Virus record (IMG/VR): IMGVR_UViG_3300020156_000063
Coordinates: 1-37,594 of that record
Direction: 5' to 3' (one strand)
From: a virus
DNA length: 37,594 nucleotides
Shown piece by piece: positions 1 through 37,594 of the stretch. Below the pieces are notes generated by a model. That model did no database searches. It was not told the DNA's origin and saw only the letters and a program-made list of their open reading frames with translations. Positions within the stretch are counted from its first letter, which is position 1. Every line of letters starts with the position of its first letter. Both the position numbers and the translations under genes were made by a program.

Positions 1-1
1 G

Positions 2-1408
2 GCGGACGTCGAGCTGTTCACGACCAACCTGGTCGCGGCGGTTGAGGCCATCTTCGAGAAAGCCACCCTGCCGGACGGATATATCGGCTCCACGAACGTA
101 GACGGCTATGCGCTCGCCTTCATCGACAAGTACGGGCGCCTACCCGGTGGCCTGCTGGACGATGGCACATGGCGGATGCGCGCGGCGGAGTTCGACATCC
201 TGAACGGCGTCGCGGTCAGCGATATCCTGGGCGGGTCAGGCAGCGGCTCCGGAGCGGTGGCGCGCGGCTACTTCGATTCCACCTACAATCACGTCATCGC
301 CTACGGCCAGTCGCGATCCTGCGGTTCCTTTGCCCAACCCGCGATCAGCCTGACGCAGCCCTACGACAACGTCATGTTCAACGGCGGCGTTCGGGCCGGC
401 ATCAGCATGTCGAGCTTCGTGCCGCTCGTGGAGGCCGACCTGAGCGCACTGGGCGAAACGCCCATTGCGGGAATGACCAAGTCCATCGTCGACCGCATCC
501 TGTCGGTCCACGGCATCGCCTTCGATGAGCACGAGTATGTGTTGCTGGGAAGCTGCGCGGGGTCTGGCGGTCTTTCCATCGCACAGCTCAGTTCCGGCAG
601 CAGCAATTTCACCGATCTGTGCGGCCAGATCACCGCCGGCAGAACGGTGGCCCATGGGCTGAACAAGTCGATTGCGCCACGGGCTGTCACCTGGTCGCAG
701 GGTGAGACCGACTATTCGCTGTCGACCTCGGGCGCGACCTACTACACGGCGCTGCAGACCCTGCTTGCGGATATCAACGCTCACGTCGCCAGCGTATACG
801 GCGCCGGCCGGTCGATGGTCATGATCATGGACCAGGTGAACGGCCACGCCACCTACGGCCACGCCAACGACCCCTACATCGCGCTAAAGCAGCTCGAAGC
901 GGCCCGCAACCTGACCGGCTTCTATATGGCCTGCCCGACCTACATCTTCCCACGGTCGTCGGGCGTCCACCACACCGCGGCCGGCAGCAAGTGGCTCGGC
1001 GCCTACTTCGGCCGCGCCTACGAGAAGATCTGCGTGCGCCGGGAGACGTGGGAGCCGCTGTGGCCCATCGCCACCGAATATGCCGGCCAGGCGGCCTACG
1101 TCACCTTCAACATGCCCGAAGGCGGCAAACTGGAGTGGGACACCACGCAGTATGCAGCCCAGCTCAACAAGGGCTTCAGCGCCGTGAACGGATCGGGCGT
1201 CGCCCATTCGATCACCAGCGTCGACATCGTCAGCACGGACACCGTGAGGATCGAAAGCGCCTCGGCGTTCTCGCCGACGCACAAGGTTCGCTTCGGCTTC
1301 GGTGACGGCGGGAACCTGCGCGACAATACCGGCGACGTTTTCGATCCCACCGGAATCAACAAGCGGACCGACAACTGGTCCGTCATCTTCGAAGAAACCC
1401 TGGCCTAA
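2..1408 (+). CDS. Tail-associated SGNH hydrolase / sialate O-acetylesterase-like protein (5' end outside window)
   Basis: The frame is open from the second base of the window, so the true start lies to the left; 468 codons are visible. About 100 residues in is an AYGQS motif, like the GQS nucleophile block of sialate O-acetylesterase (SASA) family SGNH hydrolases. It is followed by WSQGETD, matching the W-x-QGE-x-D block, and near residue 320 by VHHTAAGSKWLG, which fits the catalytic-His block. The C-terminal 120 residues look like a beta-rich accessory domain. In phages such proteins sit on tail fibres or spikes and deacetylate surface polysaccharide; that role here is inferred from motifs and from the next gene being lectin-like. 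An internal ATG at 176 exists, but the upstream residues read as normal protein, so it is probably not the start. Confidence 0.75.
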   Translation, partial: ADVELFTTNLVAAVEAIFEKATLPDGYIGSTNVDGYALAFIDKYGRLPGGLLDDGTWRMRAAEFDILNGVAVSDILGGSGSGSGAVARGYFDSTYNHVIAYGQSRSCGSFAQPAISLTQPYDNVMFNGGVRAGISMSSFVPLVEADLSALGETPIAGMTKSIVDRILSVHGIAFDEHEYVLLGSCAGSGGLSIAQLSSGSSNFTDLCGQITAGRTVAHGLNKSIAPRAVTWSQGETDYSLSTSGATYYTALQTLLADINAHVASVYGAGRSMVMIMDQVNGHATYGHANDPYIALKQLEAARNLTGFYMACPTYIFPRSSGVHHTAAGSKWLGAYFGRAYEKICVRRETWEPLWPIATEYAGQAAYVTFNMPEGGKLEWDTTQYAAQLNKGFSAVNGSGVAHSITSVDIVSTDTVRIESASAFSPTHKVRFGFGDGGNLRDNTGDVFDPTGINKRTDNWSVIFEETLA

Positions 1409-1417
1409 AGGACTTCC

Positions 1418-2176
1418 ATGAGCGCCCTTTCCATCCGCTTCAGCGACGCCGCCCTGGACCACGCGACCGAGGCCCTGACGATCGTCGACCTCGACGGTCT
1501 GATCTACGAGGGCAAGTTCGGCACGAAGAACCTGTTCGACGAGTCCGAGGACTGGAGCCTGAAGAACCTTGCCGACCGCAACACGGACGCTGTTCTCAGC
1601 GGCTCGCCGATCTTCAGCGACCATTCCGTGAAGATCTCGTCTGGCGCGCAGGGCGGTGGTCCATACGGCATCGACGCCAATGTCATTCCTGGCGCGTACG
1701 GCGATGTGACCATGGCCTGCCTGGTGAGGAAGCCGGCGCTGGGTACTTCAGGCGAGATCATGGGCACGGTGGGCAGCAGCTACATCGCGATTGCCTACAG
1801 CACGAATGCCTGGCGCTTCTTCAACAGCCAAAGCGGGACCACGCCGGCCATTGCGGCCGTCAGCAATCCGGATACCGCCGACACCGATTACTGGTTCGTG
1901 ATCGGCTGGGGCGCGGCCCTGGACTACCCCAACATCGCGGTCGGTAACGCCGACGCGATGGTCGCGGGCACGGCTGGCACGACGAAGGGCTCCACGCGGC
2001 ATACCACCAACCACCTGAAGATCGGCACCTCGCTGGGCATCGGCAACGCGCAGATCGAGGTGGCCTGGGCGGCGGCTTGGAGCCGCATACTCGACGCCGA
2101 CGAACGCCTGGCTCAGTACCTGCGCATCAAGCAATGGGCAGCCGACAATACCGGCGGCGCCGTGGTCGTCAACTAG
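1418..2176 (+). CDS. Concanavalin A/LamG-like tail protein
   Basis: 252 residues; ATG preceded by AAAGGA nine bases after the esterase stop, so the two are co-transcribed. The C-terminal part (about residues 80-245) is Gly/Ala/Thr-rich beta-type sequence. It ends with AAAWSRILDADERLAQY, the signature seen at the end of LamG/concanavalin-like jelly-roll domains in phage tail proteins. Such domains bind carbohydrate, so a receptor-binding or fibre-tip role beside the esterase is likely. The N-terminus (SIRFSDAALD) is of unknown type. The fold is inferred from pattern only. Confidence 0.6.
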   Translation: MSALSIRFSDAALDHATEALTIVDLDGLIYEGKFGTKNLFDESEDWSLKNLADRNTDAVLSGSPIFSDHSVKISSGAQGGGPYGIDANVIPGAYGDVTMACLVRKPALGTSGEIMGTVGSSYIAIAYSTNAWRFFNSQSGTTPAIAAVSNPDTADTDYWFVIGWGAALDYPNIAVGNADAMVAGTAGTTKGSTRHTTNHLKIGTSLGIGNAQIEVAWAAAWSRILDADERLAQYLRIKQWAADNTGGAVVVN

Positions 2177-2190
2177 TTTTCACCAAACGG

Positions 2191-2219
2191 TTGATTTTCC
2201 GCCGCGGCCGGGGTAGGCT
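2191..2219 (+). promoter_or_regulatory. Sigma70-like promoter before the membrane-anchored HExxH gene
   Basis: TTGATT (2191-2196), 17-base spacer, TAGGCT (2214-2219), with the ATG at 2226 so the transcript would be almost leaderless. It lacks the TCAAC-N5-GTTGA palindrome found at the other phage promoters. Confidence 0.4.
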
Positions 2220-2225
2220 GCGCAG

Positions 2226-2660
2226 ATGCGGAACGCGGTTGTGTCGCTGGTGGTGGTGCTGGTCCTCACGGTCGGTTTGCTGATCGTGAGCCGGGCGCTT
2301 CCACCCGCGGACGCGGCCCAGGCCCAGACGGCCCAGTGCGTTCCACCGCAGCCGATGGCGGTCACGCCGGGGATGCCTCCGAACGCCACCTATCTCAGCG
2401 ACGGCCGAGCGCCCGAGCGGTTCCGCGCCGACCGCACGATCACGATCCAGTTCGAGTCCCCGGAAGCGGTGAACCGGATCTGCAGCAACGGGCGGCCGAT
2501 CTGCGGCTACCAGTTCATGGCCTGCTTCATTCCAGGTCCGCTAGGCCGGCGCATTATCATGCCGAACCCGAACAGCTATCCCGACGACGACCCCTACGCC
2601 CACCTGCTCGCGCACGAGCTGGCCCATGTGAACGGCTGGCCGGGCTGGCACGGCGAATGA
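2226..2660 (+). CDS. Membrane-anchored small protein with HExxH zincin motif
   Basis: 144 residues. Residues 4-24 form one hydrophobic segment with an Ala-rich end, which is either a signal anchor or a cleavable signal peptide. The remainder would be periplasmic and has four Cys (near residues 38, 85, 92 and 99), compatible with disulphides. Near the C-terminus HELAHVNGWPGWHG carries an HExxH zinc-binding motif with a further His, like the short metallopeptidase-like proteins found in some phages. No full peptidase family is recognised. It sits between tail and integrase genes with its own promoter-like sequence. A role in host entry, lysis or superinfection control is possible but unsupported. 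There is no strong Shine-Dalgarno, so the start is moderately sure. Confidence 0.65.
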   Translation: MRNAVVSLVVVLVLTVGLLIVSRALPPADAAQAQTAQCVPPQPMAVTPGMPPNATYLSDGRAPERFRADRTITIQFESPEAVNRICSNGRPICGYQFMACFIPGPLGRRIIMPNPNSYPDDDPYAHLLAHELAHVNGWPGWHGE

Positions 2661-2686
2661 TCGCGTTCAAACCGCGTTAAGGGCAG

Positions 2687-2728
2687 TTTCAACTTTCTAT
2701 TGACGGCATGGGTTGATAATCCTACGGT
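2687..2728 (+). promoter_or_regulatory. Promoter P1 with the phage-wide palindromic operator
   Basis: TTTCAACTTTCTATTGAC (2687-2704) overlaps a -35 box TTGACG (2700-2705). After a 17-base spacer comes TACGGT (2723-2728). The palindrome TCAAC-N5-ATTGA has one mismatch from the consensus seen at the minus-strand promoters. It would drive the three small plus-strand genes starting at 2765. Confidence 0.65.
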
Positions 2729-2750
2729 GCGACTCGCAACTGAGTTCACT

Positions 2751-2768
2751 ATGGGGTTTGTCCAATGA
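2751..2768 (+). other. Possible five-codon leader ORF
   Basis: ATG GGG TTT GTC CAA TGA lies between P1 and the gene at 2765, and its stop overlaps that gene's ATG. The GGGG of its second codon is also the only Shine-Dalgarno-like stretch for the gene at 2765. It may be chance. Confidence 0.15.
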
Positions 2769-3034
2769 AGCCACACCTGACCGTGGTCGCCAACACGGCG
2801 GTCGCCGACCGGATCGAGGAGGTTCGCCGCGCCACAGCGGCGGCCAAGGAGGGCGGCCTGACGCTCGCCTGTGACCTGGCGGAGAAGGTCGACGACCTGG
2901 GCCGCCATGCCGATGAGATCGCGCGCCTGGGCGACAACGTTCCGGTGGGCATCCGCGAGGAGGCCCGCCAGCTCGTCTCCGGCCTCGTGGCCTCGGCGCA
3001 GCGGATGCGCGTCATCCTGTCGAGGGCGCAATGA
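2765..3034 (+). CDS. Small helical protein, unknown function
   Basis: 89 residues with no recognised domain. From about residue 13 onward it is rich in Ala, Glu, Asp and Arg with heptad-like hydrophobics, so it is probably all-helical. The start is the first ATG after P1, with GGGG about 10 bases upstream. Its stop overlaps the ATG of the next gene by four bases, and that gene in turn overlaps a third, so the three form one tightly coupled operon. Cytoplasmic; function unknown. Confidence 0.7.
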   Translation: MKPHLTVVANTAVADRIEEVRRATAAAKEGGLTLACDLAEKVDDLGRHADEIARLGDNVPVGIREEARQLVSGLVASAQRMRVILSRAQ

Positions 3035-3276
3035 CCGAGCCCACCATCGTCAACACGATCGACACGCGGGTCTGCATCGGCGGGCCGGCGGACGGGATGC
3101 GCTACGGCGTCCTGAACGGGATCAAGCGGGTTGAGGTAGAGCACGGTTCCGGGTCCAAGGCGTTCTATGTCGAGGAGATCCTAAACGGCAAGGCGATGGC
3201 GTTCACCTTCTGGCGGTGGGAGCCGATGCCGTGCGACGAGGCGCTGATGCGACTGTTCAAGGGGTACAAGCCATGA
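3031..3276 (+). CDS. Small conserved-type phage protein, unknown function
   Basis: 81 residues; its ATG overlaps the preceding TGA (ATGA). The CIGGPADGMRYGV stretch near residue 15 recalls small phage proteins with a GGPADG motif, but I know no function for them. The rest looks like a small alpha/beta protein (FYVEEI, FTFWRWEP). It is the middle gene of the P1 operon. Confidence 0.7.
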   Translation: MTEPTIVNTIDTRVCIGGPADGMRYGVLNGIKRVEVEHGSGSKAFYVEEILNGKAMAFTFWRWEPMPCDEALMRLFKGYKP

Positions 3277-3452
3277 GAGTCCTCGTCTACGCGATAGTCG
3301 GCGTCTTCCTGACCGCCGGCCTGCTGGTGGTTACGGCCATCGGCCAGCCGCCACAGCCGACCGCCGAGCAGCGCCAGGCGTGCGCCATGGCGACGGTCTC
3401 CGCGGACCGGGAGACGCTCGCGCGCAGGTTCTGCGATCACGAGGGGCGTTGA
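3273..3452 (+). CDS. Small single-span membrane protein
   Basis: 59 residues. The start is the ATG at 3273 that overlaps the previous stop (ATGA); an upstream ATG at 3216 lies inside the preceding gene and is less likely. Residues 3-24 (VLVYAIVGVFLTAGLLVVTA) form one hydrophobic helix with a short N-terminal side. The remaining 35 residues are polar with two Cys (near 37 and 54). A signal anchor or short exported peptide is likely. It is the last gene of the P1 operon and could be a lysis or superinfection-exclusion peptide, but nothing specific supports either. Confidence 0.65.
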   Translation: MRVLVYAIVGVFLTAGLLVVTAIGQPPQPTAEQRQACAMATVSADRETLARRFCDHEGR

Positions 3453-3609
3453 CACGGTGCTAGATTTGCTGGAGCTGCGGGCTGGGTCCTCGTGGCTTAA
3501 ACGAGTGGCCTCCAAACACCGTCCAGCGTCCAGGCCGTAGGTAGGATTGTAGGCATGACGATAAATCCAACGGCTAATCCGCTCGACCGATCAGGCACTT
3601 AGCCGCCCA

Positions 3610-3633
3610 GTTCGAGCCCTGCCGGGGTCGCCA
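3610..3633 (+). other. attP: Putative attP core resembling a tRNA 3' end
   Basis: The segment starts with GTTCGAGCCCTGC and ends with GGGGTCGCCA. This reads as a T-loop, the 3' strand of a T-stem, the 3' strand of an acceptor stem and a CCA end. The bases before it (GCCCA) do not pair properly with CCTGC, so it is not a full tRNA. P4-type integrases with an N-terminal DUF4102 domain commonly recombine in tRNA or tmRNA 3' ends. The exact core limits are a guess. Confidence 0.4.
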
Positions 3634-3733
3634 GTCCAGGTTCCAGGCCGTCCCATACCGTCCCGAAAAACCGTTAACCACCAAGGCATTGAGTGCCAGG
3701 TGGTCCCGGCCCGACCTCTTGAAGCCCGTGAAT

Positions 3734-3765
3734 CTGTAGGTAGGATATCCCTGCCTTACCTACAG
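3734..3765. repeat. Inverted repeat upstream of the integrase
   Basis: CTGTAGGTA (3734-3742) and TACCTACAG (3757-3765) form a perfect 9-bp inverted repeat with a 14-base centre. Half-sites recur at 3537-3547 and 3777-3785. It could be an integrase arm-type site or an operator for the integrase gene, whose ATG has no Shine-Dalgarno and is directly preceded by one half-site. Confidence 0.55.
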
Positions 3766-3784
3766 CGTTCAGGGGCTTACCTAC

Positions 3785-4972
3785 ATGCCGCTCACCGACG
3801 TCGCCATCCGCAAGCTCCAGACGCCGCCCAGGCCCGTGAAGAAGTTCGATGCCGGCGGGCTCTACCTGCACCTCCAGCCCACCGGCTCGAAGATCTGGCG
3901 GATGAGCTACCGGTTCGCCGGCAAGCAGAACACCATCAGCTTCGGCCGCTACCCGGACGTGACGCTGGGGGATGCCCGTAAGCAGCGGGACGCGGCCAAG
4001 GAGCTGATCGAGGTCGGCTACGACCCGGTCGTGAAGCGCCAGCAGGAGCGCGAGCGGGCCATGTTCGCCGCGGCCAACACCTTCGAGGAGATCGGCCGGG
4101 AGTGGCAGGAGAAGCGGCTTAAGGAAGATTTAAGCCATTCGGCCCGCCGCAAGGATACACAGATGCTTAACCATCATGCGTATCCGGCGCTGGGGTCGCG
4201 GCGCATCGTCGAAATCACCGCGCCCGAGATCCTGGCCCTGATTCGCCGGGTCGAGGCCAAGGGGGCCACCGAGACCGCCCACCGGCTGCGCGGCACGATC
4301 AGCCGGGTGTTTCGCTACGCCATCGCCACCGGCCGGGCCGAGCGCGATCCGGCCGCGGCCCTGGTCGGCGCGTTGGTCGCCCACAACACCACCCACCACG
4401 CCGCGCTGTTCGAGCCGAAGGCCATCGGCGGCCTCATGCGGGCGATCGAGGGCTACGACGCCGCCGTGACGCGGGCGGCCCTCAAGCTGCAGGTCCACAC
4501 CTTCGTCCGGCCGAGCGAGCTGCGGCTGGCCGAGTGGACCGAGTTCGACCTGGATGGGGCGCTGTGGACGATCCCGGAAGGCCGCATGAAGATGGCCCGC
4601 AAGCACCTGGTCCCGCTGTCGCCGCAGGTGGTGGCGGTCCTGCGCGAGCTGCACACCATCACAGGGGAGGGGCGTTACCTGTTCCCCTCGATGCTGGGCG
4701 GCCGGCGGCCGATGTCCGACGCCACCGTCAACGCGGCCCTGCGGCGGATGGGCTACACCAAGGACCAGGTGGTCGGGCACGGCTTCCGGCGGACGGCCAG
4801 CACGATCCTGAACGAGTCGGGGCTGTTCAATTCGGATGCGATCGAGCGGCAACTGGCTCACGTCGATGGCGGGGTGCGCGGCATCTACAACGCCGCGGAG
4901 TACCTGCCCGAGCGGACGCGGATGATGACGTGGTATAGCGAGTGGCTCGACGCCCAGCGGGACCAGAGGTGA
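3785..4972 (+). CDS. int: P4-type tyrosine integrase
   Basis: 395 residues, the usual length for the DUF4102/P4 integrase group. Residues 1-85 form the DUF4102 arm-binding domain (MPLTDVAIRKLQ, FDAGGLYLHL, SFGRYPDVTLGDAR). Next comes a SAM-like core-binding helical domain (about 95-190), then the catalytic domain. The catalytic Arg lies in VRPSELRLAEW near 240, HGFRR (HxxR) near 335, and the nucleophile Tyr in GIYNAAEYL near 365. It integrates and excises the phage genome at an attB, probably a tRNA 3' end. The ATG is abutted by a TTACCTAC repeat instead of a ribosome site, so translation may be weak or the transcript leaderless. The next small gene is coupled by a GTGA overlap. Confidence 0.95.
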   Translation: MPLTDVAIRKLQTPPRPVKKFDAGGLYLHLQPTGSKIWRMSYRFAGKQNTISFGRYPDVTLGDARKQRDAAKELIEVGYDPVVKRQQERERAMFAAANTFEEIGREWQEKRLKEDLSHSARRKDTQMLNHHAYPALGSRRIVEITAPEILALIRRVEAKGATETAHRLRGTISRVFRYAIATGRAERDPAAALVGALVAHNTTHHAALFEPKAIGGLMRAIEGYDAAVTRAALKLQVHTFVRPSELRLAEWTEFDLDGALWTIPEGRMKMARKHLVPLSPQVVAVLRELHTITGEGRYLFPSMLGGRRPMSDATVNAALRRMGYTKDQVVGHGFRRTASTILNESGLFNSDAIERQLAHVDGGVRGIYNAAEYLPERTRMMTWYSEWLDAQRDQR

Positions 4973-5157
4973 GCGGGATTACCTACGCCGTCACCTACAA
5001 CGGCCTTCGCATCGGGGCTGTAGGGAAGCTGGACCGCGGCCCGGTGAAGGCGCGCTGGCTCGCCCTCTCCATTCATGGGGAACAGTCGGCCAGGTTCCGC
5101 ACCCGCGAAGAGGCCAAGGCGTGGATCGTCACGATCCACCGGCAGACGCTGGGGTAG
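4969..5157 (+). CDS. Small protein coupled to the integrase
   Basis: 62 residues with a GTG start at 4969 sharing GTGA with the integrase stop, a standard coupling arrangement. The ATG at 4942 lies within the integrase gene. The pattern ITYAVTYNGLRIGAVGKL then FRTREEAKAWIVTIHRQ suggests a small beta-beta-alpha protein. I do not recognise the family. The position would suit a recombination directionality or integrase-modulating role, but there is no sequence support. Confidence 0.6.
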   Translation: MSGITYAVTYNGLRIGAVGKLDRGPVKARWLALSIHGEQSARFRTREEAKAWIVTIHRQTLG

Positions 5158-5159
5158 GA

Positions 5160-5184
5160 GGGCCGCGCGGTTTCCCGGCGGCCC
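5160..5184. terminator. Hairpin between convergent genes
   Basis: GGGCCGC (5160-5166) and GCGGCCC (5178-5184) form a 7-bp GC stem with an 11-base loop. It lies between the stop at 5157 and the end of the convergent gene at 5192. There is no T-run, so intrinsic termination is uncertain. Confidence 0.35.
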
Positions 5185-5191
5185 AACACCT

Positions 5192-6793
5192 TCAGTCCCA
5201 ACGGTCGATCCGGTAATCGGCCAACCCGTTGCCGTCGAACACGCGCAGCACGATGCCGATCTGCCCCTTGAAGATGCCGAGACCATTGGCCGAGGCTTCG
5301 TCGCGTCCGCCGATCTGTGCCGAGCGGCTAAACGCCTCGATCACCGACCGGACCGGATGCAGTTCGGCACGCATCGTCTCAGGGAACAGAGCGTTGCCCT
5401 GGCCGGTACGGCTGTCCTTGGCGCCGTCGATCACCAGGACGACGCCGCCCTCCACATCCGCGGCCACGGTCGGCTTCGGCACGATCGCGTTCACGTCCGC
5501 CCAGGAACCGCCACGAAGGCCCCAACGCGAGGCAGGGCTGCCACCGTGGTAGAGATACCAGGAGATCGGGTAGCGGTCGTCCTCGCGGTCCCACTTCAGG
5601 ATCGGCGGCGCGTCTGCGTGCTCCGCAGTCAGCATCCCAACGAAATTACCGTGGCCGGGCACCATGACCTGCATACGTCGCGCGGTCGGGAGCACCTTGT
5701 CGACGAACTTCTCCCACGTCATCAGCTTCGCCGGCAGCGTGAGACTCGGAACCTCGGTCGAGTTCTTCGGCTTGAGGTGGGCGAAGATGCCGCCGGTCGA
5801 TTGCCGAGTCTCGTCGCGCTGCGGCTCCCACGTCTTGCGAACCTCATCGAGACGCGCGAACCGGCGCTCCAGCGAGCGGGCGATCCCCATCTTCTCGACC
5901 AGTTGCTCGGCCTGGCGCAGAGTGCCCGAAGACGGGGCCGCCTGTGGGCGCTGGTACTGCAGCGGGTGCATCTTGGCGTTGAAGCGCTTGCTGATGTCGG
6001 CGAAAGCCATCCCGGCGGCGATGTCCTCCAGCAGCGACCCGGTTACGGCCGAGCGTGGATGGCAATAGCCCTCGGGCGCGAGCGTGACCGCCTTCCAGAG
6101 CAGATTGTCGCCGGCACGACCCTTCGGACGCTGGTGTAGATCGCGCAGCCACTGGACGGGCGCGACGAACTTCTCGCTGCGAGCCAGAGCGTCGGCCTTG
6201 AGGACACGCAGCGCCTCGTCGAGCAACTTCGGCTTGAAGTCGGCCAGGCCGCCGAGCACGATTCGACGACGTTCCTTGTTCGCAGCCATCGCCTGTCCCG
6301 GACTCAGGTCGTAACGGCGATGCAGGATCTCACGCGGCGGACGAACGGCGAAGTGCGTCCAGTCGCCCGTCTCCGGCGTGCCCCACACTTCGTCGCGCGA
6401 GAAGAAGGCCGACACGATCTTGGCCGAGCTGACGCGCTTCCGAAGCGCGTCGATCGCCGGATCGTAATAGCCGCCGAGGTCGCCCATCGGCCACATGACG
6501 GGGATCAGGTCGCCGCTGTCGTCCACGGTGACGAGCGTGCCGAACGTCTCGATGAAGCGCTTGCAGGTGTTGCAGTTGTGGTACTGGCGCTCGTCGGCAC
6601 TCGCGGTCGGGAGGTTGTCGAGGTAGAGGTCGAACAGACCGTCCGCGTCGGTACGAAAAATGGGGTTGCCGCCGGCCACCGTCTCGTCGAAGTGGCGCTG
6701 GATTGCACGCAGAACCTGGTCATAGTCGCGATCGGCGAAGTGCTGGTGCGCAGCGCTGTGTCGGTCGCTCTCCTTTGCAGTGGCCGTGATCAT
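5192..6793 (-). CDS. Conserved large phage protein of unknown function
   Basis: 533 residues from an ATG at 6793 with AAGGAG eight bases upstream; in-frame codons above it overlap promoter P2, so the longer reading is rejected. Near residue 73 a CNTCKRF block (CxxC) is preceded by HN and could bind a metal. The middle third is basic and helical. The C-terminal third (MVPGHGNFVGMLTAEH, ISWYLYHGG, NALFPETMRAELH) matches in style a protein I associate with other temperate phage genomes, but whose function I do not know. It is monocistronic behind P2 and convergent with the integrase operon. No nuclease, polymerase or helicase motif was found. Confidence 0.85.
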   Translation of the reverse strand: MITATAKESDRHSAAHQHFADRDYDQVLRAIQRHFDETVAGGNPIFRTDADGLFDLYLDNLPTASADERQYHNCNTCKRFIETFGTLVTVDDSGDLIPVMWPMGDLGGYYDPAIDALRKRVSSAKIVSAFFSRDEVWGTPETGDWTHFAVRPPREILHRRYDLSPGQAMAANKERRRIVLGGLADFKPKLLDEALRVLKADALARSEKFVAPVQWLRDLHQRPKGRAGDNLLWKAVTLAPEGYCHPRSAVTGSLLEDIAAGMAFADISKRFNAKMHPLQYQRPQAAPSSGTLRQAEQLVEKMGIARSLERRFARLDEVRKTWEPQRDETRQSTGGIFAHLKPKNSTEVPSLTLPAKLMTWEKFVDKVLPTARRMQVMVPGHGNFVGMLTAEHADAPPILKWDREDDRYPISWYLYHGGSPASRWGLRGGSWADVNAIVPKPTVAADVEGGVVLVIDGAKDSRTGQGNALFPETMRAELHPVRSVIEAFSRSAQIGGRDEASANGLGIFKGQIGIVLRVFDGNGLADYRIDRWD

Positions 6794-6836
6794 GTCGTTC
6801 TCCTTGTTGGGTCCTCGCAACATCGTTGCAAGTGAA

Positions 6837-6876
6837 GGAGTAGGACAATAAACCCACAGCGTCAACAGAAAGTTGA
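6837..6876 (-). promoter_or_regulatory. Promoter P2 with the phage-wide palindromic operator
   Basis: On the minus strand TTTCAACTTTCTGTTGAC (perfect TCAAC-N5-GTTGA, plus-strand 6862-6876) overlaps the -35 TTGACG (6860-6865). After 17 bases the -10 is TACTCC (6837-6842). It faces the 533-residue gene and is separate from the promoter of the Topo VI A-like operon. Confidence 0.7.
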
Positions 6877-6906
6877 AACAATCTAAGCCGGTTCAGCCCT
6901 GAGGCT

Positions 6907-7833
6907 CTAACCGCCGAATAGCTCTGCAGCTTCTTCGAGCAGACGCTTGTCCTCGACCTCGCGCAGCAGCGTTGCGTCCCACTTCGACTCGTCGCGGATC
7001 TTCAGGATCGCCTGCTCGATCAGGTCTTGGATGACCTGCGGATCGAGCGCGTCCAGCTCCCAAGAGGACTCGCCGTACTGTTCCAGGTATGAGGCGGCAC
7101 GGCTGTCCGACAGCTTGCCATCCTTCACCTTCAACGGATTCGGTGGTGGATTGTATTGCTCGATCTGCGGCATGTTGAGGGCCAGGCGTTGCACCATGAT
7201 CGGCACGCCCGCAAACAATGACAGGCGTTCCTCGTTGTCGCGCGTCATGTCGATGCCGCTTGGATCGTGGTCTCCCAGGTAAAAGATGATCGGGCGCTGA
7301 CCCTTGCGGACATAGCCGGCCAACCGCTGACCTGCGCGCCAAGCCTCCGACATGCTGTCGTAACCCTTGGTCGCATAGAAGTCGACACGCAACTTGTCAC
7401 AGATCTCGCCCACCACGCCTTCGAGCGCGGCCTTTTCAACCCGCACTTCCGGGCGGAACGGTTGATCCTCCCACAGGTCGCGCCGATACAACCACCGATC
7501 GCCTTCCGTTGTCAGCGCCCGCATAGCCTCGACGGGTTTATCAAAGGTGCGATGGCCGCGGAGGTTGCGCCCTCGATCCTCGATCGCCGTCCAGGAGATC
7601 AAGCCTGCCATGCGACCATCCGAGACGATGTCGCCCAGCCGCTTGTAGTTGGCGTCGCTATTGACCAGCCAGTCGCGGGCGACGAACTGGTAGTAGATCT
7701 GGCGCAGAGTGAGGGAGAATCCCTTCGACTCGTACTCGCCGACGATCTTGTTCACGCCTTCGATGACATCGAGGTGGTCCCTGGTGAACTTCTTAGGGAT
7801 GTAGCATCGGTAGTGGCCGTTGTCCTGCATCAC
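6907..7833 (-). CDS. Topoisomerase VI A / Spo11-like Toprim protein
   Basis: 308 residues. Residues 38-60 (LTLRQIYYQFVARDWL) resemble the winged-helix (5Y-CAP) segment of topoisomerase VI subunit A/Spo11, whose Tyr makes the covalent bond to DNA; Y47 and Y48 are the candidates. A Toprim domain follows: the conserved Glu is in VRVEKAAL (E133) and the DxD is in YLGDHDPSGIDM (D188, D190). No ATPase B subunit is in the window, as in the stand-alone 'Mini-A' proteins described from mobile elements. It might nick or break DNA for replication or recombination; that is inference. The ATG overlaps the stop of the DUF2786 gene (ATGA), so the two are translated together. A non-catalytic Toprim nuclease is the main alternative. 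Confidence 0.75.
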   Translation of the reverse strand: MMQDNGHYRCYIPKKFTRDHLDVIEGVNKIVGEYESKGFSLTLRQIYYQFVARDWLVNSDANYKRLGDIVSDGRMAGLISWTAIEDRGRNLRGHRTFDKPVEAMRALTTEGDRWLYRRDLWEDQPFRPEVRVEKAALEGVVGEICDKLRVDFYATKGYDSMSEAWRAGQRLAGYVRKGQRPIIFYLGDHDPSGIDMTRDNEERLSLFAGVPIMVQRLALNMPQIEQYNPPPNPLKVKDGKLSDSRAASYLEQYGESSWELDALDPQVIQDLIEQAILKIRDESKWDATLLREVEDKRLLEEAAELFGG

Positions 7834-8834
7834 AGCAGCCCCGCCGGCTTGAAGGTGTCGGCCTGCGGGTCCAGCGACACGGCTTCGGCCGCATCCCGAC
7901 CGGCGTAGTAGGCGCCGAGATCCTTGACGAACTTCGTGTTCTTGCGCCTGTCGCGCTCGGCCTGCTTGGCGGCCTTCTCCTTGCGCTTCTGTTCCTCACG
8001 GCGCGCCTTCTCAGGGTTGGCGGCGGCCCAGCGAGTGTATTCCTCGTCCGCCGCCTTTTCCGCTGCCGCGCGCTGCGCTCGTTCCGCGGCCCATTTCGCC
8101 GAGGTGCCCTTGCCGAACACGAAGTCGACGTTCTCGTCGTATTCCTGGTCGACGTAGGTCGAGAGGGTGAGCGCGGTTCCCGTGCTGACACCACTGCGGC
8201 CGGCTGCGACCGCAGCCTCCTCGGCGTCTCGGCGCTTCTGCTCCTCTTCGGCGATGAGGTGGCGGCGGCGCTCATAGATGCGGTAGGTCAGGCGGTCGGT
8301 GACGCCTTCGCGGAAAGAGTTGGCCCAGGGCGAACGGACCGGGATTCGACCCTCCCGGCAGCGATCTCTGGTCAGACGCTGGACAGCATTCTGCAGGTAG
8401 CCGGCCATCGCCTTCGTGGCGGCGATGTTGACCGTGCGCCCGACGACGCGGTGCTGGTGCTGGTTGACGCCCTGGACGAGCTTCGAGAACCTTTCGCCTT
8501 CGACCCGGACGTACTTCTCGACCTTGCCACCGGACATCGGGCTGAAGGTGATCTGCGACCAATAGAGGCAGAAGTTGAGACGGGCGACGGCCCGCCACAG
8601 GTCCCGCTCCCATTCGTAGTAGCCGCCGTTCAGGAGTTCGTCGGCGCGCTTGCCGGTCTCGCCGCCGTTGCGCTCCACGGTGCCCATGTCGAGGTTGTAG
8701 GCGGCGAGCAGCTCCATGGCTTTCGCTGTGGCGCTGGCGGCCTCGGCTTCATTCGGGTTCTTGGCGGCCAGGCGCAGGAGCTTCTCGACCTTGTCGACGA
8801 TCGCTTGCACCTCGGCGGTGAGTTGGTCCGACAT
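7830..8834 (-). CDS. DUF2786 domain protein
   Basis: 334 residues. Residues 8-55 (IVDKVEKLLRLAAKNPNEAE, then AYNLDM) match the DUF2786 domain seen in phage and bacterial proteins of unknown function. The middle (about 75-180) looks globular with GxYxWERDLWRAVA and VNQHQHRVVGRT. Residues 190-310 are highly charged and Ala/Arg/Lys/Glu-rich, probably a long helix or coiled coil. The start ATG has AAGG immediately upstream and GGGACG further on. It is the first gene after P3 and is coupled to the Topo VI A-like gene, suggesting that they act in the same DNA transaction. Confidence 0.85.
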   Translation of the reverse strand: MSDQLTAEVQAIVDKVEKLLRLAAKNPNEAEAASATAKAMELLAAYNLDMGTVERNGGETGKRADELLNGGYYEWERDLWRAVARLNFCLYWSQITFSPMSGGKVEKYVRVEGERFSKLVQGVNQHQHRVVGRTVNIAATKAMAGYLQNAVQRLTRDRCREGRIPVRSPWANSFREGVTDRLTYRIYERRRHLIAEEEQKRRDAEEAAVAAGRSGVSTGTALTLSTYVDQEYDENVDFVFGKGTSAKWAAERAQRAAAEKAADEEYTRWAAANPEKARREEQKRKEKAAKQAERDRRKNTKFVKDLGAYYAGRDAAEAVSLDPQADTFKPAGLL

Positions 8835-8865
8835 CCTTCGTCCCTTGCAACTTTCCGATGCCTAG

Positions 8866-8905
8866 GAAGATAGTCGGATTCAACTGCACGTCAACAGATA
8901 GTTGA
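8866..8905 (-). promoter_or_regulatory. Promoter P3 with the phage-wide palindromic operator
   Basis: Minus strand: TTTCAACTATCTGTTGAC with a perfect TCAAC-N5-GTTGA (plus-strand 8891-8905), -35 TTGACG (8889-8894), and -10 TATCTT at 16 bases (8867-8872) or ATCTTC at 17. It drives the DUF2786 and Topo VI A-like genes. Confidence 0.7.
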
Positions 8906-8944
8906 AACTTTCACTAAGAATGGTTCGAGCCCCTTATCAGGGGT

Positions 8945-9112
8945 CTAATCGTCATCGGATGGAGGCGTCACTTTGGTCGCATCAGTCATCACTACGGGCT
9001 GCTTCCCAGGTACAAAGAGAACGGGAGGATGACCGGTCCGGATCAGAACGACTGCATCGCAGGTCGCGATGAGGGTATGGCCGGCAAATGTGAAGTAGGG
9101 TGTTTTGTTCAT
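8945..9112 (-). CDS. Small protein, unknown function (array 1, last gene)
   Basis: 55 residues starting at the ATG at 9112 (MNKTPYFTF). An ATG five codons upstream falls inside the start-associated repeat; the repeat's GGACTCCGAAC block is positioned correctly only for 9112, so the shorter form is preferred. Two beta-like hydrophobic stretches (HTLIATCDAVVLI, PPVLFVPGKQPVVM) precede an acidic tail ending SDDD. No domain recognised. TAG lies in the terminal repeat copy. Confidence 0.6.
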   Translation of the reverse strand: MNKTPYFTFAGHTLIATCDAVVLIRTGHPPVLFVPGKQPVVMTDATKVTPPSDDD

Positions 9113-9136
9113 CAGTTCGGAGTCCATCAGAGGGTT

Positions 9137-9328
9137 CTAAATGAGGCCGCGGTAGTAGTTGTCCCACAGGCTATCCCAGTAGCTGTGATGGTCGTCAGCA
9201 CAGGGAGGACATAGCGGCACAGGCTTGTTGGGGTCGTCGGCAGATCCCGGCTCGCCCGTGTAGTGGTAGGCGGTTCGAGAGCTTTCCATCTCGACGCCTT
9301 CGGTGGAGTCGCAGTGATCGCACTTCAC
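9137..9328 (-). CDS. Small zinc-finger-like protein
   Basis: 63 residues with a GTG start directly after a start-associated repeat. CDHC at residues 3-6 and CPPC at 40-43 form two CxxC knuckles, with HH at 47-48, which indicates a single zinc ribbon or a treble-clef-like site. The Trp/Tyr-rich C-terminus (HSYWDSLWDNYYRGLI) may pack on a partner. Function unknown; a nucleic-acid or protein-binding adaptor is plausible. Confidence 0.65.
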   Translation of the reverse strand: MKCDHCDSTEGVEMESSRTAYHYTGEPGSADDPNKPVPLCPPCADDHHSYWDSLWDNYYRGLI

Positions 9329-9351
9329 GGTTCGGAGTCCTCTCAGGGGTT

Positions 9352-9669
9352 CTAACGGATGTCGAGCGCAGCGCGGATCTCTGCCCGCGCTTTGTTCTCA
9401 CCGCGGCGCTTACCCAGGTTGAACACGTTGTAAACTTTGTGAATGATACTGGCGCAAGCTTGGACCGAGACGATACCGTCCAGTTGCATGATGTCGTAGC
9501 TGGGCCAAGGATCGTCGGTGCCCGCGTTGTTGTTGAGCAGGCTGCGAGCAGGCTCACGACCGTTATCAATAGTCGTTAATCTCCAGTCACGACCGAGAAG
9601 CTGGAAACAGTAGGTGTTCCAGCCTTGGTGCTCTACCACTTCCTCGGTGTAGGGGAGTGCTTCTTTCAC
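9352..9669 (-). CDS. Small protein, unknown function
   Basis: 105 residues; GTG start following a start-associated repeat (GGACTCCGAACC). The N-terminal half has a beta-like pattern (WNTYCFQLLGRDWRLTTID); the C-terminal third is basic and helical (LGKRRGENKARAEIRAALDI). No family recognised. Its TAG sits in the repeat that provides the start signal of the next gene. Confidence 0.65.
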   Translation of the reverse strand: MKEALPYTEEVVEHQGWNTYCFQLLGRDWRLTTIDNGREPARSLLNNNAGTDDPWPSYDIMQLDGIVSVQACASIIHKVYNVFNLGKRRGENKARAEIRAALDIR

Positions 9670-9684
9670 GGTTCGGAGTCCCTC

Positions 9685-9906
9685 TCAGTCGCTCTGTTCT
9701 TCGCTGACGGTGTGCCCGTAGTGCGCGAGAACCGCGGCGAAAACGTCGCTCGGGCTGTAGTCATCCCCGCCGAAGCAGTGGGCGACCGGCAGCATCTCTA
9801 CCTCCACCTTGCCGTCGATGGTCACGCGCGCACCCTCGGCGTAGGTTGACCCGCAGGTCTCGCAATCGTGCGAGTCTGTCAGCCACTGGATCTTGATGTC
9901 GGCCAC
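9685..9906 (-). CDS. Small putative metal-binding protein
   Basis: 73 residues, GTG start after a start-associated repeat. HDCETCG near residues 13-19 and VAHCFGGDD near 41-49 give CxxC plus HC, a possible zinc site on a beta-hairpin-rich small protein. The C-terminal helix region (PSDVFAAVLAHYGHTVSEE) is acidic. Its TGA lies within the next repeat copy. Confidence 0.65.
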   Translation of the reverse strand: MADIKIQWLTDSHDCETCGSTYAEGARVTIDGKVEVEMLPVAHCFGGDDYSPSDVFAAVLAHYGHTVSEEQSD

Positions 9907-9921
9907 GGTTCGAAGTCCCTC

Positions 9922-10287
9922 TCAGGGCTGGAATAGGAGCGCGCGACGGTGCTCGACGTATGCCATCAGCAGGTTGCGCCCGTGCTTCCCCTGCTCATCC
10001 TCGACGCTAGGGTGCTTGTCCCAGACCTCCAGGCCGAAGTGCAGCCAGTCACGCGGATCAACGTCCGGTTTGACGCTGACCTCCGGATAAGCCGAATGGT
10101 CGAAGTTCGCGGAGCCCATCATCTTGAATCGGGCGCTCGACTCGAATGCGCGCCAGCGCTGGGCGTCGGCAAGGTCGCGCTCGCGAATGCGCAGCAACTC
10201 CATATACATGGACGCCAAGTCATGCTTGGTCTTGTTCATCAGGTAGCGGTGCGTGATCGGACCGCCGTGGTATTCAACGATTGCCAT
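9922..10287 (-). CDS. Small phage protein, unknown function
   Basis: 121 residues from ATG 10287, placed by the start-associated repeat (AGGACTTCGAA immediately upstream). A longer reading to 10314 would overlap the previous gene and translate the repeat, and is rejected. Helical N-terminal half (HDLASMYMELLRIRERDLAD), then PDVDPRDWLHFGLEVWDKHP. It ends QP-stop with the TGA inside the next repeat. No recognised domain. Confidence 0.65.
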   Translation of the reverse strand: MAIVEYHGGPITHRYLMNKTKHDLASMYMELLRIRERDLADAQRWRAFESSARFKMMGSANFDHSAYPEVSVKPDVDPRDWLHFGLEVWDKHPSVEDEQGKHGRNLLMAYVEHRRALLFQP

Positions 10288-10300
10288 TTCGAAGTCCTGC

Positions 10301-10489
10301 CTAGGGTTGTTCACTGAGCATTGCGACGAGTTCGGCCCTGAACGCCGTGTCGTGTTTCAGCTCGTCGATGATCGCATCGGCTTCGTCCAGGAACTCTTGC
10401 CAGCGCCAGTGTTCCGTATTGCCCTTACGATCAGGATCTAGGCCCGCGGCCACGCAGATGGTTCGGGCGAAGCGTTCTCTCACGTCCAT
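10301..10489 (-). CDS. Small acidic/helical protein, unknown function
   Basis: 62 residues; ATG at 10489 placed by the start-associated repeat at 10492-10517. Codons further upstream in this frame overlap the preceding gene. The sequence is helical throughout (VRERFARTICVAAGL, WQEFLDEADAIIDELKHD). It ends EQP-stop because the repeat's AACCCTAG is read as the final codons and the stop. Confidence 0.65.
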   Translation of the reverse strand: MDVRERFARTICVAAGLDPDRKGNTEHWRWQEFLDEADAIIDELKHDTAFRAELVAMLSEQP

Positions 10490-10506
10490 CGGCTTCGAAG
10501 TCCTGA

Positions 10507-10851
10507 CTAGGGTTGTGATTGGCGCTGCATTTCGCGCCGGTTCGGGTGGGCGGTACGCTCCTCGGTCGCCAGCCTTTGCAGTAGTTGCGCCCGGCTCTCC
10601 ATGTCGTCTTTGTAGCCGAGGAAGAACGTCGCTTTGTCGCGCAGGTGCTCTGGCAGCCAGGCTGACCGGAAGTTGTCGAAGCGTGCGATCGGCGCGTACT
10701 TCTCGATCTGGCGACCGCCGCGGGCAGCGCCGCGCACTTGGACGCGCTCGAACCCACCACCCGACCATCCGCCAAGTACCCACACCTTTGCCCCTTTGCG
10801 GAGCAGACGGTCGGTCTCGACTACATTCGCGATGATGCCGTACTCGTTCAC
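10507..10851 (-). CDS. Small phage protein, unknown function
   Basis: 114 residues with a GTG start (10851) after a start-associated repeat. Residues 18-35 (RKGAKVWVLGGWSGGGFERV) suggest a beta-barrel-like start. The middle is basic (RGGRQIEKYAPIARFDNFR), and a helix with many Arg follows. It ends SQP-stop, again from reading AACCCTAG of the next repeat. Function unknown. Confidence 0.65.
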   Translation of the reverse strand: MNEYGIIANVVETDRLLRKGAKVWVLGGWSGGGFERVQVRGAARGGRQIEKYAPIARFDNFRSAWLPEHLRDKATFFLGYKDDMESRAQLLQRLATEERTAHPNRREMQRQSQP

Positions 10852-10875
10852 GGGTTCGGTTCCTCGACTAGGGGT

Positions 10876-11049
10876 CTAACGCGTCGCCCGATAGGGCTTG
10901 CAGATCGGCTTGCCCCAGAGGACTTCCTTCTTGAGTTCAGCGCCGAGGCGCTGACACTCGGCCCAGGATGCAATACCATCGACGGCGAAGCTCGATTGCG
11001 CGTTGCCGGTGCCGTTGAACAGCATCACGAGGACGTACAGGGTGATCAT
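10876..11049 (-). CDS. Small exported peptide candidate
   Basis: 57 residues, ATG at 11049 directly after a start-associated repeat (GAGGAACCGAACTG). The N-terminus ITLYVLVMLFNGTGNAQS looks like a short signal peptide with an Ala-x-Ser-like end. The mature part has two Cys (32 and 50), compatible with one disulphide. It fills what would otherwise be a 200-base gap in the array, with the same junction signals on both sides, so I regard it as real despite its size. Confidence 0.6.
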   Translation of the reverse strand: MITLYVLVMLFNGTGNAQSSFAVDGIASWAECQRLGAELKKEVLWGKPICKPYRATR

Positions 11050-11073
11050 CAGTTCGGTTCCTCAACCAGGGTT

Positions 11074-11259
11074 CTAACGGGCGTTGATGAAGTCGTCCCT
11101 GGCGTTGATGGCATCACGCACCGCTCCAGCGTGGTCGTAGTGGCCCTTCTCGTCAGCCATGACGAGCGCCAGCACGCGGCCAGTTTCGCTGTCGCGGATC
11201 TCTACCCACGGCAGACCCCTGTTCAGTGCGGTCGCGGTGAGGTCGATGATGGCACGCAT
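11074..11259 (-). CDS. Small protein, unknown function
   Basis: 61 residues; ATG after a somewhat degenerate start-associated repeat (AGGGATTGAACTGAA). The pattern PWVEIRDSETGRVLALVMAD is a beta-hairpin, followed by an amphipathic helix (AGAVRDAINARDDFINAR). No family recognised. Confidence 0.65.
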   Translation of the reverse strand: MRAIIDLTATALNRGLPWVEIRDSETGRVLALVMADEKGHYDHAGAVRDAINARDDFINAR

Positions 11260-11293
11260 TTCAGTTCAATCCCTGTGCTGGTCTTCTAACGCC

Positions 11294-11650
11294 CTACGAC
11301 TCGTAAAATGTCGTGCCGTTGGCGGCGCGCTGACGATCGACGCTCTGGATGGCGGCGACGGCGATGCTGGCGACCTTCACCATGGCGGCGCGGAAGGCGT
11401 CAGTGACGGTGCGGTCGAGCGGCATGAAGGTGCCGACCATCCATTTCGTGGCGTACAGGCCGATGTAGGCGGCCCACATCCACGGGGTGTTCTCGATGTC
11501 GTCCACCTCGGTGCCCCACTTGCCGTCCTGCCGGATGCGCTCGGCCTCGATCTCCTGGAAGATGGCCTCCAGGGCGTCGGTGCCGTCGTAGTCCACATCG
11601 AACATCGGATCGTGCCGCGGGGTGCCGCCGCGGGTGTCGTAAGTGCCCAT
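11294..11650 (-). CDS. Conserved-type phage protein (ERIRQDGKWG motif)
   Basis: 118 residues. The central block EIEAERIRQDGKWGTEVDD followed by NTPWMWAAYIGLYATKW is a pattern common in small phage proteins of unknown function, in which a helix with ExxRQxxKWG leads into helical segments. It begins with a conventional AAGGAAAC ribosome site, not a repeat copy. It is second in array 1 and the most recognisable member. The acidic helix motif loosely recalls MazG-like folds, but the metal-binding set is incomplete. Confidence 0.75.
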   Translation of the reverse strand: MGTYDTRGGTPRHDPMFDVDYDGTDALEAIFQEIEAERIRQDGKWGTEVDDIENTPWMWAAYIGLYATKWMVGTFMPLDRTVTDAFRAAMVKVASIAVAAIQSVDRQRAANGTTFYES

Positions 11651-11654
11651 GGTC

Positions 11655-11870
11655 TCAGTTTCCTTCTTGGATGCGACGAAATCCGTCGCGGATTCGGCCG
11701 GTGGCCTTGTGCATCACCGTCGCGGGTTGCTTCGCGTGCTGCGTACAATAGAAGTTGCCCTTGCCGTCCGTGTAAGTCGCTTGACGCTCACAGGGGCCGC
11801 CGCCAGGTCGCAGACCGTAGCTCGGGTAGTACGGACCCTTTGATTGCGTACGTGCTTGGCAGTCAGGCAT
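11655..11870 (-). CDS. Small zinc-binding-type protein (first gene of array 1)
   Basis: 71 residues; ATG with GAGGGA upstream. Cys at about 4 and 28 and the pair C-T-Q-H at 43-46 give a CxxH-type site (GPCERQAT, FYCTQHA) like small zinc-ribbon proteins. The C-terminal tail is basic (KATGRIRDGFRRIQ), which could contact nucleic acid. It is the first gene downstream of P4; a repeat copy without a start codon lies in its leader. Confidence 0.65.
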   Translation of the reverse strand: MPDCQARTQSKGPYYPSYGLRPGGGPCERQATYTDGKGNFYCTQHAKQPATVMHKATGRIRDGFRRIQEGN

Positions 11871-11923
11871 ATCGTTGTCCCTCGGAGGTTCGGTCCCGTG
11901 TGCTGGGTTCTAATCACACACAG

Positions 11924-11963
11924 ACCGTAGGACTATCAACCTACTGTGTCAACAGTTAGTTGA
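11924..11963 (-). promoter_or_regulatory. Promoter P4 with the phage-wide palindromic operator (array 1)
   Basis: Minus strand: TTTCAACTAACTGTTGACA with a perfect TCAAC-N5-GTTGA (plus-strand 11949-11963), -35 TTGACA (11947-11952), 17-base spacer, -10 TACGGT (11924-11929). It is divergent from the LuxR gene; the CCCTTTAGGGG box lies about 35 bases beyond its -35. Confidence 0.75.
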
Positions 11964-11982
11964 AACTCCGTTCACGGCGAGC

Positions 11983-12028
11983 TGACCCTTTAGGGGGAGT
12001 GGCGACACCCGCGCGCCGTTGCTACGAT
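11983..12028 (+). promoter_or_regulatory. Candidate activator-dependent promoter of the LuxR gene
   Basis: TGACCCTTTAGGGGGAG (11983-11999) contains CCCTTTAGGG, a near-palindrome. About 30 bases further on, GTTGCTACGAT supplies a -10-like TACGAT (12023-12028), with no recognisable -35. The box centre would sit near -44 of the predicted start, where class II LuxR boxes sit. The same box precedes the next gene (12851-12866). Confidence 0.45.
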
Positions 12029-12071
12029 TCCGCCTTATTCACCGAATCACTACCCGAAGGAGGGTGCGTCG

Positions 12072-12851
12072 GTGACCCGGCTGGCGGACGCCCAGGCTTT
12101 CATCGAGCGGTCGAGAGTCGCTGAATCGCCGCAGGAAATGGCCGCTCTGATGTCGGACATCGCGGCCTACATGGGGTTCGACCATTATTCGCTGATGCAC
12201 CATGTCGACCTGTCATCCTACAGGAAGGATCTTGGTCACATGGCGGAGGGTGAGCTGATCCTGTTGACCAGCCACCCAGAGAGTTGGGTCGAGCATTACA
12301 TCGAAGACGACCTGCTGCAGATCGACCCCGTGGTGGCCGCGAGCAATCTGCGCGTGACCGGGTTCTCATGGAACGAGATTGCCACTCTGATCGACATGAC
12401 GACCGAGCAGCGCGGCTTCCTGGATGATGTCGCCAGGAGTGGTATCGGCGATGGCTGCACTGTTCCCATCCATGCGCCAGGGCAAGCATCCGGATCATGC
12501 AGTTTCTCGATGCGGCTGGGTCGCCCGTTGCCGACCAGCAACCTGCCCATGGCTCACCTCATCGGAGCCTTCGCCTTCGAAGCGGCAAGGGCCGTGGTCG
12601 TAAACGCCCGCAAGCTGGAGGCGCAACACACCCGGTTGACCGAGCGGCAGGTGGAATGCGCCATCCTGGTCGGCCGTGGACTGACCGAGCCAGATATCGC
12701 CAAGCAATTGGGCATCTCAGAAGAAACGGTGAAGCGACATCTGAAGGAAGCCCGGACAGCCTGCGGCGCAACCAAGAGTTTTCAGGTAGTGATCCGTTTA
12801 CTTTACGAAGGAAGAATTAGCCTGACTGACCTGCTTCACATGCGGGTGTGA
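12072..12851 (+). CDS. LuxR-family acyl-homoserine-lactone receptor/transcription factor
   Basis: 259 residues with a GTG start preceded by AAGGAGG. An autoinducer-binding domain spans about 15-165 and a GerE-type HTH about 186-250. The canonical ligand-pocket residues of the family (TraR W57, Y61, D70, P71, W85, G113) are present as W72, Y76, D85, P86, W100 and G128. The HTH reads LTERQVECAILVGRGL then GISEETVKRHL. At the position of the highly conserved Glu after LTxR there is Gln (Q193). No luxI synthase is in the window, so it is a LuxR solo reading host or neighbour signals. Phage-borne AHL receptors are known from a few phages. It lies between divergent small-gene arrays, well placed to regulate P4 and the next gene. 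Confidence 0.92.
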   Translation: MTRLADAQAFIERSRVAESPQEMAALMSDIAAYMGFDHYSLMHHVDLSSYRKDLGHMAEGELILLTSHPESWVEHYIEDDLLQIDPVVAASNLRVTGFSWNEIATLIDMTTEQRGFLDDVARSGIGDGCTVPIHAPGQASGSCSFSMRLGRPLPTSNLPMAHLIGAFAFEAARAVVVNARKLEAQHTRLTERQVECAILVGRGLTEPDIAKQLGISEETVKRHLKEARTACGATKSFQVVIRLLYEGRISLTDLLHMRV

Positions 12852-12900
12852 CCCTTTGAGGGGAGGGACCGCGCTCGGTTGCTATGCCTAAGTTATAGGC
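12851..12900 (+). promoter_or_regulatory. Second copy of the LuxR-gene box, upstream of the small gene
   Basis: ACCCTTTGAGGGGAG (12851-12865) starts at the last base of the LuxR stop codon and is followed by CGCGCTCGGTTGCTATG, parallel to CGCGCGCCGTTGCTACG upstream of the LuxR gene. The box-to-GTTGCTA distance is 26 bases here and 32 there. A perfect inverted repeat GCCTA-AGTTA-TAGGC (12886-12900) follows. This is a candidate promoter controlled by the same regulator as the LuxR gene. Confidence 0.45.
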
Positions 12901-12923
12901 ACATTGAATCGCTGGGGCTGATT

Positions 12924-13142
12924 ATGCAACCTCGTGAGTACCACCACATTGTTGAGACAGGTGACTGGGCCGCCGACAATCGCGCCGGCCGTGAGGCGGC
13001 GATCATCTGCATCCGCCACATGGTCGAGAATGGTACACCGAACCACCTCTGCCAGGTCGTGCGCGGCATGATCTCGAAGGGCCGGTTCGGCGGCGTGGAA
13101 GTCGGGTTCTTCACGGCGATCGGCATCATGCTGATCGAGTAG
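12924..13142 (+). CDS. Small phage protein downstream of the LuxR gene
   Basis: 72 residues from ATG 12924, with GGGG eight bases upstream; a TTG at 12879 would start inside the putative promoter and is rejected. The sequence YHHIVETGDWAADNRAGREA then LCQVVRGMISKGRFGGVEV is compact alpha-helical. I have an impression of similar short phage proteins but no known function. The box shared with the LuxR promoter suggests that it is the receptor's target; a small antirepressor-like or regulatory protein is a reasonable guess only. Confidence 0.65.
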   Translation: MQPREYHHIVETGDWAADNRAGREAAIICIRHMVENGTPNHLCQVVRGMISKGRFGGVEVGFFTAIGIMLIE

Positions 13143-13145
13143 GGG

Positions 13146-13160
13146 AGGGGTCAGGCCCCT
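13146..13160. terminator. Short hairpin between convergent genes
   Basis: AGGGG-TCAGG-CCCCT is a 5-bp stem between the stop at 13142 and the convergent stop at 13151. Just beyond it CCCTG-TCT-CAGGG (13157-13169) is a second stem belonging to the terminal repeat copy. There are no T-runs. Confidence 0.3.
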
Positions 13161-13330
13161 GTCTCAGGGTTCGAATTGGAGCGTTCGACCCGCTCGCCGA
13201 TCTCCTTTAGGTAGCGGTCGTCAGCAGGCATTTCGGAGCCGCAGAACCACCAGTCACCACCCCGCCCGAACTCGGCCACCTTCCAGCCGGTGCCGGTGCG
13301 AACCCAATAGAATCCTGGCTCTCGTTTCAT
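13151..13330 (-). CDS. Small aromatic-rich phage protein (last gene of array 2)
   Basis: 59 residues from ATG 13330, fixed by the repeat at 13331-13357. EPGFYWVRTGTGWKVAEFG followed by WWFCGSEMP is a pattern typical of small phage proteins of unknown function, probably a small beta sheet. The C-terminus SNSNPETGA is the translated terminal repeat copy. Confidence 0.7.
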   Translation of the reverse strand: MKREPGFYWVRTGTGWKVAEFGRGGDWWFCGSEMPADDRYLKEIGERVERSNSNPETGA

Positions 13331-13353
13331 CGTTCGATCCCTATCTCGGGGTT

Positions 13354-13578
13354 CTAACGGTCGAGTGCCGTCTTGATGGTGCGTTGCGGATCGCACCACA
13401 GATGCTTGTCGAGGAACGCCAGGAGCCCGGCCTTGTCCGTGGGCACATCCACGACGCTGACGCGGGAGGTATCCCCGGCCTCGACGGCGAGACGGTTAGC
13501 GTGGCGCTCGGTCGTCGCCCAGGCCGTCTGCTGCGCAGTCGGGTTATCGTCGTGCCAATCGACGCGATAGAACTTCAT
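13354..13578 (-). CDS. Small protein, unknown function
   Basis: 74 residues; ATG overlaps the previous stop (ATGA) behind a repeat copy. A beta strand (MKFYRVDWHDD) leads into an Ala-rich helix (ATTERHANRLAVEAG), then a strand (SRVSVVDVP) and a helix (KAGLLAFLDKHL), suggesting a compact alpha/beta fold. Function unknown. It stops with TAG just before the repeat that starts the next gene. Confidence 0.7.
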   Translation of the reverse strand: MKFYRVDWHDDNPTAQQTAWATTERHANRLAVEAGDTSRVSVVDVPTDKAGLLAFLDKHLWCDPQRTIKTALDR

Positions 13579-13820
13579 GGTTCGGTCCCTGCTTTGGGGT
13601 TCTGATCGAAGTGGGTGTGAAGTTCGGCTGCTATCGCCGGGTGAACGATGAGCCGGTTTCCCACGCGAAAGGCGGCAGGCTTCATCGCGAACTCGCCGCC
13701 GAAGCGCTTGATCAGCTTCTTACGGATGCGCTTGCTGCGGTGACGGGACTCGGGGAACAACCGCTCCTCGGTCTGCGCCAGCGCGTTGGCCGTCACGATC
13801 AGATCGGCCATGCCGATCAT
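13575..13820 (-). CDS. Small basic protein, unknown function
   Basis: 81 residues from ATG 13820, set by the repeat at 13821-13847 and the ATGA overlap with the previous stop. Longer in-frame readings run through two other genes. Residues 28-40 are strongly basic (HRSKRIRKKLIKRF), then GNRLIVHPAIAAELHTHF, possibly a DNA- or RNA-binding helix pair. The C-terminal QNPKAGTEP is translated repeat sequence. Confidence 0.65.
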   Translation of the reverse strand: MIGMADLIVTANALAQTEERLFPESRHRSKRIRKKLIKRFGGEFAMKPAAFRVGNRLIVHPAIAAELHTHFDQNPKAGTEP

Positions 13821-14062
13821 GGTTCGACCCCCTGCTTGGGGTTGGAATTTGGCAGTAGGTGGTACTGGCACTCTAGCGACAGGACGTGTCGACCATCGTC
13901 GAGGCGGATGATCAGCAGTCCAGGCTTCACCGCATCCTCGCGCACGATAACGCCCTTGAACGCCGGCCCCGTGAAGCCGAACAGCACTTCGACACGCCTT
14001 CCGAGCCACGACCCCTGCTCGGGATACGCCTCGCTGGTCGCCAAGCCTTCGATTACGGGCAT
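13817..14062 (-). CDS. Small beta-rich protein, unknown function
   Basis: 81 residues. The strands RRVEVLFGFTGPAFKGVIVRE and GLLIIRLDDGRHVLSLE look like a small SH3/KOW-like barrel, a fold frequent in phage accessory proteins. Its ATG lies 10 bases inside the preceding gene, behind AGAGGGTCGAAACGAC. The C-terminal NSNPKQGVEP is the translated repeat. Confidence 0.65.
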   Translation of the reverse strand: MPVIEGLATSEAYPEQGSWLGRRVEVLFGFTGPAFKGVIVREDAVKPGLLIIRLDDGRHVLSLECQYHLLPNSNPKQGVEP

Positions 14063-14304
14063 GTCGTTTCGACCCTCTGCTTGGTCTTGGAGTTGGCTCT
14101 GTCGAACGCTGCCGTTCGAGCTTCATCGACTGTCTTGTAGATGGCTTCGCTGTATTCGGTATCGGTGTGCCGACCGAGGTGTCGGCCGGAGTCGTAGGGG
14201 TAAGGCGAGAGCGTAAAGCCAAAGAGCCAACTCTTTCGCCAGATCCAATACGAACACCAATGCTCGCCGGCCGGAAGCGGAGCAGGTCTGTAAAGCTCGC
14301 TCAT
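14053..14304 (-). CDS. Small Trp/Tyr-rich protein, unknown function
   Basis: 83 residues, ATGA overlap with the preceding gene behind a repeat copy. The N-terminal half is aromatic (EHWCSYWIWRKSWLFGFTL) with PYPYDSGRHLGRH; a helix follows (SEAIYKTVDEARTAAFDRA). The last ten residues (TKQRVETTCP) come from a variant repeat copy and the start of the next gene. No domain recognised. Confidence 0.65.
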   Translation of the reverse strand: MSELYRPAPLPAGEHWCSYWIWRKSWLFGFTLSPYPYDSGRHLGRHTDTEYSEAIYKTVDEARTAAFDRANSKTKQRVETTCP

Positions 14305-14579
14305 CGCTGTTCGATCCCCTGCTTCGGGTTCTGATCGGCGGCCGACCAGGGCGTGCCGTCCTCATTGATCCTGTGGCTGGCCCATCGCAGGAACTTGTCC
14401 ATGTCCACGCGGGGATAGTGACGACCGTTCGGGATCGAGTAGCTGTCGTACTGCAGGTCCAAGCCAAGCCGGCCGATGTAGATGACGACGCGGTCGTTCA
14501 TCTCGCCGTTCGAGCAGCGCGCCGGACGCTTGGCGCGGTAGAGGCCGCCAACAACGATGTCTTCGCGGGTGAGGCTCAT
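14301..14579 (-). CDS. Conserved-type small phage protein, unknown function
   Basis: 92 residues. The pattern VGGLYRAKRPARCSNG, NDRVVIYIG, QYDSYSIPNGRHYPRVDMDK and FLRWASHRI is one I associate with a recurrent small phage protein of unknown function; it is probably a beta barrel with a final helix. The ATG is three bases after the previous TGA. The C-terminal QNPKQGIEQR is encoded by the repeat. Confidence 0.7.
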   Translation of the reverse strand: MSLTREDIVVGGLYRAKRPARCSNGEMNDRVVIYIGRLGLDLQYDSYSIPNGRHYPRVDMDKFLRWASHRINEDGTPWSAADQNPKQGIEQR

Positions 14580-14582
14580 CGG

Positions 14583-14831
14583 TCAGGTCCCTGGAAACGA
14601 GGTGTGATCGTCGAGGGGCGCGACGCGCTTGATGATTGCCTGCGCCCGAAGTTGCTTTTCGCGCTCGTTCAGATCGGCGCGGTAAAAGAGTTGGCCGACC
14701 TCGTGGATTGCGCGCTCAAGCTCCTCCTTCCGGGCGAGGGTAGTTTTGAGGTCTGAGACCCGAACGCTCGCCCAGATGCGATCAGCCGTTTGCGCACCTT
14801 GGAGCATGTCTCGCAGCCGTTGCTCGCTCAT
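14583..14831 (-). CDS. Small coiled-coil-like protein
   Basis: 82 residues, almost entirely helical (LRDMLQGAQTADRIWASV, LKTTLARKEELERAIHEV, NEREKQLRAQAIIKRV), so probably a short coiled coil or helical bundle. Its ATG overlaps the previous TGA (ATGA) and is preceded by the repeat copy at 14833-14856. Function unknown. Confidence 0.7.
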   Translation of the reverse strand: MSEQRLRDMLQGAQTADRIWASVRVSDLKTTLARKEELERAIHEVGQLFYRADLNEREKQLRAQAIIKRVAPLDDHTSFPGT

Positions 14832-15073
14832 CGCTGTTCGATCCCTGGAACGGACGTGGAAATGGCCGCGAGGCCGGCGTCGGTGATGGTGGCGAAGGTT
14901 GGACCGATCAGCGGGTTGAGCAGTTCAAGGCGCATAAGCTCGCGGATGGTCTCGTCACGTCGGCGACGCGCTTGACCGTAAAGCGGACCGTTGGCGTGGA
15001 ATGCGTCCTTACAGTCGCTTTTTGCCGTCGCCACCAGAATCTCCTTCTGCCTCCGGGTGAGCTTCAGGCTCAT
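14828..15073 (-). CDS. Small winged-helix-like protein
   Basis: 81 residues. KLTRRQKEILVATAKSD, then RRRRDETIRELMRLELL and FATITDAGLAAI follow the helix / recognition-helix / wing order of small MarR/PadR-like winged helices (LTxxQxxIL ... TITxxGxxAI). It may bind DNA and is the only such candidate inside the arrays, so it could be a regulator of the arrays themselves. The last residues PGIEQR are translated repeat sequence. ATG after a good repeat copy (AAGGGATCGAACG). Confidence 0.6.
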   Translation of the reverse strand: MSLKLTRRQKEILVATAKSDCKDAFHANGPLYGQARRRRDETIRELMRLELLNPLIGPTFATITDAGLAAISTSVPGIEQR

Positions 15074-15084
15074 CGTTCGATCCC

Positions 15085-15465
15085 TTAGTGAGGGTCAGCA
15101 GTGGGCGGAGCGATCTGCCGGTCCAACCATGCGTTGAGCGCCTGGACGGCCTTGTCGCCCGTGTCGCCGGTCAGGACGTGCTCACCGAGTTCAGATGCGG
15201 CGATGGCGTAGAGGGTCGCGTTGGACGGGACGATGGTTCCGACAATCCCGGCGGCCAACACGGGCAGCCACAGCGCCTTGCCGACCTTGGCGATGGATGG
15301 GGTGACGGGAGGTTCGCCGAAGCCGGCGTTTGCAACGCGAGCGACCCCCTTACCGAGCGCATAGAGGGACAGGGCGATAACTCCCCCGTAGAACCCGAAG
15401 CCGCAGACGGCGTTCACGTCACCCGCTACGTCGGCGGCGTAGATCAACCAGGATAGTTCGTTCAT
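15085..15465 (-). CDS. Small integral membrane protein
   Basis: 126 residues with probable transmembrane segments near 20-40 (CGFGFYGGVIALSLYALG), 65-80 (ALWLPVLAAGIVGTIV) and possibly a shorter one near 82-92. The C-terminal 35 residues are soluble and acidic/helical. The start has GGAGAAGACG upstream and only a weak repeat copy. Its TAA lies in the loop of the next repeat. A superinfection-exclusion or lysis-related role is conceivable but unsupported. Confidence 0.7.
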   Translation of the reverse strand: MNELSWLIYAADVAGDVNAVCGFGFYGGVIALSLYALGKGVARVANAGFGEPPVTPSIAKVGKALWLPVLAAGIVGTIVPSNATLYAIAASELGEHVLTGDTGDKAVQALNAWLDRQIAPPTADPH

Positions 15466-15495
15466 CGTCTTCTCCGCTCGATCCCGTGGTTGTGA

Positions 15496-15762
15496 TCAGT
15501 TCTCGTGGATTTCGTGCTCAGGCACGCCGGCCTCGACGAGCCAGGCCACCAAAGCCTCGCGGGATTCGAACTCGTGGACCTGGCCGACGTAGCCGGGCGC
15601 GTCGGTCGTCTCGACCTCGGCGCACCACTTGAACGCATCGTCGTTGCTGATTTCGGCCGACGTGGGCGTTCCGTGACGCCCATCGTCCAGCCAGGCGATG
15701 AAGTCGCCGGGCGTGTCGTGCGGCAGGAAGATGGTGTCGCCGAAAAAGTTCTTCTTGGTCAT
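15496..15762 (-). CDS. Small acidic protein, unknown function (first gene of array 2)
   Basis: 88 residues; ATG preceded by GAGGGACGAGGACG. It has an alpha/beta pattern with HDTPGDFIAWLDDGRHG and FESREALVAWLVEAGVPEHE, and is strongly acidic overall, which could fit a DNA-mimic or protein-binding role, but nothing more can be read. It is directly downstream of P5. Confidence 0.7.
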   Translation of the reverse strand: MTKKNFFGDTIFLPHDTPGDFIAWLDDGRHGTPTSAEISNDDAFKWCAEVETTDAPGYVGQVHEFESREALVAWLVEAGVPEHEIHEN

Positions 15763-15821
15763 CGTCCTCGTCCCTCAATTCGATCCCCGGAGTGGTCGTC
15801 CGACCGCGTCTCCGTTGCGCC

Positions 15822-15862
15822 TATGTAGGAACATTCACCTACGCGTGTCAACAGAAAGTTGA
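15822..15862 (-). promoter_or_regulatory. Promoter P5 with the phage-wide palindromic operator (array 2)
   Basis: Minus strand: TCAACTTTCTGTTGACA (perfect palindrome, plus-strand 15848-15862), -35 TTGACA (15846-15851), and -10 TACATA at 18 bases (15822-15827) or CTACAT at 17. It is divergent from the promoter of the AlpA-like gene. Confidence 0.75.
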
Positions 15863-15890
15863 CGATAATCCGACCCCGTCACGCCTCGGC

Positions 15891-15920
15891 TTGCGTTTCA
15901 ACCATTTGGTGAGTTACAAT
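15891..15920 (+). promoter_or_regulatory. Promoter of the AlpA-like gene and packaging operon
   Basis: TTGCGT (15891-15896), 18-base spacer, TACAAT (15915-15920); GGAGGA follows at 15931 and the GTG at 15945. It lacks the TCAAC-N5-GTTGA palindrome, so it is probably regulated differently from P5. Confidence 0.5.
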
Positions 15921-15944
15921 CATCCGGCGCGGAGGACCGCATGT

Positions 15945-16154
15945 GTGTCGAGCAACGAGATCGAGTTTTGGCGTCTACCCCGTGTGAAAGCGGCCACCGG
16001 CCTCAGCAAGACCGAGATCTACCGGCAGGTCATGGAGGGGCGGTTCCCCCGGCCCAAGAAGTATCCCGGCAGCACCATGAGCTACTGGCTGTCGACGGAC
16101 GTGCGGCAATGGCAGGCGGACCTGCTGGCGCGCGCCGATGAGCGATGCCTTTGA
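15945..16154 (+). CDS. AlpA-family helix-turn-helix protein
   Basis: 69 residues from a GTG at 15945 with GGAGGA eight bases upstream; longer readings run through the divergent promoter. FWRLPRVKAATGLSKTEIYR then GRFPRPKKYPGSTMSYW and STDVRQWQ matches the AlpA/excisionase-like winged HTH along its length. AlpA proteins act as small activators or excisionases. Being the first gene ahead of the terminase and overlapping it by 17 bases, it may be a late-gene activator or autoregulator; its distance from the integrase argues against a simple excisionase. Confidence 0.8.
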   Translation: MSSNEIEFWRLPRVKAATGLSKTEIYRQVMEGRFPRPKKYPGSTMSYWLSTDVRQWQADLLARADERCL

Positions 16155-16866
16155 AGACCTGCTAGGCAGCGGCGGCGATCCTGCCCCGCCGAAGCGCCGC
16201 CCCGGCCGCCCCACCCGCGAAGAGGCCGCCGCCAAGGCCCTGCAGGAGCGCGTCGCCCTGACGGCCGCGGCGTCCGGGCGCGCCCTGGAGGATGTCGGCG
16301 GGGTGCAGGCGCTGCGCCGGCCGGTGACGATCAACACCCTGGCCACCGTGTTCGGCCACGACGTCCAGACGATCACCCGCCGGCTGATCGACTGCCCCCA
16401 CACGGTCCAGAGCAACCGCAAGCTCTACGACTTCAAGGAAGCCTGCTCCTACATCATCAAGCCGCGGATGACGCCCGAGCAGTTCGTCAAGACGCTCAAC
16501 AAGGCGGACCTTCCGCCCGAGATCAACCTGGCCTTCTGGAACGCCCAGCGCGCCAAGCTGAAGTTCAAGCTGGAGGCGCAGGAAGCCTGGGAAACGGGCG
16601 ACGTGCAGCATGTCGTCGGGAAGGCGTTCCTGACCATCAAGGAGAGCCTGACGACCGTGGTCGAGGAAATGCGCGAGCGGGCCAAGCTGACCGACGAGCA
16701 GACCAAGATCCTGGAAGAGGCGATCGACACGCTGCGCCAGGGCCTGCACGACCAGCTCGTCGACCTGCAGGCGCAGAGCCGCACCAGTTCGATCCTGGAG
16801 CAGCCGATGTTCGGCACCTCGAAGGATATCCAGCCGGACACCTTCGATGAGTGGGACGATGAGTAA
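16138..16866 (+). CDS. Terminase small subunit (Nu1/DUF1441-like)
   Basis: 242 residues. N-terminal Pro/Arg-rich stretch (PPKRRPGRPTREEA). Then a HTH-like block (TINTLATVFGHDVQTITRRL) that would recognise the packaging site, as in Nu1-type small subunits with a DUF1441 domain. Next come a helical oligomerisation region (AFWNAQRAKLKFKLEAQEAW) and an acidic C-terminus ending DEWDDE, which could contact the large subunit. It is directly upstream of the GpA-type large subunit, separated only by a tiny zinc-ribbon gene. It overlaps the AlpA-like gene. Confidence 0.8.
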   Translation: MSDAFEDLLGSGGDPAPPKRRPGRPTREEAAAKALQERVALTAAASGRALEDVGGVQALRRPVTINTLATVFGHDVQTITRRLIDCPHTVQSNRKLYDFKEACSYIIKPRMTPEQFVKTLNKADLPPEINLAFWNAQRAKLKFKLEAQEAWETGDVQHVVGKAFLTIKESLTTVVEEMRERAKLTDEQTKILEEAIDTLRQGLHDQLVDLQAQSRTSSILEQPMFGTSKDIQPDTFDEWDDE

Positions 16867-17017
16867 GGTTCACCTGAACATCGGCATGGGTTTCCCGGCC
16901 TGCGGAGTCGAACGGCGCGCCCGATCGTGGTCGTGCGTGATCACCACCAGCTACTCCAAGGACGTGGTGAACTGCGCCCGCTGCAAGGCGACCAAGATGT
17001 TCGGGCGATCCGCGTGA
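16859..17017 (+). CDS. Tiny zinc-ribbon-like protein between the terminase genes
   Basis: 52 residues. The ATG lies within the last codons of the small-subunit gene (eight-base overlap) and the TGA overlaps the GTG start of the large subunit (GTGA). Four Cys at 15, 26, 39 and 42 (PACGVERR, WSCVIT, VNCARCKATKMFG) form a probable zinc ribbon ending in a CxxC knuckle. The strict coupling on both sides and the Cys set argue that it is real. It could be a terminase accessory or nucleic-acid-binding protein; function unknown. Confidence 0.65.
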   Translation: MSKVHLNIGMGFPACGVERRARSWSCVITTSYSKDVVNCARCKATKMFGRSA

Positions 17018-19203
17018 CCGGCCAACGGGCGCTGGTCAAGGATCGTCCGGCGTCGTTCCCGAGCCTGGAGACGATCATCGCCGCCGCGGCCGAGGCGATC
17101 CGCCCGCCCGAGCGCCTGACGGTCACCGAGGCGGCGGTGAAGTACGTCCGCATCAAGGAGAAGAACTACTCCGGTCCGTGGTCGGTCGAGAAGACCCCGT
17201 ACCTCGTCGAGCCGCAGAACGAACTGATGAGCCTGGACTTCACCGGCATGGTGTTCGTCGGGCCGGCCCGGACGGGCAAGTCGCAGATGTTCCTGAACTG
17301 GCTGGCGGCGACGGCGATCTGCGATCCGATGGACATGATGCTGCTGCACATGAGCCAGGCGACGGCCCGCAACTGGTCGCTGTCGGACCTGGCCAAGATG
17401 ATCCGCCACTCGCCCGACTTCCGCTCGCGGCTGGTCGCCGGCCGCCAGCAGGACAACGTCTACGACAAGGCGTTCGTCTCCGGGATGCGGCTGCAGATCA
17501 TCCACCCGTCGATCAACGAACTGTCGGGCAAGACGGTCGGCCGCAACTGGGCGATGGACTACGATCGCCTGCCGCCGAACATCGACGGCGAAGGCGACGC
17601 CTGGACGCTGCTCAAGAAGCGCGCCCAGACCCTGAAGCGCTACGGCATGACGGCCGCCGAGTCCTCGCCCGGCTTCCCAGTCCTCGACGGCAAGTGGATC
17701 GCGCGCAGCCCGCACGAGGCCCCGCCCTGCGAGGGCATCCTGTCGCTCTACAACGACGGCGACCGGCGGCGCTGGTACTGGCGCTGTCCGCAGTGCCGGG
17801 GCTCGTTCGAACCGCACCGCAAATTGCTGGTCTATCCGAAGTCGGCCGACCCGATGGAATCGGCCGAGCAGGTCGTCATGGCCTGCCCGCACGACGGCTT
17901 CCCGATGACGCCGGATTTCCAACACGAGCTGAACCTGGGCGGCCGGTGGATCAAGGAGGGGCAGCACTGGCTGGAGGACGGCTCGATCGTCGGCACGCCG
18001 CGGCGGTCGGACATCGCCTCGTTCTGGATGTTCGGTCCGGCGGCGGCTTTCACCTCCTGGCCTGAACTGGTGCTCAAGCGCCTGAACGCCGAGGCGGACT
18101 TCGAGCGCACCGGCAGCGAGGAGAAGCTGAAGGCGGTCACCAACACCGACGACGGCGAGCCCTACACCCCGAAGGCGCTCGAAGCCGGACGCCTGCCGGA
18201 GGAACTGAAGGCCCGCGCCAGGCCCTACAGCGTCCGCGGCCAGGTGCCGGAGGGCGTCCGCTTCCTGATCACCACCATCGACGTGCAGAAGAACGCCTTC
18301 GTCTGCCACACCTATGGGATCGAACCGGTGCAGATGGGGGGCGGCGCATGGAGCTACGACGTCTACCACGTCGATATGTGGCGCATCCTGAAGTCGCGGC
18401 GGCTGGATGAGGACGCCCACCCTCTGCCGATCGACCCGCCGACCAACAAGGAAGACTGGCATGTCCTTATCGACGAGGTGATCGAGAGGAGCTATCCGCT
18501 GGCGGACGGATCAGGCCGCCACATGCAGGTGAAGCTCATCGCCTGCGACTCGGGCGGCGCGGCGAGCGTGACGGCGGCGCGCCTCAACGCCGCTCTCGAC
18601 GGTCCCACGGTCAGCACCACCTCGAACGCCTACGATTTCTGGCGCTTTCTGCGTGACGATCCGGCCGGCCGCAACTACCACAGCCGCTTCCATCTGCTGA
18701 AGGGCGAGCCCAGCCGCAGCGCACCCTCACTGCTGCAGACCTTTCCCGACTCGCAGCAGAAGGACAGATACGCCGTCGCTCGCGGCGACGTGCCCGTGTG
18801 GGCGGTGAACTCGAACGTTGTGAAGGATGCGGCGCACAACATGCTGGGACGCGCCGAGCCGGGCGGTCGGGTTCATTTCCCGCTGTGGTTCGAGGAGAGC
18901 GGAGAGCCGGAAAACATTGACTGGCTCTACAGCCAGCTCACGACCGAAGTCCGGCTGCCGGCGGGGTGGCGAAACCTGGCTCGCCGGAAGAACGAGGCGT
19001 TCGACCTGCTCGCCTATCTGGTCGCGTTCATGAAGCATCCACAGATCCGGATTGAGCACATCAAATGGAGCAGTCCGCCGGGCTGGGCGGCCGACTGGGA
19101 CAAGAACGACCTGGTGTTCACGCCGATCGAGGGCCGGCCGTTCGCGCCGGAGCCGAAGAAGCCCGGCAAGACGCTGGCCGAACTGGCGCAGGAACTGGCC
19201 TGA
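17014..19203 (+). CDS. Terminase large subunit, GpA family
   Basis: 729 residues from the GTG at 17014 that overlaps the preceding stop; earlier in-frame starts lie inside the zinc-ribbon gene. Walker A-like GPARTGKSQM is near residues 83-92 in the N-terminal ATPase. A MDYDRLPPN block near 180 occupies the Walker B region of GpA-type enzymes. A CPQC...C-P-H motif near 265-300 is the zinc-like insert common in the GpA family. The C-terminal half has the nuclease region (TTIDVQKNAFVCHTYGIE near 425, DSGG near 515, NEAFDLLAYLVAF near 660). It cuts and translocates phage DNA into the prohead; the gpA-type suggests cohesive-end packaging. Confidence 0.92.
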   Translation: MTGQRALVKDRPASFPSLETIIAAAAEAIRPPERLTVTEAAVKYVRIKEKNYSGPWSVEKTPYLVEPQNELMSLDFTGMVFVGPARTGKSQMFLNWLAATAICDPMDMMLLHMSQATARNWSLSDLAKMIRHSPDFRSRLVAGRQQDNVYDKAFVSGMRLQIIHPSINELSGKTVGRNWAMDYDRLPPNIDGEGDAWTLLKKRAQTLKRYGMTAAESSPGFPVLDGKWIARSPHEAPPCEGILSLYNDGDRRRWYWRCPQCRGSFEPHRKLLVYPKSADPMESAEQVVMACPHDGFPMTPDFQHELNLGGRWIKEGQHWLEDGSIVGTPRRSDIASFWMFGPAAAFTSWPELVLKRLNAEADFERTGSEEKLKAVTNTDDGEPYTPKALEAGRLPEELKARARPYSVRGQVPEGVRFLITTIDVQKNAFVCHTYGIEPVQMGGGAWSYDVYHVDMWRILKSRRLDEDAHPLPIDPPTNKEDWHVLIDEVIERSYPLADGSGRHMQVKLIACDSGGAASVTAARLNAALDGPTVSTTSNAYDFWRFLRDDPAGRNYHSRFHLLKGEPSRSAPSLLQTFPDSQQKDRYAVARGDVPVWAVNSNVVKDAAHNMLGRAEPGGRVHFPLWFEESGEPENIDWLYSQLTTEVRLPAGWRNLARRKNEAFDLLAYLVAFMKHPQIRIEHIKWSSPPGWAADWDKNDLVFTPIEGRPFAPEPKKPGKTLAELAQELA

Positions 19204-19211
19204 TTTAACAC

Positions 19212-19224
19212 GACGGGGGCCGTC
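19212..19224. terminator. Weak hairpin after the terminase gene
   Basis: GACGG-GGG-CCGTC lies just after the terminase stop and before P6. The 5-bp stem has a three-base loop and is followed by ATGTTC, not a T-run, so this is only a candidate. Confidence 0.25.
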
Positions 19225-19263
19225 ATGTTCGGAAAACAGGGATTCTTTGACATGGAAACCTGC

Positions 19264-19303
19264 TCAACTTTCGCTTGACACCCGTTGTCAGACTCACCAT
19301 AAT
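19264..19303 (+). promoter_or_regulatory. Promoter P6 with a variant phage-wide operator inside the late region
   Basis: TCAAC-TTTCG-CTTGA (19264-19278) overlaps a -35 TTGACA (19275-19280); 17 bases later is CATAAT (19298-19303). It would start transcription about 30 bases before the gpW-like gene, giving head genes a promoter separate from the terminase operon. Confidence 0.65.
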
Positions 19304-19339
19304 GTTGACGATGCACTGATTCCGTGCGATCAGTCGTCG

Positions 19340-19546
19340 ATGGCGACACTTCAGGAACGGCTGACCGAGGCCGAAGCGGCGTACCACGACTTGCTGATCG
19401 GCAAGGCCGCCGTCGAAGTGCGTGACTCGAACGGGGAAACCGTTCGCTACACGTCGGCCAACCGGGCCGCCCTCGCTTCCTACATCGCCGACCTCAAGCG
19501 CCAGATCAACGAGACCAGCTCCGGTCCGATTTGGCTGGTCCTTTGA
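19340..19546 (+). CDS. gpW-like head-tail connector
   Basis: 68 residues, matching the size of lambda gpW. ATLQERLTEAEAAYHDLLIG then AAVEVRDSNGETVRYTSANR and ALASYIADLKRQI follows the gpW helix / beta-hairpin / helix order. gpW joins the filled head to the tail. It sits between terminase and portal as in lambda (A-W-B). The Shine-Dalgarno is weak. Its TGA overlaps the portal ATG (TGATG). Confidence 0.85.
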   Translation: MATLQERLTEAEAAYHDLLIGKAAVEVRDSNGETVRYTSANRAALASYIADLKRQINETSSGPIWLVL

Positions 19547-21264
19547 TGGACAGCTTCGACGAGCTTCTCGGGATGACCCCCGCCCCCTTGGCGTCCCGAG
19601 TGGAACCCCCTGTCGCGGTGACGGTCCCCGCCGCGGCAGGGGGCGACCAGGCGATGGGCGGCTTCGACGGGGCCGACCGCTACGACCAGGCCCTGGCCCT
19701 GTGGTCGTCGCCGATCCAGTCGGCCGACGCCGACATCCTGCCGGACAAGGAAATCATCGACGGCCGTTCGCGCGACATGCTGCGCAACGACGCCTTCGTG
19801 CAGGGCGGAGCGAACCTGCACAAGGACAACATCGTCGGCTCGCACTTCCTGCTGAACACCCGCCCGGCGTCGCGCGTCATCTTCGGCAAGGAGGACGACA
19901 CCTGGGAGGAGGAGTTCCAGGACGAGGTCGAGGAGAAGTTCGACCTCTACGCCGAGTCGCCGGACAACTGGATAGACGCCCAGCGCACCAACAGCTTCAC
20001 CGCGCTGGTGCGTCTGGCCGTGGGCATCCACCTGGCGGCCGGCGAGGTTCTGGCCGCCGTCGAATGGCTGAAGGACGGCCGGCCGTTCTCGACGGCCATC
20101 CAGATGCTCGACCTGGACCGGCTGTCCGATCCGCTGACGGTGCAGGGCCGCTTCCTCACCGCCGAGGAACGCTCGCACATCCGCGGCGGCATCAAGTTCA
20201 ACCGCCAGGGCGCGCCGCAGTCCTACTTCGTCCGCACCGAGCACCCGAACGACTACTACACGGCGGGCATGGAGATCGCCAACTGGAAGGAGGTGGCGAT
20301 CCGCAAGCCGTGGGGCCGGCTGCAGATGATCCACATCCACGAGCAGGTCCGTCCCGACCAGTCGCGCGGCATCCCGGAGATGGCCGCGGCCCTGCGCGAG
20401 ATGAAGTTCTCGAAGCGGTTCCGCGACGTGCAGCTCCAGCGGGCCGTGATGCAGTCGCTGTACGCGGCGGCGATCACCTCCGAGCTGCCCAAGGACGCCA
20501 TCGTCGCCGCCGTGGGCGGCTCGGCGATCGACACCACGGCCGCCGTCACCAACTACGCCACCGGCTTTCTCAGCGCCGTCGATCAATACACGGGCGCGTC
20601 CAAGCAGATGCGGCTCGACGGGGCGCGCATCCCGGTGTTCTTCCCCGGCACGAAGCTGGAGATGCTGTCGCCGACCAACGGGGCGGCCATCGGCCAGGAG
20701 TTCGAGCAGTCGCTGCTGCGCTACATCGCCGCCTCGATCGGCGTCTCCTACGAGCAGCTTTCGCGCGACTACACCAACACCAACTACTCCTCGGCCCGCG
20801 CGGCGATGACCGAGACCTGGAAGTTCATGCAGGCGCGCAAGAAGCTGGTCGCCGACCGCTTCGCGTCGCTGATCTTCCGGCTGTGGCTGGAAGAGGCGAT
20901 CAACAAGAACGAGATCTTCGCCTTCCCGAAAGCCAAGGCCGGCCTGCTCTACACGGGCGGCGTGCTGAACCTGAAGTTCGACGCCATCTCGCGCTGCGAC
21001 TGGGTGGGCGCCTCGCGCGGCCAGATCGACGAGCTGAAGGAAACCCAGGCCGCGGTGCTGCGCATCAACAACGGCCTGTCGACCGCCGAGGACGAACTGG
21101 CCCGGCTCGGCAAGGACTTCCGCAAGGTCTACCGCCAGCTCGCCCGTGAACAGAAGCTGCGCGAGTCCTACGGCCTGATGTTCGCGGCCACCGACCCGAA
21201 CGTGATGAACGCGCTCTCGGCCGAACCGACCGACGAGCCCCAGCCGAAGAAGGACGCCGCCTGA
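19546..21264 (+). CDS. Portal protein, lambda gpB family
   Basis: 572 residues from the ATG at 19546, overlapping the gpW stop; a TTG five codons earlier is less likely. The order and motifs fit lambda-type portals: IIDGRSRDMLRNDAFVQGG near 65-85, the WIDAQRTNSF block, IHIHEQVRPDQSRGIPEMA near 260-280, and SIGVSYEQLSRDYTNTNYSS near 400. It forms the dodecameric ring through which DNA enters the head and to which the connectors attach. The C-terminus is charged (EPQPKKDAA). Confidence 0.92.
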   Translation: MDSFDELLGMTPAPLASRVEPPVAVTVPAAAGGDQAMGGFDGADRYDQALALWSSPIQSADADILPDKEIIDGRSRDMLRNDAFVQGGANLHKDNIVGSHFLLNTRPASRVIFGKEDDTWEEEFQDEVEEKFDLYAESPDNWIDAQRTNSFTALVRLAVGIHLAAGEVLAAVEWLKDGRPFSTAIQMLDLDRLSDPLTVQGRFLTAEERSHIRGGIKFNRQGAPQSYFVRTEHPNDYYTAGMEIANWKEVAIRKPWGRLQMIHIHEQVRPDQSRGIPEMAAALREMKFSKRFRDVQLQRAVMQSLYAAAITSELPKDAIVAAVGGSAIDTTAAVTNYATGFLSAVDQYTGASKQMRLDGARIPVFFPGTKLEMLSPTNGAAIGQEFEQSLLRYIAASIGVSYEQLSRDYTNTNYSSARAAMTETWKFMQARKKLVADRFASLIFRLWLEEAINKNEIFAFPKAKAGLLYTGGVLNLKFDAISRCDWVGASRGQIDELKETQAAVLRINNGLSTAEDELARLGKDFRKVYRQLAREQKLRESYGLMFAATDPNVMNALSAEPTDEPQPKKDAA

Positions 21265-22601
21265 TGGAGCGCAACAACCCCATCCTGGCGATGTTCGCGT
21301 CCGAGCCGGCCCTGGTCGCCCACGAGAAGCAGGACCAGTTCATGGCCTGCCTGAACGGGTTGATGGCCTGCAAGCACATCGACGAGATGCTGGCCGAGTC
21401 CGCCGCGGCGCCGGACAACTTCTGGCCCGAACCGGACTCCTGGCGCGCCCAGTACCGGCCCTACGTCGTCCTGGACGGCGTCCTGCACATCCCGGTCAAG
21501 GGCGTCCTGCTGCACAACTTCCCGTTCGCCTACGGCAACTACGCGACGGGCTACGAGTACGTCTGGCGCGCCTTCGAGCGCGGCATGAAGGATGCCGGCG
21601 TCATCGGCATCGCCTTCATCATGAACACGCCCGGCGGCATGGTCGCCGGCTGCGGCGACGCCGCCGACAAGATGTTCGCGCTCAAGCAGGAGATCGGCAA
21701 GCCGGTCCGGGCCTTCGCGCACGAGAGCGCCTATTCGGCGGGATACTGGGTCGCCACGGTGGCGGACCACATCGTCGTGTCCCGGACCGGCGGCGTGGGC
21801 TCGATCGGCGTGGTCACCTCGCACGTCGACTGGAGCAAGTTCAACGAGCGCGTGGGCCTCGCCTACACCTTCATCTTCGCGGGCAAGCACAAGGTCGACG
21901 GCAATCCCGAACAGCCGCTGCCGGCCGACGTAAAGGCGCGCATCCAGGCTCGCATCGACGAGCTGTACGAAGTTTTCGTGTCCACCGTGGCGCGAAACCG
22001 TCCGCAACTGAGCGAAGACGAGGTTCGGGCGACCGAAGCTCTGACGTTCACTGCGACGCAAGCCGTGTCGAACAAGCTGGCCGATTCCATCGGCTCGCTC
22101 GACGACGCCCTGGCCGCATTTGCGGCCGACCTGTCCTCAACTTCAGGAGACGAAGAGATGTCCACCAAGGACGAGGCGGCCGACAACCAGGCCGTCATCA
22201 CTGCCGCGCGCGCCGAAGGCCGGGCGGAAGGTCATGCCGCGGGTCTCGCGGAAGGCCAGACCGCCGCGGTCGCGCGCATCAACGCCATCCTCGGCAGCGA
22301 CGAAGGCAAGGCGCGTCCCAAGGCCGCCCTGTCGGCGGCGCTGAAGACCGCCATGTCGGCGGACGAAGCCAAGGCGTTCCTGGGCGACCTGCCCGAGGAG
22401 AAGGCCGAAGCCGCGCCCGCGCCGGCCGCCGCCGGAACGGAGACCCCGTTCGACGCGGCGATGGAAGACGGCAACCCGAACGTCGGCGCCAACCGCGGCA
22501 AGAAGAACGACGACGAGGCCGTGAACGACGGGAGCGACGTGGTCGCCCTCGCCGCCGCCTACGGCCTCAAGGGCTTCAACTCCCCGGCCGCGCAGCAATA
22601 A
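21264..22601 (+). CDS. S49-type prohead protease with C-terminal scaffold region (gpC-like)
   Basis: 445 residues; ATG overlaps the portal stop (TGATG). Residues 60-290 are an SppA/S49 peptidase: NTPGGMVAGCGDAAD, then AHESAYSAGYW with the catalytic Ser, then GGVGSIGVVTSHVDWSKF. The catalytic Lys is not certain by eye. From about residue 299 the sequence becomes charged and Ala/Glu-rich (AEGRAEGHAAGLAEGQ, KAFLGDLPEEKAEA), typical of a scaffold. As in lambda C/Nu3, an in-frame internal start with its own ribosome site is present. It processes the portal/scaffold during head assembly. Confidence 0.92.
   Translation: MERNNPILAMFASEPALVAHEKQDQFMACLNGLMACKHIDEMLAESAAAPDNFWPEPDSWRAQYRPYVVLDGVLHIPVKGVLLHNFPFAYGNYATGYEYVWRAFERGMKDAGVIGIAFIMNTPGGMVAGCGDAADKMFALKQEIGKPVRAFAHESAYSAGYWVATVADHIVVSRTGGVGSIGVVTSHVDWSKFNERVGLAYTFIFAGKHKVDGNPEQPLPADVKARIQARIDELYEVFVSTVARNRPQLSEDEVRATEALTFTATQAVSNKLADSIGSLDDALAAFAADLSSTSGDEEMSTKDEAADNQAVITAARAEGRAEGHAAGLAEGQTAAVARINAILGSDEGKARPKAALSAALKTAMSADEAKAFLGDLPEEKAEAAPAPAAAGTETPFDAAMEDGNPNVGANRGKKNDDEAVNDGSDVVALAAAYGLKGFNSPAAQQ
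22158..22601 (+). CDS. Nested scaffold protein (Nu3-like), in-frame internal start
   Basis: An ATG at 22158, in frame with the protease gene, is preceded by AGGAG at the right distance (AGGAGACGAAGAG-ATG). It gives a 147-residue acidic helical protein equal to the C-terminal part of the protease. Lambda makes its Nu3 scaffold the same way from gene C. The strong ribosome site in mid-gene and the change of composition at exactly this point support a real second product. Confidence 0.7.
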   Translation: MSTKDEAADNQAVITAARAEGRAEGHAAGLAEGQTAAVARINAILGSDEGKARPKAALSAALKTAMSADEAKAFLGDLPEEKAEAAPAPAAAGTETPFDAAMEDGNPNVGANRGKKNDDEAVNDGSDVVALAAAYGLKGFNSPAAQQ

Positions 22602-22614
22602 GGAACCTGAGCAG

Positions 22615-23082
22615 ATGACCACCCACAACGTTTCCTACAAGAACGCGGGCGTCCGCGGCGTCCCGACCTTCGAGGCGCTGGACACCTACGTCGACTCCAA
22701 CCTGGTGGCCGGCGCCGAGCCCGCCATCCAGCAGCCGGTCCGCATCCTGCTGGGCGACTCGCTGGATCTGGCCCAGTTCACCGTGGTCGGCCTGTCGGCC
22801 GGCAAGCTGGTGAAGGCCACCTACAACGCCACGGTGGCCAGCGCCGTCCTGCCGATCGGCGTGCTCATGCAGGCCGCCACCTCCGGCGCGTCGAACACGA
22901 CCAAGTACGGCGAGGTCTCGCTGACCGGCTGCTTCAACGCCGGCTCGGACGACGACGGCACCGACAGCCCGCTGGTCTGGGACGCCTCGTTCGACACCCT
23001 GGCGAAGAAGACCACCTGGGCCGGCGTGGTCGGGAACGCGCTGCTGATCTTCCGCAGCCGCCTCGGCGCCAACGCGACCTAA
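22615..23082 (+). CDS. Head decoration protein (gpD-like)
   Basis: 155 residues between the protease/scaffold and the capsid gene, where gpD lies in lambda. The central segment VRILLGDSLDLAQFTVVGLS, KLVKATYNATV, ASAVLPIGVLMQAAT and EVSLTGCFN fits the beta-rich HDPD/gpD-type fold that trims the mature head and stabilises it against packed DNA. ATG preceded by AAGGAACCTGAGCAG. Confidence 0.85.
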   Translation: MTTHNVSYKNAGVRGVPTFEALDTYVDSNLVAGAEPAIQQPVRILLGDSLDLAQFTVVGLSAGKLVKATYNATVASAVLPIGVLMQAATSGASNTTKYGEVSLTGCFNAGSDDDGTDSPLVWDASFDTLAKKTTWAGVVGNALLIFRSRLGANAT

Positions 23083-23114
23083 GCCTGCCACACCTCAGAA
23101 AGGGAATTCAGTAG

Positions 23115-24200
23115 ATGACCACCAACAACCCCTACGAGCTGTGGCAAACCCACAAGCTCCTCGGCGTCTTCCGGCCGGTGAAGCCGGAGACCTGGTACTT
23201 CGGCCAGTTCTTCACCAACCAGATGCGCTCGACCGACGAGTGGATCGACCTGGAGAAGCTGCCGCTCCGCAACCGCGAGCTGGCCCCGTTCGTCAAGCCG
23301 ATGGGCCGCGGCCACGGCCTGGCCCACGACAGCGTCACCGGCTACCGCTTCAAGCCGGCCAACGTGGTCGTGGAAGACGCGGTCGACCCGCTGCGTCCGC
23401 TGACCTTCCAGCCGGGCATCGACGCCTCGGTAACGCGGCCGTCGCAACTGACGCCGATGCAGCGCAAGTCGCTGATCAAGGCGCAGATGATCGCGGACTT
23501 CCAGCTCGCCGTCGAACGCCGCTGGGAGTGGATGAAGGCCAAGGCCATCATCGACGGCAAGGTGACCTGCGTCTACAAGGACGGCACGAGCGCGCTCGTG
23601 GACTTCCAGCGCGACGCGGACCACACCGAGGTTCTGACCTCGGGCAACTACTGGGGTGAGTCGGGCGTCTCCATCCTCGACCACATCCAGGCGATCTGCG
23701 ACACCATGTCGAACGCGGACTTCGGCGGCCTGCCGACCCGCCTCACCATGGGCGGCGCCGTCGCGGCCGTCGTGCGTCAGGACGAGGAGATCCTGAAGCA
23801 CATGGACACCAACCTCCAGGGCGGCGTCCACCGGGTCGATCGCGGTCTCACCAACAACGAGAGCAAGGTCTTCAAGTTCGGCGAGCTGTTCCTGGGCGGC
23901 GCGTCGGGCCAGGTGATCGAACTCTACGTCAACAACGAGACCTACACGGTCAACGGCACGTCGACGCGCTATCTCGGCAACAACGAGATCGTCGCCACCG
24001 CGTCGCCGAGCGCCATCAACGGCTACGAGTGCTTCGGCATGATCGTGGACGAGGACGCCCAGTACCAGGCCCTCCCCATGTTCCCGAAGAACTTCGTGAC
24101 CGGCGAGCGCACCAAGGTCGAGAACGTCTCGATCGAATCGGCGCCCCTGTTCGTGCCGATCCACCCGGACGCCACCTACAAGGCGACCGTCCTCGCCTAA
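23115..24200 (+). CDS. Major capsid protein, lambda gpE family
   Basis: 361 residues, the normal length for the family. Recognised by FRPVKPETWYFGQFFTNQ near the N-terminus, APFVKPMGRGHGLAHDSVTG, and the RPSQLTPMQRKSLIKAQMI / VERRWEWMKAKAIIDGK block near 105-150. The C-terminal block includes YECFGMIVDEDAQYQALP. It forms the icosahedral shell. RBS AAAGGGAATTCAGTAG. A strong hairpin follows the gene, which may raise its share of the transcript. Confidence 0.93.
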   Translation: MTTNNPYELWQTHKLLGVFRPVKPETWYFGQFFTNQMRSTDEWIDLEKLPLRNRELAPFVKPMGRGHGLAHDSVTGYRFKPANVVVEDAVDPLRPLTFQPGIDASVTRPSQLTPMQRKSLIKAQMIADFQLAVERRWEWMKAKAIIDGKVTCVYKDGTSALVDFQRDADHTEVLTSGNYWGESGVSILDHIQAICDTMSNADFGGLPTRLTMGGAVAAVVRQDEEILKHMDTNLQGGVHRVDRGLTNNESKVFKFGELFLGGASGQVIELYVNNETYTVNGTSTRYLGNNEIVATASPSAINGYECFGMIVDEDAQYQALPMFPKNFVTGERTKVENVSIESAPLFVPIHPDATYKATVLA

Positions 24201-24212
24201 CTCCAACCCCGG

Positions 24213-24239
24213 ATCGGCGGGCCTCAAGCGCCCGCCGAT
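24213..24239. terminator. Strong hairpin after the capsid gene
   Basis: ATCGGCGGGC (24213-24222) and GCCCGCCGAT (24230-24239) form a perfect 10-bp stem with a 7-base loop, followed by TCAACATT and not a T-run. It could be a leaky terminator or an RNA-stabilising 3' structure for the capsid message; the tail genes downstream need read-through. Confidence 0.6.
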
Positions 24240-24257
24240 TCAACATTAAGGTGATAC

Positions 24258-24590
24258 ATGGCTCGCAAGCCGAAAAACGCCCCTGAAACTGCGAAGGCCG
24301 CCCCGGAGTCCGGTGTGCAGCCTGTCGTGGCCGTGAACCGCATCGTCTACGGGGACAAGAACGTCGCCCCGTCCGGCTCCCTGTTCACCCCCACGACGCA
24401 GAAAGAGTACGATGAGCTGTTCGCCATCAAGGCCGTCCGCGAACCGACCGACGCCGAACTGGCGCTGTACGAGCGCATCGCCGCCTCCAAGCCGGCGAAG
24501 ACTCCTGCGCCCGCCGCCCCCGTGGTAGCGGACGCCGAACCCCCGGTGTCGGAAGACCCCACGGCTCCCGAAGAAAACCCCCTCGGTTGA
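24258..24590 (+). CDS. Small Pro/Ala-rich head protein, unknown function
   Basis: 110 residues. The N- and C-terminal thirds are low-complexity (Ala, Pro, Lys, Glu); the centre (VNRIVYGDKNVAPSGSLFTP, TQKEYDELFAIKAV) is a short folded segment with the look of small phage proteins placed after the capsid. The position matches lambda FI, but I see no sequence link to it. RBS AAGGTGATAC. Confidence 0.7.
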   Translation: MARKPKNAPETAKAAPESGVQPVVAVNRIVYGDKNVAPSGSLFTPTTQKEYDELFAIKAVREPTDAELALYERIAASKPAKTPAPAAPVVADAEPPVSEDPTAPEENPLG

Positions 24591-24595
24591 GCCCA

Positions 24596-24964
24596 GTGAG
24601 CCGCTTTCGCGATCATAAGCGGCGGATGCGCGGGGACCTTCATCGCGAGATGTCGGTCCCCGCGTACTATATTCCCGTGCCCAGCGCGGACCCTGTCGAG
24701 TGCGACGTGCGCGTCTGGCTGAAGACCGAACAGATGGTCGGCGAGCTGCCGGGCTACCAGGGCGCGGAGCGCGCCGAGCCCGAGGACCGCATCCGCATCG
24801 ACCTGGCGCAGGTTCCCGCGCCGCGCCGCCTGGGCGTGGTGTCGGTGGAAGCCGGCGAAGCCTATCGCATCGACCACCTCTATCCCGCCGACCTCGGCTA
24901 CCAGACGGCGCGCGTGCTGCGCCTGTCCGCCGCCGAGGCTGAAGACCTGCCGGTGCGCGAATGA
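24596..24964 (+). CDS. Probable head-tail joining protein
   Basis: 122 residues from GTG 24596 (MSRFRDHKRRMRG); a TTG at 24587 overlapping the previous stop is possible and would add three residues. DLHREMSVPAYYIPVPSADP near the N-terminus and the beta-rich remainder (CDVRVWLKT, RRLGVVSVEAGEAYRIDH) suit a small connector such as the lambda FII-type stopper, which the position also suggests. The family is not certain. Its stop overlaps the next ATG (ATGA). Confidence 0.65.
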   Translation: MSRFRDHKRRMRGDLHREMSVPAYYIPVPSADPVECDVRVWLKTEQMVGELPGYQGAERAEPEDRIRIDLAQVPAPRRLGVVSVEAGEAYRIDHLYPADLGYQTARVLRLSAAEAEDLPVRE

Positions 24965-25572
24965 GCAACGACACCTACGTCGTCGCCGTCGACGGCCTCT
25001 CCGCCCTGCGCGACCTGGAGACGATCCCGAACGCGGTCAAGCGCGCCGCGCTGCAGGCCGTCAACAAGACCGTCACGCGCACGCGCACCAGCTCGGCGCG
25101 GGCCATGCGCGAGCAGGTCAAATTCCCGGCGCGCTACCTGTCCGGCGAGGACGGGCGGCTGGCGATCACCAAGCGCGCCACCGCCGAAAGCCTGGAAGGC
25201 TCGATCACCGGCCGCTTCCGCCCCACCAGCCTGGCGCGCTTCGTGACCAGCGGCGCGGTCGGACGGCGGACCGGAGTCCGGATCGAGGTCGCCCCCGGTT
25301 TCGCCAAGTTCATGCGGCGGGCCTTCCTCATCCGCCTGCGCGCCGGCACGGCCGACCTCGACACGACGTCCAATCTCGGGCTGGCGATCCGTCTGAAGCC
25401 CGGCGAGCGGATCGAGAACAAGAAGAAGATGATCCAGATGAGCGGGAACCTTTACCTGCTGTACGGACCCAGCGTCTCCCAGGTGTTCGCGACGGTGGCC
25501 GAGGACGAAGCGCCGGGCGCTGCTGATTACCTGGAGGCCGAATTCCTGCGGCTGATGGAGCTGGGACGATGA
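24961..25572 (+). CDS. Minor tail protein Z-like
   Basis: 203 residues. IPNAVKRAALQAVNKTVTRTRTSSARAM near 23-50 is the recognisable opening of the gpZ/prophage minor tail protein Z family, which sits at the head-proximal tail end. The rest is Arg-rich with a long hydrophobic-basic segment (FMRRAFLIRLRAG). Overlaps by ATGA on both sides. Order Z then U-like then tube is as in lambda. Confidence 0.85.
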   Translation: MSNDTYVVAVDGLSALRDLETIPNAVKRAALQAVNKTVTRTRTSSARAMREQVKFPARYLSGEDGRLAITKRATAESLEGSITGRFRPTSLARFVTSGAVGRRTGVRIEVAPGFAKFMRRAFLIRLRAGTADLDTTSNLGLAIRLKPGERIENKKKMIQMSGNLYLLYGPSVSQVFATVAEDEAPGAADYLEAEFLRLMELGR

Positions 25573-26129
25573 CCACCTATCCCGATCCGCTGCCGTTCAA
25601 GCTGCGCGCCCTGACCGCCCTGACCGGCATCATCAAGGAGATCACGCCCGACAACGGCTACGTCTGCGACCTCGCCGACTTCGATCCTGGCGACGGCGTC
25701 GACCAGGAGCGCGTGTTCCGCGGCCGGGCGTGGTTCGGCGACAACGACCCGATCCCGATGGTCAGCGTGCTCGAAGGGGTGTCGCCGGCCGACGAGGTGG
25801 ACGAGCCGCCGGTCGACACGACCACGGGCGAGTACGACTGGCCGCTGCTCATCCAGGGATTCGTCGACGACGATCCCGAGCATCCGACCGACCCGGCCTA
25901 CCTGCTGCTGGCCGACGTGCGCCGACGGCTCGCCGTCGAGAAGCGGCGCAAGGCGCCTGGAAGTCACCAGCCTGATCCGCTGGGACTTGGATTGGGCAAG
26001 AACAGGATCACCAAGATCTCGATCGGTCCGGGCGTCGTCCGGCCGGCGGATGACGTCTCCAGTCGTGCGTACTTCTGGCTGACGGTTATTCTACGCGTAG
26101 TTGACAATGCTTCAGACCCCTATGCGTAG
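25569..26129 (+). CDS. Tail terminator-like protein (gpU position)
   Basis: 186 residues, ATGA overlap with gpZ. LRALTALTGIIKEITPDNGY near 14-33 is the helix-strand start usual in gpU-like tail completion proteins. The YDWPLLIQGFVDDDPEHPTDPAYLLLADVRRRL block near 95-125 is typical of phage tail terminator proteins that cap the tail tube. Assignment rests on this pattern and gene order. Confidence 0.75.
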   Translation: MTTYPDPLPFKLRALTALTGIIKEITPDNGYVCDLADFDPGDGVDQERVFRGRAWFGDNDPIPMVSVLEGVSPADEVDEPPVDTTTGEYDWPLLIQGFVDDDPEHPTDPAYLLLADVRRRLAVEKRRKAPGSHQPDPLGLGLGKNRITKISIGPGVVRPADDVSSRAYFWLTVILRVVDNASDPYA

Positions 26130-26132
26130 GAT
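26101..26132 (+). promoter_or_regulatory. Possible promoter before the tail tube gene
   Basis: A perfect TTGACA (26101-26106) is preceded by the palindrome CTACGCGTAG. -10 options are poor (GCGTAG at 17 bases, TAGGAT at 20). It overlaps the end of the gpU-like gene. Low confidence, but an extra start for the abundant tube protein would make sense. Confidence 0.3.
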
Positions 26133-26179
26133 GCGTTTCACTATATACGTGACCAACTGAACAAGGAGTTGACTTCAAC

Positions 26180-26947
26180 ATGGGCAATCAAACCCTCGGC
26201 CGCGGGGAGATCCACTTCTCCCTGTTCAAGACCGGAACCCAGACGCCGTCCGGTTTCCGCTACCTCGGCAACACGCCGGAGTTCAACGTCACGCTCGAAA
26301 ACGAGACGCTGGACCACTTCTCCTCCGACCGCGGCATCCGCGAGAAGGACAAGTCGATCGTCCTGGAGACGACCGCCACGGGTTCGCTGACCTGCGACGA
26401 CATCCAGCTCGACAACCTGGCGCTGTTCTTCTTCGGCTCGACCTCGACCCTGGTCCAGACCTCCGCCACCGCGGCCACCGAGACCTTCACCGACGTCATC
26501 GCCGGCCACAGCTACCAGCTCGGCATCGGCGACTCCAACCCGACCGGCGTGCGGTCGGTCTCGAACGTGGTGGTCGAGGTGGCCAGCACCCCGATGACCG
26601 TGACGACCGACTACACGGTCGACGCCGAACTCGGGATCATCACCATCGTCGACGGCGGCGGCATCGTCACGGGCGACGACGTGGAAGTGACCTACGACCG
26701 GGCTGCCAAGAGCCGCGAGCAGGTCATCTCCGGCACGAGCCAGGTGGAAGGCGCGCTGCGGTTCATCTCGTACAACCCGGAAGGGGACAAGATGGACTAC
26801 TACCTGCCTTACGTGAAGCTGGCCCCCAACGGCGACTTCGCGCTGAAGTCGGACGAGTGGCAGCAGCTCCCGCTGACGGTGGAGATCCTCAAGGGCACCA
26901 GCCGCGAGCGGATCTACATCGACGGCCGTCCGTTCACGGCCGCGTAA
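26180..26947 (+). CDS. Major tail tube protein
   Basis: 255 residues. GRGEIHFSLFKTGTQTPSGF, RYLGNTPEFNVTLENETLDH and REKDKSIVLETTATGSLTCD are characteristic of phage tail tube proteins, with a beta-barrel core and long loops. A second beta domain (TVTTDYTVDAELGIITIVD) lies near 140-170, and ADGxP-like VKLAPNGDFALKSDEWQQLP is near the end. Strong ribosome site AAGGAG. It forms the tail tube around the tape measure. Confidence 0.88.
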   Translation: MGNQTLGRGEIHFSLFKTGTQTPSGFRYLGNTPEFNVTLENETLDHFSSDRGIREKDKSIVLETTATGSLTCDDIQLDNLALFFFGSTSTLVQTSATAATETFTDVIAGHSYQLGIGDSNPTGVRSVSNVVVEVASTPMTVTTDYTVDAELGIITIVDGGGIVTGDDVEVTYDRAAKSREQVISGTSQVEGALRFISYNPEGDKMDYYLPYVKLAPNGDFALKSDEWQQLPLTVEILKGTSRERIYIDGRPFTAA

Positions 26948-26962
26948 GGGAGGATCGTCACG

Positions 26963-27412
26963 ATGGGACTGCGTGACCTGGTCATCCCGACCGAACTGGT
27001 GAAGGTCGCGGACGAGGGCTTCCCCGTCCGCGGCCTTTCGCCGAACGACGCCCTGGACCTCTACTATCGCCACGCCGGAGAACTGTCGGCCCTGTTCGAC
27101 CAGTTCACGGCGCGGGTGAAGGCCGGCGAGTCGGCCGACGCCATGGAGGTGGGAACCGCCATGGTGGGCGGCGCGCCGCAGATCATGGCCGAGATCATCG
27201 CCCTGGCAAGCGACAGCGATCCGCGGAGCCCCGACTGGCCGCTGGACGTCGCGCAGGCGCTGCGGCTGCCGGCCGGGGTGCAGATGGACGCGCTGGAGAA
27301 GATCGGTCGTCTCACCTTCACCTCGGACATGCCGCCGGGAAAATTCTTCGGCCTCGTGATCAGCATGGCGCAAAGCGCGACGGCCGCACTGCACAGCGCA
27401 CCGAAGGTCTGA
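26963..27412 (+). CDS. Tail assembly chaperone, G-like (zero-frame product)
   Basis: 149 residues between tail tube and tape measure, the position of the lambda G gene. RBS GGGAGGA. Acidic, helical, with RGLSPNDALDLYYRHAGELS. A slippery GGGAAAA near its end lets a fraction of ribosomes switch frame to make a longer G-T product; the zero frame stops at 27412. It binds the tape measure during tail assembly. Confidence 0.85.
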   Translation: MGLRDLVIPTELVKVADEGFPVRGLSPNDALDLYYRHAGELSALFDQFTARVKAGESADAMEVGTAMVGGAPQIMAEIIALASDSDPRSPDWPLDVAQALRLPAGVQMDALEKIGRLTFTSDMPPGKFFGLVISMAQSATAALHSAPKV

Positions 27413-27660
27413 AGGAATGGCTCTGGGGTGTCCGGCGTCAGGTGAACCTGCTGCTGGCGAACGGACACCTCCAGGCCATGCACTATCCGATCGGGCAAGT
27501 CTTCGACGAGGCGAACCTGATCGTGGAACGGCGCAACGGTGAACTGGCGACTATCGGCGTCATCATCCAGAGCGCAACCGCGACGACCGGCATGGGGGCG
27601 AACAAGAAGTCGGTGGACCACTTCAAGAAGCTCATCAAGGGACTGAGCGGAGAACAGTAG
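26963..27660 (+). CDS. Tail assembly chaperone G-T fusion by -1 frameshift
   Basis: Slippery heptamer G-GGA-AAA at 27337-27343 lies exactly in zero-frame register. After a -1 slip the reading continues open to 27660, with no stop in the 100 bases before the first ATG of that frame (27442). The product would be about 232 residues: 127 shared, then 105 including LKEWLWGVRRQVNLLLANG and VDHFKKLIKGLS. Lambda uses GGGAAAG in the same gene pair. The TAG is immediately followed by the tape-measure ATG. Confidence 0.85.
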
Positions 27661-30600
27661 ATGGCGACAAACCGCCGCGACGTCAGTCTCGTAGTCCGCG
27701 CCAAGGACGAGGCGACCAAGGCGTTCGAATCGGCGGCGGCGGCGCTTGAGTCCCTGCTCGGCGTCAACACCAAGGTCGGGGCCAGCGCCACCCAGACCGG
27801 CACCCGCCTGGAAGACCTGGCGGCGATCGCGCTGACGATCGACAAGGCTTACGGCAAGATCAGCGGCGCGGCCGACAACGCCGCGGCGGCGTTCGCCCGG
27901 CAGCAGGCGTCGATCACCGAATCCAAGTCCCAGCTCGCCGCGCTCAAGGGGCAGGCCGAAGCCGCCGCTGCAGCGATCGCGCGCCTCAAGAGCGCCGACG
28001 CGATCGTGGACGCCGGCCGCGACCAGAGTGGGCGGATCGCCCAGCTCACCTTCCTGACCGAACAGTACGATCGCCTGCAGGCGCAGCAGGCGAAGCTGAC
28101 CGGCTCCATCGCGGCGCAGGAAGCCGCGCTCGACAGGCAGCGCTCCAGCCTGCAGCAGATCGGGTCGACGGCGATCGCCGCCGCCGAGGCGCAGGAGCGC
28201 CTGGCCGCCGAGATCCTGGTCGAGACCGACGCCATGCACAAGGCCGCCGCGGCGGCCGACCATCTGTCCGACGTCCAGCAGCGCATCAACAAGCTGACGG
28301 GCGTCGACCGCCAGCAGTCGAACAGCGCGTCCGCCTCGGCCGAGATCCTCGCCGAGGTCGCCAACCGCGATCACCTGATCCAGAAGCTGAAGGCCGAGCA
28401 GGCGGCCACGGCGGAACTGGCGGCGACCCAGGAAGCGCAGCGCCGGGCCGCGCGGCTGCTGCCGGGCGACGCGACCACGGGCAAGTCCGCCCGCGACTCG
28501 GCGGCCGTGTTCACCGCCGCCGACGAGAAGGTCGCCCGCGACTTCGAGGCCCAGATCCGGCAGAACGCCCAGGCGGCCAAGGAGATGGACGCCGCCGCCG
28601 CGCGCCTGCGCGCCCAGCTCGACCCCATGGCGGAGATCCAGGACCGGCTGAACCGCGAGCTGGCCGAAGCCAACGCCCTCTACAAGGCCGGCCGCATCTC
28701 GGCGACCGAGCTGGCGGGGGCCACCAAGCTGCTGAAGGCCAACGCCGACAACGCGGCCCAGTCGCTTGGCCGGATGGGCGCGGGCTCGGGCAAGCCGACG
28801 CTGTTCGGCCTCAAGCCCTACGAACTGCAGAACCTCAGCTTCCAGGTCAACGACGTCGTCACCCAGCTTGCCTCGGGTACGTCGCTGACCCAGACCCTGG
28901 CGCAGCAGGGCGGCCAGCTATTCCAGATCTTCCCGAAGGTCGGCTCGTCGATCATCGCGGCGTTCAAGAGCCCGCCCGTGCTGCTGTTCGGCGCCGCCCT
29001 GACGGCCGTCGTGCTCGGGCTCAAGGAGCTGCAGGACCAGGCGACGCGGCTGCGCGAGTTCACGGGCGTCCTCCAGGCGACGGCCGATGCCGGCGTCGCG
29101 CAGGCCGAGTCGCTGGCCAAGGCGTCAGACCAACTGGACCGCTACGGCCTGTCCGCCAAGGAGGCGGTCGCCGTCGTCCGCACCTTCCTCAAGGAAGGGA
29201 TCAACCCGGACCGGATCACCGAGTTCGGCGTCGCCGCCAAGAACATGGCGCAGGTGCTCGGGGTCGACGTCAAGGACGCCGCCAAGGATCTCGCGGACGC
29301 GTTCACGGGCGGCTACGACGCGATCAAGAAGCTGGACGACGCGATCAACTTCCTGAGCGCCACCCAACGGGAGCACATCCGCGTCCTGTTCGAGGAGGGC
29401 AGGGCGCAGGAAGCCCGCGCCGAAGCCTTCCGCATCGTCTCGGAGCGCTACGACGAAGGCGCGCGGAACATGCGCGGCCCGTGGTCCGAGGCCGTCAGGT
29501 CGCTGGGCAACGCCTGGGACGCGTTCATCAAGCTGATCGCCAACTCGCCGGTCATCACCAGCATGGCCAACGCGCTCGACCAACTGGGCAAGTCGGTCAC
29601 GAGCGTCCTGAATCGGCTGGCCGGCGCGACCACGCTCAACGACATCAACAACGACATCGAGCTTTACTACAAGCGGATCGGCGAGCTGAACCAGCACATC
29701 GCCAACCTGGGCGACCCGCTCGGCTTCAAGCAAAGGCAGATCGACGACTACGCCGAGCGCATCAAGAAGCTGTACGCCGAGCAGAAGAAGCTCCTGGAAC
29801 AGGAGAAGCAGTTCAGCGGCCAGGATACGCGGTCGAACGGCACCGAGCAGCAGAGGAAGATCGACGCCGATATCGAGCGCGCCGATCAGAAGAAGCTGGC
29901 CGCGGCCAAGGAACTGTCGCACGAGAAGCGCATCCAGCTCGCCTACGAGGAAGCCCTGCTCGCCGCCCAGAACAAGGGTGCGTCGGACGCGGTGTCGCGA
30001 GCGAGCGCCGAGCGCGCGGCGCTGATCGAGAAGCAGAAGATCGAGAAGGAGATCACGGCCGAGAAGGCCAAGCAGGCCCGCGAGGAAGAGGCCGCGATCA
30101 AGTCGTTCTCGAAGAAGGTCGTCGGCGTCGAGAGCGGCGGCAATCCGAACGCGAAGAATCCGCTGTCGACGGCGACCGGCCTTGGCCAGTTCATCGAAAG
30201 CACCTGGCTGGACCTGTTCCGCCGCCACTTCCCCGACGAAGCGGCGCGCATGGGACAGGACGCGATCCTGGCCCTGCGCCGGGACTCCGAGATCTCGAAG
30301 AAGATGATCGAGATCTATGCGCGGGAGAACTCGGAGGTTCTGAAGAAGGCCGGCCAGTCGGTCACCGAAGCCAACCTCTACCTGACGCACTTCCTCGGCG
30401 CGGCCGGCGCGAAGAAGCTGCTGCGCGCCTCCGCCGACACGCCGGTCGATCAGATCCTCGGCGCGGACCAGATCGCGGCGAACCGGCCGATCCTGCAGGG
30501 CAAGACGGCCGGACAGGTCCGCTCCTGGGCCGGGCGGAAATTCGGCGAAGCCTCGGCCGCCGACTCCGGGGTGACCGAGCGCCTGGCGGAGATCGAGCAG

Positions 30601-31803
30601 CAGCGTCTCGATACCCAGACCCAGTTCAACGAGAAGATCAAGGACGAGAACGAGAAGCGTCAGCTCGGGATCGCCTCGATGCAGGCGCAGCAGGGCCTGC
30701 ACGGCGAGGCCCTGATCGCCGAGCAGCGCAAACAGGCGGTGGCGGAAGCCGTGCTGCGCAAGCAGCAGGAGATCGACAAGCTCAACGCCGACCGGGTTGC
30801 CAACGGCCAGCCCGCCGACCTGCAGTTCACCGAGGCGCAGAAGAAGGCCGTCGAGGAACTGGCCGGCAAGTATTTCGACCTGGCGCACGCCAAGGACGTG
30901 GCGGCGGCGCAGCGCGAGGCGGCGCATCGTCCGGTGGACGATCTGCTGGCCCAGCGCGATGCGATCCAGGCGCAGATCGACGCCTACCAGCTCCAGGGCA
31001 TCAGCGTCGCCGACCTGGAAAAGAAGCTGGCGGCTGTCAATGCGCGGCTTCTCGAAGCCATCCCGAACGCGATCGCGTTCTACGAGTCGCTCAAGAACAA
31101 CGCCGCCGCCATGGCGGCGCTGGGCCTCACGGCTGAGCAGATCGAAGCCATCATCGCGAAGCTGAAGACGGTGAAGGTCGAAGGGAACGGGCTCAACACC
31201 CAGTTCCTGATGACCGGCAAGCAGATCAACGAGACGTTCGCGCAAGGCGCGGCCAACGCGTTCGATCGCTTCGCCCAGGCCGTGGCCGAGGGCAAGGACG
31301 TCATGTCGTCGCTGAAGGACGCCTTCCTCCAGTTCGCCGCCGACTTCCTGCGCCAGATCGCCCAGATGATCATCAAGCAGATGATCTTCAACATCATCGG
31401 CGGCGCGACCGGCAGTGGCGGCGGCGGACTGGGCGGCGGCATCGCCGGGGCGATCGGCAGCATTTTCCACGAGGGGGGCATCGCCGGTCGGAGCGCGCCC
31501 ACCCGCACGATCGACGCCGGCTGGTTCCAGAACGCCATGCGCTACCACACCGGGGGCATCGCCGGCCTGCGGCCGGGCGAGGTTCCCGCCATCCTGAAGC
31601 GCGGCGAGGAAGTGCTGCCGCAGAACGATCCGCGGCATGTGGCCAACGGCGGCGGTGGGGGCACGACGAGCATCAAGAACGTGGTGGTGTTCGACCCCGC
31701 CGAGGTGCTGTCGAAGGGTCTCGCCAGCAAGGTCGGCGAGAAGGTGCTGCTGAACTTCGTCCGCGAGAACAAGGGCGCGGTGCAGCAGGCGCTGTCGAGC
31801 TAG
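27661..31803 (+). CDS. Tail tape measure protein with lytic transglycosylase domain
   Basis: 1380 residues, the longest gene in the window. Residues 1-370 are Ala/Gln-rich coiled coil. Residues 378-450 (NLSFQVNDVVTQLASGTSLT, then a hydrophobic segment PVLLFGAALTAVVLGL near 440) are the recognisable tape-measure core; charged helices follow. Residues about 818-960 form an SLT-type transglycosylase domain: VGVESGGNPNAKN with likely catalytic Glu near 824, then TATGLGQFIESTW. The C-terminus is Gly-rich with FHEGGIAG and TGGIAGLRPGEVPAILKRGE, common in this family. It sets tail length and would cut peptidoglycan at DNA entry. Confidence 0.93.
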   Translation: MATNRRDVSLVVRAKDEATKAFESAAAALESLLGVNTKVGASATQTGTRLEDLAAIALTIDKAYGKISGAADNAAAAFARQQASITESKSQLAALKGQAEAAAAAIARLKSADAIVDAGRDQSGRIAQLTFLTEQYDRLQAQQAKLTGSIAAQEAALDRQRSSLQQIGSTAIAAAEAQERLAAEILVETDAMHKAAAAADHLSDVQQRINKLTGVDRQQSNSASASAEILAEVANRDHLIQKLKAEQAATAELAATQEAQRRAARLLPGDATTGKSARDSAAVFTAADEKVARDFEAQIRQNAQAAKEMDAAAARLRAQLDPMAEIQDRLNRELAEANALYKAGRISATELAGATKLLKANADNAAQSLGRMGAGSGKPTLFGLKPYELQNLSFQVNDVVTQLASGTSLTQTLAQQGGQLFQIFPKVGSSIIAAFKSPPVLLFGAALTAVVLGLKELQDQATRLREFTGVLQATADAGVAQAESLAKASDQLDRYGLSAKEAVAVVRTFLKEGINPDRITEFGVAAKNMAQVLGVDVKDAAKDLADAFTGGYDAIKKLDDAINFLSATQREHIRVLFEEGRAQEARAEAFRIVSERYDEGARNMRGPWSEAVRSLGNAWDAFIKLIANSPVITSMANALDQLGKSVTSVLNRLAGATTLNDINNDIELYYKRIGELNQHIANLGDPLGFKQRQIDDYAERIKKLYAEQKKLLEQEKQFSGQDTRSNGTEQQRKIDADIERADQKKLAAAKELSHEKRIQLAYEEALLAAQNKGASDAVSRASAERAALIEKQKIEKEITAEKAKQAREEEAAIKSFSKKVVGVESGGNPNAKNPLSTATGLGQFIESTWLDLFRRHFPDEAARMGQDAILALRRDSEISKKMIEIYARENSEVLKKAGQSVTEANLYLTHFLGAAGAKKLLRASADTPVDQILGADQIAANRPILQGKTAGQVRSWAGRKFGEASAADSGVTERLAEIEQQRLDTQTQFNEKIKDENEKRQLGIASMQAQQGLHGEALIAEQRKQAVAEAVLRKQQEIDKLNADRVANGQPADLQFTEAQKKAVEELAGKYFDLAHAKDVAAAQREAAHRPVDDLLAQRDAIQAQIDAYQLQGISVADLEKKLAAVNARLLEAIPNAIAFYESLKNNAAAMAALGLTAEQIEAIIAKLKTVKVEGNGLNTQFLMTGKQINETFAQGAANAFDRFAQAVAEGKDVMSSLKDAFLQFAADFLRQIAQMIIKQMIFNIIGGATGSGGGGLGGGIAGAIGSIFHEGGIAGRSAPTRTIDAGWFQNAMRYHTGGIAGLRPGEVPAILKRGEEVLPQNDPRHVANGGGGGTTSIKNVVVFDPAEVLSKGLASKVGEKVLLNFVRENKGAVQQALSS

Positions 31804-31984
31804 GTCGAGCCCTGCGACGGGCTCGAAACTGGTGTTCGCCGCACCAATCGGTCCTGTTGACGACCATCCAGCTACCTCGCTGAGAAGAAGGGAGTGTCTG
31901 TACCGGTGGGCCGCGGCGACATATGCCTGGCTCCTGGCTGACGTCGTCGTAGAAGCGGCACGTCTTGCAGGTCGGTTGGCTCAT
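31673..31984 (-). CDS. Small four-cysteine protein (last gene of array 3, overlaps tape measure)
   Basis: 103 residues as read. The first 50 (CKTCRFYDD, GICRRGPPVQ, WMVVNRTDWCGEHQ) have a four-Cys pattern (C6, C9, C22, C48) that I recognise from small phage zinc proteins ending at WCGE. The remaining 50 are Arg/Pro/Ser-rich and are the antisense of the tape-measure 3' end, so they look like read-through after loss of the original stop. The gene therefore overlaps the convergent tape-measure gene by 131 bases. Start at the ATGA overlap behind a repeat copy. Confidence 0.6.
   Translation of the reverse strand: MSQPTCKTCRFYDDVSQEPGICRRGPPVQTLPSSQRGSWMVVNRTDWCGEHQFRARRRARPSSTAPAAPRPCSRGRSSAAPSRRPCWRDPSTAPRRGRTPPRS
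31805..31826. terminator. Hairpin between the tape measure and array 3
   Basis: TCGAGCCC (31805-31812) and GGGCTCGA (31819-31826) form a perfect 8-bp stem with a 6-base loop directly after the tape-measure stop. It is also the terminal copy of the array 3 repeat. It could stop transcription from both sides, although there is no T-run. Confidence 0.5.
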
Positions 31985-32508
31985 TTCGGTTCCTCAGACT
32001 GGGATCGAACTGGGTCGACCGGACGCCATAGCTGAAGCCACGCATCCTTGTCCCCGGCTTCAAGGAAGGGTCGGGCCAGTTCCAGAGTCCCTCTCGCGTT
32101 CTGGAAGTAGACGAAACCTTCACCGCGGCTACCCCACAGGTTCGTCAGACCGAAGCAGTCGGCCAGGGCCTGCACGCTGGCGCCATGTGGACACTCCAGA
32201 ACTTCCGCGCCGTTCGCGAAGATCCAGTCGAGATCGCGCTTCTGTGCGGCTTCCGTCTCCTGCTCGTGCTCCCACTGGTCGAGGAGGTCTGCGCGACCCG
32301 CTTCCATCAGTGTCAGTTGGTGCTCGTCGTACCAGGAGGTTCGACCCTGCCCCTTAATGTGGATCGTGTAGGTGTCCGCCTGGCTGCCGCCGTACTGATC
32401 CTTGTACGAGCCGATCACGATCGCTTCGCAGTCGGCCGTGAAGTGGGTCATGTAGGGGCCGAGATCCTTCGCGACCTGAACGTGGTCGCCGCGCTGGAAC
32501 TTCTGCAT
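31981..32508 (-). CDS. Array 3 protein, unknown function
   Basis: 175 residues from the ATG at 32508, which overlaps the preceding TGA (TGATG); a GTG one codon earlier is possible. The N-terminal third resembles a small beta barrel (QRGDHVQVAKDLGPYM, CEAIVIGSYKD, YTIHIKGQGRTSWYDEHQL), a common layout for phage accessory proteins binding nucleic acid or protein. The rest is mixed with WIFANGAEVLECPHG and GEGFVYFQNARG. It ends QSEEPK from the repeat. Confidence 0.65.
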   Translation of the reverse strand: MQKFQRGDHVQVAKDLGPYMTHFTADCEAIVIGSYKDQYGGSQADTYTIHIKGQGRTSWYDEHQLTLMEAGRADLLDQWEHEQETEAAQKRDLDWIFANGAEVLECPHGASVQALADCFGLTNLWGSRGEGFVYFQNARGTLELARPFLEAGDKDAWLQLWRPVDPVRSQSEEPK

Positions 32509-32762
32509 CACTTCGATCCCTCGGATCGGGCTGGAACGTCGCGCAGATCGAGCGAGGACTCGTACCGCTCGCCAGTCCCGCCGCAGCGACCGCAGGCAGC
32601 GTAGCTATGCTCGGTGTCGACCTCGCCGGTCCCTTTGCACCTGGGGCAAGGTTCGCCGCACCAGCCGTCGCCGTTCTTGCTGACGGCACCTGGCGTCAGG
32701 ACCGCTGCCACTTCGCCAGGTCGCAGGCCGGCGGCACCGCCTCTGTGGAATATCCCACCCAT
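32508..32762 (-). CDS. DnaJ-type zinc-finger protein with tape-measure-like N-terminus
   Basis: 84 residues. Residues 34-66 carry two CxxCxGxG modules (CPRCKGTGE and CGRCGGTGE), the DnaJ central zinc-finger repeat, so one zinc is likely. The first 27 residues, IFHRGGAAGLRPGEVAAVLTPG, strongly resemble the extreme C-terminus of the tape measure (IFHEGG, GGIAGLRPGEVPAILKRG) encoded 0.7 kb away on the other strand. It may be a tail-assembly accessory or a recombination product. TGATG start, C-terminal SEGSK from the repeat. Confidence 0.7.
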   Translation of the reverse strand: MGGIFHRGGAAGLRPGEVAAVLTPGAVSKNGDGWCGEPCPRCKGTGEVDTEHSYAACGRCGGTGERYESSLDLRDVPARSEGSK

Positions 32763-33214
32763 CAGTTCGGTTCCTTTGATAGGGCTGGAACGGCACTCGG
32801 AAAGAACGGCGCGAGCGGATCGGGCTTACCCTCGTTCCACCACAACCCGCCTGCCGCACGATGACGGTGGCCGACGACGACCATGCTCTGCGAGTTGATG
32901 TCCCACTCCAGGTACTCGACCTCGCCGTAGCCGTAGGACTTCAGGAAGGCGTGTGCGGCCTTGAGCGCAGCGCCGCGCGTTCGGAATGTCACCTCATGGT
33001 CGGTAAGGTCGTAGGCACGTAGAGCGGCCTTCACCTTGGCGTCGAAAACTTCCTCCGGCCAATCGTAAAAGTCGCCGTATTGGCGGTGAACGACCCTGAT
33101 GTCGACGGGTTCTTCGTCCGCGTTGATGTGAATGCTCCAACGATCGTCGCGCACCTCGCACGCCGTTTCGCAGAGGTTCAGCCGGTGCTTGGGCGGCTCG
33201 TTGATGGTCTGCAT
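32762..33214 (-). CDS. Array 3 protein, unknown function
   Basis: 150 residues from ATG 33214 (MQTINEPPKH), set by the repeat at 33214-33241 and the TGATG overlap; the longer reading enters the preceding gene. Pattern: WSIHINADEEPVDIRVVHRQ, YDWPEEVFDAKVKAALRAYD, then TFRTRGAALKAAHAFLKSYG and MVVVGHRHRAAGGLWW, probably alpha/beta. No domain recognised. Ends SKEPN from the repeat. Confidence 0.65.
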   Translation of the reverse strand: MQTINEPPKHRLNLCETACEVRDDRWSIHINADEEPVDIRVVHRQYGDFYDWPEEVFDAKVKAALRAYDLTDHEVTFRTRGAALKAAHAFLKSYGYGEVEYLEWDINSQSMVVVGHRHRAAGGLWWNEGKPDPLAPFFPSAVPALSKEPN

Positions 33215-33576
33215 CAGTTCGAACCCCCTTGAAGGGATCGAAGCATCACGGAGATGTCCTCCGTCGACAGATGGGTGGGCGGACGGTTGCTTTCGCGTAC
33301 TAGACTGGAGACCTCCTTCCACAGGCGCGTCCGCTCGACGTGCGCCTCATAGAGTTCGCGGCTAGACCAGAGTTGTGGCGGGTAGCCGAAGTCCTGATCA
33401 CCGTGACCGTTGTCTACGTCGAAACGATTTTCGCAGTGATAGCCGGGCGCAATTTCCCGCTTCACCGTGATCCATCGGCGTCCGATCTTGCTGACCTCAC
33501 CGTCATAGAGATCAGGGGCTCTGCCGTTGCGATGAACGGAGATGACGACCTTCTGGCCGACTTGGTAATGGGCCAT
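33214..33576 (-). CDS. Beta-barrel-like small phage protein
   Basis: 120 residues. YQVGQKVVISVHRNGR, YDGEVSKIGRRWITVKRE and NRFDVDNGHGD, followed by PPQLWSSRELYEAHVERTRLWKEV, match the layout I know from small phage 'beta barrel' proteins: an SH3/KOW-like barrel then a helix. Function unknown. TGATG start; ends LQGGSN from the repeat. Confidence 0.7.
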   Translation of the reverse strand: MAHYQVGQKVVISVHRNGRAPDLYDGEVSKIGRRWITVKREIAPGYHCENRFDVDNGHGDQDFGYPPQLWSSRELYEAHVERTRLWKEVSSLVRESNRPPTHLSTEDISVMLRSLQGGSN

Positions 33577-33782
33577 CAGTTCGATCCCCTGGACAGGGGT
33601 ACGACGCGATAAGGGATAATATCGAGATCATTGTCGCCGCCTGTTATCCACGGATGGCCCCAGCGGAAGCGCTCGGAGCTGGCTACTACGCTATCGACTT
33701 CACCGTATCGGTAGCGCACCTCGACGCTGTGACCCGGCACAGGGTTCTCGCCGCCGGCCCACTCGATCCATTCATCAGTCAT
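33576..33782 (-). CDS. Small protein, unknown function
   Basis: 68 residues with a Trp-rich N-terminus (DEWIEWAGGENPVPGHSVEV), a charged strand (RYRYGEVDSVVASSERFRW) and DLDIIPYRVV. This reads as a small all-beta phage protein; the form is common in phage arrays and I know no function. Start after a repeat copy containing GGGACCGAAC; ends LSRGSN, with TGA overlapping the next ATG. Confidence 0.7.
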   Translation of the reverse strand: MTDEWIEWAGGENPVPGHSVEVRYRYGEVDSVVASSERFRWGHPWITGGDNDLDIIPYRVVPLSRGSN

Positions 33783-33859
33783 CTCAGTTCGGTCCCTTCG
33801 ACCGTCCCCGGCCGGTGAGGGGACGCGGACCCATTCCGCGCCCCATACCTACAGACGTC

Positions 33860-34333
33860 CTACGCCTCGGGCTCCGGACGGCCGCCCAGCGTCGCGATGT
33901 CGGCCAGCGCCTGGGCGATGGCGATCTCCGCCGCGGTGATGTGGCGGTCGTGCTGCTCGACGTCCTTGCGCAGGCCGGCGAGTTGCTGTTCGAGGTCGGC
34001 GATGTCTTCCAGATCCTCTGTGCGGCTCTCCTTCACGTCGGCAAGTTCGCGGCGGCGATCGGCGAGCAGCTTGCGCAGCATCTGCACGGACGCCGACTCC
34101 GGCGGCTCGACCGCAGGTTCGGGCTCGGCCGGCGCTTGCGGCACGTCGAGCGGCGGGATCGCGGGCTCTGGGCTGCACGCGCTACCCAGCCAAATATTGG
34201 AGCCGCTCGTTTGGAACAGCACCTTCGGACGGTAGATGGTGTCGTTGTTGATGTGTGCGCGCATCAGCCGCTCCCATCGCTCCGCAAATGTCTCGGCGCG
34301 GTTGATGCCGATCTGCACGTCTTGCTTGCTCAT
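33860..34333 (-). CDS. Pro-rich linker plus coiled-coil protein (first gene of array 3)
   Basis: 157 residues; ATG with GGAGAA upstream. Residues 1-50 form a small N-terminal domain (DVQIGINRAETFAERWERLM, YRPKVLFQTSGSN). Residues 53-80 are a Pro/Glu/Ala linker. Residues 83-150 are a long heptad-patterned helix (LRKLLADRRRELADVKES, LEDIADLEQQLAGLRKDVEQ), a clear coiled coil. It could be a structural or scaffolding factor; unknown. First gene behind P7. Confidence 0.75.
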   Translation of the reverse strand: MSKQDVQIGINRAETFAERWERLMRAHINNDTIYRPKVLFQTSGSNIWLGSACSPEPAIPPLDVPQAPAEPEPAVEPPESASVQMLRKLLADRRRELADVKESRTEDLEDIADLEQQLAGLRKDVEQHDRHITAAEIAIAQALADIATLGGRPEPEA

Positions 34334-34369
34334 GGTCGTTCTCCGGTTCTGTTTCAGGAAGACAATCCT

Positions 34370-34422
34370 TCAACTAACGCTTGAGTACGACCGTTCCGCT
34401 TCCCTTGTCAACAAAATAGTGA
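34370..34422 (-). promoter_or_regulatory. Promoter P7 of array 3, with two operator-like palindromes
   Basis: Minus strand: -35 TTGACA (34406-34411) preceded by a degenerate palindrome (plus-strand TCAAC-AAAAT-AGTGA, 34408-34422); -10 TACTCA at 18 bases (34382-34387) or GTACTC at 17. A second, better site TCAAC-TAACG-CTTGA (34370-34384) overlaps the -10 and resembles the P6 site. The tail gene at 34435 starts divergently only 13 bases beyond. Confidence 0.6.
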
Positions 34423-34434
34423 TACCACACGGAC

Positions 34435-35412
34435 ATGGCGTTTTCCTCGGGCACCGCGACGGACCACGACGACCTCTGGTCGAAGCTGATCACCTTCCTG
34501 ACCGCCGATGCCGGCCTCGTCGCCGACGACCAGGCGTGGACGGCCGAGTGGACGCACGCGGACGGCTCGGCGAGCGGCGTCGTGCTGCAAGGCCCCGGCC
34601 TGGCCGCCCAGGACGCGGTGATGGTGGGGATGCGCCTGGTCGAGCGGCCGACGCCCGACGAGTACGAGATCGAGCTGGTCGGCATGACGGGCATCATCTC
34701 CAGCGCCACCGGCTTCAACGAGCACGTCAACGTCTCGCCGAAGAAGGTGCGGATGTTCGTCGACAGCGGCCCGATGGACTACTGGTTCGTCGCCAACGGC
34801 CGGCGCTTCATCGTGGTGGTGAAGATCTCGACGGTGTTCGAGACGCTGTACGCCGGTTTCATCCTACCCTACGCCATGCCGGACCAATACAGCTACCCGC
34901 TGTTCATCGGCGGCAGCGCCGGGGAGAGCACTGACGGCGATCTGACCTCGTGGCGCTCCTCGGCCGCCGGTCATCGCCATTTCCCACACAGCTACTACAG
35001 CACCGTCACCTCGCCGAGCTATGAACCCGCAGCCTGGCTGATCAGCCCACAAGGTGACTGGTTGCGCTGTGCTGGTTCCGGCTTCACGGACGCCGACGTC
35101 GCCATCGGGCCGCGCTACTTCCAGAGCGGCTTCGGCATCTCTACGGTGTTGAGCAGCACCAACTTCGGCTACGGGGAAATCCGTGTGCGGATGCGCGCCG
35201 GTTTCGGCGGCGAGTTCGCGTTGACTCCGCACACCCTGGTACAGGCGTCCCCTTCCGACCAGACCTACGGCATCCTCCACGGCACCTACCATGTGTCCGG
35301 GTTCGGCAACGCCTCGGAGAACATCGTTACGGTCGATTCCGTCGACCATCTCGTCGTGCAGGACGTCTTCCGCACCGAGACGGGCGACTACTGGGCGCTG
35401 GCGCTGGAGTAG
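34435..35412 (+). CDS. Tail/virion structural protein
   Basis: 325 residues. Aromatic, beta-rich sequence with DDLWSKLITFLTADAGLVAD at the start, SPKKVRMFVDSGPMDYWFVA near 100-120 and ETLYAGFILPYAMPDQYSYP near 140. This is similar in style to phage virion proteins encoded after the tape measure. The KVxxFxD...Y..LYxG arrangement recurs in the next gene, suggesting distant paralogy. There is little room for a ribosome site (CACACGGAC) and the transcript start is unclear, because array 3 separates it from the tape measure. Confidence 0.7.
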   Translation: MAFSSGTATDHDDLWSKLITFLTADAGLVADDQAWTAEWTHADGSASGVVLQGPGLAAQDAVMVGMRLVERPTPDEYEIELVGMTGIISSATGFNEHVNVSPKKVRMFVDSGPMDYWFVANGRRFIVVVKISTVFETLYAGFILPYAMPDQYSYPLFIGGSAGESTDGDLTSWRSSAAGHRHFPHSYYSTVTSPSYEPAAWLISPQGDWLRCAGSGFTDADVAIGPRYFQSGFGISTVLSSTNFGYGEIRVRMRAGFGGEFALTPHTLVQASPSDQTYGILHGTYHVSGFGNASENIVTVDSVDHLVVQDVFRTETGDYWALALE

Positions 35413-35416
35413 AATC

Positions 35417-36376
35417 GTGGCCTATCAGGAATCCATCGTCAGCGCGATCACCGACATCCCGGCGCTCGTCGCCACGTTCGCGGCTTCAGAGGGATGGACG
35501 GTCAGCGGAACGACTTCCCCGATCCTGACGCGGCCGGGCGGCGGCCTGTCATTTCAGCTCACCGCCGGGATCAGCGGCAGCGACCACACCCTGCAGTGGG
35601 CGGAAAGCGGCGGCTCCACGGCGACCAACAACGCCCGCGTGACCTCGCCCAAGCTGAACGGGACGGCGGGCTCGCCTGCCGTCTCGATTCCGTCCAAGGT
35701 GCATCTGTTCGCCGACACCGATCCAGAGCCGTTCATGGCGATCGTGATCGAGTACGCCTTCAACAGCTACCGGCATCTCTACCTGGGCAACCTCGTCAAG
35801 GCGTCGAACTTCACTGGCGGCGAAGTGATCTCCGGCGCGCAGGCGTTCAACAGCGCTTCTTCCTCGCACTATCCGATGAGCTACCGCAGTTCCGAGTATC
35901 TGTTCAGCGGCCACTGGAAGGGCGTCCTCGCCGAGGCGAACAGCGGCGGCCTGTACGCCGCCCATGCGAACAACCCCACGGCATGGCGGAAGTTCTTCTG
36001 CGACGCCAGCTACCCCTTCTACGGAAACTTCGACGGCACCGAGGCGATCGGCGGCTTTGGCGACGACGTGAATGACGGCTACCTGGCGCGCGGGCGCTCA
36101 GCGTTCGCGGGCGTTCAGATCCTGACGCCGGTCAACCTCTACGCCACCATGCCGATCAGCGGCGACACGCTGTTCGCGCCGCTCGGACACCCGGCCGGCG
36201 TGCGGATGATCAACATGGCCGATCTGGAGCCCGGCGGCGAGTTCGAGATCGGCAGCCAGACCTGGAAGTATTTCCCCGCCTTCGCCAAGGGCGCGACCAC
36301 GGTCGCCAGGAGCAGCGCCGGCTGGGGTGTGTCGGAGTCGAGCTACAACGTCGGCTACGCCTACCCGAAGGACTGA
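35417..36376 (+). CDS. Tail/virion structural protein, paralogue-like to the preceding gene
   Basis: 319 residues from GTG 35417 with GGAGTAG eight bases upstream; a longer in-frame reading overlaps the previous gene and is rejected. SKVHLFADTDPEPFMAIVIE near 95-115 and YRHLYLGNLVKASNFTGGE near 117-135 mirror the KVxxFxD and LYxG blocks of the preceding protein. The C-terminal part is Gly/Ser-rich (SQTWKYFPAFAKGATTVAR). Probably a distal-tail component. Confidence 0.7.
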   Translation: MAYQESIVSAITDIPALVATFAASEGWTVSGTTSPILTRPGGGLSFQLTAGISGSDHTLQWAESGGSTATNNARVTSPKLNGTAGSPAVSIPSKVHLFADTDPEPFMAIVIEYAFNSYRHLYLGNLVKASNFTGGEVISGAQAFNSASSSHYPMSYRSSEYLFSGHWKGVLAEANSGGLYAAHANNPTAWRKFFCDASYPFYGNFDGTEAIGGFGDDVNDGYLARGRSAFAGVQILTPVNLYATMPISGDTLFAPLGHPAGVRMINMADLEPGGEFEIGSQTWKYFPAFAKGATTVARSSAGWGVSESSYNVGYAYPKD

Positions 36377-36379
36377 TCC

Positions 36380-37594
36380 GTGGCGAGCGGAACGATCCTC
36401 GAAGGTCTTCTTTACGGTGCGGTCCCAGGTCTGGCGGCGAACGTTCCCGGCGAGCATGTGCTGCCGCAGGGCGCGCGCGGAGGCTACGACCCCGACCCCC
36501 TGCGGACAGGCGCGCTCACCAACGCACAGCCCATCGCCATCCGTTCGGTGGCGAAGTCCGGCCAGCGCGCGGCCAGCTTCGTGGACGACTTCTACAACCG
36601 CATCCACATCTCGCCGCGGGTGATCGACTACGGCGCGGTCTCGGGCGGCACGACGCGCAGCACCATACTGTGGAACGCCTACCTGTCGGACTCGGTGCTG
36701 AGCGAGATCACCGTGATCAACGACAGCGCTGTCACCCTGGGCGGCGCCACCGTGCCCAAGACCTTTCGGCCGCTGGAATACGGCTCCTTCACGGCCACCG
36801 TCGACGACGAGGGTCCGCCGACGATCGACACGCAGTACAGCTTCGTCTTCGACGACCGGCCGGACACCGTCATTCTGTCCCTGGTCGGCCGGCGGGCGCG
36901 GCTGTGGCCGTTCGCGCCGAACTGGCGCAACGCCGTCGAGGTGAATCTGGAGTTCCGCACCGACGTCATGACCTCGCGCGCCGGTCGGGAGCAGCGCCGG
37001 TCGCTGCGCAAGACCCCGCGGCGGCGCGTCGAATACACCGTCACCATCGACCAGACCGAAATGCGCGCCTTCCATCGCGCCATGACCACCTGGCAGAGCC
37101 GTCCCTGGCTGATCGCCGACCCCGTGCGGCGGGTCGTCTGCCCGGACGGCGCACCGGCAGGGGCCTCGCAGCTCATCGTCGACGCGCTGCCGACGTGGCT
37201 GAGCGCCGGCCAGCTTCTGGTCGTCGGCGACTCGACCGTCACGGCCGTCGAGGACGTCGACACGGACCTGAGCATCGTGACGCTCGACGCCGCCCTCACC
37301 GAGACGGTGGCGGCCGGGACGGTGGTGCGGCCGGCGCTCGGCGGCCTGCTGACCGGGGAAGTGCGCGCCCGCCATCCGAGCAGCGGCGCGACCGAGTTCG
37401 CCATCGCCCTGGCGGTCACGCCGGGCAGCGAAGCCGAGGACGTGGGCGCGCCGGGTATCGACCTGCTGGACGGGCGCGAGATCCTGCGCAACAAGCCGAA
37501 CTGGGGCGATCCCGTCGAGAGCGGCTTCACCTGGGCTCCCGAGCAGATCGACTTCGGGTTCGGCCGGATCGAGACCTACAACCCGCTCGCCTTC
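36380..37594 (+). CDS. Virion structural (tail tip) protein, runs off the right edge
   Basis: GTG at 36380 three bases after the previous stop, with GAAGGA upstream; 405 codons are visible and the frame is open at the end. The central block WPFAPNWRNAVEVNLEFRTD, then SRAGREQRRSLRKTPRRRVE and AFHRAMTTWQSRPWLIADP, is a pattern I associate with phage tail proteins encoded after the tape measure (SRxGxEQRRxLRxxPRR). Near the end are another domain start (GATEFAIALAVTPG) and LLDGREILRNKPNWGDP. Exact role unknown; probably part of the tail tip or baseplate. Confidence 0.75.
   Translation, partial: MASGTILEGLLYGAVPGLAANVPGEHVLPQGARGGYDPDPLRTGALTNAQPIAIRSVAKSGQRAASFVDDFYNRIHISPRVIDYGAVSGGTTRSTILWNAYLSDSVLSEITVINDSAVTLGGATVPKTFRPLEYGSFTATVDDEGPPTIDTQYSFVFDDRPDTVILSLVGRRARLWPFAPNWRNAVEVNLEFRTDVMTSRAGREQRRSLRKTPRRRVEYTVTIDQTEMRAFHRAMTTWQSRPWLIADPVRRVVCPDGAPAGASQLIVDALPTWLSAGQLLVVGDSTVTAVEDVDTDLSIVTLDAALTETVAAGTVVRPALGGLLTGEVRARHPSSGATEFAIALAVTPGSEAEDVGAPGIDLLDGREILRNKPNWGDPVESGFTWAPEQIDFGFGRIETYNPLAF

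Follow-up and report, generated by a model that had tools for sequence, protein, structure and literature searches.

Does a luxR gene that lies in the early region of a phage, followed directly by a small gene of 72 codons, control these two genes, and does it tie the phage to a bacterial signal? The window, meaning the whole stretch of DNA analyzed, was IMG/VR virus record IMGVR_UViG_3300020156_000063 (37,594 bases). Judged by its gene content the phage is a temperate siphovirus with an integrase, the presence of the tyrosine integrase marking it as temperate (Table 1). Homologues of the integrase, xis, terminase, portal, capsid, tail (including tape measure) and gp51 genes of RcMaeve, a temperate Rhodobacter capsulatus phage of the Casjensviridae, were found in the window, and a terminase small subunit and a tape measure protein were also recognized using Pfam/PHROG. 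RcMaeve differs in that no LuxR is annotated in it, and nothing homologous to its repressor gp78 occurs in the window. The host is probably a sphingomonad, since the top matches of the receptor fall nearly all in the Sphingomonadales, which is a pointer to the host and no proof of it. A 308-aa protein (6907-7833, minus strand) matched PHROG 6247 (DNA topoisomerase) at 3e-90, with no Pfam match at E values up to 1.

The receptor matched PF03472 (Autoind_bind; 6.3e-29, 100.8 bits, cut-off 23) and PF00196 (GerE; 6e-8, 32.6 bits, cut-off 23.5), both domains lying above the curated cut-offs. It also matched the structures of SdiA, RhlR, CviR and TraR in a sequence search. All six pocket positions (W72, Y76, D85, P86, W100 and G128) are kept with the spacing found in TraR, where the equivalent residues are W57, Y61, D70, P71, W85 and G113. 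The sequence-only reading had described a full-length LuxR-type protein with its pocket residues, and the two domains and six kept positions agree with that description; assignment of the protein to the AHL-receptor type of LuxR is well supported by its sequence. The ribosome site of the gene is AAGGAGG. An AlphaFold model of the receptor (pLDDT 49) was too poor for use.

The closest relatives of the receptor were LuxR proteins of sphingomonad plasmids (38-42% identity), and the LuxR proteins of Aeromonas phages were only about 24% identical to it. In most of the top plasmid relatives luxR stands directly 5' of an acyl-homoserine-lactone synthase gene (luxI), which is followed by a phytanoyl-CoA dioxygenase gene (phyH). 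The deep forks of the tree were unresolved, and the luxI-linked sphingomonad receptors were the nearest rows by path. A pattern scan of IMG/VR with the receptor alone gave no relatives, while alignment scans of IMG/VR gave one LuxR relative. A scan of genome contigs for the receptor yielded a partial GerE match only, and genomes from the order to which the matching record belongs yielded HTH matches only.

Table 1. Position, strand and basis of the features discussed; positions are those of the window.
Feature	Position	Strand	Basis or remark
Tyrosine integrase	3785..4972	+	Pfam and PHROG integrase; 42% identity to RcMaeve integrase
Leftward early promoter P4	11924..11963	-	TTGACA-N17-TACGGT; 15-bp palindrome TCAACAGTTAGTTGA over its -35
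Lux box 1, CCCTTTAGGGGG (CCC-N6-GGG), putative control site of luxR promoter	11986..11997	.	Twin of box 2; form of sphingomonad luxI boxes
Predicted extended -10 of luxR promoter, TTGCTACGAT (TG-C-TACGAT)	12019..12028	+	Exactly +34 bp from box 1
luxR, AHL-receptor-type LuxR transcription factor, 259 aa, GTG start	12072..12851	+	Pfam, structure matches, sphingomonad relatives
Lux box 2, CCCTTTGAGGGG, putative, directly 3' of luxR stop	12852..12863	.	Relatives 60.5-67.5 bp before luxI
Predicted, ambiguous -10 region of 72-aa gene	12879..12894	+	TGCTATGCC at +28 bp or TAAGTT at +34 bp from box 2 centre
72-aa small protein, distant relative of Casjensviridae gp51-like proteins, luxI position	12924..13142	+	RcMaeve gp51, Ruegeria and RcCWillis homologues
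AlpA-like excisionase/regulator, start codon uncertain	15944..16154	+	PF05930 2.5e-7 (longer ORF); RcMaeve xis 4.6e-7
TCA(A/C)C-N5-G(G/T)TGA copies	2180, 2689, 6862, 8891, 11949, 15848, 15898, 19294, 24240	.	Window scan

Two blocks of sequence are shared by the regions upstream of luxR and of the 72-aa gene. In the first pair, TGACCCTTTAGGGGGAG (11983-11999) and TGACCCTTTGAGGGGAG (12849-12865) are identical at 15 of 17 positions, the second copy starting on the luxR stop codon (TGA, 12849-12851); in the other pair, CCGCGCGCCGTTGCTA (12009-12024) and CCGCGCTCGGTTGCTA (12869-12884) are identical at 14 of 16. Within the 37.6-kb window there are just two copies each of GTTGCTA and CCCTTT..GGGG. 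The co-linear score of the two blocks was 25, against a maximum of 18 in 500 shuffles, and the gapped local alignment of the two upstream regions scored 50, higher than any of 2,912 alignments of the first region to other segments of the window (highest 45.5). A shared box and GTTGCTA block, the second set beginning at the LuxR stop, had been claimed before; the identities and shuffles confirm this, with the addition that box and GTTGCTA are not equally spaced at the two sites, the difference being 6 bp.

The boxes are of the form CCC-N6-GGG and are centred 80.5 bp 5' of the luxR start (box 1) and 66.5 bp 5' of the 72-aa gene (box 2). This form alone is not rare, with 18 occurrences in the window and 19.9 in shuffles, and it was also found inside start-associated repeats of leftward genes. 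That the boxes are merely such repeats was rejected, because the repeats are found no more than about 10 nt from the start codons of leftward genes and are flanked by GTTCGAT/GTTCTAA, which is absent from the boxes. The consensus search gave no -35 at either site, and promoters of the ordinary -35/-10 type were therefore rejected for luxR as well as for the 72-aa gene. Action of the boxes as RNA hairpins or terminators is extremely improbable. CCC-N-GGG could pair, and a T run follows the palindrome in L013, a P2-like prophage relative, but no co-directional gene precedes box 1 and no T run comes after either box; the terminator reading was rejected as no terminator-like site was found in 11800-13300.

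The same form was found where the relatives control luxI. Their luxR-luxI intergenic regions carry a palindrome such as TCCCCAGTTCTGGGGA, and in 8 of 9 relatives a CCC-N6-GGG element between luxR and luxI is centred 60.5-67.5 bp 5' of the luxI start codon; in three plasmids this start was set at the aligned ATG seen in the sequence, in place of an annotated or missing one. In L013 the core CCCCTTTAGGGG occupies the same place before luxI. The palindrome lies at a variable distance from the luxR stop (4-76 nt) and at a constant distance from the next start, as expected for a promoter element. Box 2, which adjoins the luxR stop, thus fits the 60-68 bp of the sphingomonad luxR-luxI promoter plan with its 66.5 bp to the 72-aa gene, and that gene accordingly occupies the luxI slot.

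In classical lux promoters of the class II plan the centre of the box is about 34 bp from the centre of the -10. An extended -10 (TGN plus a hexamer starting with T) was found at exactly +34 bp in 6 of 8 relatives and at phage box 1. Across all the DNA compared, 7 of 129 CCC-N6-GGG sites had TGN-T....T at +33 to +35, six of the seven being sites of the relatives or box 1. The plasmid relatives are partly redundant and not all independent, and the half-sites of the phage boxes agree with theirs in CCC/GGG only, the inner bases being different. At box 2 the TGN extended -10 stands at +28 instead of +34 bp, and the hexamer at +34 (TAAGTT) is weak, so the promoter of the 72-aa gene may work differently. 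Transcription is predicted to start near 12035 for luxR and at 12895-12901 for the 72-aa gene. That both phage boxes look like lux boxes is well supported by this comparison. A recent duplication of a promoter that is read by an ordinary sigma factor or a protein other than LuxR would also give twin boxes; weak similarity beyond the two blocks (GAATC.CT) and the frequency of CCC...GGG in the phage genome are in keeping with it. We regard it as very unlikely, in view of the lack of a -35 at either site and the box form, place and spacing shared by eight relatives in their luxR-luxI intergenic regions.

Taken together, the locus resembles the luxR-luxI-phyH loci of sphingomonad plasmids (e.g. 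Sphingobium sp. SYK-6 pSLPG, Sphingomonas naphthae) in the receptor (38-42%), in the box form and its spacing of 60-68 bp, and in the extended -10 at +34 bp, which it has at box 1. It differs from them in that luxI and phyH are lacking, a small phage gene follows luxR, and there is an extra box before luxR. The proposal of the sequence-only reading that the receptor acts on luxR itself and on the 72-residue gene gains support from the twin boxes and from the position of the latter gene, which is that of luxI in the relatives.

The 72-aa protein is 36% identical to RcMaeve gp51. The match is a distant one: tblastn with gp51 gave 2e-7 on the window and 0.03 on the whole phage collection, and the gp51-like sequence TGD[WY]AAD...G ... 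GVE[IV]GF is present in the protein. Members of the family also occur in RcCWillis and in Ruegeria phages. The 72-aa protein gave no Pfam, PHROG or NCBIfam match, and a single-sequence AlphaFold model was all helical with low confidence (pLDDT 60). Pattern scans of IMG/VR that used either the single 72-aa sequence or alignments containing it gave no relatives. A search for the gene pair in other prophages had been suggested earlier; the IMG/VR scans gave no second phage with luxR and the 72-aa gene together.

These data also bear on the alternative that luxR is cargo (a moron), that is, a host gene which arrived with its promoter, senses AHL and regulates mainly host targets, the 72-aa gene being an ordinary early gene that lies downstream by chance. 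The clade of the receptor is host and plasmid derived, no luxR has been reported in the phages of the gp51-like family, and in Rhodobacter phages the gp51-like gene stands last in an ordinary early operon, all of which would suit a moron. Nevertheless box 2 has been retained at its distance from the 72-aa gene, with a twin before luxR, and the luxI slot holds a phage gene and not a remnant of luxI; the cargo reading is accordingly judged unlikely.

Genes for signal synthesis and for a classical repressor were looked for in six frames of the contig, which may be incomplete. PF00765 (luxI) was absent; the same search was positive in L013 and in a plasmid. For XRE proteins HTH_3 had no match at E<=1 and HTH_26 matched only below threshold inside LuxR itself, and no S24/CI-type repressor match was obtained, although controls matched in both the XRE and S24 searches. 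Scans of the small ORFs of the contig gave no repressor. With no autoinducer synthase in the contig the phage looks like a listener, and it probably responds to a bacterial signal without making any.

The reading that we favour, and consider probable from the sequence comparisons, is a listening-only quorum-sensing circuit in which LuxR together with external AHL activates its own gene and a small phage gene through the two lux boxes. LuxR would bind an acyl-homoserine lactone released by the host or its neighbours, dimerize, and then bind both CCC-N6-GGG boxes. At box 1 it would activate the luxR promoter, which lacks a -35 but carries an extended -10 34 bp from the box centre, and so create positive feedback. 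At box 2 it would activate the 72-aa gene, which stands in place of the luxI of the source locus. The 72-aa protein would be the output that alters the behaviour of the phage at high signal. We lean slightly towards an output that favours induction of the lytic side, the sequence being compatible with lysis as well as with lysogeny.

Published precedents for the outcome of a phage LuxR point both ways. In Aeromonas phages LuxR with an XRE protein leads to a small antirepressor and to lysis (PMC10432266, PMC9894119), while the LuxI/LuxR switches of Phaeobacter inhibens prophages promote lysogeny and not lysis, the quorum-sensing module standing where CI is expected (PMC13345283, 2026 preprint). 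The XRE-LuxR-smORF modules of Aeromonas phage ARM81ld and Apop (PMC6456758, PMC10432266, PMC9894119) likewise combine a phage LuxR-type receptor without luxI and an adjoining gene for a small protein, but here neither XRE nor CI was found, and the small gene is co-directional and has homologues in other phages. In the TF-smORF lysis module (PMC10432266) the small gene is divergent from the transcription factor gene, the phage LuxR has an XRE partner, of which none was found in this contig, and the small protein inactivates the CI repressor. The xre-luxR-luxI modules of P. inhibens (PMC13345283) are similar in belonging to an alphaproteobacterial prophage in which LuxR has its own promoter and no CI/Cro was found; they differ in having luxI and xre in the luxR operon and an opposite hth gene, whereas xre, luxI and an adjacent hth gene are lacking here. 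VqmA-Qtip of vibriophage VP882 (via PMC6456758, PMC10432266) is comparable in that a receptor encoded by the phage responds to a signal of the host and drives a small phage protein, yet the family and ligand of VqmA are unrelated to those of the phage LuxR, and no relation of the 72-aa protein to Qtip is known.

The analogy to lysis control by phage LuxR-type or VqmA receptors, drawn in the sequence-only reading, is weak in its particulars when set against VqmA and the ARM81ld TF-smORF module: the small gene is co-directional, no XRE or CI was found, and homologues of the 72-aa protein occur in phages with an immunity repressor of their own. As RcMaeve is annotated with both an integrase and an immunity repressor, membership in the gp51 family speaks neither for nor against an antirepressor role. 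The locus would operate like other phage eavesdropping through LuxR but lacks defining features of the TF-smORF modules and of the xre-luxR-luxI switches, and the receptor was therefore classed, from its sequence context, as a prophage-borne LuxR solo whose promoter plan is that of the sphingomonad luxR-luxI loci.

Divergent from luxR lies P4 (TTGACA at 11952-11947, a spacer of 17 bp, and TACGGT at 11929-11924), a consensus-like leftward promoter whose -35 starts 34 bp from box 1, in line with the approximately 35 bases given earlier. The predicted start of P4 has box 1 about 74 bp upstream, by its spacing possibly a class I position. The 15-bp palindrome TCA(A/C)C-N5-G(G/T)TGA was present in 8 exact copies (0.07 expected from shuffles) plus a near copy at 2689. 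All copies are intergenic, though just 8% of the window is intergenic, and those at 6862, 8891, 11949, 15848 and 2689 overlap the -35 of promoters resembling TTGAC(A/G)-N17-TAC..T. They are probably the operator set of the phage, judging by number and placement; no protein binding this palindrome was found in the phage.

It was also considered that luxR and the 72-aa gene form a lysis-lysogeny switch that acts on P4, directly or through the 72-aa protein, with the quorum-sensing module replacing CI. The failure to find XRE (HTH_3, HTH_26) or S24 matches in six frames where controls matched, or a repressor among the scanned small ORFs, would fit such a switch, as would the position of the two genes, which are divergent from P4 and the sole rightward genes in a 10.5-kb leftward early block; in P. 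inhibens prophages without CI/Cro a quorum-sensing module does serve as the switch (PMC13345283). On the other hand, the early promoters have another palindrome, TCAACAGWWAGTTGA, which is unlike the lux box, so that another DNA-binding protein probably acts there. Box 1, at its distance from the predicted P4 start, is too far away for steric block, RcMaeve has a gp51 homologue plus a separate repressor, and the contig may be incomplete. The switch reading is for these reasons held to be improbable. Its strong form, in which the AHL receptor and 72-aa protein are the switch of a temperate phage lacking CI/Cro, with immunity and induction hanging on a signal that the phage cannot make, seems quite unlikely; if it were true, neighbouring bacteria would decide the fate of the phage.

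Phage-encoded LuxR receptors are few, comprising those of plasmid-like Aeromonas phages and of roseobacter prophages (2026 preprint, PMC13345283). New here is a phage LuxR in an integrase-carrying siphovirus of probably sphingomonad hosts. The listening-only circuit suggests a possible route of origin, in which the receptor and promoter plan of a luxR-luxI locus are retained and the synthase gives way to a small phage gene, turning a sender-receiver into a pure listener. The sphingomonad form of the lux box (CCC-N6-GGG, extended -10 at +34) is directly testable and could be used for finding regulons, and the gp51-like family of small proteins gains its first testable context.

Two IMG/VR phage contigs were found to contain luxR with luxI. 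In L013 (4486-7810) and L018 (IMGVR_UViG_3300026078_000632) an S24/CI-like repressor gene is followed in a row by luxR, luxI (Autoind_synth 2.6e-16) and phyH; the P2-like L013 contig has portal, terminase, scaffold and capsid genes. Read from its genes, the L013 locus is a complete AHL sender and receiver of the sphingomonad type beside a phage repressor, beyond the roseobacter cases of PMC13345283. L023 (IMGVR_UViG_2928899058_000001, 4425-6519) has a CI-like small regulator, luxR, luxI (Autoind_synth 8.8e-18) and a counter-oriented Ner-like gene, the regulators having been called by eye; the arrangement resembles an xre-luxR-luxI switch with an opposite hth gene. GenBank entry MT835580.1 ("Bacteriophage sp."; L003) has luxR, luxI-like and phyH-like genes at 14890-17243, as on sphingomonad plasmids, and no matching CCC-N6-GGG box; the stretch that was read resembles a chromosome or plasmid more than a phage.

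Within the rightward tail gene block of the window there is a second leftward cluster of small genes (31673-34400, minus strand), in which 33214-33576 gave a Phage_ProQ_C_like match (4.2e-16). A hairpin-like repeat, TTAGAACCC-N5..7-GGGATCGAAC followed by ATG, was located 5' of at least 11 small leftward gene starts (8920-15100 and 32774-33796, minus strand); it resembles the start-associated sequences of some mycobacteriophages.
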